DNA of 64,000 bases from Chitinispirillales bacterium (GCA_031254105.1 JAIRVB010000027.1:1-64000); one strand, 5' to 3'; numbered from the stretch's first letter, positions 1 through 64,000 are shown. Program-made: numbers and translations. The notes: a model not told the origin generated them from the sequence alone.

Positions 1-231
1 CAATGTCGAATCGGTAGCAATGGCAATAAAGGTGCAAACAAAGACTGAGCCGCAATCGGGTAAAAAACGTTCTTATCTGTTTTTAGCCGCTGTACACTTG
101 TTTTGCGCTCAAATATGCCACTGCTTTTCCGATCTCAAAAATTTGACCAGAAAAATTACTTTCGCTTAAAAAAAAGAATTTGAGATTTAGAGCAAACAAC
201 TTTTGCGAAAAGGGAACGTAGACTCAGAGTT

Positions 232-474
232 GTGCAACAGCTACGTGCTATGAAACAACTTTATTGTCACTACTTTGACAGCGAAGAGAGGGATCTGCAT
301 TTGACGGACGTTATCCCGTGTTCAAACTGCGGGGTTCCGGTTTGCTTCTCTTCCCGCGTCAATGGTCTTTGTGAGGAGTGCAATCCGATAAGGGATGATC
401 CGCAGGCGCTGCTCATGAGAGCGCTTGGGATGAAGTCGTTTTATGACAAGTGCGGGACGTTTGGGGTGGAGTAG
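232..474 (+). CDS. Small putative zinc-ribbon protein
   Basis: An 80-residue reading frame opening with GTG; an internal ATG at 250 is an alternative start and neither has a convincing Shine-Dalgarno. The centre holds two Cys-x-x-Cys pairs (CSNC and CEEC, about 17 residues apart), the spacing of a minimal zinc ribbon. The tail contains an Ala-Leu-Leu-Met-Arg-Ala-Leu amphipathic stretch. I do not recognise the family. The 231 bases before it hold no gene I can support. Function is unknown and could be a remnant of a larger protein. Confidence 0.4.
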   Translation: MQQLRAMKQLYCHYFDSEERDLHLTDVIPCSNCGVPVCFSSRVNGLCEECNPIRDDPQALLMRALGMKSFYDKCGTFGVE

Positions 475-572
475 ATTTCTGGCCGTTCTCCGTTACTTTT
501 TGACGTTTATACTACAATTGCAGTTTATTGAAGCATAAGTGTCAATTTCTCTTTACAATAAAAAGTAAACTA

Positions 573-1901
573 TTAGATGCAAGTATTTTTTGTTTTTACA
601 TTTCCTATCGCGTACAATGGTAAAACTCTAATATTATCATATTTCGTAAAGTTTTCAAGTGAAGTGCGAATACCGTATTCAGATTTTTTTTCGTCAAGAT
701 ACAGGTGCATACTCTGCATTTTTCCTTTTTTACCGGATTTAACCTCAATAGGTATTATTTTACCATTGTTTTGTATAAGATAATCCACTTCGGCCTGACT
801 TCTTTCCTTCTCTCTTGTCCAGAAATACAGGCCTTCCGACGTATACGGCGGAGAATTTTTGATGAATTCCAATCCGACAAACTGTTCGGCAATAGAGCCT
901 TTATTTATCACGTCAAAGTCATTTGAAAGCAGAATATCTGAAAGCTCTAAATCCAACAAACGCTGAAAGATGCCTGTGTCAATCAGCAGCATTTTGCTTT
1001 TTTTATGGTTTACTTCCGCTCCAAGCGGTATTCCGTTTGCCGAACTGCTATAAACAGGAATAACCAATCCCGCCATTATTAACATATTAACCGCTCGTTT
1101 AATATTGTACAGACTCGTTTGCGCCGCTTTCGCGTAAACAAACCGTTCTCCCGCCTGGTTTACAATAGCGGCAAAAACCTCGCGCAGCAGTAAGGCAGGC
1201 AGTTTCTTTTTGTATTTCGCAAAATCATTTTGAAATGAGAGGATCAATCTGTCAAGCACTTTTTGGACTTGCAATATGTCATTGTTTTTCACAAAATTAG
1301 ATACTGCTGCGGGCATTCCTCCAATAATTAAAAACTTTTTCAGAGCTTCCGAACATTTTTCGTGGAAAGCAGGAAAAAGAGGATTTTCTGGTGAAGATTT
1401 ACAAACTTCACCCCACAAAAGTTCCTCTCCTAAAGCAAACATAAATTCCTGAAATGAAAATGGATACATAAATAAAGAATCAATGCGTCCGACACCAAAA
1501 GCAGGTAACTCTTCCAGCGCAAATTCTAACAGCGAACCCGCCGCAATTATGTGAAGTTCAGGATAATCTTCATAAAAATACCGCAAAGACATTATAGCGT
1601 TGGGGCAGGTTTGGATTTCATCAAAAAAAAGCAGCGTTTTTTCCGGTACGATCGGCTTTTTGAACTCCACAGAAAGTTTCAGGCAGATCTCCTTTACGTC
1701 CAAATTGCCGTCAAATAACGTTTGCAGGTTTTTATTTTTCTCAAAATTAACTGTTATAAAATGCTCAAAATTGGTACCAAATTGCTCTATTGACGAAGAT
1801 TTACCGACCTGACGCGCCCCTCTTATAAGAAGCGGTTTCCTGTCGGGATCGGTTTTCCAAGATAAAAGTATATTATCTACGTTTCGTTTTATGTAGCTCA
1901 T
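573..1901 (-). CDS. AAA-family ATPase with DUF4143 C-terminal domain
   Basis: A 442-residue protein of the widespread AAA_14/DUF4143 ATPase family. Walker A is GARQVGKS at residues 28-35, Walker B is LLFFDEIQ near residue 90, and the second half has the DUF4143 layout ending in a PDDEXK-like segment (EVDYLI followed by IPIEVKSG) close to the C terminus. The start ATG gives the usual MSYIKR-type beginning. Members sit singly in accessory regions and have often been suggested to act in DNA or toxin-antitoxin biology, but the substrate is unknown. It is not obviously in an operon: the next gene on this strand is upstream at 2138-2629 beyond a gene fragment. Confidence 0.85.
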   Translation of the reverse strand: MSYIKRNVDNILLSWKTDPDRKPLLIRGARQVGKSSSIEQFGTNFEHFITVNFEKNKNLQTLFDGNLDVKEICLKLSVEFKKPIVPEKTLLFFDEIQTCPNAIMSLRYFYEDYPELHIIAAGSLLEFALEELPAFGVGRIDSLFMYPFSFQEFMFALGEELLWGEVCKSSPENPLFPAFHEKCSEALKKFLIIGGMPAAVSNFVKNNDILQVQKVLDRLILSFQNDFAKYKKKLPALLLREVFAAIVNQAGERFVYAKAAQTSLYNIKRAVNMLIMAGLVIPVYSSSANGIPLGAEVNHKKSKMLLIDTGIFQRLLDLELSDILLSNDFDVINKGSIAEQFVGLEFIKNSPPYTSEGLYFWTREKERSQAEVDYLIQNNGKIIPIEVKSGKKGKMQSMHLYLDEKKSEYGIRTSLENFTKYDNIRVLPLYAIGNVKTKNTCI

Positions 1902-2022
1902 AAGTTTTTATAAATTTCAGGGCTTAAAAGTACTGTTTTTTTAAAATATACGTACCTAATATAGATCATTTTTTAAAAAATATCAAGGCTTAAGTTGCAT
2001 TATTTTTTCAAAATTTCGTACC

Positions 2023-2137
2023 TTACATGATAATAACGTCTAATTCAGCAAAAAGGTTGACGTCCACTTTTATCGACACTTCCTTAATTGGCAGAGTTAA
2101 ATATATTCGTTCCATGTTGGAAAGGCGCTCTTCAATG
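2023..2137 (-). pseudogene. Duplicated 3' fragment of the downstream-domain of the AlbA/RecG-like gene
   Basis: Read on the minus strand, this stretch encodes IEERLSNMERIYLTLPIK followed by EVSIKVDV and a TAA stop. The intact gene at 2685-3704 has IEERLYNIERIYLTLPIK followed by KVSIKSVD. About 80 bp are nearly identical at DNA level. The fragment begins immediately after the TAG stop of the 2138-2629 gene, so that gene sits between the full copy and the remnant. This looks like a partial tandem duplication or recombination scar; the fragment has no start of its own. Confidence 0.7.
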
Positions 2138-2629
2138 CTAAAATAAGGATAATTGAGGTTCCTTATTAGACTCTATTATATCTAAAACAGAGTCAATGCG
2201 GTCACTTGGTACAACCATTTCTTCCAAAATCACATAAAACTTTTTCTGTGCTTCCTGCATAGCTTTAATGTTGTTCAATGTGCCTTTGCTTTTTCCGTCC
2301 CAAATCATAAGCCCATAGTCGGTATCCGCAACCATAGCTTTATCTTTTTCTGTATAAAAAAGGCGGTTTTTTACAGCTATATTTGTTTGGATAGACTTCG
2401 TTTTCCAAGAGCCAACATTATTACGGATTTGCTTACCTGCAAAGTAGACTGTTACGTTAGGATAATTCTTTTTATGAAAATATTTTTGCACTTGCAAATC
2501 AATACCTTTTGCATCGCCAACAAGAACATTTATCTCTTTTCCTATAATACTGTCCAATTTAGCAATTGCCTCTTTTGGCAGCTCGCCAATACTAATCGAG
2601 CCTGAAATAAAAACGCTTTTTTTTATCAT
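2138..2629 (-). CDS. SLOG-like protein with C-terminal sliding-clamp motif
   Basis: A 163-residue protein. The first half has the Rossmann-like pattern of SLOG/YpsA-like nucleotide-binding proteins: VFISGSISI at the N terminus, then INVLVGDAKGIDLQVQ (a glycine-aspartate turn typical of the family) and VTVYFAG. A later DTDYGLMIWDGKSKGT segment matches the second conserved loop. The last five residues are QLSLF, the canonical bacterial beta-clamp-binding pentapeptide in its usual exposed C-terminal position. SLOG proteins are thought to sense or process nucleotide-derived ligands; linkage to the DNA sliding clamp is my inference. It lies between a truncated regulator and a duplicate of that regulator's 3' end. 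Confidence 0.6.
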   Translation of the reverse strand: MIKKSVFISGSISIGELPKEAIAKLDSIIGKEINVLVGDAKGIDLQVQKYFHKKNYPNVTVYFAGKQIRNNVGSWKTKSIQTNIAVKNRLFYTEKDKAMVADTDYGLMIWDGKSKGTLNNIKAMQEAQKKFYVILEEMVVPSDRIDSVLDIIESNKEPQLSLF

Positions 2630-2684
2630 TCCAACTCCGATGTTCTTTTAATTGGTTAAAACAGTTATCACAAAATCCTACATA

Positions 2685-3704
2685 TTAAGGCAATTTATAT
2701 ATCCTATTGCGATTACCGCCTTCAGAAACAAGCATGCCTTCGGCTACCATTTCGCGTAATAATATTCTTGCCCTTGTGCCACCAATGTTTAGTATCTCCA
2801 ATAGATCAACACTTCTTATTTCACCATTTTCTTTTATTAGTTTAATAATTTCTTCCCGTTGTTTCAGAATTTTGGCGGACACTTTTTTATCGACACTTTT
2901 TATCGACACTTTTTTAATTGGCAGAGTTAAATATATTCGTTCTATGTTGTAAAGGCGCTCTTCAATTTGCGGGGCTTCCCATTTTTGCGCTTCCCAAACA
3001 TGATAGATATTTGGTATACCGCTTCCTGCCCGCTCTCCAATATCAAGAAGGTTAAACATTTTCATTAACACTGAATTTCTTGGACTGGAAAACCCGCCGC
3101 TGATAGCTTCCTCAATTTTGATTCTTAGAGTACCGGGATTTTCAAATGTAACTTTATCGGTGAAGCTCTTTACAACTACACCGCCTTCGCCATAATAATC
3201 GGCGTTTATAAGACAATTTGCAAGCGCTTCCCGCAATGCTTCATGTACCGGAGTATCATCAACTCTGTGTCCCTTTTCGATTTTGAACGGAATCTTAATG
3301 TTAGGATTTTGAATCAGCTTATTATAAGCCTTGTAGTAAAATCCAAACAAATTCCCGCTCCACTCACCGGATGTTGATGTTATTCTATCAGTCCACCGCA
3401 AGCTTGAATCGAAATGCTCCTGATAGTCAAGGAAATAGTGTGGATACTCTCTGACAATCTCATGTTCAAATCCAAACATTAAAAGTCCTGCTGAGGTGGG
3501 ATGTAATTTCTCATCCTCGCCGCGCCCGACCGCACCAAGTTTCAGCAGAAAATCGTCATCGTCAAGGTTTCCCCAAACGTGATTCGGGCGGGTGGTTCTC
3601 ATAACATTTCGATAGCCTTTAACCGTATCATAATCAAACACCGAAAAAGGGGTCTTTTCTAAAATAAGCATATCCTGCGTTTGGTCTTGGGGTAAAACAA
3701 ACAA
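2685..3704 (-). CDS. AlbA_2/RecG-like putative transcriptional regulator, N-terminally truncated
   Basis: A 339-residue protein matching the C-terminal half of AlbA_2-type proteins (often annotated RecG-like or ATP-binding regulators). It has the HATPase_c_4-like core, with VHEALREALANCLINADY near residue 150 and FENPGTLRI, and a winged-helix tail with a helix-turn-helix near residues 295-330. The usual N-terminal AlbA_2 DNA-binding domain is missing. The listed start is TTG; the first ATG in frame is MLILEK twelve residues in, and the frame is closed a few codons upstream by a stop. It is either a truncated but expressed remnant or a decayed gene. Confidence 0.6.
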   Translation of the reverse strand: MFVLPQDQTQDMLILEKTPFSVFDYDTVKGYRNVMRTTRPNHVWGNLDDDDFLLKLGAVGRGEDEKLHPTSAGLLMFGFEHEIVREYPHYFLDYQEHFDSSLRWTDRITSTSGEWSGNLFGFYYKAYNKLIQNPNIKIPFKIEKGHRVDDTPVHEALREALANCLINADYYGEGGVVVKSFTDKVTFENPGTLRIKIEEAISGGFSSPRNSVLMKMFNLLDIGERAGSGIPNIYHVWEAQKWEAPQIEERLYNIERIYLTLPIKKVSIKSVDKKVSAKILKQREEIIKLIKENGEIRSVDLLEILNIGGTRARILLREMVAEGMLVSEGGNRNRIYKLP

Positions 3705-3772
3705 AAAACAACGGAAGGAATTAATTTACAGAAAATTATTTACACGGCCACAACGAGACTTCCAAAGTATCC

Positions 3773-3800
3773 GGGACAAACTTTTCTGTGAGTTTGTCCC
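3773..3800 (+). terminator. Hairpin terminator between guaB and the AlbA-like gene
   Basis: Ten-base perfect arms GGGACAAACT and AGTTTGTCCC separated by eight bases, followed on the plus strand by five T. It lies 20 bases past the stop of the minus-strand guaB gene. The T run is on the opposite strand, so termination of guaB would rely on the hairpin itself; only the AAAAA side faces guaB. Confidence 0.5.
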
Positions 3801-3820
3801 TTTTTGATGTTTTGGGAGCC

Positions 3821-5332
3821 CTATACTTCCCGCGGCGCGTCTTTATCCAAAGATAGCACATTGGAAGTCCCGCCCTCAATGAATGACTGCTCTGAGATAC
3901 GGGTGAGCAGCGCGTTATCCGCGAATTCCTTGACAGTCAGCGAACCCATATTGCACATTGTTGCTTTTATCTTTGAAATGGTTACATCAAGCACCTCCTT
4001 GACGCTTCCCACAACAGGTACATATCCGTCTATGCCCTCTTCAAATTTGAATCCGGTCTCACTTGCGCCCTGATTATAGCGCTGCCAGTTTTTGGCTCTG
4101 TTGGAGCCCTCGCCCCAATACGGTTTATAGATGCGCCCGCCAATGGAAACACGCGGAGTAGGACTTTCGTTTGTCATGGCGAAATAACGGCCCATCATTA
4201 CAAAATCGGCGCCCATCGCAAGCGCGATTATTATCTGCGTATCATTCGAAAGCCCGCCGTCCGAGCACAGAGGGATGTAGGTACCTGTTTCTTCATAGTA
4301 CCTGTCTCTTTCTTCCGCTACAGCCATAAGTGCGGAAGCCTGGCCGCGTCCTATGCCTTTTTGTTCACGTGTTATACATATTGATCCGCCGCCAATGCCT
4401 ACCTTAACAAAATCGACTTGCGCTTCCTCAACTAAATATCTGAAAGCGTCAGTGTGCACCACATTGCCCCCGCCTATAACTACGTTTGGATAACGTTCCC
4501 TTATCCACAGAGCGGCTTCTTTCTGAAATTCCGAATAACCGTCTGATGCGTCAAGACATAAAACATCAACCCCTGCTTCCACAAGCGCGGGAACGCGCTC
4601 CTTGTAATCATGGGTATTTATTCCGGCTCCAACAACAAGCCGTTTATGACTGTCAAGAAGCTCAGCGGGGTTATTCATATGGTCATAATAATCTCTTTTG
4701 AACACCAGAGCCTGCAGCCGCCCATCGGAATCAAGTATGGGAAGACACTCTTTTTTATGTTTTCGCAGCAATTGGTTCGCTTCGTGAAGAGATATTCCGG
4801 CCTCCGCGAAAAAGACATTCTCCTTAGCAGTCATAAATTCACTTACCGGACGGTTGAGATCATCCTCAAACTCCCAAAAATCTTTATCGGTGAGTATGCC
4901 GACAAACAGATCATTTTTGCTTCCATCGTTTGTGACAGGCATTGTGGAGTGTCCGGTTTTTTTACGTATATCAAGTACATCCTGTAAAGTATTATCTGGC
5001 CGCAAATTAGAGTCTGATTGAACAAAACCCGCTTTATGCAACTTTACCTTGTCAACCATAGCCGCCTGAGCTTCAATAGATTGAGAGCAGAATATAAAGG
5101 CAAGCCCGCCCTGACGCGCCAGAGCTACCGCCATGTCGGAACCTGATACCGACTGCATGCTCGCAGTGACAAAAGGTATATTAATAAACAGAGAAGACTC
5201 TTCTCCCTTCTTAAACCTGGCCACAGGCGCACGTAAAGAGATGTTTTTTGACTGGTGCTTAGTTCCGGTAAGTCTTGGGATAAGCAGATATTCAGAAAAT
5301 GTACGTGAAACTTCTTCAATAATTTTGGCCAT
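3821..5332 (-). CDS. guaB: Inosine-5'-monophosphate dehydrogenase
   Basis: A 503-residue IMP dehydrogenase, which oxidises IMP to XMP with NAD+ in guanine nucleotide synthesis. The TIM barrel is interrupted at roughly residues 110-225 by two CBS domains. The catalytic loop reads [20 protein letters not shown], with the nucleophile at Cys319; GIGGGSIC differs from the common GIGPGSIC by one residue. The substrate-binding CSDGG and [12 protein letters not shown] segments are present. It is somewhat longer than the typical 485-490 residues and appears monocistronic, with a terminator-like hairpin beyond its 3' end. Confidence 0.95.
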
Positions 5333-5433
5333 AGTATACCTCTTTAGTTTATACGAAACCTGATATAACGCCTAAACTATACAATATAATATAATGACAG
5401 CCAATTGCATTACTCCGGCTGAAATCAGCAGTG

Positions 5434-6060
5434 TCAATAACTTCGTATACTCATCTTTCCGCGGCGGCGGGAACCTGTTGTTTTTTGTTTTATCGCTTTT
5501 TGTTGTATCATAAACAAGTAGTCAATTTGCGGAAATGCGCTTGCTAAAGAGGTGATTTTCCGTTCTATTGCTCTCATGCCCCTGCCGGAAAAGGTTACAT
5601 TCTGCAGTTTCGCAAGGATTAGCAGCTCAAGGGCTGCGGCGGTCATCCAGTTTACCTTATTGCGGTACCCAAAGAGCGCCAGCGCTTTTGTGGAATCAAG
5701 AAAGTGGGGGACTATGCCGTTGCTGTCACGGAGAGTCTTGCATGAGGCGAAAATAATGATATTTCCGGCGCATGAGTCTTTAAGCTTTTGGGCGAGGAGG
5801 TCGAGGCTGTATTTGCGTCCTTCTATAAGAATCGCGCTCTTAGCGCCATGAAAAGCAAGGTAGAGTATAGGATAATTTTTTAGCCTCGGCTGCTTCCATT
5901 TTGAGATGTAAAACTCAAGCTCTTCTGTCGTAGCCGCGTCGTGATAGATAAACGGTATACCGGCGTTTAATTCAAGCATGCTCAAAATAGGCTGAACCGA
6001 TGATTTCCGCTTCAGGTTATTATCCCACAACCCTTCTATGCAGAAAATTCCTCTGGTCAT
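5434..6060 (-). CDS. DUF6642-like protein with a possible His/Cys dyad
   Basis: A 208-residue protein starting MTRGIFCIEGLWDNNLKRKS, a beginning I associate with the uncharacterised DUF6642 family. Two strands end in LYLAFHG (His71) and IIIFASC (Cys107), followed by a thiolate-neighbouring KTLRDS segment. A hydrophobic strand ending in His-Gly and a second ending in Cys is the layout of clan CD cysteine proteases (CHAT/caspase-like), so a protease-like dyad is plausible, but the spacing (36 residues) is short and no family assignment was possible here. The C terminus is basic (SRRRGKMSIRSY). Confidence 0.6.
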   Translation of the reverse strand: MTRGIFCIEGLWDNNLKRKSSVQPILSMLELNAGIPFIYHDAATTEELEFYISKWKQPRLKNYPILYLAFHGAKSAILIEGRKYSLDLLAQKLKDSCAGNIIIFASCKTLRDSNGIVPHFLDSTKALALFGYRNKVNWMTAAALELLILAKLQNVTFSGRGMRAIERKITSLASAFPQIDYLFMIQQKAIKQKTTGSRRRGKMSIRSY

Positions 6061-6331
6061 CTGCCAGTCCTTTAGTTGACTTTTTTGTTATGGCATAGTC
6101 GATCTGCTTGAAATCTCGTATATTGTACCGAAGTATATTTTCCAGTGCCGTCACTCCCGCTTTCCCAGGGTGACAGCATGAGGACTTTTTCTAATGGATC
6201 AACCATATCAGTGTTCTTGCAAAAAGTGTCCCCTTTCAATAAGTCTCTTTTAAACGATTTTTTAAGAGCGTGTAAATTATTTTCTGTAATTTTGCTGATC
6301 AATGCAGGAATAAAATAAAGATGCGGCAGGA

Positions 6332-6358
6332 TTTTTGTTGTATTATCAAGTGCTTTTA
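6332..6358 (+). repeat. Core of dispersed AT-rich repeat, copy 1
   Basis: The stretch TTTTTGTTGTATTATCAAGTG recurs with few changes at 46656-46694 (same strand) and at 29686-29718 (inverted). It is the internal core of the dispersed palindromic repeat family described at 29638-29762. Confidence 0.6.
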
Positions 6359-6361
6359 TAG

Positions 6362-6476
6362 TCATTCAACTTGAAAAAGCTTTATTAATGCAGAAATAGG
6401 TTCGAATGCAGAAATAAAAGATCAGATCACCTCATTTCTGTATTTGAACATCTATTTTGAAGTTGAATTATTATAA
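6362..6476. repeat. Dispersed palindromic repeat with invertible centre, copy 1
   Basis: The outer arms TTCAACTTGAAAAAG (6365 onward) and the ATCTATTTTGAAGTTGAATT end match the reverse complement of the element at 16275-16403. The central 50 bases (6400-6449) are instead identical in direct orientation to 16303-16352. The centre begins GTTCGAATGCAGAAAT and ends in its near-inverse. It fills the gap between the HDOD gene and the DUF6642-like gene; the rest of 6061-6548 holds no supported gene. Confidence 0.8.
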
Positions 6477-6548
6477 TATTTCCGCATTTGTTTTTGATTT
6501 AAATGTAAATTTACAGAAAAAAATAAAGGCTTATTTTTGATGTAAGGA

Positions 6549-7403
6549 TTATTGAAAGAACGTGCCGGCTTTTTCCATCTCGTTTTTTATGTTGTCAAAC
6601 AGGGGGATAAGGCTGACGTTGTCAAGCTCAAGTGTGTTCCATACATATTCATTAATAATGGGGATTTTCTCATCGCCCCCGCTTCCATAGTTCAACGCTC
6701 TTGCGAAGATGTCGGCGCTGTGTACTATGGCGGAGATCATGAATCCCTCTTTTTGAGGGTTCGGGCAGTGGTGGGAAGAGACCGCGTTTGAAATTTGAAC
6801 AGGTAAACGCCACTGTTCTGTCAGCATGCCGCCGACTTCCTGATGATCTGTGCCCAGTATCTCAAGTTCCGAATCGTGAAAAAGTGTTTTGCTTAATTGG
6901 GCTTTTTTAAAAACCCGTACGAAATCTTCCTGTATCAGCTGAAACATCAGCATTTTGCCGATATCATGTAGAAGACCCGCGATAAAGCATTCCTCTTTGT
7001 CTTTAAACTGCAGGGTTTCAGCGAGGCATTGCGCCGCGACCGCGCACGCAAAAGAGTGTTTCCAAAGCTCTTCGGTACTGAACCCGTCTTTAGTTTTATG
7101 CGGCTTAAATGACTCCAGTAAAGAGGCGGTGAGCACTATATTTTTAACAGTATTAAGACCAAGCAGCGCGACAGCGTGGCTTATACTTGAGATTTTTCCA
7201 GGGAAACCATAAAAGGCTGAGTTGACTAATTTTAGTACAGAGGAGGCAATAACCGGATCTCTTTTTATCGCGTATCCAAGCTCATTGGCATTGGTGGCCG
7301 GGTTTTGCATCAATTGCGTAATTCTGGCAACCGTGGCAGGCTGGGTTTGCAGGTTTTTTATTGACTGAAGACGTTGCCAGAGTTCGGTGTAGGTGGCTGC
7401 CAT
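6549..7403 (-). CDS. HDOD domain protein
   Basis: A 284-residue HDOD-domain protein (a degenerate HD-phosphohydrolase relative used in bacterial signalling). Signature segments are SSVLKLVNSAFYGFPGKISS near residue 55, HAVALLGLNTVKNIVL, and GLLHDIGKMLMFQ near residue 145, which retains an HD pair. HDOD proteins usually act in motility, chemotaxis or stress signalling rather than as active hydrolases. It lies 3 bases downstream of the 107-residue gene, so the two are almost surely co-transcribed. Confidence 0.9.
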   Translation of the reverse strand: MAATYTELWQRLQSIKNLQTQPATVARITQLMQNPATNANELGYAIKRDPVIASSVLKLVNSAFYGFPGKISSISHAVALLGLNTVKNIVLTASLLESFKPHKTKDGFSTEELWKHSFACAVAAQCLAETLQFKDKEECFIAGLLHDIGKMLMFQLIQEDFVRVFKKAQLSKTLFHDSELEILGTDHQEVGGMLTEQWRLPVQISNAVSSHHCPNPQKEGFMISAIVHSADIFARALNYGSGGDEKIPIINEYVWNTLELDNVSLIPLFDNIKNEMEKAGTFFQ

Positions 7404-7406
7404 AGT

Positions 7407-7730
7407 TTAAACTCCGCCGTTTCGCAGTTTATGCTGGCAGACCGCATCAAATATTTTTTTCATGCGGGTATTACTCAGTATACCGGAAAATTTTTCAACC
7501 AAAGCGCTGCCAATTTCACTTCCGGGTAAAGCTGCGCACGTATCGATATCTTGCGGGGGAGTTTCCTCCCCTTCTATATATATATGAGTAATCCCCCAAT
7601 TGCGAAGCCGTTTGCCCAATGCGGCGGAAACCGCTGTTCCCCTGGGTACCAGAACATTACCGGAAGGGCTGCAGATATCTTCCGCGCATACGCTGCCGTT
7701 TTCTACGTTTTCTGTGGATATTTGCCGCAT
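7407..7730 (-). CDS. Small signalling-associated protein paired with HDOD gene
   Basis: A 107-residue protein whose first 55 residues have the pattern of the accessory region found at the N terminus of many HD-GYP/HDOD proteins: a short strand, then VCAEDICSPSGNVLVPRGT, then a helix LGKRLRNWGITHIYIEGEE. The rest is a helical tail rich in basic residues. It probably supplies as a separate chain what other species fuse to the HDOD domain. It ends 3 bases before the HDOD start codon. Confidence 0.65.
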   Translation of the reverse strand: MRQISTENVENGSVCAEDICSPSGNVLVPRGTAVSAALGKRLRNWGITHIYIEGEETPPQDIDTCAALPGSEIGSALVEKFSGILSNTRMKKIFDAVCQHKLRNGGV

Positions 7731-8164
7731 ATCAACTATTACTGTGTCAGGATCATTTTAATAATTTTAAAGACGCGAAATGTGGAAATAAAGGAAAAAT
7801 ATATCTCTTTTTTACTGTATATTTTAGTTATAAGGGTCTTTGACTTAATTTCCGCATTTCGAATTTTTAATTCCGAGTCACATTTAAATATACAATGATA
7901 ACAGCGTAAAATAAGCGATTTTATTTCCGCATCACGCATTTTTATTTATACATTGATTTTTTACGCACAGGGTTATACAATTATTTATATTAATATTTTG
8001 CTTGCGGGAGAACCATACGGCTGATGCTGCGGACTGTGTGTATTCAGCTGCTAAAAACGGTTATTGGAAAGTGCGGAGGAACACTGTTAGTTCCTTGCAT
8101 GAAGGTATGGACTTGTAACTCTAACCTAACTAAAACGGTCATTTTTATAAAAATGGAGGTCCGT
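7731..8164. other. Divergent intergenic region with repeat remnants
   Basis: This 434-base gap separates the minus-strand HDOD pair from the plus-strand barrel-protein locus. It is AT-rich and contains several degenerate units of the dispersed repeat family, such as ATTTCCGCATTTCGAATTTT near 7850 and TTTTATTTCCGCATC near 7920. An upstream in-frame extension of the barrel gene begins at 8024 but has no signal peptide. The SD-like GGAGGT at 8155-8160 marks the likely true translation start. Confidence 0.5.
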
Positions 8165-10792
8165 TTGACTATTTTTATTAAACGCGTAACTCGTGCGGCT
8201 GTTATTGCGGCTGTGGGGCTGGCGCTGCCTCTTGCTGCCAGCAGCACAAGGCACCAATCTCTTGCCGAGAGGGTAGACAGTCTGGAGAGCTCGCTGGATG
8301 CTTTGGAATCCAAAGTAGTTTCTACTCTGATGTTTGGAGGATCAAGTCCTGTCTCTTTTTCAGGGGAGGCGAGACTTAAGATGCAGTACCACAACCTGGG
8401 CTATGACGCTCCGGGGTATATGCAGGCTGACAGGACGTATTTGCAGTCGGGGTGGGAGGGCAATGAAAACCTGTTCCGCCTTGGGATGGTTGCCCGGCCG
8501 GGAAGAAACACGGTTCTGTGGGCAAAGATCGGGTTTCAGCATACGCTTACCGGAAACTACAGTTTGTCTCAAGACGCTGATGGTTTTTCAACTTATCAGT
8601 ACAGGCATGACAAGGCGAGAAACAGCATCGCTATTCATGAAGACATGAGCGCGGGTATCGCGGTGCGTACTACGCCGGCCTCTTTTTGGGTAAAATTAGG
8701 CAATACCATGTGGACGGAAGCGTCTCCCCTTACTGTCTGGAAGGCTCAACCGCGTACGTTTGCCTGGGAATACCTGCCCTTTGAAGTGGAGCAGCCGATT
8801 GCGCGCTACTACGAATATAACATTGCAAAGGGGGAGAAGTCAGGACGCGCAGCATGGAATAAGAGGCCGTTTAACGGCATAAATGTCGAAAGTATAAATT
8901 TACCGGCGGATTTATACGCTAATTTTATTTACGGAACGTTTGAGCGTTTCGACAACTTCGAGCGGGAATATATTGATTTTGCCGGGGATTTGGGTTATGC
9001 GGACGGGGAGGGTTCCAAGGATGGATTCCCTGAAAAGAATCAAGGTATTGGTGATTCGTACCGTCATGTAATTCACGGACGCGCCGCAAAAAGCAAGCTG
9101 TTCGGCGATATGACTTTGGGTCTCAATTATGTTGGTATCAATTACAGAGATGATGTTCTGTTCGCTCATAAGGGTGATGGTCACGACAGTTATTTGCTTC
9201 TTAGAGAGTTCGGAGGTTATGATTCGGTATTTTACAAGGAACCTAAAACACTCTCTCTTGACCTCAGAGGCGCTTTAAGCGAGACATTTTCGATTCATGC
9301 CGATGTCGCTTTAAACTGGACGGATACTACATGGTGGGTGGATCCGGATAAAACTAATAGTTACGTAAACCGTATAAGTAACCCCGGATGGTACACCGAA
9401 AAAGGTTCATCCGGCAGCGATATTGTTTTTGCCGCTTACACAAAGCTTAGTTATAACGGGGTTCTGCCGATTGAGGCGGATCTTGCCTTTATAGGCAAAG
9501 GATTTTATTCCCCATTCTCTTTCGCTACGCCTATAGACGCGTTTTACGCTTATGGATCCAACATGGTGGGAGCGGGTAAGTTTATCGCCCGCGGCGAGGG
9601 GTCTCCATATACGCAGAATATGGCCGGAGCAAATCTTACATTTTCTCCTAAGGTGCCCGGTTATGGTCACTTTAAACTCAAGTACGGCCAGCACTTCAAT
9701 ATTGAAGATGGACAGGATCTTCTGTTTTTTCCCTACCGTCTTAACGGTTCCGACATGTTCACGCTTTTTCACAGCTCTTTTAACAGATGGGGTAACGCTC
9801 TGGTTGATAACTCTGTAAAGGGGAGCGGAACTTACAAAGGCCGTTTGGGAGATGAGAGCTTTGTTCACCGGTCGAGTTGGTTTGCCAATCCAAGCGTTAA
9901 CACACAATCTGTCGCCGGTCCCGGCGCTGGAGGGTTGAGAAGTGATTATATGTCAATGTTCGAGGGTTTTGTACCATACAGCAGCGCTGAAGAGGCTTAT
10001 AACAACTTTAGGGTGAAGAGAACCGCAAACGCATTTAATACAACCCAATCTAATATTATGAACCAGTCTTTTGATGGATTTCGCTATTTTAATGACGATG
10101 GAACGATTGATGTAGATTCATCAAAATCAACAAACACTTCGTGGGTTCCCGAAAGTAAAAAATACAGTTTCAATCTTGAGCTTGACGCAGCTTACGATAT
10201 CGGGCCGTTTGTTGGTTACCGCAGGGATCTGTTTGTTGGGGGCTATATTGGTATAAACGGAGTCTCGGGTTCGGTTAAACCTTTAGCCTTTGATGCTGAT
10301 ACTGACGCTAAGGGTGTGCATCTGTGGTCTATGTATTTAAGGCTTGAGCCTGCCATAGCTTTACATAAGAATTTTTATCTGCTTGGGCTTTTTGGTTATG
10401 AAAACTGGCGTTCGCAGAAGTCATGGATGCTTGCTAATTATGTTGAAGGCAATCCTAACTATGGCCGTTATATGAATCCTGTCACTACTGGCGCGGGTTC
10501 TGTAAGACAGAATAGTTTTGTTAAGGTTGACATTAACCACCGTGATTTTGCCTATGGTATCGGTTTTGACTGGGACATGCTTGAGCGTGTCGGGCTGCAT
10601 GGCCGCGTTAAGTGGATGACTCATGAAGACAGGGGTTTGAATGAGTATTACAAAGAAGTAGAGAAGAAAAGAAAAGACTTAAACGCGGCAAGAAGCGCAG
10701 AACAGCAAGTGCAATATGTTGAATTTACTGATGAAGATAGAAACGACTGGGCGACTCCGGTTTTTTCACTTGAAATCAAGATGTGGTTTTAA
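8165..10792 (+). CDS. Large outer-membrane barrel-like protein (first of a pair)
   Basis: A secreted protein of about 875 residues. I place the start at TTG 8165 because GGAGGT lies just upstream and the product then opens with a basic segment and a hydrophobic AAVIAAVGLALPLAAS signal peptide; an open frame extends to 8024. After cleavage there is a short coiled-coil-like LAERVDSLESSLDALESK, then FSGEARLKMQYHN, followed by many alternating amphipathic strands and a final aromatic residue (IKMWF), as expected of an outer-membrane beta-barrel. The next gene is a shorter relative with the same plan. The neighbouring glycosidase suggests a role in glycan capture or passage; that is inference. Confidence 0.7.
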   Translation: MTIFIKRVTRAAVIAAVGLALPLAASSTRHQSLAERVDSLESSLDALESKVVSTLMFGGSSPVSFSGEARLKMQYHNLGYDAPGYMQADRTYLQSGWEGNENLFRLGMVARPGRNTVLWAKIGFQHTLTGNYSLSQDADGFSTYQYRHDKARNSIAIHEDMSAGIAVRTTPASFWVKLGNTMWTEASPLTVWKAQPRTFAWEYLPFEVEQPIARYYEYNIAKGEKSGRAAWNKRPFNGINVESINLPADLYANFIYGTFERFDNFEREYIDFAGDLGYADGEGSKDGFPEKNQGIGDSYRHVIHGRAAKSKLFGDMTLGLNYVGINYRDDVLFAHKGDGHDSYLLLREFGGYDSVFYKEPKTLSLDLRGALSETFSIHADVALNWTDTTWWVDPDKTNSYVNRISNPGWYTEKGSSGSDIVFAAYTKLSYNGVLPIEADLAFIGKGFYSPFSFATPIDAFYAYGSNMVGAGKFIARGEGSPYTQNMAGANLTFSPKVPGYGHFKLKYGQHFNIEDGQDLLFFPYRLNGSDMFTLFHSSFNRWGNALVDNSVKGSGTYKGRLGDESFVHRSSWFANPSVNTQSVAGPGAGGLRSDYMSMFEGFVPYSSAEEAYNNFRVKRTANAFNTTQSNIMNQSFDGFRYFNDDGTIDVDSSKSTNTSWVPESKKYSFNLELDAAYDIGPFVGYRRDLFVGGYIGINGVSGSVKPLAFDADTDAKGVHLWSMYLRLEPAIALHKNFYLLGLFGYENWRSQKSWMLANYVEGNPNYGRYMNPVTTGAGSVRQNSFVKVDINHRDFAYGIGFDWDMLERVGLHGRVKWMTHEDRGLNEYYKEVEKKRKDLNAARSAEQQVQYVEFTDEDRNDWATPVFSLEIKMWF

Positions 10793-10868
10793 GGGGTGAA
10801 TCATGAACATAAAAAAAGTAAACAAACTAAATCGAAATACCTTATCAAGGCAAGAAAGGTCAACTACT

Positions 10869-12755
10869 ATGAAAAAGCTTTTCTTTTTCGCCATCACACT
10901 GTCGGTTAGTGCGTTGGCGGCGGATTCTCTTGACGAGCGGGTTGACGCGCTGCAGTCGCAGTTTGACCGCGCCATGTCTAAGGCGGGCATTCACTTCAGC
11001 GGTGAGTTCCGTTCGCAATTTTTGAGTTCAACAGTTTCTGAGAACGCTGTGCAGCAGGACGCGAAGAAGAACGAGAGCGTTGAGTACACAAGCGTAGATT
11101 TTGACATTTCCGCAAGACCCAACGCGGCTCTTAGCGCCCGCGCGGTGTTCAGGCTGCATCAGGACTGGAGAAACTTCTTCTCTGATGTCCAGAACCCAAT
11201 CACTACGCGCTGGCTGAGTATTGACGGTTCTATAATGCAGGGCATGGTTAAGTACAGTCTTGGCGACTACAAAAAGAAGGTTTCTCAGCTTACACTCTGG
11301 TCGCCTGATATGGAATTTCTTTATGAGCCTGAAATTTTCGCGATGCAGCGCAGGTTCGCCATATCCGAGTCGTTCCTTGGAGACAATAACCGTCTTCTGC
11401 AGGGTATGGATCTCGCTTTTAAAGCGCAGCTTTATCCTCTTTTAGAGGAAGTGGAAGCGGGCGTATTTGGCGCGCGTCTGGCGTCTACCGGTAATGGTGA
11501 AACCGGCGTGCTTCCTGAAACCGCTACAGCGTCAGAATTTGACAAGTATCTGATAGGAGTTAATGCCGGAACGCAAATTTTTAAGGGTCTGGGGCTTGGA
11601 ATCACAAATATTACAATATTCGATCATGAAACAAGCTTTGGTGGTATAGAGAAGAGTGCAAAATTAAATTCAGAGTCAAATAATGTTTTTGCGGCCCGCT
11701 TAAACGCCGACAACCGTACTTTCATGGAGACTGGTTTCGTGCAGTTTGGCGTAAACGCTGAATTTGCTCTCTCTTCACACAAATCCTCATATCTTGATTT
11801 TGTTACGGATGAAGTCGTTGATACAACAGTTTCCGGCAATGCTCTTAACGCGGAACTTTTCGGCCGTCTGACTTTTGATGAAGGCAACACATTAAAACTT
11901 TCCGGTACTTTCATCAACAATGAAGCAGCGTTTAGAAATGACGCCGCTCAGAGTCCGGTGTTTTTTCAGCGGGCAATTATGAACAGTGAAAATAAAACCG
12001 GTCTTGGCGCTGCGAATCCATTTGACGCTCTCTACAGAACAGTTTTCAAGTATGCGCCTTCGCAGTATTTGGGCGGCGCTATAAAACCGCGTACAAAGAC
12101 AGCTTATAATATTGCCATAGTATCACCATCGGCATACAGCATTTATGACCTCAGCGTTTTTCAGATGTCAATGCCCGGCGGACTTGCAAGCGCAGACCGT
12201 ACAGGCCCTATCGCAAAACTTGACGGTTCATTTTTTGACAAGGGCTTAAGCGTTGGTTTGAAAGCGGCGATGCTTAAGAGTGTTGAAGAACATTTAACTT
12301 ATGACAAAGACTACAACCTCACAGCGGTTAAGGGAAATCAGGAATTTCTTGATTTTGCTGGCGGCGCGAGCGTAGACATCGCCAAGTTTGTGCCTGCTGT
12401 AGGACCCTCTTTAGTGTTGGGCGGCTCTTTAGCAATGTATAACGCAAGTCATGGCGACTGGTCTACAGATAATACTCTTATAAGCGCTGAACTCAATTAC
12501 AATTTTTACAAGCGCTTCAGTCTTCTTGGCGGTTTGCAGATGCTTGCCACGCAATCAAAATATGATGGTAAAGAGGATTGGCCAGAAACAGTCTTCACCA
12601 ATCTGGCAGTCGGCCTTCAGTACAAAGTCGCAGACGGCGGCTGCCTGACAGTCAAGTTTAACAGAGTCGGCGCGGAACAGGCGGAATTTGAAGGTATGCC
12701 AAAAGTCAGCTATAAAGCGGTACAGCCGGAAGTATTCTTAACAGTCACATTCTAA
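10869..12755 (+). CDS. Outer-membrane barrel-like protein (second of a pair)
   Basis: About 628 residues with the same architecture as the preceding gene: signal peptide MKKLFFFAITLSVSALAA, coiled-coil-like LDERVDALQSQFDRAMSK, then IHFSGEFRSQF and many amphipathic strands, ending in the barrel-type VFLTVTF with terminal Phe. I prefer ATG 10869 because the signal peptide begins there and GAAAGG precedes it; an upstream in-frame ATG at 10803 also has an SD (AAGGGG) and would add 22 residues. It follows the first barrel gene closely and precedes the glycosidase, suggesting one operon. Confidence 0.7.
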   Translation: MKKLFFFAITLSVSALAADSLDERVDALQSQFDRAMSKAGIHFSGEFRSQFLSSTVSENAVQQDAKKNESVEYTSVDFDISARPNAALSARAVFRLHQDWRNFFSDVQNPITTRWLSIDGSIMQGMVKYSLGDYKKKVSQLTLWSPDMEFLYEPEIFAMQRRFAISESFLGDNNRLLQGMDLAFKAQLYPLLEEVEAGVFGARLASTGNGETGVLPETATASEFDKYLIGVNAGTQIFKGLGLGITNITIFDHETSFGGIEKSAKLNSESNNVFAARLNADNRTFMETGFVQFGVNAEFALSSHKSSYLDFVTDEVVDTTVSGNALNAELFGRLTFDEGNTLKLSGTFINNEAAFRNDAAQSPVFFQRAIMNSENKTGLGAANPFDALYRTVFKYAPSQYLGGAIKPRTKTAYNIAIVSPSAYSIYDLSVFQMSMPGGLASADRTGPIAKLDGSFFDKGLSVGLKAAMLKSVEEHLTYDKDYNLTAVKGNQEFLDFAGGASVDIAKFVPAVGPSLVLGGSLAMYNASHGDWSTDNTLISAELNYNFYKRFSLLGGLQMLATQSKYDGKEDWPETVFTNLAVGLQYKVADGGCLTVKFNRVGAEQAEFEGMPKVSYKAVQPEVFLTVTF

Positions 12756-12777
12756 GAGAGAGGGGTTTAAGTCAGTG

Positions 12778-15700
12778 ATGAAAAAGCATGCTAAATTAAT
12801 TACACTGTCATTGCTGTTTGCTCTTACCGCAATTCTTGTAAGCTGCGGTGTGCAGCTTCAGGCGGTAGGAGGCGATAAGGCTGCTGCCTCGACAACATCG
12901 AGGGCGTCTTCCGCGGCGGGCGGTGAGTCAAAGGTAGTATATAAGTTCTTTGATGAGGATTTCGTATCCGGCGGTTATTCGTATGTTTATCCCGACGCTT
13001 CTAAAGTCGAGATAAATGAGAATGAGGCTAATGTAAAGAACGGTGAAGCGTCGCTACAGTTTGACCTTGTTGCAGACGATTTTTCGGGCGGTTCCGTCTG
13101 CCTTTACAATTTGCTTTACGATCTTACACCTTACTACGAAACCGGCGCTTTACAAATTTGGGTTAAGGGCGCAAATGGCGGAGAGAAGGCATGGATAGCT
13201 TTAGTTGATGATGAAAACACCGACGGCAAAAAGAGTGTCGTGCGTCTTGACATGAGCAAATACGGCGGTATTACGGACAAGTGGACTCTTATAAGCGTTC
13301 CATTGGCGGATTTTGGCAAAAGGGGCGTATTCTGGGACGCAAAAGCGCGCGTAGAGGTTCCTGAGCCTTTTCAGTGGGATAAGGTTGCGGAGTTTCGCGT
13401 AGAGATTAAGAAAGGCGATAACCAGTCGTTTCGTGTTTGGGTAGACGATATCTTTATTGTTAGCAATGTTTTTGAGCAAAAAGATAGAAGCGATGTCGTT
13501 TATTGGGATGACAAAGAGTATAAGCTTCCCGGCTTTCCGGCAGGCCTTGTGCCTCAGGGTTTGAAGCCTATTGGTAAAGTGCTTAATAAAGGAGACGCGG
13601 TTCCTGGCGGTTTTGCCTATGTTTACGGCGGAAAAACAGCATACAAGGTTCAGGAGACAGAGGATCAGGGCGGTTCCGCTCTTGCTATGTACATGGATCA
13701 AACGGAATATTCTGGCGTAACCATGTCTATCGGTGAAGGAAGGTATATTGATCTCACGCGGCACCGTACAACCCCGTCAGCCGGTCTTGCGTTTTGGGGC
13801 AGGGGCGGTCCGGGATTGGTAAATATCAGCGTAGGCGTTATGGACAATAAGGGCAAGGATGTTAAAACTCAAACCAAGCTTTTTGTCGGCGATTACGGCA
13901 CAATAGACGGCGAGTGGAAGTATTACATGATACCCATCCGCATGTTCAATGAGAACGGTTTATATTGGGACGCAAGCCGCGGCGCTGAGATCAACTCCAA
14001 AATCGACTGGTCTAAGATTCAGGAGGTTCGCATATCGGTTAACAGAAACGATGAGCGCAACAGGCATATCAAACCCGGTGAGCCGGCGACTTTCTATATA
14101 AGCGATGTTATATTTATTGAGGAGATTCCAGGTTTTGTTAATCCGGAAGATTATTGGAACGCGTTCAAATCCAACGTACCGGATGTCATGCTGCATCAAT
14201 TTGAGACAGATATAGACCAGAAGTGGAACGTCTCTCACGGACCCAAGTCTGAGGCATCGTTTACTTACGGCGAATCAGGCGCGCCTGATGGCGGCGGCAA
14301 GTCGCTCCACATGACCTACCGTCTTAATGACTGGGTCGATTTTGTCTATAACTATCCGGAGAATAACCGTGAGGCGGCGATTCGGGACTGGACAAAGCAT
14401 TGGGGTTTGAAGTTTGATTTTTATACGGATAAACCTTACCAGCCTATCACAGTGCAGGTTGGCGACAAGGGCGGCGAGCTCTTTGTAGCGGCAAGCGGCG
14501 GCAACAAGGGATGGAACGAGGTTGTAGTGCCGTTTAGAAACTTTACAAAGTTCCCGTACTATCAGCCGCCCGACGCTGTACAAAACGGCAAGTTTGATCT
14601 TGACGGCGTACAGGTGCTTGATTTCAAGCCTGCCGGTGAAGGTTCACGCGGAACGTTCCGTATTGATAACGTCCGCCTGACAAATGACCGTGCAGCTAAA
14701 GTTAAGGAAGCTCCCGCGAATATCAGCATTAAGGTGAGCGGCAGCGATAAGGTTCTTACAAAGAAAATCAATGAAGGTATCTTCGGTATTAACGTTGCTC
14801 TTTGGGACGCGGACCTTCTCCTTCCTGCGACAGAGAAGTATGTAAGAGATGTTAACCACCAGGTTCTGCGTTATCCGGGCGGTTTGCGCGCGGATGATGA
14901 TGACTGGCAGGATGTTCTCAAGAAAAAAGACTGGATGGTTGACACCGATGAGTTCTTCGATTTTATGAAGAAGACTAATACCGGCGCAATGATTACTGTC
15001 AATTTTGGTACAGGTACGCCTGAAAAGGCGGCTGCTTGGGTGGAACACGCGAAGAAGAAGAATGTGAATGCCAAGTACTGGGAGATCGGTAATGAGCTTT
15101 ATGGCTCATGGCATCCTAATGTCACAACCGGCGACGATTACGGTAAACGCGCCCGTGAGTTCGCTGTCCAGATGAAGAAGGCTGACCCGTCCATAAAGGT
15201 AACGGCAGTCTGGATGCTTGACGGCGATTGGAATAGGGAGACATTTGTACACCTTAAAGATGTTGTTGACGGTGTGAACGTTCACCACTATCCTCAGCAC
15301 GCGGGTCAGGAGAATGACGCCGGCCTCTTAGCGGCTCCGCAGACTCTGCCGGATATTCTCGGCAGCGTTCGCAGACAGCTTAAGGAGTATGGCGCTGCCG
15401 GTAAGAATTACGAAATTTGGCTTACTGAATGGAATTCAGTAGACTTTGATCCGGGGCCTCAGACAATGGGTATTATTAACGCGCTCTTTGTGGCCGATTA
15501 TCTCGGTATGCTGACGCAGGTTAACATTGAGCAGGCTTCGTATTGGGATGTGCATAACAGCATAACGCCCGAGGGCGGCGACTACGGTTATCTTTCAAGG
15601 CGCGGCGCGCCGGATGGCGATAACGTTCCGCGTTCATCTTACTGGGCGTTCAAGATGGCGAGTCACAGTTTGGGCCGCGGATCACTTTTAGAGTCAAGCA

Positions 15701-15969
15701 CAGGTGATGATAATATTTCAAGCTACTATACGGTAGACGGCAAGAAAAAGTCACTGATGATCATCAACAAGCATCCCAAAACCGTTGCTGACGCTGAGAT
15801 CAACGTTCCTGGTTTTGCGGGTAGGGCGAAGATGAACCAGCTTACAACTGAGAACTCCGGTTCACCAGGCAAGGCAGGCAAGGGCCCGGCAGAATCATCT
15901 GTAGATGTAAAGCCTGGCATGAAGCTGTCGCTTCCTGCTTATTCGGTTACTACGATTACGATTGAGTAA
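12778..15969 (+). CDS. Lipoprotein GH-A clan glycosidase (alpha-L-arabinofuranosidase-like) with N-terminal carbohydrate-binding modules
   Basis: About 1063 residues (a GTG one codon upstream is an alternative start). The signal peptide ends in a lipobox, LVSCG, so the protein is a predicted lipoprotein. Residues ~50-230, 260-450 and 460-650 look like three related beta-sandwich modules (CBM11/CIA30-like) with repeated ending patterns such as WVDDIFI and RIDNVRL. The C-terminal half is a (beta/alpha)8 hydrolase: YWEIGNELYG carries the acid/base Glu and IWLTEWNSV the nucleophile Glu, placing it in clan GH-A near GH51/GH44. The combination predicts surface degradation of an arabinose- or glucan-containing plant polysaccharide; the exact substrate cannot be read. 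Confidence 0.75.
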   Translation: MKKHAKLITLSLLFALTAILVSCGVQLQAVGGDKAAASTTSRASSAAGGESKVVYKFFDEDFVSGGYSYVYPDASKVEINENEANVKNGEASLQFDLVADDFSGGSVCLYNLLYDLTPYYETGALQIWVKGANGGEKAWIALVDDENTDGKKSVVRLDMSKYGGITDKWTLISVPLADFGKRGVFWDAKARVEVPEPFQWDKVAEFRVEIKKGDNQSFRVWVDDIFIVSNVFEQKDRSDVVYWDDKEYKLPGFPAGLVPQGLKPIGKVLNKGDAVPGGFAYVYGGKTAYKVQETEDQGGSALAMYMDQTEYSGVTMSIGEGRYIDLTRHRTTPSAGLAFWGRGGPGLVNISVGVMDNKGKDVKTQTKLFVGDYGTIDGEWKYYMIPIRMFNENGLYWDASRGAEINSKIDWSKIQEVRISVNRNDERNRHIKPGEPATFYISDVIFIEEIPGFVNPEDYWNAFKSNVPDVMLHQFETDIDQKWNVSHGPKSEASFTYGESGAPDGGGKSLHMTYRLNDWVDFVYNYPENNREAAIRDWTKHWGLKFDFYTDKPYQPITVQVGDKGGELFVAASGGNKGWNEVVVPFRNFTKFPYYQPPDAVQNGKFDLDGVQVLDFKPAGEGSRGTFRIDNVRLTNDRAAKVKEAPANISIKVSGSDKVLTKKINEGIFGINVALWDADLLLPATEKYVRDVNHQVLRYPGGLRADDDDWQDVLKKKDWMVDTDEFFDFMKKTNTGAMITVNFGTGTPEKAAAWVEHAKKKNVNAKYWEIGNELYGSWHPNVTTGDDYGKRAREFAVQMKKADPSIKVTAVWMLDGDWNRETFVHLKDVVDGVNVHHYPQHAGQENDAGLLAAPQTLPDILGSVRRQLKEYGAAGKNYEIWLTEWNSVDFDPGPQTMGIINALFVADYLGMLTQVNIEQASYWDVHNSITPEGGDYGYLSRRGAPDGDNVPRSSYWAFKMASHSLGRGSLLESSTGDDNISSYYTVDGKKKSLMIINKHPKTVADAEINVPGFAGRAKMNQLTTENSGSPGKAGKGPAESSVDVKPGMKLSLPAYSVTTITIE

Positions 15970-15980
15970 GAAACAGGGAT

Positions 15981-16008
15981 GTAAAGACAAGGCATGCCTT
16001 GTCTTTAC
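15981..16008. repeat. 28-bp perfect palindrome after the glycosidase gene
   Basis: Each half is GTAAAGACAAGGCA (14 bases) and the two halves abut with no spacer, starting 11 bases past the stop codon. It can form a long hairpin in RNA or a cruciform in DNA. No T run follows, so it may be an mRNA 3'-end stabiliser or a dimeric protein site rather than a classical terminator. Confidence 0.75.
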
Positions 16009-16021
16009 AATACGATACCAG

Positions 16022-16050
16022 GCGGCGGGTCTTTGGACCCGCTGCTCTTT
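16022..16050 (+). terminator. Intrinsic terminator of the barrel/glycosidase locus
   Basis: A ten-base-pair stem with one G-T wobble (GCGGCGGGTC, loop TTTG, GACCCGCTGC) followed by TCTTTT. It lies 50 bases after the glycosidase stop and after the perfect palindrome. Confidence 0.7.
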
Positions 16051-16274
16051 TGGTGGGGTGTGGTTAATCACCCCCTTGTTTTGGTAAGAGATTCTATACT
16101 ATCGGGCGGAGTTAGTCCATGAGGCGCTGGGGTTGCCTGTATTTGGTGAGTAAATATCTTCCTTAATATCAAAGCTGGTTTTCTGCAAGTATTTTTCATC
16201 GTATCTCCATGTATAAAAATTTTTATCTCACTTAAACAGTGTCTACGCAAGATATTGCCAGTTTGATTTTTGAT

Positions 16275-16403
16275 GTTATAATAATTCAACTTCAAAATAG
16301 ATGTTCGAATGCAGAAATAAAAGATCAGATCACCTCATTTCTGTATTTGAACATCTATTTCCGCATTAATAATGCTCTTTTTCAAGTTGAATGATTATAT
16401 AAT
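16275..16403. repeat. Dispersed palindromic repeat with invertible centre, copy 2
   Basis: Second copy of the element at 6362-6476. Its outer arms are in the opposite orientation to copy 1 while its central 50 bases (16303-16352) are identical in the same orientation, so the centre is flipped relative to the arms. The centre is bounded by imperfect 16-base inverted repeats. Confidence 0.8.
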
Positions 16404-16426
16404 TTCATATGTAATGAGATATTACA

Positions 16427-16598
16427 TATGAAGACATTACCAACCGTCATGATTTAACAGACGGCCAGTGGGCCAAGATCGAACCTGTAATAACAAAGAT
16501 GGTGTGCTGTTGCGACACGCTATGCAAAGACTACTTGCGCTTTTAATGGAGCGGTTATCACTTCTTGCGTTTTGCAGTGGTTAAGACATGTTGCATAG
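16427..16598 (+). pseudogene. IS5-family transposase remnant
   Basis: One frame reads NRHDLTDGQWAKIEPVI, the classic beginning of IS5-group (DUF4096-type) transposases. A shifted frame from 16512 reads ATRYAKTTCAFNGAVI and ends WLRHVA-stop, matching the characteristic end of the same transposases (ATRYDKTARNFL type). The middle, several hundred bases in an intact element, is missing. This is an internally deleted, frameshifted remnant next to a dispersed repeat. The rest of 16009-16763 has no other gene I can support. Confidence 0.7.
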
Positions 16599-16763
16599 AC
16601 AGTATTTAGTTATTTGTTATTATTTATTAGTTAAATTTGGTTGTTCCCTCACGTAATAAACTATTTTTATATGCCATACTTAAGTTTTTATGGTATAATT
16701 TAGATTGGCGGGAGCGTATCATTTTAATGAAGTTTTTGTTCACGGTAAACAGGGTCGCGGTGT

Positions 16764-19163
16764 ATGGATTATAAATATCTCAGAAGTATGTACATTCGCT
16801 ACCTTCGCTATTTTCTCGCAAAGGATGGGGCGACTGCCACTACTTACGATAAGTTCATGGCGCTATGCTATGCGGTAAGAAATGAACTTGTAGACCGCTG
16901 GATTAATACGCAGAGAAACTATGCTGACCGCCGCAGGGTTTACTTTCTATCGATGGAGTATGTTTTCGGCAAGAGTCTTTACAAAAACATGGTTAACCTT
17001 GGGATTGAAGAAGCGCTCACGAGCGCGATAAGTTCGCTTGGGGTTTCAGTTGAGGAGCTTTTTGGTAAAGAGGAAGATTTTGATCTTGGTAACGGCGGCA
17101 AGGGTATGGTTGCGGCTTGCATGCTTGAATCAATGGCTGCATTAGGAATACCGGCGATGGCTTACGGTTTAAGATATGATTACGCTCAGTTCAAACAGGA
17201 GATAAAAAACGGGGTGCAGATTGAGCATCCCAATGACTGGCTGCATAAAGGGCACCCATGGGAGATTGTGCGTCCGGAATATGAGTGTGTTGTAAAATTT
17301 GCCGGCAGTTGCCGCCGTGTAGATGAGAATAAGCCTCTTGGGCCTTATAAGTGGGAGAACGCTGAAGAGGTGCACGCGATTCCTTATGATGTACCTGTTG
17401 TGGGATACAGAAATGAGACTGTAAACACACTGCGTTTGTGGTCGGCCCGGCCTTCAGAGGAGTTTCTGCCCGATTACTTTAACCATAACGATTACGTGAG
17501 AGCGTGTGAGGAGAAATCACATAGCGGGCTGCTGACAAAGGTTTTATTTCCTGAGGAGGATGTAAAGCGTGCTCATGACTTGCGAATCCGTCAGCAATAT
17601 TTCTTTGTGAGCGCTGTCATCCAGGACATTGTCAGACGCCACAAGAAGAACCGCAGGGATATTCTTGAACTTGATAAAAAAATCGCGATACAGCTTACAG
17701 GCAGCCGCTGCGCTCTTGCTATTCCTGAGATGATGCGTATACTTGTTGACCAGGAGGGGGTTGAGTGGCCGAAAGCTTGGGATATGACAAAAAATATCTT
17801 TTCATATACGAGCAGCGCTGTACGCCGGGATCATATAGAAACCTGGCCGGTGTATAAACTGGAGCAGACGCTTCCCCGCATCATGCAGGTGATATACGAT
17901 ATAAACCAACAGCATCTTGATACTCTTCGGGAGCAGCATGGACATAACACCGATCTTGTGCGCAGCCTCTCTTTAATTGAGGAGGGTGAAGTAAAGAGAA
18001 TTCGTTTGGCGGATATGGCTATTCTTGGCGCAAGCTTTGTAAACGGGGTATCTGCGGCTCAGACCGAGCTGCTCAAAAAGCTCGTCTTCCCAACGTATTA
18101 TGCGCAGTATCCGGATAAATTTATTAATAATACAAGCGGCGCGTCACACAGAAGCTGGCTCATGTGTGCCAATAAGCCTCTCTCAACTCTTATAACCCGT
18201 ACTATAGGGGATGGATGGATAAGGGAACCCGCTCAGCTTGAAAAACTAGAAAAGTTTACTACAGATCAGCGCCTTTTAAGGGAGCTTTACAGTGTAAAAA
18301 CCAAGGCTAAGGCGGTTCTTTGCCGCGCCCTGAAAGATGAGCTTGGGGTTTCAGTTGACAGCAACATGTTTTTTGATGTTCAGAGCAGAACGATTCATAC
18401 TTCTAACCGTCATTTTCTGCATATTTTGCACATTATGCACCGTTACCTTTTAGTAAAGAGCGGCGTGACTCTTAGTTATCCGCGGGTTCATATTTTCGCG
18501 GGGAAAGCGTCTCCGTCCGATTTTCTGGCAAAGCAGATAATTCATCTTATCAATATAGCGGCGAATCTTATAAATAGTGATCCTGTGGCAAGGGAGCAGA
18601 TGCGTGTGGTGTTTATCCCAAATTTTGGGGTGAACTGGGCTGAGAGGCTTGTGTGCGCCGCGGATCTTTCGGAGCAGATATCAGCCGCGACTTTGGAATC
18701 TTCCGGCACTTTTAATATGAAGTACGCTTTTAACGGATCTCTTACAATAGCAAGCCGCAGCGGTTCCAATATTGAAATGATTAAAAAAATTGGCGAAGAG
18801 AATGTGTTTTCGTTTGGCAAACCAGCTGATGAGCTTTTAGGGTTAACCAACTATAACCCTGGCGGAGTCATCTCTTCCGATGAGCGGCTTCGCAATATCT
18901 TTGCTTTGCTTGATTCTTATCTGCCAACTCTTCCCGATGGCAACTACATCTATCCTTTGCTTTCATCGCTTCGAGATTCCGACCGCCGGTTTGTGCTTCT
19001 TGATTTTTCAGATTATGTCAAGAATCAGCAGATGATAGATGAACTTTACCAGGATCGGGTTTTATGGGGAAAGAAGAGTTTACTTAATATAGCGGGAGCC
19101 GGGTGGTTTTCAAGTGACCGGACAGTAAACGAATTCTCAACATCCGTCTGGAAAATTTTATGA
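16764..19163 (+). CDS. Degenerate glycogen/alpha-glucan phosphorylase homologue
   Basis: A 799-residue protein homologous along its length to glycogen phosphorylase (GT35). The PLP lysine is kept (ESSGTFNMK, Lys653), but many invariant active-site elements are changed. The phosphate loop GNGGLGR reads GNGGKGM (109-115); the NDTHP motif carrying the glucose-binding His is TGSRC (312-316); and the KRIHEYK motif supplying phosphate-contacting Arg and Lys reads RTIHTSN (542-548). NKTNGITPRRW is NNTSGASHRSW. It is therefore probably not an ordinary phosphorylase; a sensing or regulatory role is inferred. The stop overlaps the start of the enzyme I gene (ATGA), implying translational coupling. Confidence 0.85.
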   Translation: MDYKYLRSMYIRYLRYFLAKDGATATTYDKFMALCYAVRNELVDRWINTQRNYADRRRVYFLSMEYVFGKSLYKNMVNLGIEEALTSAISSLGVSVEELFGKEEDFDLGNGGKGMVAACMLESMAALGIPAMAYGLRYDYAQFKQEIKNGVQIEHPNDWLHKGHPWEIVRPEYECVVKFAGSCRRVDENKPLGPYKWENAEEVHAIPYDVPVVGYRNETVNTLRLWSARPSEEFLPDYFNHNDYVRACEEKSHSGLLTKVLFPEEDVKRAHDLRIRQQYFFVSAVIQDIVRRHKKNRRDILELDKKIAIQLTGSRCALAIPEMMRILVDQEGVEWPKAWDMTKNIFSYTSSAVRRDHIETWPVYKLEQTLPRIMQVIYDINQQHLDTLREQHGHNTDLVRSLSLIEEGEVKRIRLADMAILGASFVNGVSAAQTELLKKLVFPTYYAQYPDKFINNTSGASHRSWLMCANKPLSTLITRTIGDGWIREPAQLEKLEKFTTDQRLLRELYSVKTKAKAVLCRALKDELGVSVDSNMFFDVQSRTIHTSNRHFLHILHIMHRYLLVKSGVTLSYPRVHIFAGKASPSDFLAKQIIHLINIAANLINSDPVAREQMRVVFIPNFGVNWAERLVCAADLSEQISAATLESSGTFNMKYAFNGSLTIASRSGSNIEMIKKIGEENVFSFGKPADELLGLTNYNPGGVISSDERLRNIFALLDSYLPTLPDGNYIYPLLSSLRDSDRRFVLLDFSDYVKNQQMIDELYQDRVLWGKKSLLNIAGAGWFSSDRTVNEFSTSVWKIL

Positions 19164-20920
19164 AAAAAGAGCATGAACTTAGCGGTGAATCGGTTGTAAG
19201 CGGCTGGGGTTTGGGAAAAGCGTTTTTCATTGGCAGAACGGTCCAGCAGCAGGAGACCACTGCTGTTTCTATTTCCCGCGATGATGTGGGAAATGAGATA
19301 ATGCTCTTTAACGATATCCGGGACCGGGCCAAGAAAGATTATCATAAAATGATCAAGGGGCTTGGAAGCGGCAATTCGGTAGACACTTCCATACTTAACA
19401 TATACGAACACATCCTCGATGATCCCGCATTTATCGGTCAGGTTGTTGAAACTGTCTCTTCAAGGCTTTTTGATCTTGAAACCTCCATAAGGTTTGTTTC
19501 AAATGATTTTGTAAAGCGTTTTGAGTCTGCGGGCACCTCTTATTTTAAAGAGCGTTCGAGCGATATGGTGGAGGTTTGCGAAAAGCTTGTCTCTTATCTG
19601 CATAGAGATGAGGGACGCGCTAAAACATTTGTCGGCCCTGTTGTACTCGTGATTCTTCGTACATTTATCCCTACCGATATACTTGCCTATGACCGTTCCA
19701 AAATAGCCGGCGTTATTACAACAAGCGGCGGTAAAACCTCTCACGCGGCTATTCTTGCCCGTTCATATAACATTCCGGTAATATCCGGCGTACGCGGCAT
19801 CTCAGATCATATCAAGCCCGGCGATGAGGTTCTTGTTGACGCAGACAAGGGCAGGGTGCATATACGCCCTGTTTCGTTGTTAGTAAGTTCCTATAAGCGT
19901 CAAACGCACAGGGAAGAGATTTACAGAGAACTTAAGGCGAAGTGGAACAGGCCTGTCTACACACGCGATGGAATACATATTGAAGTGATGGCCAACATAT
20001 CGCTGCCTGAGGATGTCAAGGAAGCGGTTGAAAACGGCGCTGACGGGATTGGGCTTGTCCGCACCGAATACCTATTGTCAAACCGTAAGGAGATGCCTTC
20101 GAAGAGCAATCACAGCGGTTATTATGACGCGATTCTTAACAGTTCCAAAGGCAAACACTGCACCATACGTTTAATGGATATAGGCGGAGACAAGATTCCT
20201 CAGTTTTTTGAGATGCCCGCTGAGTTTAATCCTTTTATGGGGTGGCGCGCCATAAGAATCTTTCTTGAACGCAAAGAAATTTTTGAGACTCAGGTAAGCG
20301 CTATCCTTAAGTCGGGCGCAGGGTTTGACTACTCTATAATGATCCCTATGGTTACTACTCTTCAGGAGTGGGTAGAGGCCAAAAGTTTTATAAGAGAGGT
20401 TGCGACCAAGCTTGGCATGAAAATGCCCCGCTGCGGAGTTCTCTTTGAGGTGCCGCTTGCGATACTTGAGATGAATACTTTCATGAAAGAGATAGACTTC
20501 GCGTCTATCGGAACCAATGATCTTATACAGTACCTCAGCGCAGCAGACCGCAACAACTCAAAAGTCAACTACCTGTATAATCCGGTTGAGCCGGCGTTTT
20601 TAAGAATTATCCGCACCGCGATAAAGTGCGCAAACGACAACGGAAAGCCGCTTTCGATCTGCGGTGAAATGGCCGGAAATCCGCAGCATACCGTGCTTTT
20701 AGCCGGTCTTGGGCTGCGACGTTTCAGCGTGATCCCCCGCAGTATCCCTTTAATAAAGGAGATACTTGCAAATATAAGTTTCGCTGAAGCCGCGGAAAGC
20801 ATCTCTCACATTGATGCTATTGAGTCAACAGAGGATATGATGCAGTGGCTTAAAAATCTGAACCGAAGGCATTTGGGGAATTTGATGGATAGGATTCCGT
20901 ATATAGAAACGGTCATTTAA
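19160..20920 (+). CDS. ptsI: Phosphoenolpyruvate-protein phosphotransferase (PTS enzyme I)
   Basis: A 586-residue enzyme I, which transfers phosphate from PEP to HPr. The phosphohistidine is His195 in GGKTSHAAILARS. The PEP-binding TIM barrel retains its key motifs: GLVRTEYLL, RLMDIGGDK, NPFMGWRAIR, SIGTNDLIQY and CGEMAGNPQ with the catalytic Cys. All appear intact, unlike the upstream phosphorylase homologue with which it overlaps by four bases. No HPr or EII gene is in the window, so the phosphate acceptor lies elsewhere. A PtsP-like regulatory enzyme I is less likely because there is no N-terminal GAF domain. Confidence 0.9.
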   Translation: MKKEHELSGESVVSGWGLGKAFFIGRTVQQQETTAVSISRDDVGNEIMLFNDIRDRAKKDYHKMIKGLGSGNSVDTSILNIYEHILDDPAFIGQVVETVSSRLFDLETSIRFVSNDFVKRFESAGTSYFKERSSDMVEVCEKLVSYLHRDEGRAKTFVGPVVLVILRTFIPTDILAYDRSKIAGVITTSGGKTSHAAILARSYNIPVISGVRGISDHIKPGDEVLVDADKGRVHIRPVSLLVSSYKRQTHREEIYRELKAKWNRPVYTRDGIHIEVMANISLPEDVKEAVENGADGIGLVRTEYLLSNRKEMPSKSNHSGYYDAILNSSKGKHCTIRLMDIGGDKIPQFFEMPAEFNPFMGWRAIRIFLERKEIFETQVSAILKSGAGFDYSIMIPMVTTLQEWVEAKSFIREVATKLGMKMPRCGVLFEVPLAILEMNTFMKEIDFASIGTNDLIQYLSAADRNNSKVNYLYNPVEPAFLRIIRTAIKCANDNGKPLSICGEMAGNPQHTVLLAGLGLRRFSVIPRSIPLIKEILANISFAEAAESISHIDAIESTEDMMQWLKNLNRRHLGNLMDRIPYIETVI

Positions 20921-20922
20921 AA

Positions 20923-21019
20923 CAAGATTATAATATATAAATAGAAGCCACAGATACAAATTATAGATTGTGTTATTTCGGTGTTTTTCCATATTTGTAA
21001 TTTGTACATTATAATCTTG
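20923..21019. terminator. Inverted repeat between convergent ptsI and folE
   Basis: The arms CAAGATTATAAT (20923-20934) and ATTATAATCTTG (21008-21019) are perfect 12-base inverted copies bounding the whole gap between the convergent genes; weaker internal arms (ATACAAATTATAG / TATTTGTAATTTGTA) reinforce the fold. Likely a shared bidirectional 3'-end structure, AT-rich and without a GC stem. Confidence 0.5.
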
Positions 21020-21022
21020 CTT

Positions 21023-21568
21023 TTATGCCTGCCCAATAAGCCTCAAGAATTCCATCCGCGTGGCATTCTCCTCTCTAAAGCTGCCGAGCATCGCAGATGT
21101 CAGCATTTTTGAGTTCTGCTTTGAAACTCCGCGCATCATCATGCACAGGTGTTGTGATTCTATAACCACTCCAACGCCTTCAGCTTTTATCGGTTCCATA
21201 ATAGAGGCCGCGATCTGCTGTGTGAGACGTTCCTGAATTTGCAGGCGCCTGGCGAAACAATCAACAAGGCGCGCAAGCTTGCTTACTCCGTATACGCGAT
21301 TTTGGGCGATATAACCGATATGGCATTTGCCGAAAAAGGGAAGCATGTGGTGTTCGCACATACTGTAAATTTCTATATCTCTCACAATGATCATATGATT
21401 ACATTCTTCTGTAAATATAGCGCTGCTGAGAATCTCTTCAGGATTCTGTTTATATCCCTGGGTAAGGTATTCCAACGCCTTTGATACTCTTTTTGGTGTG
21501 TCAACAAGCCCTTCACGCTGCGGGTCTTCACCGAGATGTTTTAGAATTTTTTTTATTTCATCTTCCAT
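21023..21568 (-). CDS. folE: GTP cyclohydrolase I
   Basis: A 181-residue type I GTP cyclohydrolase, first enzyme of tetrahydrofolate (and queuosine-precursor) synthesis, converting GTP to dihydroneopterin triphosphate. The zinc Cys and His residues are in [18 protein letters not shown], the second zinc Cys is in [11 protein letters not shown], and [18 protein letters not shown] supplies the substrate pocket. Full-length and well conserved. tgt at 48800 also belongs to the queuosine pathway but is far away. Confidence 0.96.
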
Positions 21569-21666
21569 CTTGTTTGAACCTGACTAAATAAGGTTTAAGA
21601 AAGCAAATTAGAATGTACAAAGCAAATAAAATAATGAAAGTGACCTTAAATTATATTTAAAATATA

Positions 21667-21762
21667 TAATGCAGAATGCGGGAATAAGTAATACTGGAAT
21701 AATAACGCGGGATGTAGAATGCGAAAATAAAAAAATCATTTCTGCACTCTGAATTATTATTT
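21667..21762. repeat. Degenerate copy of dispersed AT-rich repeat
   Basis: Contains ATGCAGAATGCGGGAATAAG, TAGAATGCGAAAATAAA and the inverted ATTTCTGCACTCTGAATTAT, i.e. opposed units of the family seen at 29638-29762. It lies in the divergent gap between folE and the following gene. Confidence 0.55.
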
Positions 21763-21783
21763 AATAAGAACAGGAGAAGACGG

Positions 21784-22773
21784 GTGAACAGGATTCAATA
21801 CAAAAGAAAAAGCACATCTTTTACTAAAGCAATAATTTTTCTTGCTGCGTTAATTATGATGTGGATTATCTATCAGGGGTTAAACAGGTCTGGGCTTCCC
21901 CAGGGGATAGCGTCACTTATAAACGCTGATTTTGAAAACTTCCGCGATCTTGAAGAGTTTAGCGCTGAGCGAACTGAGGAGGTTCAAAAGCAGATAGCGG
22001 GTTTTTGGCTTTTTAGCGAAGGGGATGAGAAAAACGATCCTGTATCAAAAAGGGAGTATCTTGAAATTATTGATAATGGTATTATATGGCATGTCAAGCA
22101 GTGGTTTCTTAACGACCCGGCGGGAGGACGCCATGTAATAACCAATATAGTGCATGGATTTGTAAAACCTTTTTCCTATAGTCAGGACGGGAGCGTTTAT
22201 GTTTGCGAGACCCGTATCATACGCCAAGCGTTTATTGCGGGTAAAGATACTTGCTACGGCGCAAGTCAGCAGGACGAGATTTGGCAGGTGTATAGGAAAG
22301 ATGGAGTGCTTACTGTCAATCAAAGAGAATATACTCCATACAATGGTGAGCTGTCACAGTTTTTTCCTGATGGGGATTATCTTGACTTGGTTGACAAAGT
22401 TACAATCAGCAGATGTCCGGCGGCTGCCTCACTCGCATTTTTCGCCAGGCGAATGCTTGCGGAGTCTTTTGTAGAACTGCCGGCCTCTGCCAGAACAAAA
22501 TCGGTTGAGTCTCTGATTGCAGTCTACTACAAACCACTCGTGTTTGATGAGCTTGTCAGGCGCTACGACCCGAGAGCTGTTCCCGATGAGATGGATTTGC
22601 AGTTTACGCTCACAGGAAAGGGGAGTATTACTAATCTGAAGAACCGCTCCGCAAAGATCATTACCAAACGTTTTGATGATGTGGCGGTAGCGGATATTGA
22701 GAGGTGGCTGTTTCCTTCGTGCGCGGATAAGAAGGAGGGGCAGAGGGTTGAGATAACGGTTAAGGTAAGATAA
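21784..22773 (+). CDS. Uncharacterised membrane-anchored protein
   Basis: A 329-residue protein starting at GTG with AGGAGAAG five bases upstream. Residues ~16-34 (AIIFLAALIMMWIIYQGL) form a single N-terminal membrane anchor; the remainder is soluble, presumably periplasmic. A segment IIDNGIIWHVKQWFL and later ETRIIRQAFIAGKD suggest a lipocalin-like or calycin-like beta domain that reports on a small ligand, but I do not recognise a family. No operon partners are adjacent. Confidence 0.6.
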   Translation: MNRIQYKRKSTSFTKAIIFLAALIMMWIIYQGLNRSGLPQGIASLINADFENFRDLEEFSAERTEEVQKQIAGFWLFSEGDEKNDPVSKREYLEIIDNGIIWHVKQWFLNDPAGGRHVITNIVHGFVKPFSYSQDGSVYVCETRIIRQAFIAGKDTCYGASQQDEIWQVYRKDGVLTVNQREYTPYNGELSQFFPDGDYLDLVDKVTISRCPAAASLAFFARRMLAESFVELPASARTKSVESLIAVYYKPLVFDELVRRYDPRAVPDEMDLQFTLTGKGSITNLKNRSAKIITKRFDDVAVADIERWLFPSCADKKEGQRVEITVKVR

Positions 22774-23152
22774 TTATCATTCATTGAATACCCAAATAGC
22801 CTTGTAATGTTTGGTTTATAATAATGTCAATCAAGCTGTAGATGGATTTGAATTCCCCTTGAAAAAGAAACACTAAGCATCCGCCGGCTTGAGGAAAACC
22901 TTGCCTGGAGCCATGGGATAAATTTCCCCATATTGTAAGCTTCTCACAGAACGGATCATTAACGATTATTGTTCTGCCTTCTATAATCACTTGATTCTAA
23001 ATACGTTACCCTTGGATGGCTGCTTATCGCAAATTTGGAACAAGCTTTGCATATATTTCTGCCGCAGAGAGTGACGGATGGGTTTAGATCAATCACCGTA
23101 AAAATTGCAAAAGTTGTCTGTTGCCATAAAACATTTCACCGGGGAGGCCCTC
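22774..23152. other. Intergenic region carrying a sigma-54 promoter
   Basis: A 379-base gap. Apart from the promoter at 23035-23051 and the ribosome site of the flagellin-like gene, it contains a short minus-strand open frame (22781-22990, 69 codons, GTG start) that I could not support as a gene. Confidence 0.4.
23035..23051 (+). promoter_or_regulatory. Near-consensus sigma-54 (-24/-12) promoter
   Basis: TTGGAACAAGCTTTGCA matches the RpoN consensus TTGGCACRNNNYTTGCW at all but one defined position, with GG and GC in the correct ten-base spacing. It predicts a transcript starting near 23062, about 90 bases before the flagellin-like gene. Sigma-54 control is common for flagellar genes. Confidence 0.65.
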
Positions 23153-23347
23153 ATGGGTACCAATCACAATATGGAAACCACAGCATCAATTATTAAGGCT
23201 GCGGAAGATGCCTTGAATGAGACTAACGCCATCTTGCAAAAGATGTATGAAATGGCGGTACAGGTTGCTAACGATGTTGGTACCGATGCTGACAGATACG
23301 AGATCCTCTCTGAAATGGCGTCTCAGGCGATGCTTGTTAACGTATAG
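23153..23347 (+). CDS. Flagellin D1-helix-like mini-protein
   Basis: A 64-residue protein from ATG 23153, preceded by GGGGAGG at good spacing. Residues ~18-60 (AEDALNETNAILQKMYEMAV, then QVANDVGTDADRYEILSE) closely follow the conserved helix of flagellin D1, where canonical flagellins have AEGALNEINNNLQRVRELAV and SDSDR. The first ~15 residues (MGTNHNMETTAS) are unrelated to flagellin and the D0, D2 and C-terminal parts are absent. A strong ribosome site and an upstream sigma-54 promoter suggest it is expressed; a domain relic is the alternative. It converges on pdxA, overlapping its 3' end by 11 bases. Confidence 0.65.
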   Translation: MGTNHNMETTASIIKAAEDALNETNAILQKMYEMAVQVANDVGTDADRYEILSEMASQAMLVNV

Positions 23348-24347
23348 TCCGGCAGTTGCGTACTATTTTGGAAGCAGCGTCAATAGCAGACAGAAGGCTT
23401 GCGGGGGAGGGGTGAGAGCTTTTATCCTTCCCCCATGCTTTATCAAAAGCGGTTCCGTGGCCTACTGATGTTCTTATTATTGGCAGTCCTACGGTTATGT
23501 TTACCCCATGTTCAAAATCGCGTGATTTTAAAGCAACGAATCCATGGTCGTGCAGCATCGCCACTACGCCGTTAAATTCACCCTTAAAGGAGCGGTTAAA
23601 TACAGTATCAGGCGGATAGGGCCCGGAAACATTTATCCCTTCAATGCGCGCTTGTTCAATGGCGGGATTTATCTCAGTTATTTCTTCATTGCCAAAGAGG
23701 CCGTTTTCTCCCGCGTGAGGATTCAGCCCTGCTACAGCGAGGCGGGGCGGATCTATCCCTAGACTCTTTAATGAGCGGTTAAGAAGCCGTATCTGCTTTA
23801 AGACCCGCTCCTTTGAGATAAGTTCTAACGCGCGGCGCAACGAAACATGTGTTGTTACATGGGCCACAGCTACATTGTCAAGCAAAAATACCATTGAGTA
23901 GTCGTTTGTTCCGGTTTTATCGGCAAAAATTTCAGTATGCCCCGGATAATTGATCCCTGCAAGTTTTAGTGATTCCTTGGAGACCGGATTTGTTATTACC
24001 GCCGCCGCTTTTTTATCCATCGCAAATGAGATAGCTTCTGTAATATAGCGGTATGCAGCTTTACCGCACTCTGCCTGAGGAATGCCCGGGGTGAACTGAG
24101 ATGTGCTGGTTTCATTCATATCAAGCACGTTTATTGATTCGCGGTCTGTTTTCTGTATATCATTAACAGATTTGAAAACAGGGGAAAATCCGCATGTCTG
24201 CGCAGCCTTTTGTAAAACTTCCAGATCACCGATTATCACAATACGGCAGGGAAGCTGCTGCGGTTGTGAAAGCGCGCTTACGGCGATTTGGGGCCCTATA
24301 CCAGCAGGGTCTCCCATTGTGAGGATAAATATTGGGGCAGAGTCCAT
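23337..24347 (-). CDS. pdxA: 4-hydroxythreonine-4-phosphate dehydrogenase
   Basis: A 336-residue PdxA, which oxidises 4-phosphohydroxy-L-threonine in the DXP-dependent pyridoxal phosphate pathway. Motifs include MGDPAGIGPQIAV at the N terminus, metal-binding histidines in PGHTEIFA, VTTHVSLR and LHDHGF, and SVGHGTAFDKAWG near the C terminus. The pathway uses DXP, whose synthase (dxs) is also in this window. The start ATG lacks a clear ribosome site; a tandem repeat lies just upstream. Confidence 0.95.
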   Translation of the reverse strand: MDSAPIFILTMGDPAGIGPQIAVSALSQPQQLPCRIVIIGDLEVLQKAAQTCGFSPVFKSVNDIQKTDRESINVLDMNETSTSQFTPGIPQAECGKAAYRYITEAISFAMDKKAAAVITNPVSKESLKLAGINYPGHTEIFADKTGTNDYSMVFLLDNVAVAHVTTHVSLRRALELISKERVLKQIRLLNRSLKSLGIDPPRLAVAGLNPHAGENGLFGNEEITEINPAIEQARIEGINVSGPYPPDTVFNRSFKGEFNGVVAMLHDHGFVALKSRDFEHGVNITVGLPIIRTSVGHGTAFDKAWGKDKSSHPSPASLLSAIDAASKIVRNCRTIR

Positions 24348-24357
24348 AAGAGTAAAT

Positions 24358-24384
24358 TACAATGTACAATGTACAATGTACAAA
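24358..24384. repeat. 7-bp tandem repeat upstream of pdxA
   Basis: About 3.7 copies of TACAATG, starting 11 bases before the pdxA start codon on the pdxA leader side, where a ribosome site would be expected. Confidence 0.7.
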
Positions 24385-24524
24385 TAAAATCAATAGTGAA
24401 AATGATTTGCGGGGGCAGCCAGCGGTTGTCCGCTTAACCATCCGGCGAGGAATACCGTGAGAAGCGGTCTGCGGCCGTCCATTTTTCATCATACCGCATT
24501 TCATGTAAAGTGGAACTGCCGCCG

Positions 24525-24600
24525 GACTGTGTCAAAACTTAAAACATACAGTTTGACAAATGCGCCATTTAAGCAAAAAATCGTTACTTTTGACACAGTC
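24525..24600. mobile_element. 76-bp MITE-like element with 13-bp inverted ends
   Basis: Perfect terminal inverted repeats GACTGTGTCAAAA and TTTTGACACAGTC, an end sequence seen in several IS families, bound a 50-base AT-rich interior with no coding capacity. TGCCGC occurs both two bases before and immediately after the element, a possible target duplication. The remainder of 24348-24746 holds only the pdxA tandem repeat and no gene. Confidence 0.6.
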
Positions 24601-24746
24601 TGCCGCTAACCGCTCCTGCGGTAGGTTTTTGTAATTGCCCGTGCGGCTTGCATAACTACGCAACATGGACATTGATATCCACAGGCATCTCAATAATCGG
24701 TGCCAAAAAATTAAACATTTATCCGCGTGATACCGATAATATTATT

Positions 24747-24932
24747 ATGAATATGTTAAAGATAGATATGATCAATCAGGCGCTCAACCGGTACAGGAAA
24801 ATCTTTCCCTGCGGAGATAAGGCGGAGTTTTCTGATTGTTTTACGGTTGACAGCGGTAAGCTTCTCTTCTGGTTTAACACTGAGGATAAAACTACGCATG
24901 TTATGGCTGTTGCTTTACCGCGCAATGGGTAG
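24747..24932 (+). CDS. Small conserved-looking hypothetical protein
   Basis: A 61-residue protein from ATG 24747 (MNMLKIDMINQALNRYRKIF); the open frame extends upstream to 24648 but that part overlaps no ribosome site and looks non-coding. The residues CGDKAEFSDCF and LLFWFNTEDKTTHVMAV give a compact alpha/beta pattern. Function unknown. It converges on the membrane protein gene at 24945. Confidence 0.45.
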   Translation: MNMLKIDMINQALNRYRKIFPCGDKAEFSDCFTVDSGKLLFWFNTEDKTTHVMAVALPRNG

Positions 24933-24944
24933 CGGTCAATACGC

Positions 24945-25790
24945 CTATGGGTAATAGCTGATAATGAAAAATGCGGTGGTCATACAGGCCAAAGCCGCAC
25001 ATAATCCCGCAAGCAGATAGTTTTCAAAAAATGTGTTTTTCTGTTTCCCCGCCGGAGCTTCAAGCAGACTTTTCAGATGGAATATTTCGGTAATAAAATA
25101 TGCGGTCAAAGCAAAAAACATGCTGCAAAAGCCCCAGATCAAAGTTATTAAGAGTGTAGATTCCCAGAAAATGAGCGCTGTGGCTGCATTGAACAGGGCT
25201 GTGGCGGCGGTGACTCTTAAAACTACAGGCAGATTTTTTATGCGCACCTTTTGCAGGGTGTTAGAACGTCTGGCAGCGTTTAGCAGCAGCTGTTTATCGG
25301 ATTCGTTTACGGTAAAATTGTTATTTTTCTCCATATTTTTGAATATATTTTCGACCATGCCGCATGCGCCGCGTACATGAAGAGGAACAGATAATGTATT
25401 ATTGGATGACTTGAGAATAATCCATCTTCTAATTAACGGGATTTTGTACAGGCGTACGCCGGTTATCTCCGCGAAGGGCAGGGTGTCAGTTATTCCTTTT
25501 ACGCCTTTTTTCACGATTTTCTCTTTTTCGATGATAACCGCTTTAAACTTTGAATTAAAACGGGCATTTTTGTAAAAAACCAGCGAGAAAATGAGAAAAG
25601 TTGTAAAATAGGCCGCCGATTTAATCAGCGGAAGAGAGAGTATTCCGGTAAAATAGTAGTAGTAGGCAGTGATTGTCCAAAGTGTTACAAGAGTGGGGCT
25701 GAAAAATAGAAATATCGCCAATTCCACTCCAAAGGAGCGGTCAAAGTAACCGTATGCGCGGATCTGTTCCATTATATGCAAGTCACCCAT
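24945..25790 (-). CDS. PH-like membrane protein
   Basis: A 281-residue protein with four hydrophobic segments: two near residues 22-75 and two near 195-275. The middle (about 80-160) has the pattern of a bacterial PH-like domain, with VIIEKEKIVKKGV, ITDTLPFAEITGVRLYKIP and WIILKSSNNTLSVPLH. Such bPH membrane proteins are of unknown role, often linked to envelope stress. The N-terminal Met (MGDLHI) could be replaced by the Met at residue 7. No partner gene is adjacent. Confidence 0.55.
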   Translation of the reverse strand: MGDLHIMEQIRAYGYFDRSFGVELAIFLFFSPTLVTLWTITAYYYYFTGILSLPLIKSAAYFTTFLIFSLVFYKNARFNSKFKAVIIEKEKIVKKGVKGITDTLPFAEITGVRLYKIPLIRRWIILKSSNNTLSVPLHVRGACGMVENIFKNMEKNNNFTVNESDKQLLLNAARRSNTLQKVRIKNLPVVLRVTAATALFNAATALIFWESTLLITLIWGFCSMFFALTAYFITEIFHLKSLLEAPAGKQKNTFFENYLLAGLCAALACMTTAFFIISYYP

Positions 25791-26073
25791 CTCTTTGTAA
25801 GGACGGCTATTCGCTGGCCGCTCTCTTCTCTGGTATACAACACATTAACATAAATATATAATAAATTATGCGGCATTATAAAAATATCTTAAGTCGCGCC
25901 TCTAAAAACCTGACCGGGGGATAGTGCCGGGCCTTTTTCCACCTCCTTGCGCTGGCTTTTTGCCGATACTTTTAAGTATTTGCCGCAAAACCCGCCTTGG
26001 TTGGTAAAAAAATTGCCTGGCATCCCATCATGACGGGTTTTTAGAAGCGTCCTTAATAAAAGCGGGAGTAGAT

Positions 26074-27129
26074 ATGCGGGCTATCCGTGCAATATTGGTT
26101 TTATTCGCGTTTCTTCTATTTAACGGTTGTTATCTCGGTAAGCAGGGAGCAGCTCTTATGCGCCAGCAGCTAAGCGCAAAGAGCATGGATAAGATGCTGA
26201 AGAAAGATAATATAACTCCTGAGATGAAGGAATTTTTTCTGCTTGTGCGGGAGATAAAAAGCTTTGCGATGGACAGTATAGGGCTTAAGCGGAATAAAAA
26301 CTACCGCAATTATGTTAAGGCAGAGCGCGACTATATCGTTGATGTAGTAACAGCCTCAAGAGACGATGCGTTTGAATCTTACAAATGGTGGTTTCCCATT
26401 TTGGGCAATGTTTCGTATAAAGGCTTTTTTGATAGAAAAGACGCGCAGAAAGAAGCTGCGAGGATTATTAAAAAAGGCGGATATGATGTTCACATAGGAG
26501 CCGCAAGCGCTTTTAGTACGCTTGGTTTTTTCAGCGATCCGGTTTACTCTTTTATGATTAACTATAGCGTATACGATCTGGCGTCTTTAATTATACATGA
26601 GCAGATGCACGCGACAGTGTATATAAAGAGTCAAACTCAGTTGAGCGAAGAGATGGCTACGTTTATCGGAGACGAGGGCGGTTTATTATTTGTAAAAAAG
26701 AAATTCGGGGAGAATTCGGATCAATACAAAACCGCGCTTCTTTCAAAAGAGGATTATGCCGCATATATCTCACTTATGCGTTCTTTATACAATGAATTAA
26801 AAACGCTTTATGAGAGTAATGCGGGGAGAGAGTATAAACTTGCGCAAAAGGAGCTGATAATAAGCCGTTTTAAAAATGGTATTATTGAGAGCTATGACTC
26901 GCTCTTCCATACCCCCCGTTACAGGGGACTCGAGAGAGCCAGTATAAATAACGCAAACATAGCTGCCCGCATGACTTATAATAAAGATTTGGTTTTGTTT
27001 TATGAGCTTTATGTGAGCAGGGGTATGGATTTGGCTGAAACAGTGCGGGAACTCAGGGCGCTCAAAAAGGTTAAGAAAAACCATAAGGAATATCTAAGGA
27101 AAAGGATTCAGGTTAATACGGATTTTTAA
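26074..27129 (+). CDS. Lipoprotein predicted aminopeptidase (PF10023-like)
   Basis: A 351-residue protein. The signal peptide ends LLFNGC, a lipobox-like site. Residues ~165-185 hold the zinc motif HEQMH (HExxH) followed after about 20 residues by EEMATFIGDEGG, the arrangement of the PF10023 putative aminopeptidase family. LVREIKSFAMDSIGLKRNKNY near residue 65 also matches that family's N-terminal region. Probably anchored in the envelope and acting on peptides; the substrate is unknown. The 284-base gap before it contains nothing I could identify. Confidence 0.75.
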   Translation: MRAIRAILVLFAFLLFNGCYLGKQGAALMRQQLSAKSMDKMLKKDNITPEMKEFFLLVREIKSFAMDSIGLKRNKNYRNYVKAERDYIVDVVTASRDDAFESYKWWFPILGNVSYKGFFDRKDAQKEAARIIKKGGYDVHIGAASAFSTLGFFSDPVYSFMINYSVYDLASLIIHEQMHATVYIKSQTQLSEEMATFIGDEGGLLFVKKKFGENSDQYKTALLSKEDYAAYISLMRSLYNELKTLYESNAGREYKLAQKELIISRFKNGIIESYDSLFHTPRYRGLERASINNANIAARMTYNKDLVLFYELYVSRGMDLAETVRELRALKKVKKNHKEYLRKRIQVNTDF

Positions 27130-27186
27130 CTCCATGCACGTGTAACCGTATCCTTTCCCTTGTAAAGGAGTTCCGGAGTATTGTTT

Positions 27187-27522
27187 TTAAGAGTTTCGTT
27201 TTTTCTGTACTGTCAGAATATCTTCTATCTGATGCAGTATATAATTCTGATAATGCGGGCCAAGTTTATTAAAAACGCTGACCGCGCTATAAACTTTTGC
27301 CCAGTTAGCTTCCTTAAACGTATCACCGAAACCTGTTCTGAGCCAATCTTCATGTACCCCGAAGACAGAGCTGATAACCTTTACCGTACTTTTGGTTATG
27401 GCTTTCTTCCCCTGCTCAATTCCGGTGAGGTGTCCCTGCGTAATTCCGATTCTACTGCCGAATTCAACTTGCGTCAGCTTAAGAGACTTTCTCAATAATT
27501 TGATGCGTTCATTAATAAACAT
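27187..27522 (-). CDS. XRE-family helix-turn-helix protein
   Basis: A 111-residue protein with an N-terminal Cro/C1-type HTH (RIKLLRKSLKLTQVEFGSRI, ITQGHLTGIEQGKKAITKST) and the WLRTGFGDTF segment that commonly follows the HTH in phage-repressor-like regulators. The C-terminal half is a short helix-rich tail. Likely a DNA-binding transcriptional regulator; no obvious target operator was recognised. Confidence 0.85.
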   Translation of the reverse strand: MFINERIKLLRKSLKLTQVEFGSRIGITQGHLTGIEQGKKAITKSTVKVISSVFGVHEDWLRTGFGDTFKEANWAKVYSAVSVFNKLGPHYQNYILHQIEDILTVQKKRNS

Positions 27523-27618
27523 AGATCCCTTCCTTATTTGGGTTAAGTAATCAAATAATTATAAACTAGGCGGTATGAAGGCATTTTACCAGTGTAACAC
27601 CTTAAATATATAATTGTA

Positions 27619-28398
27619 CTATAAGGGGATGCCAACTTTTATTATTTTAAAAATATTTTTTATCAGAGCGGCCGACAGCTCCCGCTCAGAGATTCTCAGA
27701 AGTTTTGCGATTTCTGTCGCGGTGTGTATAAGGAACGCAGGGCAGTTCACTTTACCTCTGTGGGGAGATGGGGCAAGGTAAGGGGAGTCGGTTTCAATCA
27801 GCAGTCTGTCAATTGGAATGAAAGGTATGAGATTGGCCAGATGGGAATTTTTATACGTGATTATTCCCGATATTGATATATAATAACCGCATTCCAGTAT
27901 ATACTCGGCAGCTTCCCTGTCGCCGGTAAAACAATGGAAGACAGCTTTTGAAACTCCTGTTTCGCGGCAGATCTCTGCGGTGCGTTTTTCCATTCCGCGC
28001 GAATGCACAATTGCTGTAACTCCGGTTTGAGCCGCAAGTTGGAGTTGCTTTATAAAAACGGGCATCTGCAGCTCAAGCGGCGGATAGCGCGGGTTGGCGC
28101 AGTCAAGGCCGATCTCCCCAATAGCAACGGTTAATGGATCGGAGAGCATCACCTCTATTTTATCCGCCCAGGTTTCATCCTGAGTAATTACGTCAAAAGG
28201 GGAGATCCCCACCGCGGCTCTGAGATGCTGCGGGAAGCGTTTGCACTGACGCAGCACTGTTTGAGCTGTGTCAACAGATACGGAAGTGTTGATTATTAGA
28301 TTGACGCCCTTGGAAGCCGATTCGGCGATCAGTGTCTCAAGGGCAGCGTCGGAACAGTCAAAGAGGTGTGCGTGAGTGTCTATCCACGCACAGTTCAT
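27619..28398 (-). CDS. tatD: TatD-family metal-dependent hydrolase
   Basis: A 259-residue TatD-family deoxyribonuclease. Metal ligands are in IDTHAHLF (residues ~6-13), GEIGLDC, AIVHSRGMEKR, VFHCFTGD and LIETDSPYLAPSPHRG. Its start codon overlaps the stop of the RodZ-like gene (ATGA at 28395-28398), so maf, the RodZ-like gene and tatD form one minus-strand operon. Confidence 0.95.
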   Translation of the reverse strand: MNCAWIDTHAHLFDCSDAALETLIAESASKGVNLIINTSVSVDTAQTVLRQCKRFPQHLRAAVGISPFDVITQDETWADKIEVMLSDPLTVAIGEIGLDCANPRYPPLELQMPVFIKQLQLAAQTGVTAIVHSRGMEKRTAEICRETGVSKAVFHCFTGDREAAEYILECGYYISISGIITYKNSHLANLIPFIPIDRLLIETDSPYLAPSPHRGKVNCPAFLIHTATEIAKLLRISERELSAALIKNIFKIIKVGIPL

Positions 28399-28985
28399 GG
28401 CCGGGGGGGCTGCCTTTTAACAATGCTTGTGTCGCGTACTTCCGGAGTTGCCAGAGCAGCCACTAAGCTGTCACTGTCAGCGCCTGATTCGATGCTTACA
28501 GGGATGATTGCATCTGTTTTGTCCTCAATTTCAATAGCGGCTTCTTCCGGAGTTGTTATCCACCCTTTTTGATTTGCGACAAAGGCAAACAGGGCGAGCA
28601 TTACTATCAGAACAGCGGCAATTGCCAGAGTAGGATTCTTTTTCTCCTCATACTTACGCATGCTTATCTCAATTTTGTTGTCTTTTCTGTAATCTGAACC
28701 GCTCACACCCCGCTCTTTATAGAATTCCTGCAGAATGCTGTCTGAGTCAAGCGAAAGGTATTTTGTCAGCGATCTGAGATATACTCTTACATAAGGATCG
28801 GCGGGCAGAGCATCGTATTCGCTCGACTCCAGCGCCTTAATATAATTCACGTTGAGTTTGAGATCCTTGGCAATTGTTTCCACTGTAATTCTGCGGGTAA
28901 TGCGCTCTTTTCTCAGGATATCGCCGATACGGTCCTTAGCTTCAACTGGAGCTGCCGCAACGTTTTTTTCATTTTCCTTAGGCAT
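28395..28985 (-). CDS. RodZ-like helix-turn-helix membrane protein
   Basis: About 196 residues from the ATG encoding MPKENEKN (an eight-codon longer frame to 29009 also exists). The N-terminal HTH_25 domain reads LRKERITRRITVETIAKDL, VNYIKALESSEYDALPADPY and VRVYLRSLTKYL, as in RodZ. A membrane segment (LAIAAVLIVMLALFAFVA) follows near residue 130. The C-terminal periplasmic part is very short, lacking the usual DUF4115 domain. RodZ links MreB to cell shape. It overlaps maf by eight bases. Confidence 0.8.
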   Translation of the reverse strand: MPKENEKNVAAAPVEAKDRIGDILRKERITRRITVETIAKDLKLNVNYIKALESSEYDALPADPYVRVYLRSLTKYLSLDSDSILQEFYKERGVSGSDYRKDNKIEISMRKYEEKKNPTLAIAAVLIVMLALFAFVANQKGWITTPEEAAIEIEDKTDAIIPVSIESGADSDSLVAALATPEVRDTSIVKRQPPRP

Positions 28986-29592
28986 TCTTATCAAATTCCT
29001 TTCGAACAAACTGTTTGAACAGATTCAAAGTGGCTGTCACGGGAAGTCCCATCACGTTGTAGTAACAGCCTTCTATTCTATCTACAAAAGTCATAGCCTT
29101 TCCCTGGATGGCATAGGCGCCAGCCTTATCTTTGTATTCCGGTAAGCTGAGGTACTTATTAAGTTCCTCTTCGCTTAAGCATCTGAAGTAGACGGTGGTG
29201 TAACTTGTCGCCGATTCTTCAAAGCCTGTTTCCGCACACACAAGCGCTATCGCGGTAATAACTGTGTGGCTTGAACCGCTGAGCATCCGCAACATATCAG
29301 CGGCCTTATCCCTGTCTGAGGGCTTTCCCATTACTCTTGTTCCCTTAACAACCACAGTATCGGCTCCAAGCGTCAGTGCGTCGGCGCGTTTTTGAGCCGC
29401 ACAGAGCGCTTTTGCGTTTGCCAGTCTGCGCAAAGAGTTATCCAGATCATCGGGATTTATATAAGAATCCTCATCTGCTATCCCGGGAGCTGCGATTTCA
29501 AAGTTTATTCCCATTAAGGAGAGAATTTCACTGCGCCGCGGTGAACAGGACGCCAGAATAACCGGCCGGTTTATATTAGCTGATTCTATCAT
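28978..29592 (-). CDS. maf: Maf-like nucleoside triphosphate pyrophosphatase
   Basis: A 204-residue Maf protein, a house-cleaning pyrophosphatase acting on dTTP/UTP-type or modified nucleotides and affecting septation. Signatures are LASCSPRRSEIL (residues ~13-24), TLGADTVVV, GKPSDRDKAADML and the closing YNVMGLPV. The ordering maf, RodZ-like, tatD places it first in a cell-division and shape related operon. Confidence 0.93.
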   Translation of the reverse strand: MIESANINRPVILASCSPRRSEILSLMGINFEIAAPGIADEDSYINPDDLDNSLRRLANAKALCAAQKRADALTLGADTVVVKGTRVMGKPSDRDKAADMLRMLSGSSHTVITAIALVCAETGFEESATSYTTVYFRCLSEEELNKYLSLPEYKDKAGAYAIQGKAMTFVDRIEGCYYNVMGLPVTATLNLFKQFVRKEFDKNA

Positions 29593-29637
29593 ACATAAAT
29601 ATACTATGAAAGCAGTCGGAACAACAAAAAATCAATG

Positions 29638-29762
29638 CAGAAATAAAATGGCAGAATGCAGAAATGGAAGACAAAATACAAAAATAGAAAATACTTAATA
29701 ATACAACAAAAACATTATCGTTTCTTAATCTTTTATTTCTGCATTCTGCCATTTTATTTCTG
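29638..29762. repeat. Dispersed palindromic repeat overlapping the hydE 3' end
   Basis: Arms of 27 bases are perfect inverted copies (29638-29664 and 29736-29762; unit CAGAAATAAAATGGCAGAAT and following), with 71 bases between. The interior (29686-29718) is the inverted form of the core at 6332 and 46656. The right arm covers the hydE stop codon and its last eleven or so codons. Confidence 0.8.
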
Positions 29763-30843
29763 TACTGAAATGCTTGGAATCCCCCCAGTCATCTAAGGCG
29801 GTTTCCCGCCCCAAAGAAAGTATCCTCAAATCAAGCTGCTTTCTAAGCTCCTCCGAACTTTCATCAAGAAAGGGTTTGTTTTCGTAGAGAAGGTAGTCCC
29901 GCCTCACATTTACAGGTGTGGTCTGAGGCATAATTATATTAGCCCCATAGCGCAAACCCATCTCCCGCCCATCATCTCTCAGAGCCTGAAGCGCGGTGGT
30001 AGAGGCGATGTTGACATCTTTAAGAACAAGGCGGCATACAGCGATCATCAAAAGTGAAGTATGGTAAATTTTATCCCTGTTGATATTGAAATAATCGGTA
30101 TAGACATTCATAGGCGTATCCCTGTGCACTATGTAGGGCCCCATGCCTATCATATCAACATCCATCTTTTTAAAAAACAGAATATCATCAGCCAGGTTTT
30201 CAGCTGTTTGACCGGGAAGGCCGATCATAACGCCTGTTCCCACTTGAAAGCCGATTCGTTTGAGGGCGCTAAGGCAGCCAGTCCTTTTTTCCAAACTCTG
30301 TGACGGAGGATGAATAGAAGAAAATAACTGTGGTGAAGAACTTTCGACACGCAGAAGGTAGCGGTGGGCGCCCGCTTTGAAAAACCGTTCGTAAACTTGC
30401 GGACTCTGCTCTCCAATACTAAGAGTAACTCCTGCTCCTTTGGGAAGCTTCTGAGAGACAGTAGCAGATTTTATCTCTTTAATCACCTCTTCCACAAAAT
30501 CCACAAACGCGGCGTCATGCCGTTCTCCGCTCTGAAGCACTACAGAACCATACCCCTGCTCCGCGCACCACCGCGCAGCGGATATAATCTCCTCTTTGGA
30601 GAGCATAAAACGCTTTACCGCGCTGTTGCTTTTCCTGATTCCGCAATAATGGCAGTCGCAAACACAATTATTGGAAAACTCCACAAGCCCGCGGTAAAAC
30701 ACTTTTGACCCGCATTTATAAAGCAGCGCCTGCTCCGCTTTCTCCCGAATAAGCTCTATATCAACAGGATCATCAGCGATAAGAAGCCTGATGATATCAT
30801 CCCGGGTAAAATTGTCTTTTTGCAGTATGCTTTTTATGTTCAT
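29725..30843 (-). CDS. hydE: [FeFe]-hydrogenase H-cluster radical SAM maturase HydE
   Basis: A 372-residue radical SAM protein that helps build the dithiomethylamine-bridged diiron part of the [FeFe]-hydrogenase H-cluster. The [4Fe-4S] motif CVCDCHYC has its ligands at Cys60, Cys64 and Cys67. Other conserved segments are VLQSGERHD, the GVTLSIGEQ strand and MGPYIVHRDTPM. The final residues EIKWQNAEIKD are encoded inside an inverted repeat that also occurs elsewhere, so the native C terminus may have been altered. Third of the hydF-hydG-hydE series, 36 bases after hydG. Confidence 0.94.
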   Translation of the reverse strand: MNIKSILQKDNFTRDDIIRLLIADDPVDIELIREKAEQALLYKCGSKVFYRGLVEFSNNCVCDCHYCGIRKSNSAVKRFMLSKEEIISAARWCAEQGYGSVVLQSGERHDAAFVDFVEEVIKEIKSATVSQKLPKGAGVTLSIGEQSPQVYERFFKAGAHRYLLRVESSSPQLFSSIHPPSQSLEKRTGCLSALKRIGFQVGTGVMIGLPGQTAENLADDILFFKKMDVDMIGMGPYIVHRDTPMNVYTDYFNINRDKIYHTSLLMIAVCRLVLKDVNIASTTALQALRDDGREMGLRYGANIIMPQTTPVNVRRDYLLYENKPFLDESSEELRKQLDLRILSLGRETALDDWGDSKHFSTEIKWQNAEIKD

Positions 30844-30879
30844 TCTGTTTTATTTGCTTTGTGCGCTGTAATTTATAAT

Positions 30880-32391
30880 TTAAAAATATAGGTCTCTCTC
30901 TCCGCCGGAAGTGCGGTTGTAATAATCAATAAAAGTATCAAAAATTTTCGGAACCTTTATTTTAACATCTTCTATCTCTTTACGGATAATTTTTTCTCCA
31001 AGTTCCTTTGTCTCGGGACTTGCGAAATCATCAAGCCATTCCCTGAAGGTGATTACGGCGTTAAGCTTGCAAAGTTTCCCTTCGGCTCCTGTGCGAAGAG
31101 AATCCATTATACACTCACCAGTTCTGCCGCAGCGGTAGCCCGCTGTGCAAAATGAGGTGATATACCCCATAAGAGCAAGCTCTTTTACCACATCGTCAAG
31201 GCTTCTGGTATCACCGAGAATGAACTGTTGACGGGTAGATTCCTGTAGTTTTTCCTTTACCCTGTTGTAAGCGCCAAGACCGATTTTGCTTGACGCATCG
31301 GTTTGCGTGATGCCAAGGTGGATAAGTGATTTACGCATCTGCGCGTTTTCGCGCGCGGTTAAAATCATACCCGCGTAAGGCACAGCAAGACGGATGACGG
31401 TTATTGCTTTTCGGAAATCTTCATCTTTGACAATATATTTGCTTCGCTGAACAAAAGGTGTGTTTTCGGCAGGTTCCAGACGGGGAAAAGAAATTGTATG
31501 GGGGCCGACTCCAAATCTCCTCTCAAGCTCTATTGCGTGGTGAAGCAATCCCATAACTTCAAACTTCCAGTCGTAAAGACCAAAAAGCGCTCCTATACCC
31601 ACATCATCAACTCCTGCTTCAATAGCCCTGTGCATGCAGTAAAGCCTCCACAAGTAATTGCTTTTGGGTCCGGGCGCGGGATGAACGGCGCCGTAAGTTT
31701 TTTTATGGTAAGTTTCCTGAAATACCTGATAAGTTCCAATACCAACCTTATCAAGCATGGCAAGCTCTTCTATACTTAAGGGAGAAGCGTTAACGTTCAC
31801 CCTTCTTATGCAGGCGGATTTATCTCCGCCTTTAATTTTTGCGTTTACACTGTAAACAGTTTCTATCGTAGAAGCTATATAATCGGCATCAGACTCAGGG
31901 TGTTCTCCGTAAACAACGACAAGACGCTTGTGACCGATTTGTCCGGCCAGCACATAAACCTCACTGCGTACTTCGTCAAGAGTAAGCGTGCCTCTGGAAA
32001 CAGAATCGTTACCGGTTCTCAGCCCGCAGTAAAGACAGTTGTTTACACATGTGGTGCTGAGATAGAGTGGGGCGAATGTCACTATGCGGTTATCGTAAAC
32101 GGCCCTTTTTATCGCTCCTGCGGCAGCCTCCATCTCACTCCAAAGCTCAGGGTCTTTCACATTAAGCAGTACAGCCGCATCTTCAGGTAATAGTGTTTGA
32201 ATAGCAAGCGATTTTGCTATGATCTCTCTGACCTTAACCTTATCGGCAGCCTGCGTATAAGTATTATTGTTTTGAAGACTCTCTTCTATTTTATCATCAG
32301 GGATAAAATCTTTACCATCAGCGCCAAGGTATTTTTCCATTTGATCTGTATTGATTCTTTGCTTGATCCAGGAGTTAATTTCTGTTAACAT
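30880..32391 (-). CDS. hydG: [FeFe]-hydrogenase radical SAM tyrosine lyase HydG
   Basis: A 503-residue HydG, which cleaves tyrosine to supply CO and cyanide for the H-cluster. The radical SAM motif is CVNNCLYC near residue 112. The auxiliary-cluster end is present: CTAGYRCGRTGECIMD near residue 420. The VNASPLSIEELAMLDKVGIG and YQVFQETYHKKTYG segments are typical of this ThiH-related family. Slightly longer than usual (about 470) because of an N-terminal extension. About 165 bases separate it from hydF, a gap holding short hairpins only. Confidence 0.95.
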   Translation of the reverse strand: MLTEINSWIKQRINTDQMEKYLGADGKDFIPDDKIEESLQNNNTYTQAADKVKVREIIAKSLAIQTLLPEDAAVLLNVKDPELWSEMEAAAGAIKRAVYDNRIVTFAPLYLSTTCVNNCLYCGLRTGNDSVSRGTLTLDEVRSEVYVLAGQIGHKRLVVVYGEHPESDADYIASTIETVYSVNAKIKGGDKSACIRRVNVNASPLSIEELAMLDKVGIGTYQVFQETYHKKTYGAVHPAPGPKSNYLWRLYCMHRAIEAGVDDVGIGALFGLYDWKFEVMGLLHHAIELERRFGVGPHTISFPRLEPAENTPFVQRSKYIVKDEDFRKAITVIRLAVPYAGMILTARENAQMRKSLIHLGITQTDASSKIGLGAYNRVKEKLQESTRQQFILGDTRSLDDVVKELALMGYITSFCTAGYRCGRTGECIMDSLRTGAEGKLCKLNAVITFREWLDDFASPETKELGEKIIRKEIEDVKIKVPKIFDTFIDYYNRTSGGERDLYF

Positions 32392-32558
32392 CTTTTAATC
32401 CTTGAATAGAACGATTGTTTTGCCGGGGCGTTGCCCAGCCCCCATATATAGATTTTGATTTTAAAAATCGCGGGCGGCAGGTTGCCGTCCTTACATCAGA
32501 TTTCTTACTTTCAATTAAGCAGCGGAACGATCAATGATTGTTCCCTGCGTTAAATTCT

Positions 32559-33779
32559 TTATAATTCTCGAAACGGTTCCATCACCCTTTCAAACACCCC
32601 CTGAAAATACGAAATCGCAAGCCCATAATTTGTAATCGGCACACCTTTTTCCGCCGCTTCACTGCAGCGTGAAAGCATTTCCCGCCTGGTAAGCATACAA
32701 GCGCCGCAATGAATGATTAAAGAATACTGTTCAAGATCCCGCGGATAATCTCTCCCGCTGCACACGTCAATTTGCAGGTCAAGACCTGTATGCTGCCTTA
32801 ACCAGCGCGGTATCTTCACCCTGCCAATGTCATCTTCAGCGGCATGATGAGTGCAAGCCTCAGCAATCAGCACCCTGTCACATTTTTTAAGTTTGTTGAT
32901 AGAGGCAGCGCCTCCAGCCGCTTTTGTCAAATCACCCTTGAAGCGGGCAAACAAAACCGAAAATGTAGTGCACGGAACATCCTGCTCAGTTTGAGCAATA
33001 ACTTTTTGCACTACCTGAGAATCACATATGACAATATCTGGTTTTCCGCTGAGCATGGGCAAAACGGAACCATACTCCGATTCCTTCACAACCAAAGCCG
33101 CCGAATCACCATCAAGGATTTCTCTTATTGTTTGCACCTGCGGCATTATAAGCCGTCCCTTTGGGGCGCCCGCGTCAACAGGCACGACAAGCACCGCAAG
33201 CCCGCCTTTAGGGAAAAGATCCCGCACAAGTGTCTGCTTATGAGGTGATCCTTCTTCACCGCAAGCTGCTAAAATCTTCCCAAACGTATCTTTTACCGCT
33301 TCTTTTTCCGAGTTATCAATGTCAACACAGGAACAGCTCATTACGTGGGGAGTGACAGCGTTCAATTTCTTTTGAAAATCATCAGATAGGGGATAAACAT
33401 CTATTTTATTGACTATTATTACAAAGGGAACTTTTTTTAACAGCGCCTTCTCGCGCAGCCAATCCTCATATTCGCCCCAAAATCCATTCTCAGTAATCAC
33501 CGCAAACACATCCGCTCTGTCAAACACCGCCTCTGTCCGCTGTAACCGCTCTGTTGAAAGCCGCGAGCTGTCGTCTATTCCCGCGGTGTCAAGAAATACG
33601 ACCGGGCCCACAGGCCTGTACTCCATCACTTTCTCTACAACATCGGTAGTGGTGCCAGGCTGCGGGGAGACAATAGAGACCTTCTGCCCAGTTATCATGT
33701 TAAGGAAACTTGACTTGCCCACATTCGTGCGGCCAAATATCCCTATCTGAAATCTCAGAGATTTTGAGACATTATTCAC
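32559..33779 (-). CDS. hydF: [FeFe]-hydrogenase maturation GTPase HydF
   Basis: A 406-residue HydF, the scaffold that carries the H-cluster precursor. The N-terminal GTPase has GRTNVGKSS (P-loop), DTAGID and NKID. The C-terminal cluster-binding domain keeps the conserved His region (TCTHHAAED-like, CTHHAAEDD) and the HCGACMLTRREM motif with two Cys ligands. First gene of the maturase series. The hydrogenase itself is not in this window. A large GC-rich palindromic element lies immediately upstream. Confidence 0.95.
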   Translation of the reverse strand: MNNVSKSLRFQIGIFGRTNVGKSSFLNMITGQKVSIVSPQPGTTTDVVEKVMEYRPVGPVVFLDTAGIDDSSRLSTERLQRTEAVFDRADVFAVITENGFWGEYEDWLREKALLKKVPFVIIVNKIDVYPLSDDFQKKLNAVTPHVMSCSCVDIDNSEKEAVKDTFGKILAACGEEGSPHKQTLVRDLFPKGGLAVLVVPVDAGAPKGRLIMPQVQTIREILDGDSAALVVKESEYGSVLPMLSGKPDIVICDSQVVQKVIAQTEQDVPCTTFSVLFARFKGDLTKAAGGAASINKLKKCDRVLIAEACTHHAAEDDIGRVKIPRWLRQHTGLDLQIDVCSGRDYPRDLEQYSLIIHCGACMLTRREMLSRCSEAAEKGVPITNYGLAISYFQGVFERVMEPFREL

Positions 33780-33835
33780 TTGACGGACTCCTTGAGGAAC
33801 GCATTATTATTCCCCAATTTCCATTGTGGCTCTAT

Positions 33836-34032
33836 CCGCGCCCTGAAGGGGCGCACAACCGTTAGGTTGTCTCTATAACCCCGTGCTTTAGCGCGGGGTG
33901 GGATACACGCGTACAAAACGGCCGTTTGCACTGCACATATCTCCCTGCATAGCGTCCCCGCCGGAACGCCCCGCATTAAAACACGGGGCTGAAAAGACAG
34001 CCTGAGCGGCTGTGCGCCCCTTCAGGGCGCGG
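33836..34032. repeat. GC-rich multi-hairpin element
   Basis: Outer arms of 21 bases (33836-33856 and 34012-34032, unit CCGCGCCCTGAAGGGGCGCA with one further base) are perfect inverted copies, enclosing four smaller hairpins: ACAACC/GGTTGT, ACCCCGTGC/GCGCGGGGT, GCCCCG/CGGGGC and ACAGCC/GGCTGT. GC content is far above the neighbourhood. It occupies most of the 425-base gap between hydF and the xyloglucanase terminator. No gene is supported there. Confidence 0.75.
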
Positions 34033-34147
34033 GAGAGGGTGGTTCGATAGTGTAAAGCTCTAACGGATAATTTAGAATAAATATATATAATTCCTGATAT
34101 CCTCTGTATTTCGCTTTTAATAAAATTATATTTTTGGCGCTGTCAAT

Positions 34148-34177
34148 AAAAAAAGCCCTCTTGAGAGGGCTTTTTTT
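34148..34177. terminator. Bidirectional terminator of the xyloglucanase gene
   Basis: Stem GCCCTC/GAGGGC with loop TTGA, flanked by seven A on one side and seven T on the other, so it should work in both directions. It lies 27 bases past the minus-strand stop at 34204. Confidence 0.9.
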
Positions 34178-34203
34178 AAAGTAACAGAAACATAAAACCG
34201 TTA

Positions 34204-36930
34204 CTATTTGACAATTCTCATCTTACTCTTATATACCGATGCCCCGTTTTTCTTCACAGATACCAAATAGTTTCCTTTAGGCAAAATCCTGTTCATCGAA
34301 ACCGAGGCTGAACCGGTGACAATTCTCTTGTAAATTTGCCGTCCCTTCAGGTCAAAAACCTGGATGTGGTGAACATCTGTACTTGCGGCAGAGATCCTGA
34401 TAGCAGTTCCCCTTATCTTGACTGCCGCGGAGGCAGCCGTTTTTGATTTGGTTCTAACCGATGATGTTGTCCCGCTGATTTCTCCGTAAACAATTCCGCG
34501 TCCCGCTGTACTCATGTAGACGCGGCCATAGACGTTCATGTCGCCGACGACAAATTCTCCGTTGGCAAGACCGCCGTACTCGTGTTTGTCATCGTTTACC
34601 CGCCACCAGTTTTCACCTTCGTCAATAGACATGAATACGCCGGTAACTCCGTTTACAGTGCCGAAAATAAAGATTGTCGGGAAAGCTTTGCCTTCGGCGG
34701 CTTTGCCGAAGCCTATGGCTTCGCAGTAGGAGACTGAGGATATCTTATTAAACGCCGAACCGCCATCTTTTGAACGAGTAAGTCCGCCGTCTCCCAGGGG
34801 TATCCAAATTTCTCCCTCTTTGTTCGGAATGAGCCTGAATTTGTAAAAACTGCTTGAGCCGGGGGTTGAGCTTTCCGAGAAAGTTATACCTTTGTCGGAG
34901 CTCTTAAACATCTTGCCGGATTTGCGGTTGTAAGCGTAGAATACATTGGCGTTTTCGGGATCGCCCACAATGTAGGCTCCGTCAATACCGCTGACTGCGC
35001 CCCACGCTGAGTTTACGTAGCGGCGTACAGGTTGGTCTATATCGGTAGTACCGTTCCATATTGAGAGCGGTGTCAGTAGTGTAACATCGCCATCTGTGGA
35101 AATTGCCAGAGACATGACTCCTTTATAGTTATCGGCGTTCAAACCATGGGTTTGGTGAGCCGCTCCAGTCCATGTGCGTCCAGTATCGTTTGAGAATTGG
35201 ATTGGCGAAATTGGCATATTGTAAGTCGTTTCGTACGCGAGTGCATCTACGGCTTTTACAAGCTTACCTGACTTTGGCGCAAATGCGAGTCCGCGGGTAT
35301 TGCCAAGGCTGGCCATTGTACCGCTTATGTTTGCTTGATGGCGATTTGATGGGTATTGGGTGATGTTATCATGGCGAAATCCGTCATAGTCAAGAATAAC
35401 GGAAATCAATGGCCCGTTGGGGATGGATATTACTTCATAAGGAACCGTTTCCTCTATACCGTGCGACATAACTTTCCAGACAACTTCCGATATGATGGCG
35501 TTTTTCTGAGTTTCCCAATCCCAGTTGTCGGGATCTTCCCAGTAATTGGCGATGTCTTCCGTCATGAACACGCCGTTGCCAGACGTTATCCACACTCGCC
35601 TGGGATTGAACGGGTCAGCCGCGAGGCTCCCGCTCCAGTGTATGGAGCTGTTGAACATCCAACCGATGCCGTTTTCGCTCAGATGCTCAACGCGTGGAAC
35701 GCAGCAGGCGCCGTTGGGAGGCCAATAGTGCGGCAGGGTACGAACCCAGTTTTCACCGCCATCGGTTGTGTGGAAAATGGCAGTTCCCCAACTGTCCACC
35801 CAGCTGCTCCCCACTTTCCACCACTGCCCCTGATTGTATCCTATTGAGGCGGCTGTCACTTCCAACGGGTTTTGAGGATTGATGGTGATGCTGCCGTAAA
35901 CCGCGATATATTCGCTCGGGTTGTCGCTATTATCTCCTATATAATTGTCAGGCGATACATCCGACCATGTACTGTTCGTTACATTATATTTTAGTACCGC
36001 GCCCCTGTTGAACCAATCGTTGATCGGCCCCCATCCCTCGTCCCACTGCATTGTATGCGGCCCCGCGCCGTTGCCAAACGTTATGTAGAGAGCCGATCCG
36101 TCATTAGCTATAGCTATACGCTGAGGCATGAGCGGCGGAGTGTATCCGCCGCTTGTCTGCGGCTTTGGCCTGTTGGGGATTACAGACCATGAAGTCCCCC
36201 CGTTTACAGATTGAAACACGTTATTATCGCTGCGCAAAAAGCCAGCGTAAAGTATACTTGAACTGCCCGGAGCGAACGTCACAAAAGAGAATCCCGCGCC
36301 GTTCCATGTTGTATCCGATCCTGCGGCAGTTGTAAATCCTGTTACCTTGCTCCATGTATTTCCGTTATTGGTTGACCTGAACAACCCTTTGTCTCTTGAT
36401 CCAAAGAATATGATGTTGGGATCATTAGGATCAACCGCCAGCGCCTCGCCGTTGCCGCGGCCCATACCGTTGCCGTGCGCCCAGAAGTTAGATGCCGCGG
36501 GGCCTTTCGCTCCTGCGGGATCCCATGTATAAATAACTTCCCAGTTTACGCCTCTGTCCGAAGAGCGCAAAAAAGCGCTGCGCCCATCATTCCAATAAGA
36601 AGTTCCCGCTACCATGTATACTTTGCCGGGTGTTTTGGGGTCGGTCGCTATTGCCTCAACTCCAAGCAGACCGCGCTCAGTCACATCCACCCAGTCCATC
36701 ATCGAAACCCATTTTTTCGCCGCTTCATCCCACCGGTACGCTCCGCCTACGTCTGTTCTTGCGTAAAAAAGCCCCTGTTCAAGCGGGTCGGCTATAATGG
36801 ATGAGACGAAACCGCCTCCGCCTATAGCCACGTTGCCCCATGTAAATACCGGTCTTTCCTGTTGAGCGTTTAATTGGTTAATTGACAAAAACAGCATGCA
36901 AACCAAGTTAAGCCAGATCACTTTTTTCAC
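34204..36930 (-). CDS. Secreted xyloglucanase (GH74-like) with C-terminal sorting domain
   Basis: A 908-residue protein starting at GTG, with signal peptide MKKVIWLNLVCMLFLSINQL. It has the GH74 double seven-bladed propeller pattern: WGNVAIGGGGFVSSIIADP, YARTDVGGAYRWD (first catalytic-region Asp), and repeated blades such as FLRSSDRGVNWEVI and FHTTDGGENWVR. The last ~80 residues form a Por/T9SS-type sorting domain (IQVFDLKGRQIYKR, then GNYLVSVKKNGA and the terminal KMRIVK), implying secretion across the outer membrane. GH74 enzymes cut xyloglucan backbones. The distinct sorting tail supports a Fibrobacterota- or Bacteroidota-like secretion route. Confidence 0.88.
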   Translation of the reverse strand: MKKVIWLNLVCMLFLSINQLNAQQERPVFTWGNVAIGGGGFVSSIIADPLEQGLFYARTDVGGAYRWDEAAKKWVSMMDWVDVTERGLLGVEAIATDPKTPGKVYMVAGTSYWNDGRSAFLRSSDRGVNWEVIYTWDPAGAKGPAASNFWAHGNGMGRGNGEALAVDPNDPNIIFFGSRDKGLFRSTNNGNTWSKVTGFTTAAGSDTTWNGAGFSFVTFAPGSSSILYAGFLRSDNNVFQSVNGGTSWSVIPNRPKPQTSGGYTPPLMPQRIAIANDGSALYITFGNGAGPHTMQWDEGWGPINDWFNRGAVLKYNVTNSTWSDVSPDNYIGDNSDNPSEYIAVYGSITINPQNPLEVTAASIGYNQGQWWKVGSSWVDSWGTAIFHTTDGGENWVRTLPHYWPPNGACCVPRVEHLSENGIGWMFNSSIHWSGSLAADPFNPRRVWITSGNGVFMTEDIANYWEDPDNWDWETQKNAIISEVVWKVMSHGIEETVPYEVISIPNGPLISVILDYDGFRHDNITQYPSNRHQANISGTMASLGNTRGLAFAPKSGKLVKAVDALAYETTYNMPISPIQFSNDTGRTWTGAAHQTHGLNADNYKGVMSLAISTDGDVTLLTPLSIWNGTTDIDQPVRRYVNSAWGAVSGIDGAYIVGDPENANVFYAYNRKSGKMFKSSDKGITFSESSTPGSSSFYKFRLIPNKEGEIWIPLGDGGLTRSKDGGSAFNKISSVSYCEAIGFGKAAEGKAFPTIFIFGTVNGVTGVFMSIDEGENWWRVNDDKHEYGGLANGEFVVGDMNVYGRVYMSTAGRGIVYGEISGTTSSVRTKSKTAASAAVKIRGTAIRISAASTDVHHIQVFDLKGRQIYKRIVTGSASVSMNRILPKGNYLVSVKKNGASVYKSKMRIVK

Positions 36931-37240
36931 AAGGTCCCCAATCTGTCAATCTGTTAAAGGTTATAATTAATAGTGAGTAACTATAAAATATAGTAAATAA
37001 TAGCCTGAAATACACAAATCCTATATACCATAGTATAACATAAAAGCATAATATCGGCAATGAAACGTGAAGTTTTATTCGGACTGAAAGTTTTAACGAA
37101 TTTATCATCCATCGTTATTTTAGCGGTTAATGCATTTTCGACAAAACTTTTTCGAAAGGTGCGGTATTCCGGCTGATGTTTACCAGCTGATCAGGAATGG
37201 GATGGTATCTGACTTCAAAGTGGAGTTTCATACAGCGAAA
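36931..37240. other. Gene-free AT-rich leader of the xyloglucanase gene
   Basis: A 310-base gap between two minus-strand genes. It should hold the xyloglucanase promoter. The only signal I can support is GGGGA upstream of the GTG start. No other structure was recognised. Confidence 0.4.
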
Positions 37241-39145
37241 TCACATATTAGTTTTCAGTTCAAGGCTTTCGGCCTTCAATACCGTGATAATTTTTTCCGC
37301 CATTGCCTGCGGCGTGAGGCCAAGTTCAGCTTTTATCTTACTGTTATCCCCATGAGAAACAAATCTATCGGGCAGCCCGAAAGACAGGAATTTTGGCCGG
37401 TGATCAAGCTGTGCGGAAAATGAAAGAACCGCGCTGCCGAAGCCTCCGGCAACCGTATTGTTTTCAAATGCGGCTACAATGGAGTGGTTTGAAAATATCT
37501 GTTCGTAAAATGCTGTATTGAGCGGTTTGGCAAACCGCGCGTCAACGAGAGTCGCCTCAATGCCCTGATCCGCAAGCAGTTCGCGTACGCCGCATACGTC
37601 GCCGTACATGTCGCCTAAGGAGATAAGCGCAATATGTGATCCGTTTTTAATAGTTTGCGGCACTCCAATCTCTATTTTTTCAAAGTCCGCGTCACATGTG
37701 CTTCCCGGCCCAAATCCGCGCGGATAACGGATGAAAACCGGGCCGCCGCTGTATTCTACCGCGGTGAACATCATATCCCGCAGCTCTTTTTCATCTCTTG
37801 GCGCCATTACAACTGCGCCGGGTACGGTACACAAATAAGAGATATCGAAATTACCATGGTGAGTGGGACCGTCATCACCTACAAGCCCCGCGCGGTCAAT
37901 ACAGAAAATAACATTTGTATTGTCAAGCGCGACATCCTGCATGATCTGGTCGTAAGCGCGCTGCAAAAAACTTGAGTATATGGCGACCACGGGCCTCAGC
38001 CCCTTAAGGGCAAGCCCCGCGGCAAAGGTAACGGCGTGTCCTTCCGCAATACCCACATCAAAAAACCGTTCCGGAAAAGTGTCCCTGAACTCATTGAGGC
38101 CTGTGCCATCGGGCATAGCGGCTGTGATAGCTACAAGATTCTTATTTGTTTTGCCCAGTTCAACCATTGTTTTACCGAAAACGCCGCTGTAGGAGAGGCT
38201 GTTTGAGCCGCCCTTTATAAGATCTCCGGTTTCCGGGCTGAATTTACTGACTCCGTGAAACTTTGTGGCGTTCGCTTCAGCAAACGGGTACCCTTTGCCT
38301 TTTTTTGTTACAACATGAACTAATACCGGGCCGGTTGATTCCTCTTTTAAAAATTTGAAAATCTTTATCATCTCCCCCAAATCGTGTCCGTCAATCGGGC
38401 CTATATAGCGCAGACCCATATCTTCAAACAGTTTACCGGGGATAAGGATATGCTTGAGGGTAGTGTCAACAGTGCGTATCATCTCCCTCAAGCCTTTGCC
38501 AACGCTCGAACGGTCGCCGAGAAGATCCCATACGGAATTTTTCAGCCTGTTGTACCGTTTGTCTGTTATAACGCGCGTCAGGTATTTTGAAAGAGCTCCC
38601 ACATTTTTAGAAATTGACATTTCGTTATCATTGAGTACAACGGTCATGGCTGTCGCGGATGAACCCATGTTGTTAAGCCCCTCAAGCGCAAGTCCGCCGC
38701 TCATTGAGCCGTCTCCAATTACCGCAACCACCGCGCTTTTCTGCTTTAACAGATCCCGCCCGGTGGCCAGGCCCAGAGCCGCGCTTATTGATGTGGATGC
38801 GTGCCCCACTGAAAAATTGTCATACTCGCTCTCAGAGATACGGGGAAACCCGCTGAGTCCGCCATGCTGCCTGATGGTAGAAAACCGCTCACGCCGTCCG
38901 GTGATAATTTTATGAGTGTAGGCCTGATGTCCTACATCCCAGACAATTTTGTCTTCAGGGGTATTGTAACAATAGTGCAGAGCCAGGGTGAGTTCTACCG
39001 CGCCCAGACTTGGAGCCAGATGACCCCCTGTTTGACTGACTTTTTCTATAATGAATTTACGGATCTGTTGAGCGAGAACCGGCAAGTTGTCCTGAGCGAG
39101 TATTCTGAGATCAGCCGGTGAATTTATTTTTTCTAAAATATTCAA
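37241..39145 (-). CDS. dxs: 1-deoxy-D-xylulose-5-phosphate synthase
   Basis: A 634-residue DXS, the thiamine-diphosphate enzyme that joins pyruvate and glyceraldehyde-3-phosphate at the entry to the MEP isoprenoid pathway and also feeds pyridoxal and thiamine synthesis. The ThDP motif is GDGSMSGGLALEGLNNMG. IVWDVGHQAYTHKIITGR, SVGHASTSISAALG and DRAGLVGDDGPTHHG are characteristic. Full length with a normal start. Confidence 0.97.
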   Translation of the reverse strand: MNILEKINSPADLRILAQDNLPVLAQQIRKFIIEKVSQTGGHLAPSLGAVELTLALHYCYNTPEDKIVWDVGHQAYTHKIITGRRERFSTIRQHGGLSGFPRISESEYDNFSVGHASTSISAALGLATGRDLLKQKSAVVAVIGDGSMSGGLALEGLNNMGSSATAMTVVLNDNEMSISKNVGALSKYLTRVITDKRYNRLKNSVWDLLGDRSSVGKGLREMIRTVDTTLKHILIPGKLFEDMGLRYIGPIDGHDLGEMIKIFKFLKEESTGPVLVHVVTKKGKGYPFAEANATKFHGVSKFSPETGDLIKGGSNSLSYSGVFGKTMVELGKTNKNLVAITAAMPDGTGLNEFRDTFPERFFDVGIAEGHAVTFAAGLALKGLRPVVAIYSSFLQRAYDQIMQDVALDNTNVIFCIDRAGLVGDDGPTHHGNFDISYLCTVPGAVVMAPRDEKELRDMMFTAVEYSGGPVFIRYPRGFGPGSTCDADFEKIEIGVPQTIKNGSHIALISLGDMYGDVCGVRELLADQGIEATLVDARFAKPLNTAFYEQIFSNHSIVAAFENNTVAGGFGSAVLSFSAQLDHRPKFLSFGLPDRFVSHGDNSKIKAELGLTPQAMAEKIITVLKAESLELKTNM

Positions 39146-40126
39146 TTACATGCGTCCTTTTTTAGTCGTGATTATCACTGTGTCTGATTTATCGCGATAA
39201 TTTACAACACAGATTAAACACGCGTTACTATAATCACAACTAACAAAGATAAGTTAAGTTAATGCTGTAAGACAAGAAGAATTCAGGAACTTCGGTTTAG
39301 AACTTGGAGCTCAGAACTTGTTGGGTAATTTCTCCATCAGTTTTTGGAGTTTCCTGAACCAACAATATTACATTCCTTATTTTTACAAATGGGAAAAGTG
39401 CCACCCTGAGCAATAGCGAAACCGCGCATCCATTCAGATACTCATCTCGCCAGGAAGATTTATATTCTGAGTTCAGGTCATATTCAGTCCCGCTGTGGTT
39501 CAATACATAATCTCATAAAATACGTTTTAACACGCACAAATGCCTGTTAGCAGAGGATTTGAGTACAAAAAAATAATAAAAATCATTGAGAAATAGTTTT
39601 GCATATATTATAATCTATATATATATTACAATCAAAATATTTAGTAAATACATGATGTTGTTTAAACATTAGAGTAGTTGTTCCAAATGAATGTTTTGAC
39701 GTCAGTTACGGCATCTTTGAAATGAGGTCTGACTTTCTCTCCTCTTCTCGCTTCTGCAGGTATGAGCGGATGGTGTAAAAAGTTCGACTATCGCAAATTC
39801 GAATTCTCTGTAACTGTAACCTGACTCAGGGTTTGATTCGCTGCAAATTATGAATTTAATCGTTCAGACCGAGCAAACGGTTTGAGTTTGTCCGTAACGC
39901 CGGTTAATGAACTTGAATATGTTTGAGAGCGTATCTATACTTGGCTTGTTGATTTTATAAAAAATGAGCCGTTGGCTGAACAGGGAAAACTTAATGAATT
40001 AAAATCGAATGTCATTTAATGGAAGCGGCGCGTACTCATATTACATAAAATAAGTAATCGTGAACAGAGAAAAAAACGCGACATTTTTCATGGATTGTTT
40101 TTTACATTGAAAGGAGTATCAGAATC
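39146..40126. other. Long intergenic region before the biosynthetic cluster
   Basis: A 981-base region without a supported gene. It contains an AT-rich segment near 39560-39660, the decayed frame at 39762-40019 and the AAAGGAG ribosome site (about 40110) of the next gene. A minus-strand frame at 39297-39503 looks non-coding. Confidence 0.5.
39762..40019 (+). pseudogene. Decayed or recoded short reading frame
   Basis: From ATG 39762 to TAA 40017-40019 the frame is interrupted only by three TGA codons (codons 21, 25 and 55). The residues between them look coding: KKFDYRKFEFSVTVT before the first, FAANYEFNRSDRANGLSLSV in the middle, and ERIYTWLVDFIKNEPLAEQG near the end. It is most likely a dead gene; no family was recognised. 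Confidence 0.25.
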
Positions 40127-43100
40127 ATGAAAAACAGAGATTACCCGCTTTATGGTGTGGAAAAAGTAAACACTCTAAAAGAATTAGTTAATGTTGCTGC
40201 CGGAAAATATTGTGACAAACCCGCCATTACTTTTGAGCGCAATATGGAAATTATAAGCGTCAGTTATCGTAAATTTAAATCGGATGTTGACGCGCTTGGT
40301 ACTTATTTTTATGACAGGTTTGCCCGCGACGCGAAAATCGCTTTGATCGGCGAAAACTCCTACGAGTGGATATTGACCTATTTTGCGGTGGTCAACGGTG
40401 GGAAAATCATTGTTCCGCTAGATCGTGAGCTGCCAAAGGAAGATATTAAAAATCTTGTTTTGGATTCAGGGGCAGAGGTTTTTGTGTTTTCGGACGCTTT
40501 TTCATATTTTGCGGACTATTTAAAGGCCAATGGCGCGCCGGTCAAGCATTACATCAATAAAACCACATTGCCGAAATTTTTGGAGTGCGGACGTTCGTTA
40601 TTGGCAAATAACGAAACGGGCTTTTTAAATTATGAAATTGACGAACGTGCCACAACCGCCATAGTTTATACATCGGGGACAACTGGAATAGCCAAGGGCG
40701 CAATGCTTTCGCATAGAGGTTTTGCGCATGATACGGTAGCCAGTTGCCAACACGTCAAAGCGATCGGAAGCAACATGCTTGTTCTCCCGCTTCACCACAC
40801 GCTTGGCTTTACTGCCGGAGTCAGTAGTATGTTGCTTCAGGGGAGTGAAATATATATAAATTCATGTTTGAAAAATGTTCTTTCGGATTTGGAAAAATTT
40901 AAACCCGGCACCATATTTTTGGTACCCTTATTTGTTGAAATTTTTTACAAAAAGATATGGGAAAGCGCAAAAAAGCAGGGAAAGGACAAATTATTAAAAA
41001 AATTGATCAGCTTAAGCAACGGTTTGTTGAAAATAGGTATTGATGTCCGACGCACGTTGTTTAAATCGGTTCTTCAGGCATTTGGCGGCAACCTGGCATT
41101 GCTCGTTTCAGGAGGCGCGCCCATTGATATAAAGTATATAACAGGATTGCATTATTTTGGGATGAATGTGCTGAATGGATACGGAATCACCGAATGTTCA
41201 CCCGTTGTAGCGGTAAATAGAAACAGTTACCACCATGACCAAAGCGTAGGGCAAGTATTGCCTTGCCATTGCTGTGAGGTCAAGATATCGGAGCCGGACG
41301 AAAACGGTCATGGGGAGATTTACGTTAAGGGCGACAGCGTCATGAACGGCTACTATGAAAACGAGCAGGCTACAAAAGAAGCCTTTGACGGTGAATGGTT
41401 TAAAACAGGGGACATCGGTTATTTTGACAAGGAAGGATTTTTGTATATAGCCGGCAGAAAAAAGAATCTGATTATACTAAAGAACGGTAAAAACGTATAC
41501 CCGGAGGATGTTGAGTTTTCGATTCTCAATTATATTCCGTACATAAAGGAAGCGGTTGTCTATTCCGAGGACAACATAATTGTCGCCGAGGTGTTTTTGG
41601 ACGTCGAAAACAATCCTGACTGTGTATCCCGGTTGGATGGCGACATTTTGGAACTGAATAAAACATTACCTTTGTACAAAAATATCGGAAAGACTGTAAT
41701 TAGGGATATTGAGTTTCAAAAAACCACTACCAAAAAGATTAAAAGGCATTGCGGAGATGTTGGTAAATCTGTAATCAATGAGGTTTTAGGAACGGAATCA
41801 TTCACTGATACTCAGAAAAAAATATGGGATATTTGGGCGTCAGCCTTGGGTCGCCGTGATTTTGGAATAGACCAAAGTTTTTTTATACTGGATGGTGACA
41901 GTCTTACTGCGGTTACGGTCATTTGCGAATTGGAGGCGGCCTTCGGCAAGGCATTGGATGTCAGATTGATATACGAGTATAACACGGTGGAGAAACTTGC
42001 CGGATATATTGACAGTAAGGATGGTGCGCGTGAAACTACGGTTTATGGGTATACCCCGCTGCTTGAAAGAGAGATAACCGTTGCCGGACCGAAGAATTTG
42101 CCTGAAGGCGGTAAACATGTTACTCTATTGACGGGATGCACCGGCTATTTTGGCGCACACGTTTTGAAAAAACTCCTTGATGGGACGCAGGATGACATTT
42201 ACTGCATAATACGCAATAAGAAAAAACATGAGGAGGTAATGGATTATTATTTTGGCGGTCTTTCCAAAATGGAGTGTGCAAGGGTGCATTTATTGCAGGG
42301 TGATGTAAGCGAGCCCAATCTCGGTCTTTCCGATAGAGTCTATTCGGATTTACTCGCCAAAGCAACCAGGGTGTTCCATTCTGCGGCTGATGTACGCCAT
42401 TTTGGGATATGGAAGGATTCTGAAAAAGCCAACATTTACGGCACTTATTACATTGCGGAATTATGCGCCGCCTGCGGTGCGCAGCTCAACCACATGTCTT
42501 CAATCTGGGTATCCGGGAAAAATATTTGTTCACAGTCGCAAGCGGTTGTTTTTGAGGAAAACACGCTTGATATCGGGCAGGGGTACACGGAAAACATATA
42601 TGTCCACAGTAAGTACATATCCGAGGTGCTTTTGAACAAGTATAAAGATAAAGGTTTACATATTAATACATATAGGCTGGGCAATTTGACGCCGCGCGCC
42701 AGTGACGGGAAATTCCAAATAAACCCCACAGACAACGGTTACTATATGCGCGGCGCTATAACGGGTAAACTGGGCTGCATACCATTGGAGCTTAAGGACT
42801 GTATGTTTGACATCACTCCGGTAGATAAGGCGGCGGAAGCCGTAGTTCTTTTGGCGTCCGGCAGCGGCAATGGCGTCTGGCATATTTACGACCACAACGA
42901 GAGGTCTTTCCATGACTACTGCTCAGAGCTTTACGGTGAGTTGGATATCGTGGATATTCCAACGTTCTTTTCCAAATTGGATGTTTTGGCGAAGGATGAT
43001 AAATCCGCAAATGTATTTAAGTTTTATTTGCATGAGATGCTCAAAGAGGACGCCGTGAAATATGAAATCTGTTTTTCAAGCGTTAAAACTCAAGCGGCCC

Positions 43101-43165
43101 TGAAGGAACTGAATTTTGAGTGGCAGCTTGAAAAAACGGCGGAAGAACAGCCTGTATCCTTATAG
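40127..43165 (+). CDS. Adenylation-carrier-thioester reductase protein (fatty-acyl-like A domain)
   Basis: A 1012-residue three-domain protein. Residues ~1-540 form an ANL adenylating domain: YTSGTTGIAKGAMLSH near residue 181, NGYGITECSP, and WFKTGDIGYFDKEGFLYIAG. Its middle (SLSNGLLKIGIDVRRTLFKS, then LLVSGGAPID) follows long-chain fatty acid-CoA ligases rather than amino-acid-activating NRPS domains. A carrier domain follows with Ser592 in LDGDSLTAV as phosphopantetheine site. Residues ~665-1000 form an NAD(P)H thioester reductase (LLTGCTGYFG; Tyr825/Lys829 in YVHSK). Expected chemistry: an acid is activated, held as a thioester and released as an aldehyde or alcohol. AAAGGAG precedes the ATG. 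It heads a plus-strand cluster with a radical SAM gene, peptide genes and an aminotransferase. Confidence 0.88.
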   Translation: MKNRDYPLYGVEKVNTLKELVNVAAGKYCDKPAITFERNMEIISVSYRKFKSDVDALGTYFYDRFARDAKIALIGENSYEWILTYFAVVNGGKIIVPLDRELPKEDIKNLVLDSGAEVFVFSDAFSYFADYLKANGAPVKHYINKTTLPKFLECGRSLLANNETGFLNYEIDERATTAIVYTSGTTGIAKGAMLSHRGFAHDTVASCQHVKAIGSNMLVLPLHHTLGFTAGVSSMLLQGSEIYINSCLKNVLSDLEKFKPGTIFLVPLFVEIFYKKIWESAKKQGKDKLLKKLISLSNGLLKIGIDVRRTLFKSVLQAFGGNLALLVSGGAPIDIKYITGLHYFGMNVLNGYGITECSPVVAVNRNSYHHDQSVGQVLPCHCCEVKISEPDENGHGEIYVKGDSVMNGYYENEQATKEAFDGEWFKTGDIGYFDKEGFLYIAGRKKNLIILKNGKNVYPEDVEFSILNYIPYIKEAVVYSEDNIIVAEVFLDVENNPDCVSRLDGDILELNKTLPLYKNIGKTVIRDIEFQKTTTKKIKRHCGDVGKSVINEVLGTESFTDTQKKIWDIWASALGRRDFGIDQSFFILDGDSLTAVTVICELEAAFGKALDVRLIYEYNTVEKLAGYIDSKDGARETTVYGYTPLLEREITVAGPKNLPEGGKHVTLLTGCTGYFGAHVLKKLLDGTQDDIYCIIRNKKKHEEVMDYYFGGLSKMECARVHLLQGDVSEPNLGLSDRVYSDLLAKATRVFHSAADVRHFGIWKDSEKANIYGTYYIAELCAACGAQLNHMSSIWVSGKNICSQSQAVVFEENTLDIGQGYTENIYVHSKYISEVLLNKYKDKGLHINTYRLGNLTPRASDGKFQINPTDNGYYMRGAITGKLGCIPLELKDCMFDITPVDKAAEAVVLLASGSGNGVWHIYDHNERSFHDYCSELYGELDIVDIPTFFSKLDVLAKDDKSANVFKFYLHEMLKEDAVKYEICFSSVKTQAALKELNFEWQLEKTAEEQPVSL

Positions 43166-43318
43166 TCACAAGTTGTTTTTAGCTTGTCTCCATGAACAGG
43201 CTCAAATAAATTTCATGGCTTTCAACTAAAAAAATGGGCGGCATACATGTCTCAATTGTAATAAACAAATGATTTTATTTTTCCTTAGCAGCGAAAGTCG
43301 GATATAATGATTTTTTTG

Positions 43319-43347
43319 TTGCAATTTTGATAATTATATTGTATACT
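43319..43347 (+). promoter_or_regulatory. Sigma-70-type promoter of the radical SAM gene
   Basis: TTGCAA (43319-43324) and TATACT (43342-43347) are separated by exactly 17 bases, 49 bases before the start codon at 43396. It would give the radical SAM and peptide genes transcription independent of the upstream A-T-R gene. Confidence 0.55.
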
Positions 43348-43395
43348 ATTGTAAAGACCAGTTGCAGTTAAACGATAGCGGGAATTGAAAAGTAT

Positions 43396-44394
43396 ATGGA
43401 TGTAGCTTTATTAAAAAAATATGCGAACTCATTAACCAATGAAAAATTGCGTTTAATAATCCTTCCTACGGAGGATTGCAACTTTCGCTGCTCCTATTGC
43501 TGGGAGAATTTCAATCATGGGATAATGAGTCCGGAAAATGTTGAAGCTATAAAAGTTTTACTGACTAACCGGGCAAAGGGGCTGAAACTTTTAGAAATAG
43601 AATGGTTTGGCGGTGAACCTCTTGTGGCAAAGGATATAGTGTTTGATATTTCTGATCATATACGACAATTGAAAACTGAATATCCGCAGCTTGTTTATAG
43701 AGGGGCAATGACGACAAACGGGTATCTTCTGAATTTGAAAACCTCAGGCAGATTGTGTGAATCGGGGATTAAAGAGTACCGTATCGTTCTGGATGGAACA
43801 GAAAAATTTCATGACGCGACCCGAAAACTCGCCAATGGCGGAGGGACTTTTAACATCATTTGGGATAATCTCGTGGCGCTGAAAAAAAGTGATCTGGATT
43901 TCTCCATACGCCTGAACATTAACTTCCTTTTAAATAATTATTCGCAGGCGGTTCCGCCGTTGCTGCAGCTTATAAATAAGACATTTCAGGGAGATAACAG
44001 ATTCTTTTTGTTTTTTAAAGCTGTACAGCGGCTCGGCGGTAAAAACGATTGCCTCATAGAAAAAGTAAACAGAGAAGAGGAAAATTTGATTATTGATGAA
44101 CTGTGCCGTCTGGTGGAAACCCAAAAAGTTATCAGATATGTTCCCAAAAACGATGTCTGCTTCGCCGCAGAATTAAACACAATGGTCATTCGCGCTAACG
44201 GAGACATAAACAAATGTGTAATAGCGTTGAAGGATGAGTGTAACAATGTTGGCAAATTGAATACGGACGGAACCATGACGATAGATCAGCAGAAATTTTT
44301 GAATTGGTCAAAAGGATTTGATCCATTGGATGAGCTGTATTTACGGTGTCCATATAAAGTCATAAAAAGCGTATCGGAAATCCAAAAAGTGTAA
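43396..44394 (+). CDS. Radical SAM peptide-modifying enzyme with SPASM/Twitch-like C terminus
   Basis: A 332-residue radical SAM protein. The [4Fe-4S] motif is CNFRCSYC (Cys28, Cys32, Cys35), followed by WFGGEPLVAKDIV and the TTNGYLL strand typical of peptide and sulfatase maturases. The C-terminal part has further cysteines at 255, 274, 282 and 318 around the phrase VIRANGDINKC, the usual beginning of a SPASM or Twitch auxiliary-cluster domain. No RiPP recognition element is evident at the N terminus. The two small peptide genes directly downstream are its likely substrates, with modification at or near their Cys-x-Cys ends; the precise reaction (thioether, epimerisation or other) is not readable. 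Confidence 0.85.
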   Translation: MDVALLKKYANSLTNEKLRLIILPTEDCNFRCSYCWENFNHGIMSPENVEAIKVLLTNRAKGLKLLEIEWFGGEPLVAKDIVFDISDHIRQLKTEYPQLVYRGAMTTNGYLLNLKTSGRLCESGIKEYRIVLDGTEKFHDATRKLANGGGTFNIIWDNLVALKKSDLDFSIRLNINFLLNNYSQAVPPLLQLINKTFQGDNRFFLFFKAVQRLGGKNDCLIEKVNREEENLIIDELCRLVETQKVIRYVPKNDVCFAAELNTMVIRANGDINKCVIALKDECNNVGKLNTDGTMTIDQQKFLNWSKGFDPLDELYLRCPYKVIKSVSEIQKV

Positions 44395-44518
44395 CTGCGG
44401 AAAGGAGGCGCAAGCAATTTGTTACGTTATGTAAAACGGCCTTTTTGTAACTTATGGATCAGATAAATACTGAGTATACTTGTAAAAATCATCAACTTGA
44501 AACACTGGAGGTGGCAGT

Positions 44519-44638
44519 ATGGCTAATATTACTATCGACAAATTCGGTATCGTTGATTTAGGTGAAGCTGTTTCCCTGAACGTTACCAACGAAGCTTCCG
44601 CTTCACTGCTAATGCTTTGCAGCTGCGACAATAATTAA
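44519..44638 (+). CDS. Putative modified-peptide precursor, copy 1
   Basis: A 39-residue peptide too short for usual gene calls, with GGAGGTG eight bases before the ATG. It starts MANITIDKFGIVDLGEAVSL, continues through NVTNEASAS and ends LLMLCSCDNN. The C terminus carries a Cys-Ser-Cys motif after a hydrophobic run. It lies 124 bases after the radical SAM gene, and a second copy differing in one residue (Ile4Val) follows. Position, size, duplication and Cys-rich end all fit a ribosomally synthesised, post-translationally modified peptide. I know of no named family with this sequence. Confidence 0.75.
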   Translation: MANITIDKFGIVDLGEAVSLNVTNEASASLLMLCSCDNN

Positions 44639-44711
44639 CGCGCTGTTCAAAGCGGCTTGTTTATTTACCAGTAACTAACAAATCAATCACTCAAACACTG
44701 GAGTTACAAGT

Positions 44712-44831
44712 ATGGCTAACGTTACTATTGACAAATTCGGTATCGTAGATTTAGGTGAAGCTGTTTCCCTGAACGTTACCAACGAAGCTTCCGCTTCACT
44801 GTTAATGCTTTGCAGCTGCGATAATAATTAA
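44712..44831 (+). CDS. Putative modified-peptide precursor, copy 2
   Basis: Second 39-residue copy, starting MANVTIDKFGIVDLGEAVSL and identical to copy 1 after residue 4. At DNA level 114 of 120 bases agree; five of the six changes are silent. The duplicated unit includes upstream sequence (AAACACTGGAG before each ATG), so the whole peptide module was copied 193 bases apart. Its ribosome site is GGAG. A strong hairpin follows before the aminotransferase gene. Confidence 0.75.
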   Translation: MANVTIDKFGIVDLGEAVSLNVTNEASASLLMLCSCDNN

Positions 44832-44864
44832 CATTGTTAATATCGTTATTTGAAGCTGTTTTTA

Positions 44865-44900
44865 CTTGCCCTAACCGCCGCTAATGGCGGATAGGGCAAG
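44865..44900 (+). promoter_or_regulatory. Strong hairpin between peptide genes and aminotransferase
   Basis: CTTGCCCTA-A-CCGCC, loop GCTAAT, GGCGG-A-TAGGGCAAG: fourteen base pairs with a single A-A mismatch. No T run follows. It starts 33 bases after the second peptide stop and could act as an mRNA-stabilising or attenuating element that keeps peptide expression above that of the enzyme downstream. Confidence 0.7.
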
Positions 44901-44942
44901 AAATTATTAAATGTCAGGAAAAGATTCGAGAAGACAGCAGAC

Positions 44943-46205
44943 ATGTTCGAAAAAAGCCGCAAGTTATTAGATGATTACGCCGGATTCTTATATCCGGTTT
45001 TAGATTTTTGCGAAACAGTTACTGTAAGAGGCGAGGGCTGCTACGTATGGGATGCGGACGGCAACAAAATACTGGATCTCAACAGCGGCCAGTTTTGTTC
45101 TGTCTTCGGACACTCCGACCCGCAAGTCGCTGAAACCGTATATAAAACCGCTTTAAAAATTCAGGATACAAATACCGCTGCCCTGAGTGAAGAAGTTCTT
45201 TTCGCGGCAAAGAGAATACATGATATATGTCCGGAGATGAACGCGCGGTCTTTTTTTCTTTCCACCGGCGCGGAAGCGAATGAGTGCTGTCTGAGATACG
45301 CCCGGCACTTAAACGGCGGCAAACCGGGGGTGATAAGTTTTGACAATGGCTACCATGGACTTACTCATGGAACAAAAAGTCATTCAACCGGCCGCAGGCA
45401 TGTAAATCCTCCGCTTAATTTCGCGTATGTGACGCGCGTCCCAAGAATGTATAATGAAACAGATTTAACAGATCGGCAAATTGATGAATATATCGAAGAA
45501 TTCAGGAACATCGTTCACGCGAACGCCGGTAATATAGCGATAGCTATTTTTGAGCCTGTTGTATCGTCCGGCGGCATGTACATTCCTTCCAGGAGATATT
45601 TTAAAAAGATACGGGAAATATGCACTGAATATAACATATTTCTCGCTTTTGACGAATGTCAGACGGGCTTTGGACGAACCGGTACATGGTTTTACTACCA
45701 GCAGCTGGAATGCACGCCGGACTTTTTGGTATGCGCAAAAGGGATAGGGCTTGGATATCCGGTATCTGTCGTAATTTTTAACGGGAATACATTTTCTAAT
45801 CCAACATCTGATCTGCAACATTTTTGTTCTCATCAAAATGACCCGTTTGCGGGAGCCTTGGTATCGCACGGCATAGATACCATAGAAAAAAACAACCTGA
45901 TGGAACATATAGGAAAAATGGGCGTCTATCTGTTGGACAGCCTGAAAAATATCTCTTCGCGGCATGTATTTGTACAGAATCCAAGAGGCGTGGGTCTGAT
46001 GTGCGCGTTTGACATAGGGGCTGACCAGTCGGACATTGCGGCACAGGGTATTTTATTCTGTAAAAGAGCATTGGAAAATAATATTATGCTTCAACCCTGC
46101 AATGGAGGAAAAACCATACGTTTGCTGCCAAGTTACTGCGTTACTGAAAATGATATTGATTTTCTATGCCTGCGGCTGAAACAGGTTCTCAAGAAATATT
46201 ACTGA
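44943..46205 (+). CDS. Class III PLP-dependent aminotransferase
   Basis: A 420-residue aminotransferase of the class III (GSAM/ornithine) family. The PLP lysine is Lys266 in CAKGIGLGYPVS; the cofactor-binding Asp is in FDECQTGFGRTGT; TGAEANECCLRYARHL holds the phosphate loop. It begins like glutamate-1-semialdehyde aminomutases and ends normally. Next to an aldehyde-releasing A-T-R protein, the simplest idea is amination of the released aldehyde, giving a long-chain amine; it may instead act on a peptide-derived carbonyl. No ribosome site stronger than a weak AAGA motif precedes its ATG. Confidence 0.85.
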   Translation: MFEKSRKLLDDYAGFLYPVLDFCETVTVRGEGCYVWDADGNKILDLNSGQFCSVFGHSDPQVAETVYKTALKIQDTNTAALSEEVLFAAKRIHDICPEMNARSFFLSTGAEANECCLRYARHLNGGKPGVISFDNGYHGLTHGTKSHSTGRRHVNPPLNFAYVTRVPRMYNETDLTDRQIDEYIEEFRNIVHANAGNIAIAIFEPVVSSGGMYIPSRRYFKKIREICTEYNIFLAFDECQTGFGRTGTWFYYQQLECTPDFLVCAKGIGLGYPVSVVIFNGNTFSNPTSDLQHFCSHQNDPFAGALVSHGIDTIEKNNLMEHIGKMGVYLLDSLKNISSRHVFVQNPRGVGLMCAFDIGADQSDIAAQGILFCKRALENNIMLQPCNGGKTIRLLPSYCVTENDIDFLCLRLKQVLKKYY

Positions 46206-46240
46206 TTTTTAAATATTAAGTCTCCTCTAAGAGGATCTGG

Positions 46241-46573
46241 TCATCCTGCTTTATTGCTTTCTGAAATCAGCTCATTTTCACGCGCGGAGCCGACCGGATT
46301 TACATTGGGCGATCCGCATTTGTGACAAAACTTCTGCAATGTGTGCCATATTTGAAATACAGGGCCGCCAAGAAAGAGTAACGTCAAAACAAGCGTTTTG
46401 CGGCTCATATACAGGTCAGATATTTTCTCAATATCATGCGCAACTATCATTAAGCTGAGTATAAAACCTGTAACCGTCGTGATTATCCATAAAATGACTT
46501 CAATTATGAAAAAAGGAGTCACGTGATTACGCGGATTTCCCACATGATTACAATCATCACAGATATGCCCCAT
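46241..46573 (-). CDS. Small membrane protein bracketed by Cys pairs
   Basis: A 110-residue protein beginning MGHICDDCNHVGNPRN, with two membrane segments (IIEVILWIITTVTGFILSLM and LVLTLLFLGGPVFQIWH) and then FCHKCGSPN. The terminal Cys-x-x-Cys pairs probably fold together as one zinc ribbon on the same membrane face. Function unknown; it is convergent with the aminotransferase gene. Confidence 0.55.
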   Translation of the reverse strand: MGHICDDCNHVGNPRNHVTPFFIIEVILWIITTVTGFILSLMIVAHDIEKISDLYMSRKTLVLTLLFLGGPVFQIWHTLQKFCHKCGSPNVNPVGSARENELISESNKAG

Positions 46574-46633
46574 ATTGCCTCCTCCAGGCCTGTTTACCTG
46601 CCATTAAGTTTATAGTAGTTTCACTCCAAAAAC

Positions 46634-46746
46634 AAATGCAGAAATAAAATATAAAGATAATGTTAGAGTTTTTGTTGTAGTATTAAGTGTTTTCTATTTC
46701 TGCATTCTGAATTCTGCATTATTATTTCTGTATTTGTTTCTGTATT
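46634..46746. repeat. Dispersed AT-rich repeat, copy near MATE gene
   Basis: Contains AAATGCAGAAATAAAAT, the core TTTTTGTTGTAGTATTAAGTG (46668 onward) and the closing TTCTATTTCTGCATTCTGAA. The core is in the same orientation as that at 6332 and opposite to that at 29686. Confidence 0.75.
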
Positions 46747-46821
46747 GATCAGCAAAATTACAGAAGATCATTTACACGCTCCTTTTCTGCCCGCCCGCGG
46801 TTCCCGCGGCCACGGCTCAGG

Positions 46822-48171
46822 TTATATCACCGGTTTCTTCCAAAGCCCGGATTTATACCATATCAGGCTGGCGCACATCATAAGGAAAAACGCCACGTCA
46901 TAAGAGATCCAGATTCCGCTAAGCCCCAGGTCTCCTTTGGAAAGCACGGCCGCAAGCGGCACGCGAATCCCCCACACTGCGGTAAGCGCGAAAATGAGAG
47001 TAACTATAGTGTGTCCGGAACCGTTTATAATTCCGTTTGACACATACATTACCGCGAAAAAAACGGTCGCCGGACCTATTATCCGCAAATAGTTTGCTCC
47101 TACGGCGATCACATCCGAATCGCTTGTAAAAGGAGAGAGCAGTTTGTCTGGAATTAATACAAAGAACAGTGATAAAAAACAGGTGACGCAAACAGTCATA
47201 AGCAGCGCCCATCTGAAAACGCAATCAACACGGTCAAATCTGCCTGCGCCCATATTCTGAGCGGCAATAATCGAAACCGCGGCCCCCATAGACTGCGCTG
47301 GCATATAGACCATAGAATCTATCCGTCCGGCGGCGCCAAAACCTGCTATGGCGGCGGCGCCGAAAGTATTAACAAAAGAGGTGATTGTAACCATTCCTAT
47401 AGATACGGCGGATTGTTGAATTATGGATGGAAAGCCTATTCTGCAAATCAACCTTACGATATTGGCGTCTATGCTGAGATGACGGCTTATGGCAAGCATA
47501 CTGCCTCTGCGTCTTAAATACGCGGCGCACAGCGCGAGAGTGACAAAAGATGAAATAAGCGAGGCCCAGGCGGCGCCGTTAAGCCCCATTGCTGGAACAG
47601 GTCCTATTCCGATAATCATCAGCGGATCGAGCGCCGCGTTAAGCGCTATGCCTGCGATTATGAAATAAAGCGGCGTTTTGCTGTCTCCAATTCCACGAAG
47701 AATAGATTTTATCAGAAGGGTCAAAAAAACAAAGGGAATATTAAGGAATGAGATTCTCAGGTATGACAACGCCATAGGGTAAATCGTTTCGGGTGTTCCG
47801 AGCGTTTGCAGCATTCTGTCTGCAAACAATATCCCGCCGGCGCAAGATAGAGCCGACAGGATAAGTATTAATGAAAAAGAGGTATTTACAGTTTTAGCCA
47901 CCATACGGTAATTGCGGGCGCCAAAAAACTGTGAAACAAGAATGCTTGTCGCCGCCGTCGCTCCGGTAGCCGCTCCAATGTAAATAAACACCACCGGTAT
48001 GCTTATAGTAATCGCGCCTATAGCGTCTGTGCCTAAAAAACGGCCGACCCACAATACGTTTACAAAGCTATAACCCAGATTAAGCAAATTCGCCAGAAGC
48101 ATAGGAGTGGCAAGTAAAAACAAATGACGCGGTACACTGCCTTTTGTCATGTCGTTTCCGAATTTTCTCAT
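46822..48171 (-). CDS. MATE-family efflux transporter
   Basis: A 449-residue multidrug and toxin extrusion family transporter with about twelve membrane segments. Family features include MTKGSVPRHLFLLATPMLLA at the start, the GFGAAGRIDSMVYMPAQSMG segment in the second half and an IIAAQNMGAGRFDR loop. It exports cationic or amphipathic compounds by Na+ or H+ antiport. It lies beside the peptide/A-T-R cluster on the other strand and downstream of a small Cys-x-x-Cys peptide gene; a role in product export is possible but not shown. Confidence 0.92.
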   Translation of the reverse strand: MRKFGNDMTKGSVPRHLFLLATPMLLANLLNLGYSFVNVLWVGRFLGTDAIGAITISIPVVFIYIGAATGATAATSILVSQFFGARNYRMVAKTVNTSFSLILILSALSCAGGILFADRMLQTLGTPETIYPMALSYLRISFLNIPFVFLTLLIKSILRGIGDSKTPLYFIIAGIALNAALDPLMIIGIGPVPAMGLNGAAWASLISSFVTLALCAAYLRRRGSMLAISRHLSIDANIVRLICRIGFPSIIQQSAVSIGMVTITSFVNTFGAAAIAGFGAAGRIDSMVYMPAQSMGAAVSIIAAQNMGAGRFDRVDCVFRWALLMTVCVTCFLSLFFVLIPDKLLSPFTSDSDVIAVGANYLRIIGPATVFFAVMYVSNGIINGSGHTIVTLIFALTAVWGIRVPLAAVLSKGDLGLSGIWISYDVAFFLMMCASLIWYKSGLWKKPVI

Positions 48172-48326
48172 CGCTTTAACCCTTAGTATAAAGCAACCGC
48201 CAAGGCGTTCTTATATGTCCAATACCGGACGCCGCTGAAAAACTTCCGTATATAAGATAAAATAATGCTTGCGGCATCGGCTGCCAAAGATATTTAGTGT
48301 AATATTACGGCGTTGTAGCTAACGCT

Positions 48327-48551
48327 TTAGTCTGTCGCGCAAGCAAAACAAGTGTCTGTCTGGATTCTTTCGTTCGCCGCACTTGACATCTGACTTGTGA
48401 ATATCGCTTTAACATGGTTCATCTCATAACCGTTTTCACTTAACAATGGATTAATGATGTTTGTGGTGAGATTCACGTCAAAATGAAACAAAGGTTTACA
48501 GTGGGAAAGTTTCTTTTCCGCCGGCAATTCAGGGTTGTGGATATTTGACAT
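48327..48551 (-). CDS. Small Cys-x-x-Cys-ended peptide upstream of the MATE gene
   Basis: A 74-residue frame beginning MSNIHNPELPAEKKLSH and ending ERIQTDTCFACATD. The C-terminal CFAC motif and the short length recall RiPP precursors, and the next gene on the same strand is a transporter, 155 bases on. The ribosome site is weak (AGGAA about 20 bases upstream), and the sequence is otherwise unrecognised. The remaining bases of 48172-48799 have no supported gene. Confidence 0.35.
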   Translation of the reverse strand: MSNIHNPELPAEKKLSHCKPLFHFDVNLTTNIINPLLSENGYEMNHVKAIFTSQMSSAANERIQTDTCFACATD

Positions 48552-48748
48552 ACCGCGCTATAACTATTCCTGGGAAGTCTTTGGTAATTATCCCGCCAAA
48601 TCAGATTCATTTTAAAGAAAAATGTGTACGGCGCCAGTTTGTGAAATATTGTGGAACAGATATATTTTTAGTAACTTGGCGCCATAGTGACGACATTTTG
48701 TAAATCGTTGATTTTTAATGAGTTATTGCTATAGGCTTTTAATTGTAA

Positions 48749-49945
<1,197 letters not shown>

Positions 49946-50094
49946 CGGGTGTAGTGATGTGTTTGTATATATTGTGCAAGTTGATTTTTTGTATGCGTCA
50001 GCTCAACATTTATACGATTAAGTACTTGTTGACATGAGGTATGTACTGTGTTGCAATATTCATAAGACATATAAAAATGAGATAAGGATTACTG

Positions 50095-51909
50095 ATGGAT
50101 AACCAAACCTATAATTCAATAGTCAGTTTTATCTGGGGAATTGCAGATGATTGTCTCCGCGATGTTTACGTGCGCGGAAAATACCGCGATGTCATCCTGC
50201 CAATGACCGTTATCCGCCGCTTAGACGCTGTGCTTGAGGATACTAAAGACGATGTTCTTAAAAAGAAAAAGTGGCTTGACGATAAAGGCATTCTCAATCA
50301 AAATGAAGCCCTGTGCAAAGCGGCGAAGCAATCATTCTGCAACAGCTCTCCGTTTCTTCTTAAAAACTTGACAGGCCGCGCAAGTCAGCAAAAATTAAAA
50401 GCGGACTTTGCAGCGTATTTGGACGGTTTCTCTCCGAATGTGCAGGAAATCCTTAAAAAATTCAAATTCCACGTCCAGATAGATACTATGGTTGACGCCG
50501 ATATTCTCGGCGCGGTCATCGAAAAATTCGTATCCCCAACCATCAACCTGAGCCCCTATCCAATACTTGACGACCTTGGCGGCATAAAATTTCCGGCTCT
50601 TGACAATCACACTATGGGGACAGTTTTTGAAGAGCTTATCCGCCGCTTTAACGAAGAAAACAACGAAGAAGCGGGTGAGCATTTCACACCGCGCGATGTC
50701 GTAGAACTTATGGCAGATCTCATTTTCCTTCCTGTCGCCGATAAAATAACAGACTCCACGTACTCCTGCTACGACGGAGCGAGCGGTACGGGCGGTATGC
50801 TCACCCTCTCGCAGGAACGTTTGCAAAAACTTGCGGAATCCAAAAACAAAGATGTGTCAATACACTTGTTCGGGCAGGAGATTAACCCCGAAACTTTTGC
50901 CATCGCCCGCGCCGATATGCTCCTTAAAGGCGAAGGAGCCGAAAATATCGCGTACGGCAGTACTCTTTCAGACGATCATTTTCCCACTCGTCAGTTTGAT
51001 TTCATGCTCTCCAACCCGCCATACGGCAAATCATGGAAAAACGACGCCGACAAGTTAGGCGGCAAGAAAGGCATTACCGACAGCCGTTTTGTAACACCGT
51101 TCGCCGGAGATGCCGAATTTTCCATGCTTCCCCGCGTAAGCGACGGGCAGCTTCTGTTTTTGCTCAATAACGTATCAAAAATGAAAGAATCCACTCCGTT
51201 AGGCTCGCGAATCGCCGAAGTTCACAACGGTTCATCCCTCTTTACAGGCGATGCCGGACAGGGCGAGAGCAACGCGCGCCGCTATCTTATTGAGCGCGAT
51301 CTAGTTGAAGCCATTATCGCCCTGCCCAACAACATGTTCTACAATACCGGCATAGGAACATACATTTGGGTATTGTCAAACCGGAAAGAAAAAAAACGCA
51401 AAGGTAAAATCCAGCTCATTGACGCGACCGCGCTAAAGCAGCCGCTTCGCAAAAATCTCGGCAATAAGAACTGCGAGTTTACTACCGAAATCCGCAAGCA
51501 AATTATCAAAATGTATATGAAATCAGAAGAAAACGAATACAGCAAAATCTTTCCCAACAGCGCGTTCGGATATTATAAAGTAACGGTGCTGCGCCCTCAA
51601 TACGGCGAAGACGGCAAGCCGCTTCGCGATAAAAAGAAAAATCTCATTCCCGATAAGCAACTAACAGACACCGAACAAATCCCGCTTGACTACGAGGGCG
51701 GCATCAGCGCGTTTATAAAAAAAGAGGTATTGCCCTACAGCCCTGACGCGTGGGTGGATGAAAGCAATACGCAGACAGGTTATGAAATCAGTTTTACAAA
51801 GCATTTTTATAAACCCGTGCGGCTGCGGGAGCTTTCGGAGATTGTTGCGGATATCAAAGCGTTGGAGAGGGAAACGGAGGGGCTGCTTGAGGAGGCGCTT
51901 AAAATATGA
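50095..51909 (+). CDS. hsdM: Type I restriction-modification methyltransferase subunit
   Basis: A 604-residue N6-adenine methyltransferase. The SAM motif is CYDGASGTGGM near residue 230 and the catalytic NPPYG is near residue 308; the N-terminal HsdM_N helical domain has LPMTVIRRLDAVLEDT. EEAGEHFTPRDVVELM precedes the SAM motif. It methylates the site read by HsdS. Its stop overlaps the start of the DUF1016 gene by four bases. Confidence 0.95.
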   Translation: MDNQTYNSIVSFIWGIADDCLRDVYVRGKYRDVILPMTVIRRLDAVLEDTKDDVLKKKKWLDDKGILNQNEALCKAAKQSFCNSSPFLLKNLTGRASQQKLKADFAAYLDGFSPNVQEILKKFKFHVQIDTMVDADILGAVIEKFVSPTINLSPYPILDDLGGIKFPALDNHTMGTVFEELIRRFNEENNEEAGEHFTPRDVVELMADLIFLPVADKITDSTYSCYDGASGTGGMLTLSQERLQKLAESKNKDVSIHLFGQEINPETFAIARADMLLKGEGAENIAYGSTLSDDHFPTRQFDFMLSNPPYGKSWKNDADKLGGKKGITDSRFVTPFAGDAEFSMLPRVSDGQLLFLLNNVSKMKESTPLGSRIAEVHNGSSLFTGDAGQGESNARRYLIERDLVEAIIALPNNMFYNTGIGTYIWVLSNRKEKKRKGKIQLIDATALKQPLRKNLGNKNCEFTTEIRKQIIKMYMKSEENEYSKIFPNSAFGYYKVTVLRPQYGEDGKPLRDKKKNLIPDKQLTDTEQIPLDYEGGISAFIKKEVLPYSPDAWVDESNTQTGYEISFTKHFYKPVRLRELSEIVADIKALERETEGLLEEALKI

Positions 51910-53051
51910 GAAAAGCAAAACAAAATCCATTGACAAAACGTAAAAACACAAACATCCATATATACGCCGATTATCATGCTTGGTTTGAATCTCTGAAGAA
52001 ACAGATTCAAGTTGCGCGTACCCGCGCCGCGCTGGCTGTCAACGCTGAACTTGTCCATCTGTATCATAAAATCGGTATGGATATTTTACAGCGGCAACAA
52101 ACGCACCGTTGGGGCGATAAAATCATTGCCCGTCTTGCTGTTGACCTAAAGACAGCATTTCCCGACATGAAAGGATTTTCTGCAACAAATCTTAAATATA
52201 TGCGTTATTTTGCTGAACAATGCCCTGTTGTCAAAATAGGCCGGCAGTCCGCTGCCCTAATTGGTCAGCAGCCTGCTGACCAATTGCCGTGGTTTCACAT
52301 TGTAACAATTCTGACAAAAACAAAATTGAATGACCGTGAATGGTATGCCGCCCGCGCTGTTGCCGAAGGGTGGTCGCGTTCAACTCTTGAACAAAACATC
52401 AAAAATCAATTGCGCAAACGTCAAGGCACCGCAATCACAAATTTCGCAAAGCGGCTTCCTGCGCGGCAATTCGCGCTTGCGCAGGAAATCTTGAAAGACC
52501 CTTACAACTTCGATTTCCTCGGCTTGGCTGATAACGCTCACGAACGTGAGATCGAAAATGCGCTCATACGGCATATTTTACAGTTTTTACTCGAACTTGG
52601 TGTTGGATTTGCCTTTGTAGGACGTCAGTTTCGTCTTGAAGTTGATGGTGATGAATTTTTCATAGACTTGCTGTTTTATCACACCCGCCTCAAATGCTAC
52701 GTTGTCATCGAACTAAAAGCGGCTGAGTTTAAACCGGAACATACAGGAAAATTGAATTTTTATCTTACAGCCGTAGACGAGCAAATCAAAGCGCCGGATG
52801 ATCGCCCGACAATCGGTCTGCTGCTCTGCAAAAATCGTAAAAAAATCGTCGCCGAATACGCCCTGCGCAATCTTAACAGCCCAATTGGAATCGCGGAATA
52901 CCAGCTTGTCGCGGCATTGCCGAAAGAACTGAAAAATGAACTCCCAAGCATTGAGGAAATTGAAGCCAGACTTGCAGAAAACGCGAAACTTCCGAGCCGG
53001 AAGAAAGTTGTTACGGGGGGCGGGAAGACGAAGATTGGGGGCGGGGAATGA
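51906..53051 (+). CDS. DUF1016/YhcG-family PDDEXK nuclease
   Basis: A 381-residue protein with the N-terminal DUF1016 helical domain (LVHLYHKIGMDILQRQ, NLKYMRYFAEQCP) and a C-terminal PD-(D/E)xK nuclease: Asp254 in EFFIDLLFYHTRL, then Glu269 and Lys271 in VVIELKAAEF. A short low-conservation insert (PVVKIGRQSAALIGQQPADQ) lies near residue 110. It starts within the hsdM stop and ends within the hsdS start, so the three are tightly coupled. Such genes recur inside type I loci with a suspected accessory defence role; no mechanism is known from this sequence. Confidence 0.88.
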   Translation: MRKAKQNPLTKRKNTNIHIYADYHAWFESLKKQIQVARTRAALAVNAELVHLYHKIGMDILQRQQTHRWGDKIIARLAVDLKTAFPDMKGFSATNLKYMRYFAEQCPVVKIGRQSAALIGQQPADQLPWFHIVTILTKTKLNDREWYAARAVAEGWSRSTLEQNIKNQLRKRQGTAITNFAKRLPARQFALAQEILKDPYNFDFLGLADNAHEREIENALIRHILQFLLELGVGFAFVGRQFRLEVDGDEFFIDLLFYHTRLKCYVVIELKAAEFKPEHTGKLNFYLTAVDEQIKAPDDRPTIGLLLCKNRKKIVAEYALRNLNSPIGIAEYQLVAALPKELKNELPSIEEIEARLAENAKLPSRKKVVTGGGKTKIGGGE

Positions 53052-54283
53052 GTTATAGTTATAAATCTATACATTTACCGTGGCTATCACAAATACCTAA
53101 ACACTGGGAATTGGTACGAAATAAAGTACTACTTTATGAGACTAAAAATACTGTTGGTTCTGAACACGCAAAGTATCAACTGCTATCACTAACTAAAAAT
53201 GGTGTCATTATTCGTGATATTTCAAGTGGCAAAGGAAAATTTCCAAGCGACTTTGGTACATATAAGACCGTAAATGATGGCCAGATTATTTTTTGCTTGT
53301 TTGACGTTGACGAAACTCCACGAACAGTTGGTTTGTCAAAACATAACGGAATGATTACTGGCGCATACGATGTATTTTCTATAAATGGAGTAAATCCTTG
53401 CTTTTTAGAATACTATTACATTTTGCTTGATGATGCAAAGGCTATGCGTCCTCTTTATACTGGTTTGCGAAAAGTAATTAGTATAAATGCTTTTATGCAA
53501 ACTTATTTTCCACTCCCACCCCGCCCCGAACAAGACCAAATCGTGCGGTTTCTCGATTGGAAAGTGTCGGGGATTAATAAATTGATAAATGCTAAGAGAC
53601 GGCAGATTGAGTTGTTGAGGGAGAAGAAGAGGGTGGTGGTGAATGAGGCAGTAAGTAATTCAGGTAATTGTCAAAAATGTAAATTGAAAAATTTAGCGTT
53701 CTTCAAAAGTGGTACAAACCTAACATCGCTTGAAATTGAATTGGCAGGTAAATATCCTGTATTTGGGGGTAATGGGTTGCGCGGATACTATCCTGAATTT
53801 TCACATACAGGAGAATATTTGCTTGTTGGACGGCAGGGAGCATTATGCGGAAATATTCACTATGTGAACGAAAAGTTTTGGGCAACTGAACACGCTGTAA
53901 CTGTAAAGCCATACGACATAGCTAATATAAGATGGTTGTATTATTTTCTTATTGGTATGAATCTAAATCAATATTCTATGGCAGCAGCCCAACCGGGACT
54001 TTCCGTTGAATATATCGTTAATTTGCCTGCATATTTCCCTACTAAAGATAAACAACTGTCAATAGCTGAATATCTTGACAAAAAATGTGCTCAAATAGAT
54101 TCCATTATCAACAAACTAAATGACGAAATATCGCTATTCGCCGAATACCGTACCCGCCTCATTTCCGATGTAGTTACGGGTAAGGTTGATGTGAGGGGCG
54201 TGGTTGTTCCTGAATTTGAGGCGGTTGAGGATTTTGTGGGGGAAGAGGAAGGGGATTTTGTTGCGGACGAAGAAACAAGCTAA
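53048..54283 (+). CDS. hsdS: Type I restriction-modification specificity subunit
   Basis: A 411-residue DNA-recognition subunit with two target-recognition domains (about 10-150 and 200-335), each followed by a helical spacer. The spacers are similar: the first ends FLDWKVSGINKLINAKRRQI, the second AEYLDKKCAQIDSIINKLND. The first domain starts LPWLSQIPKHWELV, a typical HsdS opening. The interior is more AT-rich than hsdM, as expected for a fast-changing recognition gene. The C-terminal tail is acidic (EEEGDFVADEE). Confidence 0.93.
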   Translation: MSYSYKSIHLPWLSQIPKHWELVRNKVLLYETKNTVGSEHAKYQLLSLTKNGVIIRDISSGKGKFPSDFGTYKTVNDGQIIFCLFDVDETPRTVGLSKHNGMITGAYDVFSINGVNPCFLEYYYILLDDAKAMRPLYTGLRKVISINAFMQTYFPLPPRPEQDQIVRFLDWKVSGINKLINAKRRQIELLREKKRVVVNEAVSNSGNCQKCKLKNLAFFKSGTNLTSLEIELAGKYPVFGGNGLRGYYPEFSHTGEYLLVGRQGALCGNIHYVNEKFWATEHAVTVKPYDIANIRWLYYFLIGMNLNQYSMAAAQPGLSVEYIVNLPAYFPTKDKQLSIAEYLDKKCAQIDSIINKLNDEISLFAEYRTRLISDVVTGKVDVRGVVVPEFEAVEDFVGEEEGDFVADEETS

Positions 54284-54407
54284 AAAATTTGGAAATTCTA
54301 ATGAAATGTAGTATTTTCTTTACAAAGAATAATAGATTTAGGTTCAGTAATAAATGGTTATATAATTAAAGTATAATTGAAATTTCAAAAGTAAGGATGT
54401 ATTTAAA

Positions 54408-55418
54408 GTGGCAAGAGCAGATTTGCTTTGTGATATAGTAAAATATGGATTAAATGGTGATAACGCAAACTTCCGTAAGGCTGTAGAAGCAATATGTGCC
54501 GAGGAGCGTGCTAAACAACACGGGGTTTTAGCTAATCGTATAGAAGAGATGCTTAAGGTTTCTAACAAATTCTATACTAAAGAGCTACCCGCAGGTCATA
54601 TTAAAAACGGTAATGGTAATGGAGATGCACATACTGTAATCGAAAAAATACCTGAAGTAAAAATAGATAATCTGCTTCTTCCTAAAAACGTAGTAGACAG
54701 TTGCAGTGAACTTGTATCAGAGCATATGAGGGCTGATATTCTTCGTTCACATGGATTAGAGCCGAGAAATAGAATACTCTTAGTTGGTCCTCCGGGTAAC
54801 GGGAAAACATCTCTTGCCGAAGCGGTTGCAGAAGCATTAATGCTACCTTTTCTTACGGTAAGGTATGAGAGTCTTATCGGCGCTTATCTTGGTGAGACGG
54901 CTTCACGTCTTAACAAATTATTTGAATATGCAAAAACACGTCAATGTGTTTTGTTTTTTGATGAGTTTGAGACACTTGGTAAAGAACGTGGTGATACGCA
55001 TGAAACAGGCGAAATTAAGCGTGTTGTAAGTTCATTACTGCTTCAAATTGATGCTTTGCCAAGTTATGTAATAGCAATCGCAGCCACAAACCACGAAACA
55101 TTACTTGATCGCGCCGCTTGGCGCAGATTTCAAATGAAATTAACATTGCCGCATCCTACAAAAGATGATTTGCAATCATGGTTTAAACTTTTTGAAAAAC
55201 GAACAAATTTTGATTTCGGCTTGGAGCCATCTATATTGGCCAAAAAGCTATTCGGAAAAAGTTTCGCTGAAGCAAAAGAATTCGCATTGTCTGTTTACAG
55301 GCAATATGTTTTGCAATTGCCTGATGCAAACGCAAAGGGTATAACTCAAAATCAACTTGCCTTATACGCCGCGCAAGCGAATGTTAAACGATGTGAGGAG
55401 GTTGAGAATAATGGCTGA
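54408..55418 (+). CDS. ietA: AAA ATPase of an IetAS-like pair
   Basis: A 336-residue AAA+ ATPase starting at GTG. Walker A is VGPPGNGKTSLAEAV near residue 126; Walker B is VLFFDEFETLG near residue 182; sensor/second-region IAIAATNHETLLDRAAWRRF follows. The gene ends inside the start of the subtilase gene. This AAA-plus-subtilase pair matches the IetAS systems described as plasmid toxin-antitoxin and anti-phage modules. The ATPase may control or unfold substrate for the protease. It is inserted between hsdS and hsdR. Confidence 0.85.
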   Translation: MARADLLCDIVKYGLNGDNANFRKAVEAICAEERAKQHGVLANRIEEMLKVSNKFYTKELPAGHIKNGNGNGDAHTVIEKIPEVKIDNLLLPKNVVDSCSELVSEHMRADILRSHGLEPRNRILLVGPPGNGKTSLAEAVAEALMLPFLTVRYESLIGAYLGETASRLNKLFEYAKTRQCVLFFDEFETLGKERGDTHETGEIKRVVSSLLLQIDALPSYVIAIAATNHETLLDRAAWRRFQMKLTLPHPTKDDLQSWFKLFEKRTNFDFGLEPSILAKKLFGKSFAEAKEFALSVYRQYVLQLPDANAKGITQNQLALYAAQANVKRCEEVENNG

Positions 55419-57972
55419 AAGACCAATAATTTTGTTTGGGGAGAAAACTTTTGCTCCAAAGACTACCAAAGGTGGATTTCCTACTTCAAACATTAAAATG
55501 CCTGATCATACAAGACAAGTATCTCGTCTTGCGCCCAAAATGACTATATTGCAAAATGCTCTTTTGACTCTCCAACGAACGCCTGACGGTATTGAACCGG
55601 AAAAGGTTTTGGTTTTTGAGCTTGCAAAGGACTTAGAAAGTTTCTACACTGCTGTAAGGAAAATCGGAGACGGCATAGAATTAATTTTTGATGCCCCTGA
55701 AGATATGGATGTATCTGACGATTTCTACATTTTTAGAGAAGATAAAAAAACAGGGAAAGTTACGAAAAGAGAAGAAAAAACTTTGTTGAATGGCAAAGTG
55801 TATTGTGTTCTTACAAACGCTCGTGCGCTTGAAGAAATGCTCGGGCTTTGGACACGATACGGACAAGATCCCCAAACAAAGTTTCCTCGTGGTAAAGCAG
55901 GATTAAAACACGTTTTTGATTGTCTTATTGATATTCACATCTGGGGTTACAAAGAACGTATTGAAGAAACTGGAATACTGGAAGCTTGGAAAGATGACCT
56001 TAATGAAGGAAGCGTAAAATGTGAAATTGAACTTTTCTTTCGTAAATCTTATACGAAAAGGCAGGAATGTGAACAAAATTTAATTGATAAAATAAAAACA
56101 ATCGGCGGTGATGTAATTGGGCGTTCAATGATTGAAGATATTTCTTATCATGCTATACTCGCAACTTTACCACGTAATGTGGCCGAACAAATTGCGAAAA
56201 ACGATGAAAGTATTTCGCTTTTATCCGCAGAGCAAATTATGTTTTTTAGACCCGTTGGCCAGAACGTTTACAGTAATGATGGAGTGGCAAAAGAAGATTC
56301 AATAGTTATTCCTGACGCCGATAATATTAATGAAGAGCCAATAATTGCCTTGTTTGATGGGATTCCACAAGAGAATCATCCGTTTTTGAGCAATAGATTA
56401 ATCGTTGATGATCCTGATGATTATGCGTCTCAATACACTGTGTCGGCACGAAAACATGGGACATCAATGGCTTCACTAATTACGCTTGGCGACATATCGA
56501 ACCCTGGTTATCAGGCAACACATAAAATATATGTACGGCCTATAATGAAACCACTGGCTACACTAAATGACACAAGAGAAGAAATTCCCGGCGATATACT
56601 GCTTGTTGATAAGGTACATGAAGCGGTTCGCCGTCTTTTTGTTCCGGGTGCTGGTGCGGTTTCTCCAAAAATAAAAGTAATAAATCTATCAATTGGCATA
56701 TCATATCGCCAATTTGATCGGGCAATGAGTCCATTGGCGAGATTACTTGATTGGCTGAGTTACAAATATCGCGTGTTGTTTGTGATTAGCGCAGGAAATC
56801 ATAATAGCAATTTGGACATCGGAGTACCGTTTAGCACCTTTCAGACACTTGATATGAACACCCGCGATGCACGGATTATTGAATGGATAAACAATAACGC
56901 TCGTAATCGGCGTTTATTGTCACCGTCAGAGAGTGTGAACTCTTTAACCGTTGGCGCAACATTTGAAGATGGAACAACATCCGCTGACAGTGTTCGCACA
57001 ATTTTTCCATGTTCGAATGGGATGTTAAGTCCTATAAGCGCACTTGGCAAAGGTTTGAATAATTCTATAAAACCAGATATAGTTTTCCCAGGAGGCAGGA
57101 ATACTGTTTTTGAAAACATCACGAATCCTGAAACATTAGTTTGGAGGGAATCTTCACAGCGCGAGCCGGGAGTTCTGTCAGCTGCTCCATTTAATCCGGG
57201 TAGTACTATTAAAGTAGCATATAATTTTGGTACAAGTAATTCCGCAGCTCTGATTTCTCATGAAGCTTCACGTTGCTATGATGCTTTGACAGAGGTATTT
57301 GACATATCGAATACAGAGCTACCATCTGAGTATATAGCATTGCTTATCAAAGCAATGCTTGTCCATGGTGCAGAATGGGGTGCGTTAAAAGATAAGTTCA
57401 CGCAAACACTCGGATTTACCAGACGAAATAATTTTTGCGATGTATTACATCGGTTCATTGGTTATGGTAAACCAGATATTGACAAAGCTATAGAATGTTC
57501 AAAAGAACGAATTACGCTCATAGGATATGGAGAATTAAACAATGGTGAAGCGCATTTGTATAATCTACCTTTGCCGTTCAATTTTACAGCAGAACGAATC
57601 TCAAGGCGGTTTACAGCTACGCTAACGTATTTTACTCCTATAGTGCCGTCAAGACAGGAATATCGTGAAGCTAAAATTTGGTATGAAGTGGAAGGTAGGA
57701 AACCACATTTAATCGAAAGTCGTATTGACTTAAATTATAAAGCCGTGACACGCGGTACGGTACAGCACGAAATTTTTGAAAATGATGAGATTGTTGCTTG
57801 GGGTGAAGATGATGCAGTGCAGATAAAAGTTAATTGTGGTGCAGTAGTAAATGATAATCTATCGGGTGCTATACCTTACGCCTTAATGGTATCATTTGAA
57901 ATCAAAAGTGACATTGATGTGGATGTTTATACAAAGATTGCTGAAAAAATAAGGCCTCGCATTACGGTATAG
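55411..57972 (+). CDS. ietS: Subtilisin-like (S8) serine protease of an IetAS-like pair
   Basis: About 853 residues from ATG 55411 (preceded by GAGGAGGT and overlapping ietA by eight bases; the open frame extends to 55357). The catalytic triad is Asp316 in IALFDGIP, His349 in ARKHGTSMAS and Ser609 in FGTSNSAALI. The first ~310 residues are an uncharacterised N-terminal domain, the C-terminal part a beta-rich tail. No signal peptide: it acts in the cytoplasm. The large N-terminal region is probably where activation occurs; this is inference. Confidence 0.85.
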   Translation: MAERPIILFGEKTFAPKTTKGGFPTSNIKMPDHTRQVSRLAPKMTILQNALLTLQRTPDGIEPEKVLVFELAKDLESFYTAVRKIGDGIELIFDAPEDMDVSDDFYIFREDKKTGKVTKREEKTLLNGKVYCVLTNARALEEMLGLWTRYGQDPQTKFPRGKAGLKHVFDCLIDIHIWGYKERIEETGILEAWKDDLNEGSVKCEIELFFRKSYTKRQECEQNLIDKIKTIGGDVIGRSMIEDISYHAILATLPRNVAEQIAKNDESISLLSAEQIMFFRPVGQNVYSNDGVAKEDSIVIPDADNINEEPIIALFDGIPQENHPFLSNRLIVDDPDDYASQYTVSARKHGTSMASLITLGDISNPGYQATHKIYVRPIMKPLATLNDTREEIPGDILLVDKVHEAVRRLFVPGAGAVSPKIKVINLSIGISYRQFDRAMSPLARLLDWLSYKYRVLFVISAGNHNSNLDIGVPFSTFQTLDMNTRDARIIEWINNNARNRRLLSPSESVNSLTVGATFEDGTTSADSVRTIFPCSNGMLSPISALGKGLNNSIKPDIVFPGGRNTVFENITNPETLVWRESSQREPGVLSAAPFNPGSTIKVAYNFGTSNSAALISHEASRCYDALTEVFDISNTELPSEYIALLIKAMLVHGAEWGALKDKFTQTLGFTRRNNFCDVLHRFIGYGKPDIDKAIECSKERITLIGYGELNNGEAHLYNLPLPFNFTAERISRRFTATLTYFTPIVPSRQEYREAKIWYEVEGRKPHLIESRIDLNYKAVTRGTVQHEIFENDEIVAWGEDDAVQIKVNCGAVVNDNLSGAIPYALMVSFEIKSDIDVDVYTKIAEKIRPRITV

Positions 57973-58136
57973 TTATTTCCCGAAAATTATCACATGAAAA
58001 ACGAGAATTTAGAAGCTATGTTCATCAATACAAAAAAATGTGCGACTTTAGTTTGTCTGACAATTAAGATTGAAGTTATTATTGAGCGGTTAATACTAAA
58101 AAACTGGATAAAATTTTCTCATTAAGGTATTACCAT

Positions 58137-61133
58137 ATGCACACAAACACACGCGAATCCGGCTTTGAAGCCCTAATAGTCAACCATCTTGTTGAAACCA
58201 ACGGCTATGAACAAGGCTCTACCACCGACTACAACCGCGAATACGCCATAGATGAGCGGCGCCTGTTCCGCTTTCTTTACGACACTCAGCCGGAGCAGAT
58301 GGCTAAGCTTGGCATTAACGGTAACGATAAAGGCAGCGATATAAAACGCGCGCAGTTTCTTGACCGTTTACGCGCGGAGATAACAAAGCGCGGGTGTATA
58401 GATGTACTCCGTAAAGGGATAAAAGCTCATCCCGCAAGCCTTGTTATGTTCTATATGACTCCCTCTGATAAAAACTATAAGGCAAAAGAGCTTTTTAATA
58501 AGAATATATTCAGCGTAACGCGGCAGTTACAGTACTCACGCGACAATACAAAACTCGCTCTTGACTTGTGCATATTCATAAACGGATTGCCGGTAATAAC
58601 CTGCGAACTGAAGAATCAGCTTACAAAACAAAATGTGGAAGATGCTGTCTATCAATACAAAACCGACCGCGACCCCAAGGAGCTTCTGTTTCAATTTAAA
58701 CGCTGCATAGTGCATTTTGCTGTTGACGATGCGAGAATTAAATTTTGCACAAAGTTAGATGGTAAAAAGTCATGGTTTTTACCGTTTGACAAAGGGTATA
58801 ATGACGGCGCGGGTAATCCTCCTAACCCAAACGGTATTATGACCGATTACTTGTGGAAAGAGATTTTGACTAAGCCTGAGCTTGCGAACATAATAGAAAA
58901 CTACGCGCAGGTGATTGAGGAGAAAGATGACAATACCGGCAAAGTAAGCGCGAAGCAGGTTTTTCCCCGTTTCCATCAATTATTAGTGGTAAAGTCACTG
59001 CTTGCGGATATTCGGAAAAACGGCGTTGGGAAAAGGTATCTGATTCAACACAGCGCAGGGAGCGGAAAATCAAATTCCATAGCGTGGCTTGCCCATCAGC
59101 TTGTCGGACTTGAGGCAGACGGCGGGGAGCATGTAGTTGATTCGGTTATAGTTGTTACAGACCGCGTTAATCTTGACAAGCAGATAAAGAACACTATCAA
59201 ACAGTTTATGCAGGTGGCAAGCACAGTAGCGTGGGCGGAGCATTCGGGTGATTTACGCACCGCTATCAAAGAGGGTAAAAAGATAATCATATCGACTGTG
59301 CATAAATTCCCGATTATCTTAAACGACATAGGTACGGCGCATAAAAACCGCAAATTCGCGATTATAATAGATGAAGCGCACAGCAGTCAGAGCGGTAATA
59401 TGTCGGCAAAGATGAATATAGTTCTGGCCGGTGATTACGATCCTGATGAAGATATTGAAGATAAAATAAATAAGCTTGTCGAGGGGCGTAAAATGCTTGT
59501 TAACGCGAGTTACTTCGCTTTTACGGCAACGCCGAAAAATAAGACGCTTGAAATGTTCGGGATGCCTGTAGTTGACGAACGCGGATTACCGGTACCGGAT
59601 GAGAAGGGGCAGTTACAGCACAGGCCGTTTCATAATTATTCGATGAAGCAGGCGATTCAGGAGGGTTTTATTCTTGATGTGCTGAAATATTATACTACAT
59701 ATAGCAGTTATTACAGACTGACTAAAACTATAGAGGGCAATCCGGAGTTTGACAGGAAAAAAGCGCGGAAAAAGCTTCACAAATTCGTAGAAAGCGACAC
59801 GTTTACGATAAGTCAAAAAGCTGATATTATGGTAAATCATTTCCATGAACATGTAAGAATAAAAATCAATGGTCAAGCTCGCGCTATGATAGTTACAGCG
59901 GGTATTGAACGCGCTATTGAATATTATCACGCAATCAACAGATGTCTGAAAGCTCGTAAAAGTCAATATAAGGCGGTAATCGCTTTCAGCGGAGATAAGA
60001 AGTACGGCGGTGAGACGGTTAGCGAATCGTCAATCAATGGTTTTGCAAGTAACGCGATTGAAAAAATGTTTAAAACTGAGCCGTACCGTTTTTTGATTGT
60101 CGCCGATAAGTTTCAGACTGGCTACGATGAACCTCTGCTTCATACGATGTATGTAGATAAAATTCTGACAGATATAAAGGCGGTACAGACCTTATCGCGG
60201 CTTAACCGCGCCCATCCGCAAAAGTGCGATACTTTCGTACTTGATTTCGTCAATAAGACAGATGATATACAGGAAGCGTTTTCGCGCTGCTACCGCACGA
60301 CAGTGTTATCCGGTGAAACAGACCCGAACAAATTGTACGACCTCATGGCGGTTATGGAAGCTCATCAGGTATACACTCAGTATCATATTGATAGTTTGGT
60401 AGAGTTATATCTGAACGGAGCGCAGCGTGAGAAGTTTGATCCTATACTTGATGTTTGCGCTGATCTGTATAAGAAGCTTGACGAAAGCGGGCAGATAGAA
60501 TTTAAGGGCAGCGCAAAAGTATTTGTTCGTACTTACGGCTTTTTGGGCGCGATTCTGTCATTTGGCAACCCTGAATGGGAAAAGCTGTCTATCTTTATAA
60601 ATTTATTGCTTTCAAAGCTGCCCCCGCCTGTTCCTGAAGATTTGTCGCAAGGCATTTTAGACGTAATCGACCTTGACAGCTACCGTATTGAGGCTAAAGC
60701 TCAAATGGCGATTGCGCTTGAAGACTGCGATGCGGTGGTTGAGCCTGTTCCGACAGGCGGCGTTGGCGGCAAAGGCGAACCGGAGCTTGATTTTTTGTCA
60801 AATATTATAAACTCGTTTAATGACCTGTTTGGCGATATAGAATGGCAGGATCAAGATAACATAAAAAGACAAATATCGGAAATACCTGCTATGGTATTAA
60901 AGGACAAAACATATAGAAACGCTATGAAAAACGCGGATAAGCAGGAGGCCCGGACAGAAAGCGACCGTGTTTTAAAGGATATTATTTTCGGTATAATGGC
61001 GGATAATACGGAGCTTTTCAAGCAGTACAGCGACAATCCAGCGTTTAGAAAATGGTTGTCCGATATGGTATTTACTACGACATATAATAAAGAGGGCAAA
61101 CCGCTTGATGGAGTTTCGCTTGTTGCGGATTAG
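58137..61133 (+). CDS. hsdR: Type I restriction-modification endonuclease/translocase subunit
   Basis: A 998-residue HsdR. The N-terminal nuclease has LDLCIFINGLPVITCELKNQ (PD-ExK type, near residue 155). The SF2 motor has Walker A HSAGSGKSNSIAW near residue 305, DEAH box IIDEAHSSQSG near 411, and motif VI LSRLNRAHP near 690. It cuts unmethylated DNA after translocation with HsdM/HsdS. It is separated from ietS by 164 bases, so it has its own leader, and is otherwise full length. Confidence 0.95.
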   Translation: MHTNTRESGFEALIVNHLVETNGYEQGSTTDYNREYAIDERRLFRFLYDTQPEQMAKLGINGNDKGSDIKRAQFLDRLRAEITKRGCIDVLRKGIKAHPASLVMFYMTPSDKNYKAKELFNKNIFSVTRQLQYSRDNTKLALDLCIFINGLPVITCELKNQLTKQNVEDAVYQYKTDRDPKELLFQFKRCIVHFAVDDARIKFCTKLDGKKSWFLPFDKGYNDGAGNPPNPNGIMTDYLWKEILTKPELANIIENYAQVIEEKDDNTGKVSAKQVFPRFHQLLVVKSLLADIRKNGVGKRYLIQHSAGSGKSNSIAWLAHQLVGLEADGGEHVVDSVIVVTDRVNLDKQIKNTIKQFMQVASTVAWAEHSGDLRTAIKEGKKIIISTVHKFPIILNDIGTAHKNRKFAIIIDEAHSSQSGNMSAKMNIVLAGDYDPDEDIEDKINKLVEGRKMLVNASYFAFTATPKNKTLEMFGMPVVDERGLPVPDEKGQLQHRPFHNYSMKQAIQEGFILDVLKYYTTYSSYYRLTKTIEGNPEFDRKKARKKLHKFVESDTFTISQKADIMVNHFHEHVRIKINGQARAMIVTAGIERAIEYYHAINRCLKARKSQYKAVIAFSGDKKYGGETVSESSINGFASNAIEKMFKTEPYRFLIVADKFQTGYDEPLLHTMYVDKILTDIKAVQTLSRLNRAHPQKCDTFVLDFVNKTDDIQEAFSRCYRTTVLSGETDPNKLYDLMAVMEAHQVYTQYHIDSLVELYLNGAQREKFDPILDVCADLYKKLDESGQIEFKGSAKVFVRTYGFLGAILSFGNPEWEKLSIFINLLLSKLPPPVPEDLSQGILDVIDLDSYRIEAKAQMAIALEDCDAVVEPVPTGGVGGKGEPELDFLSNIINSFNDLFGDIEWQDQDNIKRQISEIPAMVLKDKTYRNAMKNADKQEARTESDRVLKDIIFGIMADNTELFKQYSDNPAFRKWLSDMVFTTTYNKEGKPLDGVSLVAD

Positions 61134-61183
61134 TTGACATTTATGATAAATTGCAATTATCGTGACAGGTCACGGCAATTATC

Positions 61184-63166
61184 CTACTCATTCCACTCAT
61201 TCCCATCCGCCAGCTTAAACGCCGGATTATCCCTTCCGGTCCTGACGCAAAACCAGCGCAGCTCACGTGTTCCGTTATTGTACCGGCGTGTGTAGATGAT
61301 CCTGGGTCTTTTTTTATGCGCAATAAAACGCGGGGTGATTTCATTCCAGGTTTTTACCGTATCCGTCGGCGCGATTTTTCTGAACCGCGTTTCTTTTTCC
61401 CTTATGTCTACACTGTTAATGTCAAGAATGTTTACGCCTGATGAAAAGTAAATCGTCCTGGAGTCACCGCCCCAGCAGTAATCCGAAACATTGGTGTGAG
61501 TTGTTATCTGCCTGTGAACTGTACCGTTCTTTTCCATTATCCACAAGTCCATCTTTCCCCCAAAACTGCTGCGGTCAGAAAGATAGGCTATGAGTTTTCC
61601 ATTCGGGCTGAAGCGGGGGCTGCTGTGATCAGCCTTGACTATTGTCAGAGCTGCGGGCGGTGTTGCGAGGCTTGAGTCAAGAGCGAAAATTTGCCATCTG
61701 TTATTAAGCTGCGCGCAGAAAAGTAATGTCGATTCATCAGGGGAGAGCGACAGATGGCGCGGCTCAGAGTTGTCGGCGTGGTCAAGAATTGTTATCGCGT
61801 CATACATGTACATTTTTGTTTTGTATATGGTACTTTTAGGATTTTCTTTACCTGAGGCGATAAAATACAGGAAGTTGCCATAAGGAGAGAACAGGGCTTC
61901 CGTAACGTTTTTTCCTGAACTCACGGTTTTACCCTTCAGTGTGTTTAGCTCTATTATCCTGAGAGAACCAAATTCAGGCGGCCCGAAAATAAACGCAGCG
62001 TGTCTGCCGTTTGTAGATAACACAGGCTTGCGGCAGTCGGACTGGTTTGGTGAGAGAGAGTATTCCATCGAGCTGCCGGTTTCTTTAGCGAAAATCTGAG
62101 GGCTGCCATTGCGGTCGGAGACAAAAGGTATTTTTTCTTTACTCCTGTTTACTGTTTTGGATGATGGTTTTTCTGTTTTATCAACTATAACTCTGGCGCT
62201 TACTAATCTGACCATTTTCTCTACTTTTGCGTCAGGAGCGATTGTTTGATATATGGGATAAAGTTTGTTTGAAGCCGCTATCATATTTTTGTTCTCATCG
62301 AATCTTAAAGAGAGTTCACCGACAAATTTACCATGACTTCCGGCTGATACTATAAGAGTGGGGCCGATTTTTATTGGAGAGTTGAATCTCTGATCAAGAC
62401 TGCCTGCGATTATGATGTCGAGGCTTGGAACTTTTGCGGCCAAATTTTTTATCTCTTCAAGACTTGCGTGAGCGACGGCAATACGCAGGTTAGCGCTCCT
62501 TGCTTCCGGTCTGGCAAGGATATTTTTAATCTTCTCGGTAGTTGTGTTAACATTCTTGGATACGCTTTCGTTTAAAGATCTGCTCATCATATTTATTACA
62601 TAAAGTTCATAACCCTCTTTTTTTATTAACGCTCCATCCGCAATACCGGATTCAGGCGCGTCATTGAGGTTTGAGATAACAACCGCAGACTTGTCTTTAC
62701 GCTTTGTCAGCAGAAAGTCGGGTATTCCCACGGCGAGTTCATTTTGACTCGGCGCGATTATGTCAAAGTTCATGTAATCGTAATAATTAGCCGCAAGTAT
62801 AAATCTGAGCGGATTGCTTGTTGAATCCAGCATATTACCAACATCAATTGAAAAGTTCACCGGAAAGCCGGAACGAATTTTTCTGATAACCGCGGTTCCC
62901 CGGCTCAGCCCGCCAAGCGCATCGGGCGTGGGTGGATAGGGGATAACTTGTCCTTTTGTGTTTCCACTGTAAATAACAGCGATTTCACGTTTTTTCTGCC
63001 GTTCGTTTTTTGATTGAGACTGATTATACTTTACCTGCGTTTTCCAGTCGCCCGGAGCTGGCTGAGAGGCGTAGGCGGCTGAAAATAGCGTCTGAACCGT
63101 GAGGAGGCCAAGTCCGCACAGCAGCAGTGAAACACGTAAGATTATGTTATTATATGTAGTAAGCAT
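61184..63166 (-). CDS. Exported metallophosphatase-like/beta-propeller fusion protein
   Basis: A 660-residue protein with an N-terminal signal or anchor (LLLCGLGLLTVQTLFSAAY). Residues ~60-310 resemble the UshA/5'-nucleotidase metallophosphatase domain but with metal ligands apparently lost: VIYSGNTKGQVIPYP where active enzymes have an Asp-x-His, SIDVGNMLD for the GD motif, and SQNELAVG for GNHE. Residues ~345-640 are TolB-like propeller repeats (PFVSDRNGSPQIFA, SPNGKLIAYLSDRSSF and VHRQITTHTNVSDY). It is presumably periplasmic and non-catalytic; substrate unknown. It is convergent with hsdR. Confidence 0.7.
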   Translation of the reverse strand: MLTTYNNIILRVSLLLCGLGLLTVQTLFSAAYASQPAPGDWKTQVKYNQSQSKNERQKKREIAVIYSGNTKGQVIPYPPTPDALGGLSRGTAVIRKIRSGFPVNFSIDVGNMLDSTSNPLRFILAANYYDYMNFDIIAPSQNELAVGIPDFLLTKRKDKSAVVISNLNDAPESGIADGALIKKEGYELYVINMMSRSLNESVSKNVNTTTEKIKNILARPEARSANLRIAVAHASLEEIKNLAAKVPSLDIIIAGSLDQRFNSPIKIGPTLIVSAGSHGKFVGELSLRFDENKNMIAASNKLYPIYQTIAPDAKVEKMVRLVSARVIVDKTEKPSSKTVNRSKEKIPFVSDRNGSPQIFAKETGSSMEYSLSPNQSDCRKPVLSTNGRHAAFIFGPPEFGSLRIIELNTLKGKTVSSGKNVTEALFSPYGNFLYFIASGKENPKSTIYKTKMYMYDAITILDHADNSEPRHLSLSPDESTLLFCAQLNNRWQIFALDSSLATPPAALTIVKADHSSPRFSPNGKLIAYLSDRSSFGGKMDLWIMEKNGTVHRQITTHTNVSDYCWGGDSRTIYFSSGVNILDINSVDIREKETRFRKIAPTDTVKTWNEITPRFIAHKKRPRIIYTRRYNNGTRELRWFCVRTGRDNPAFKLADGNEWNE

Positions 63167-63278
63167 AGCTGTTCTCTATATTATAATACTATCGGTAACG
63201 GATTGAAAGAACATTAGCGAATATTGCGCGGATGGGCAGTTAAACGGTGTTAGGCAGTCTCAGAATGGCAGTTAGCCG

Positions 63279-63998
63279 CTATAATTGCGCACATTTCGCA
63301 GTGATGTTTTCCTTGTGATAAAAACGGTCTTTATACCATTTGGAGGGATTGTTTTTTATGTATTCGGAAATTCTGTTATATTCGGCATCGTTACGTATGA
63401 TGTGTTCGTGGTAATTTCGTTGCCATGCGAACGCAGGATTTGTTTCATGTATTGTTTTTGATACCGCGGATTTGTAAGCACGAATAATTGCCGCCAATGA
63501 TCCGCGTTTCGGCGAAATGTTTGCCATTGCCGCATTCCCCCCGTTTATCGCAGGGGCGTTGCGTGCAACGCCCCTGTTCTGCGTACCGTCCATCCCCGCA
63601 CGTATATTATCCGTTTCCGCATGCATATCATTCGTTTCCATGATGATATTGGTTGTATTTTTTTGTATATTGGTTATTTCCGTTATGATATTGGTTGTTA
63701 ATACAATGGCGTTGGGTGTTGACGAAAGGGCATTGCACGCAACGCCATTGCATGCATTGTTTGTGCGTTTCACATTGTTTGTATGTTTTGCATTGGGTGT
63801 GCATACCGTATCCGTAATTTCAATAATTGCGTGGAAATGATTGGGCATAACAACAAATTCGTGCAGAACAACATTTGGACGATGTCCCGGTGTTGCCAAC
63901 CATTCGTTTTTCGCAATTTGTCCGCATTCGTTCAACAACATTTTTCCGTTAACAATTTTACCAAACCACGAAATCCTGTCATGAATACATATTGTCAC
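63279..63998 (-). mobile_element. RAYT (REP-associated Y1-type) transposase, continues beyond window
   Basis: A Y1-transposase/RAYT-family gene whose 5' end lies outside the window; usually 20-30 further residues would precede the visible TICIHDRISWFG. The HUH motif MPNHFHAIIEI is near residue 53 and the catalytic-region helix with AYKSAVSKTIHETN near residue 190, then WQRNYHEHIIRNDAEYNRI. A long Asn/Thr-rich insert (about residues 62-150) separates them, rich in short direct DNA repeats. RAYTs mobilise small palindromic repeats, which are abundant in this window. Confidence 0.8.
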
Positions 63999-64000
63999 AA

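Follow-up and report, generated by a model that had tools for sequence, protein, structure and literature searches.

The window, by which we mean the whole 64,000-nucleotide stretch of Chitinispirillales bacterium DNA that was analysed (GCA_031254105.1 JAIRVB010000027.1:1-64000), carries five open reading frames in a row on the plus strand, as the first-pass annotation had described: an adenylation-carrier-thioester reductase protein (ATR), a radical SAM gene, two small peptides (A and B) and a class III aminotransferase (AT3). These lie in a block of ~9.6 kb (39146–48763) between dxs (37241–39145, minus strand) and tgt (48764–49945, plus strand), together with a 110-aa membrane protein and a MATE-family exporter. 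The block looks inserted, because dxs and tgt adjoin directly, as divergent neighbours 0.3–0.7 kb apart, in four related genomes (G004, G005, G006 and G018, at loci L053, L064, L065 and L067, respectively). All four belong to the same family as the host; in a genome of the same genus (G024), dxs has different neighbours, so the empty site is taken from the wider family. GC content over most of the block is 0.36–0.46, as against 0.45–0.53 on the dxs side. In another genome (G016, locus L066) a different radical SAM set sits between dxs and tgt, so this site may take up cargo repeatedly.

Both of the co-inserted genes downstream of the five are on the minus strand. The 110-aa protein (46241–46573), for which no family was found, carries cysteine pairs close to its two ends, plus two hydrophobic segments. 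The MATE-family protein (46822–48171) is the candidate exporter of a cationic product, and such a protein would suit a cationic amphiphile. It matches a second copy in the same genome (G000:C19) at 66%, while that copy matches the MATE protein of G024 at 76%; by sequence, therefore, the copy in the window is a divergent paralogue that either came with the block or settled in it. The block encodes no joining enzyme, amide-forming or other, and neither a peptidase nor an ABC exporter with a C39 peptidase.

ATR protein and aminotransferase

ATR (40127–43165, plus strand, 1012 aa) consists of an adenylation (A) domain (PF00501, residues 24–410, 2.1e-54), a carrier domain (PP-binding, residues 566–628, 9.8e-13) and a reductase part matched by both NAD_binding_4 (residues 668–905, 4.2e-38) and TIGR01746 (residues 666–993). 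Its catalytic motifs are complete, with YTSGTTGIAKG, GYGITE, TGD and an A10-type lysine in the adenylation domain, DGDSL in the carrier, and TGCTGYFG and YVHSK in the thioester reductase. By blastp, the A domain is 47–50% identical to freestanding acyl ligases from the same phylum (L018, L019, L020 and L021) and 35–41% identical to further freestanding acyl ligases from the phylum of an Erysipelotrichaceae MAG (L031, L032 and L033). A discrete carrier-protein gene (~70–80 aa) adjoins the A-domain relative in 3/7 of these loci (L018, L019 and L031), and none was seen next to it in L020, L021, L032 or L033. With acyl ligases, some with an adjacent ACP gene, as the nearest relatives found for the A domain, the predicted substrate of ATR is a fatty acid, to be released as a fatty aldehyde, and the description of the protein as fatty-acid-ligase-like holds up. 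Among 392 genomes from the phylum of the Erysipelotrichaceae MAG, the search for the A-T-R arrangement returned only freestanding A domains at 1e-70. The carrier-reductase portion found only 27–33% matches in the host phylum, mostly in large NRPS-like open frames, and on plasmids the matches listed for ATR were all distant NRPS/CAR-like or ligase proteins (22–33%).

AT3 (44943–46205, plus strand, 420 aa) is a class III PLP aminotransferase (PF00202, 3.8e-78) with the PLP motifs DECQTGFGR (at 237) and AKG (at 265). At 1e-60 it had no match among 398 genomes of one further phylum and 395 of another, an empty result that carries no weight in the absence of a positive control, and no relatives were found on viral contigs.

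The proposal that A-T-R proteins and class III aminotransferases can act in turn, through an aldehyde to an amine, has experimental precedent. TamA (A-ACP) and TamH (class III aminotransferase-thioester reductase), from the tambjamine YP1 pathway of Pseudoalteromonas tunicata, turn fatty acids into amines in vitro (PMC9594044). What they share with the block is a set of adenylation and carrier functions acting on a fatty acid, reduction of the thioester to an aldehyde and a class III aminotransferase giving the fatty amine; by sequence, the block has the adenylation and carrier domains, the reductase and a class III aminotransferase with its PLP lysine and aspartate. The two differ in how the domains are joined: the reductase of TamH is acyl-ACP reductase-like and fused to the aminotransferase, whereas that of the block is of the TIGR01746 type, fused to A-T, and AT3 stands alone. 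Because the domain fusion differs, this is a functional likeness and not membership. The partner genes differ too, as a peptide and a radical SAM enzyme take the place of the tambjamine pyrrole genes. A thioester reductase and an aminotransferase have also been proposed to act in aquimarin biosynthesis (cited in PMC10036551), where the reductase-aldehyde-aminotransferase logic is the same but is applied to a non-ribosomal peptide on a carrier; in the block, the carrier would hold a fatty acid, and the peptide encoded alongside is ribosomal.

Radical SAM enzyme and twin peptides

The radical SAM protein (43396–44394, plus strand, 332 aa; PF04055, 1.4e-12) has the motifs CNFRCSYC (residues 28–35) and GGEP (at 72) and further cysteines at 255, 274, 282 and 318. 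Its best NCBIfam match is TIGR04463 (137.9 bits, cutoff 525), and the Clo7bot, geopeptide, CefB and PapB models also match, below all cutoffs shown; for the PapB ranthipeptide maturase model (NF047865), the score is 90 bits against a cutoff of 340. The predicted fold (mean pLDDT 75.9, pTM 0.78) models the barrel region well and the C terminus poorly, with confidence below 50 at residues 308–332. Among PDB structures the best match is 5why/5wgg, a thioether maturase of sactipeptides (Foldseek 1.8e-14, phmmer 4.9e-14), followed by anSME, ChlB and SuiB. These comparisons support placing the protein among peptide maturases.

It is a reduced member of that group. In an alignment with eight relatives, ~75 N-terminal residues are missing relative to all eight, and the SPASM domain is truncated: C255, C274 and C318 are kept and the C-terminal CxxC..C..C part is gone. 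Of the seven cysteines of a complete SPASM domain, three or more are absent, the last one among them. No remnant of the N-terminal part was seen in stop-to-stop frames upstream of the gene, and an RRE-like leader-recognition domain is absent from the protein, with no candidate ORF for one seen in the block (39146–48763); one may be encoded elsewhere in the genome. Given the missing N terminus and SPASM cysteines, the enzyme may be impaired. The first-pass annotation had called it a SPASM-type, peptide-modifying enzyme; the maturase grouping and the Cys-rich peptides near most of the relatives examined agree with the second half of that description, and the incomplete SPASM domain does not agree with the first.

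Its nearest relative, at L003, is 36% identical, and a search across ~85,000 species genomes, which needs short exact stretches and could miss diverged copies, found none above that value. At L003, a 35-aa ORF begins 76 bp after the radical SAM gene, with AAAGGAGGTGA in front of it, and ends in NCLFCNTLFCTAD. Pairing of such an enzyme with a small Cys-containing peptide is recurrent, as small Cys-containing ORFs adjoin the relatives in L003, L004, L005, L007 and L022. Most of the relatives' loci that were examined hold small Cys-rich peptides, and beside the enzyme of L004 are a pair of GG-type peptides together with a C39-like transporter. No ATR or aminotransferase match was found in the relatives' loci, several of which are short and whose radical SAM proteins are distant; closer relatives may yet be linked to such genes.

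Peptide A (44519–44638, plus strand, 39 aa, MANITIDKFGIVDLGEAVSLNVTNEASASLLMLCSCDNN) follows a ribosome site, GGAGGTGGCAGT, and peptide B (44712–44831, plus strand, 39 aa) differs from it by Ile4Val in the comparison of the two copies. They are 97% identical and, where the C terminus had earlier been given as Cys-Ser-Cys, both in fact end in Cys-Ser-Cys-Asp-Asn-Asn (CSCDNN). Six codons differ between the copies, five of them synonymously; on the assumption that some three quarters of random changes alter the amino acid, finding no more than one such change among six has p ~0.005. The repeat unit begins in the ribosome-site region (CAAACACTGGAG...ATGGCTAA). The synonymous excess (5/6 differences) and the inclusion of the ribosome-site region in the repeat support the view that both peptides are real, constrained coding sequences. 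Their codon use (0.74 and 0.78, against a mean of 0.77 for genes of the window) is weak evidence, as 12.5% of the random synonymous recodings made of peptide A score equally high.

A radical SAM domain of the maturase group thus stands next to short precursors with a Cys-containing C-terminal core, as in radical SAM RiPP clusters. The CSCD stretch is a plausible thioether target by analogy, because PapB links Cys to Asp by a thioether when 0 to 6 residues separate them (PMC9413430); other radical chemistry is possible. With maturases of the TIGR04463, PapB and CteB types, the block shares the radical SAM barrel, the adjacent small Cys peptides and the 5why/5wgg fold, but its enzyme lacks the N-terminal leader-binding-like region, has a truncated SPASM domain and scores far below the family cutoffs.

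One product or two

We consider the block a small secondary-metabolite island made up of two modules, one for a fatty amine and one for a modified peptide, and hold this reading, in which a joint product is inferred, to be evenly balanced between right and wrong. The A domain would activate a fatty acid and load it onto the fused carrier domain, the reductase domain would release the bound acyl group as a fatty aldehyde, and AT3 would convert the aldehyde to a fatty amine. The radical SAM enzyme would modify the Cys-Ser-Cys-Asp end of both 39-aa peptides; the likeliest change is a thioether with a loss of 2 Da, joining Cys34 or Cys36 to, for instance, Asp37 or some other residue. Both modules would contribute to a single cationic amphiphilic product, or work in concert, and the MATE protein would export the cationic product. 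The same-strand order of the genes, their common place between dxs and tgt and the presence of the MATE gene inside the block favour this arrangement; the lack of a joining enzyme, of a peptidase and of an ABC exporter with a C39 peptidase, the stripped-down radical SAM protein, the relatives' loci without ATR or AT3 and the 230-bp gap between ATR and the radical SAM gene count against it. In its fullest form, in which a RiPP crosslinked near its C terminus by the stripped-down enzyme is joined to the ATR/AT3 fatty amine and exported by the MATE protein as a cationic, amine-lipidated peptide, the proposal is tentative and rather doubtful. The lipid-amine or amine-capped modified peptide raised in the first-pass annotation remains hypothetical: the block encodes no enzyme for the joining step, and the loci of the radical SAM relatives have neither partner gene. 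In the literature searched, we found no described RiPP joined to a fatty amine by this route.

The pairing of radical SAM genes and peptides without ATR or AT3 in the relatives examined, the occurrence of A-domain relatives without a radical SAM gene and the separate radical SAM set between dxs and tgt in G016 would all be expected if two independent systems had come to share one site, a lipid aldehyde or amine pathway (ATR, AT3 and perhaps the MATE protein) and an unrelated radical SAM peptide system. We regard this as a serious contender but unlikely, as the modules interleave: the radical SAM gene and peptides separate ATR from AT3, which follows the peptides in the same orientation. Decay of the peptide module, leaving an inactive, truncated radical SAM protein and a fatty-amine module working alone, would account for the N-terminal region and SPASM cysteines missing relative to all eight aligned relatives and for the poorly modelled residues 308–332; set against this are an ORF uninterrupted by stops, intact core motifs, a well-modelled barrel and peptides that are still nearly identical, with mostly synonymous changes, which make decay improbable.

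AT3 could instead act on the peptide itself, aminating its C terminus after conversion to an aldehyde or ketone, as in daptides, in which an amine replaces the C-terminal carboxyl (PMC10036551). Daptide clusters, like the block, place a class III aminotransferase alongside a ribosomal peptide, and AT3 does match the daptide aminotransferase model (NF041821). However, the 166-bit score misses the 450-bit cutoff, and several generic aminotransferase models score higher; the block has no oxidative decarboxylase, RRE partner or methyltransferase such as daptide clusters carry; both peptides finish with DNN, with Asn in place of the C-terminal Thr; and the A domain is of the acyl-ligase type. On the low score and the missing genes, daptide membership was rejected, and we think amination of the peptide C terminus very improbable.

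It also counts against the two-module island that the set of ATR, radical SAM gene, peptides and AT3 was found in a single genome, so that conservation is silent on their linkage. The co-occurrence that the first-pass annotation had looked to for support has so far not been borne out: of 168 genomes of the host phylum, this one alone gave full-length ATR, AT3 and a close radical SAM relative at the thresholds used, and the peptides, searched for in 81 relatives, were likewise found only here, with other phyla sampled in part, at a few hundred genomes each. Overall, the earlier reading is partly supported. Both halves resemble known chemistry, and none of the other genomes searched showed them combined. 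Should the modules contribute to a single product, this would be a new way of attaching a lipid to a ribosomal peptide, drawing on a dedicated fatty-amine pathway; the characterised precedent for that pathway belongs to a pyrrole antibiotic. A radical SAM enzyme without the leader-binding-like region and the second SPASM half would also test the minimal scaffold for a peptide maturase. If they are independent, the locus is no more than two known chemistries lying side by side.

Transcription signals

ATR is separated from the radical SAM gene by 230 bp, and the two may be separate transcripts. A weak promoter-like sequence (TTGCAA-17-TATACT, 43319–43347, plus strand) lies upstream of the radical SAM gene, and with 23 promoter-type sites observed in the scan against 20.4 expected from shuffles, a single site is no evidence alone. 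Promoter and terminator consensus matches were rejected as signals, as none were in excess of shuffles, and an Rfam match to isrK on the opposite strand (E 0.085, 23.5 of 50 bits) was treated as chance. Between peptide B and AT3, an RNA hairpin (44865–44900, plus strand) has no T run after it; the region around it (44832–44942) folds at -35.8 kcal/mol (z -5.29), and 0/200 shuffles were equally stable. Possible roles are 3'-end protection and a read-through attenuator, and our guess is that the hairpin could hold the level of the precursor transcript above that of the aminotransferase.

The dxs-tgt site in a related genome

At the dxs-tgt site of G016, a member of the host's family, a gene set differing from the block of the window was found (L066, positions 3663-6159), which suggests that dxs-tgt is a recurrent insertion site. 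This set comprises a 498-aa PapB-like radical SAM protein, which scores 178 bits against the PapB ranthipeptide maturase model (NF047865; curated cutoff 340 bits), and two further proteins of 242 aa and 100 aa, the shorter of which has a Tat-like start.

Small peptides at loci of related radical SAM proteins

At L003, the locus of the nearest relative of the block's radical SAM protein (36%; Bacteroidetes MAG), a 35-aa ORF (11154-11261) with the C-terminal end NCLFCNTLFCTAD lies 3' of the radical SAM gene and is preceded by a near-perfect ribosome site; this ORF is likely a RiPP precursor. In L004 (513-1005), also from a Bacteroidetes MAG, a tandem pair of GG-leader peptides, 63-64 aa long and with recurring CxC motifs, precedes a radical SAM gene and the gene for a C39-like transporter. 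At L022, from G016 of the host's own family, a peptide of 82 aa (9311-9559) whose end is rich in Cys (YSRCDCDDCDHWSHCG) adjoins the radical SAM gene.

Other genes of the window

Within the block, a 110-aa protein (window 46241-46573) has two hydrophobic stretches and Cys pairs close to either end; it had no match in Pfam or NCBIfam and may serve in immunity or as an accessory protein. Type I restriction-modification genes (HsdM, a PDC-S02/PD-DExK-like gene, HsdS and HsdR) occupy window 50095-61133, and an IetA-IetS defence pair sits inside this set, with HsdS on one side and HsdR on the other.
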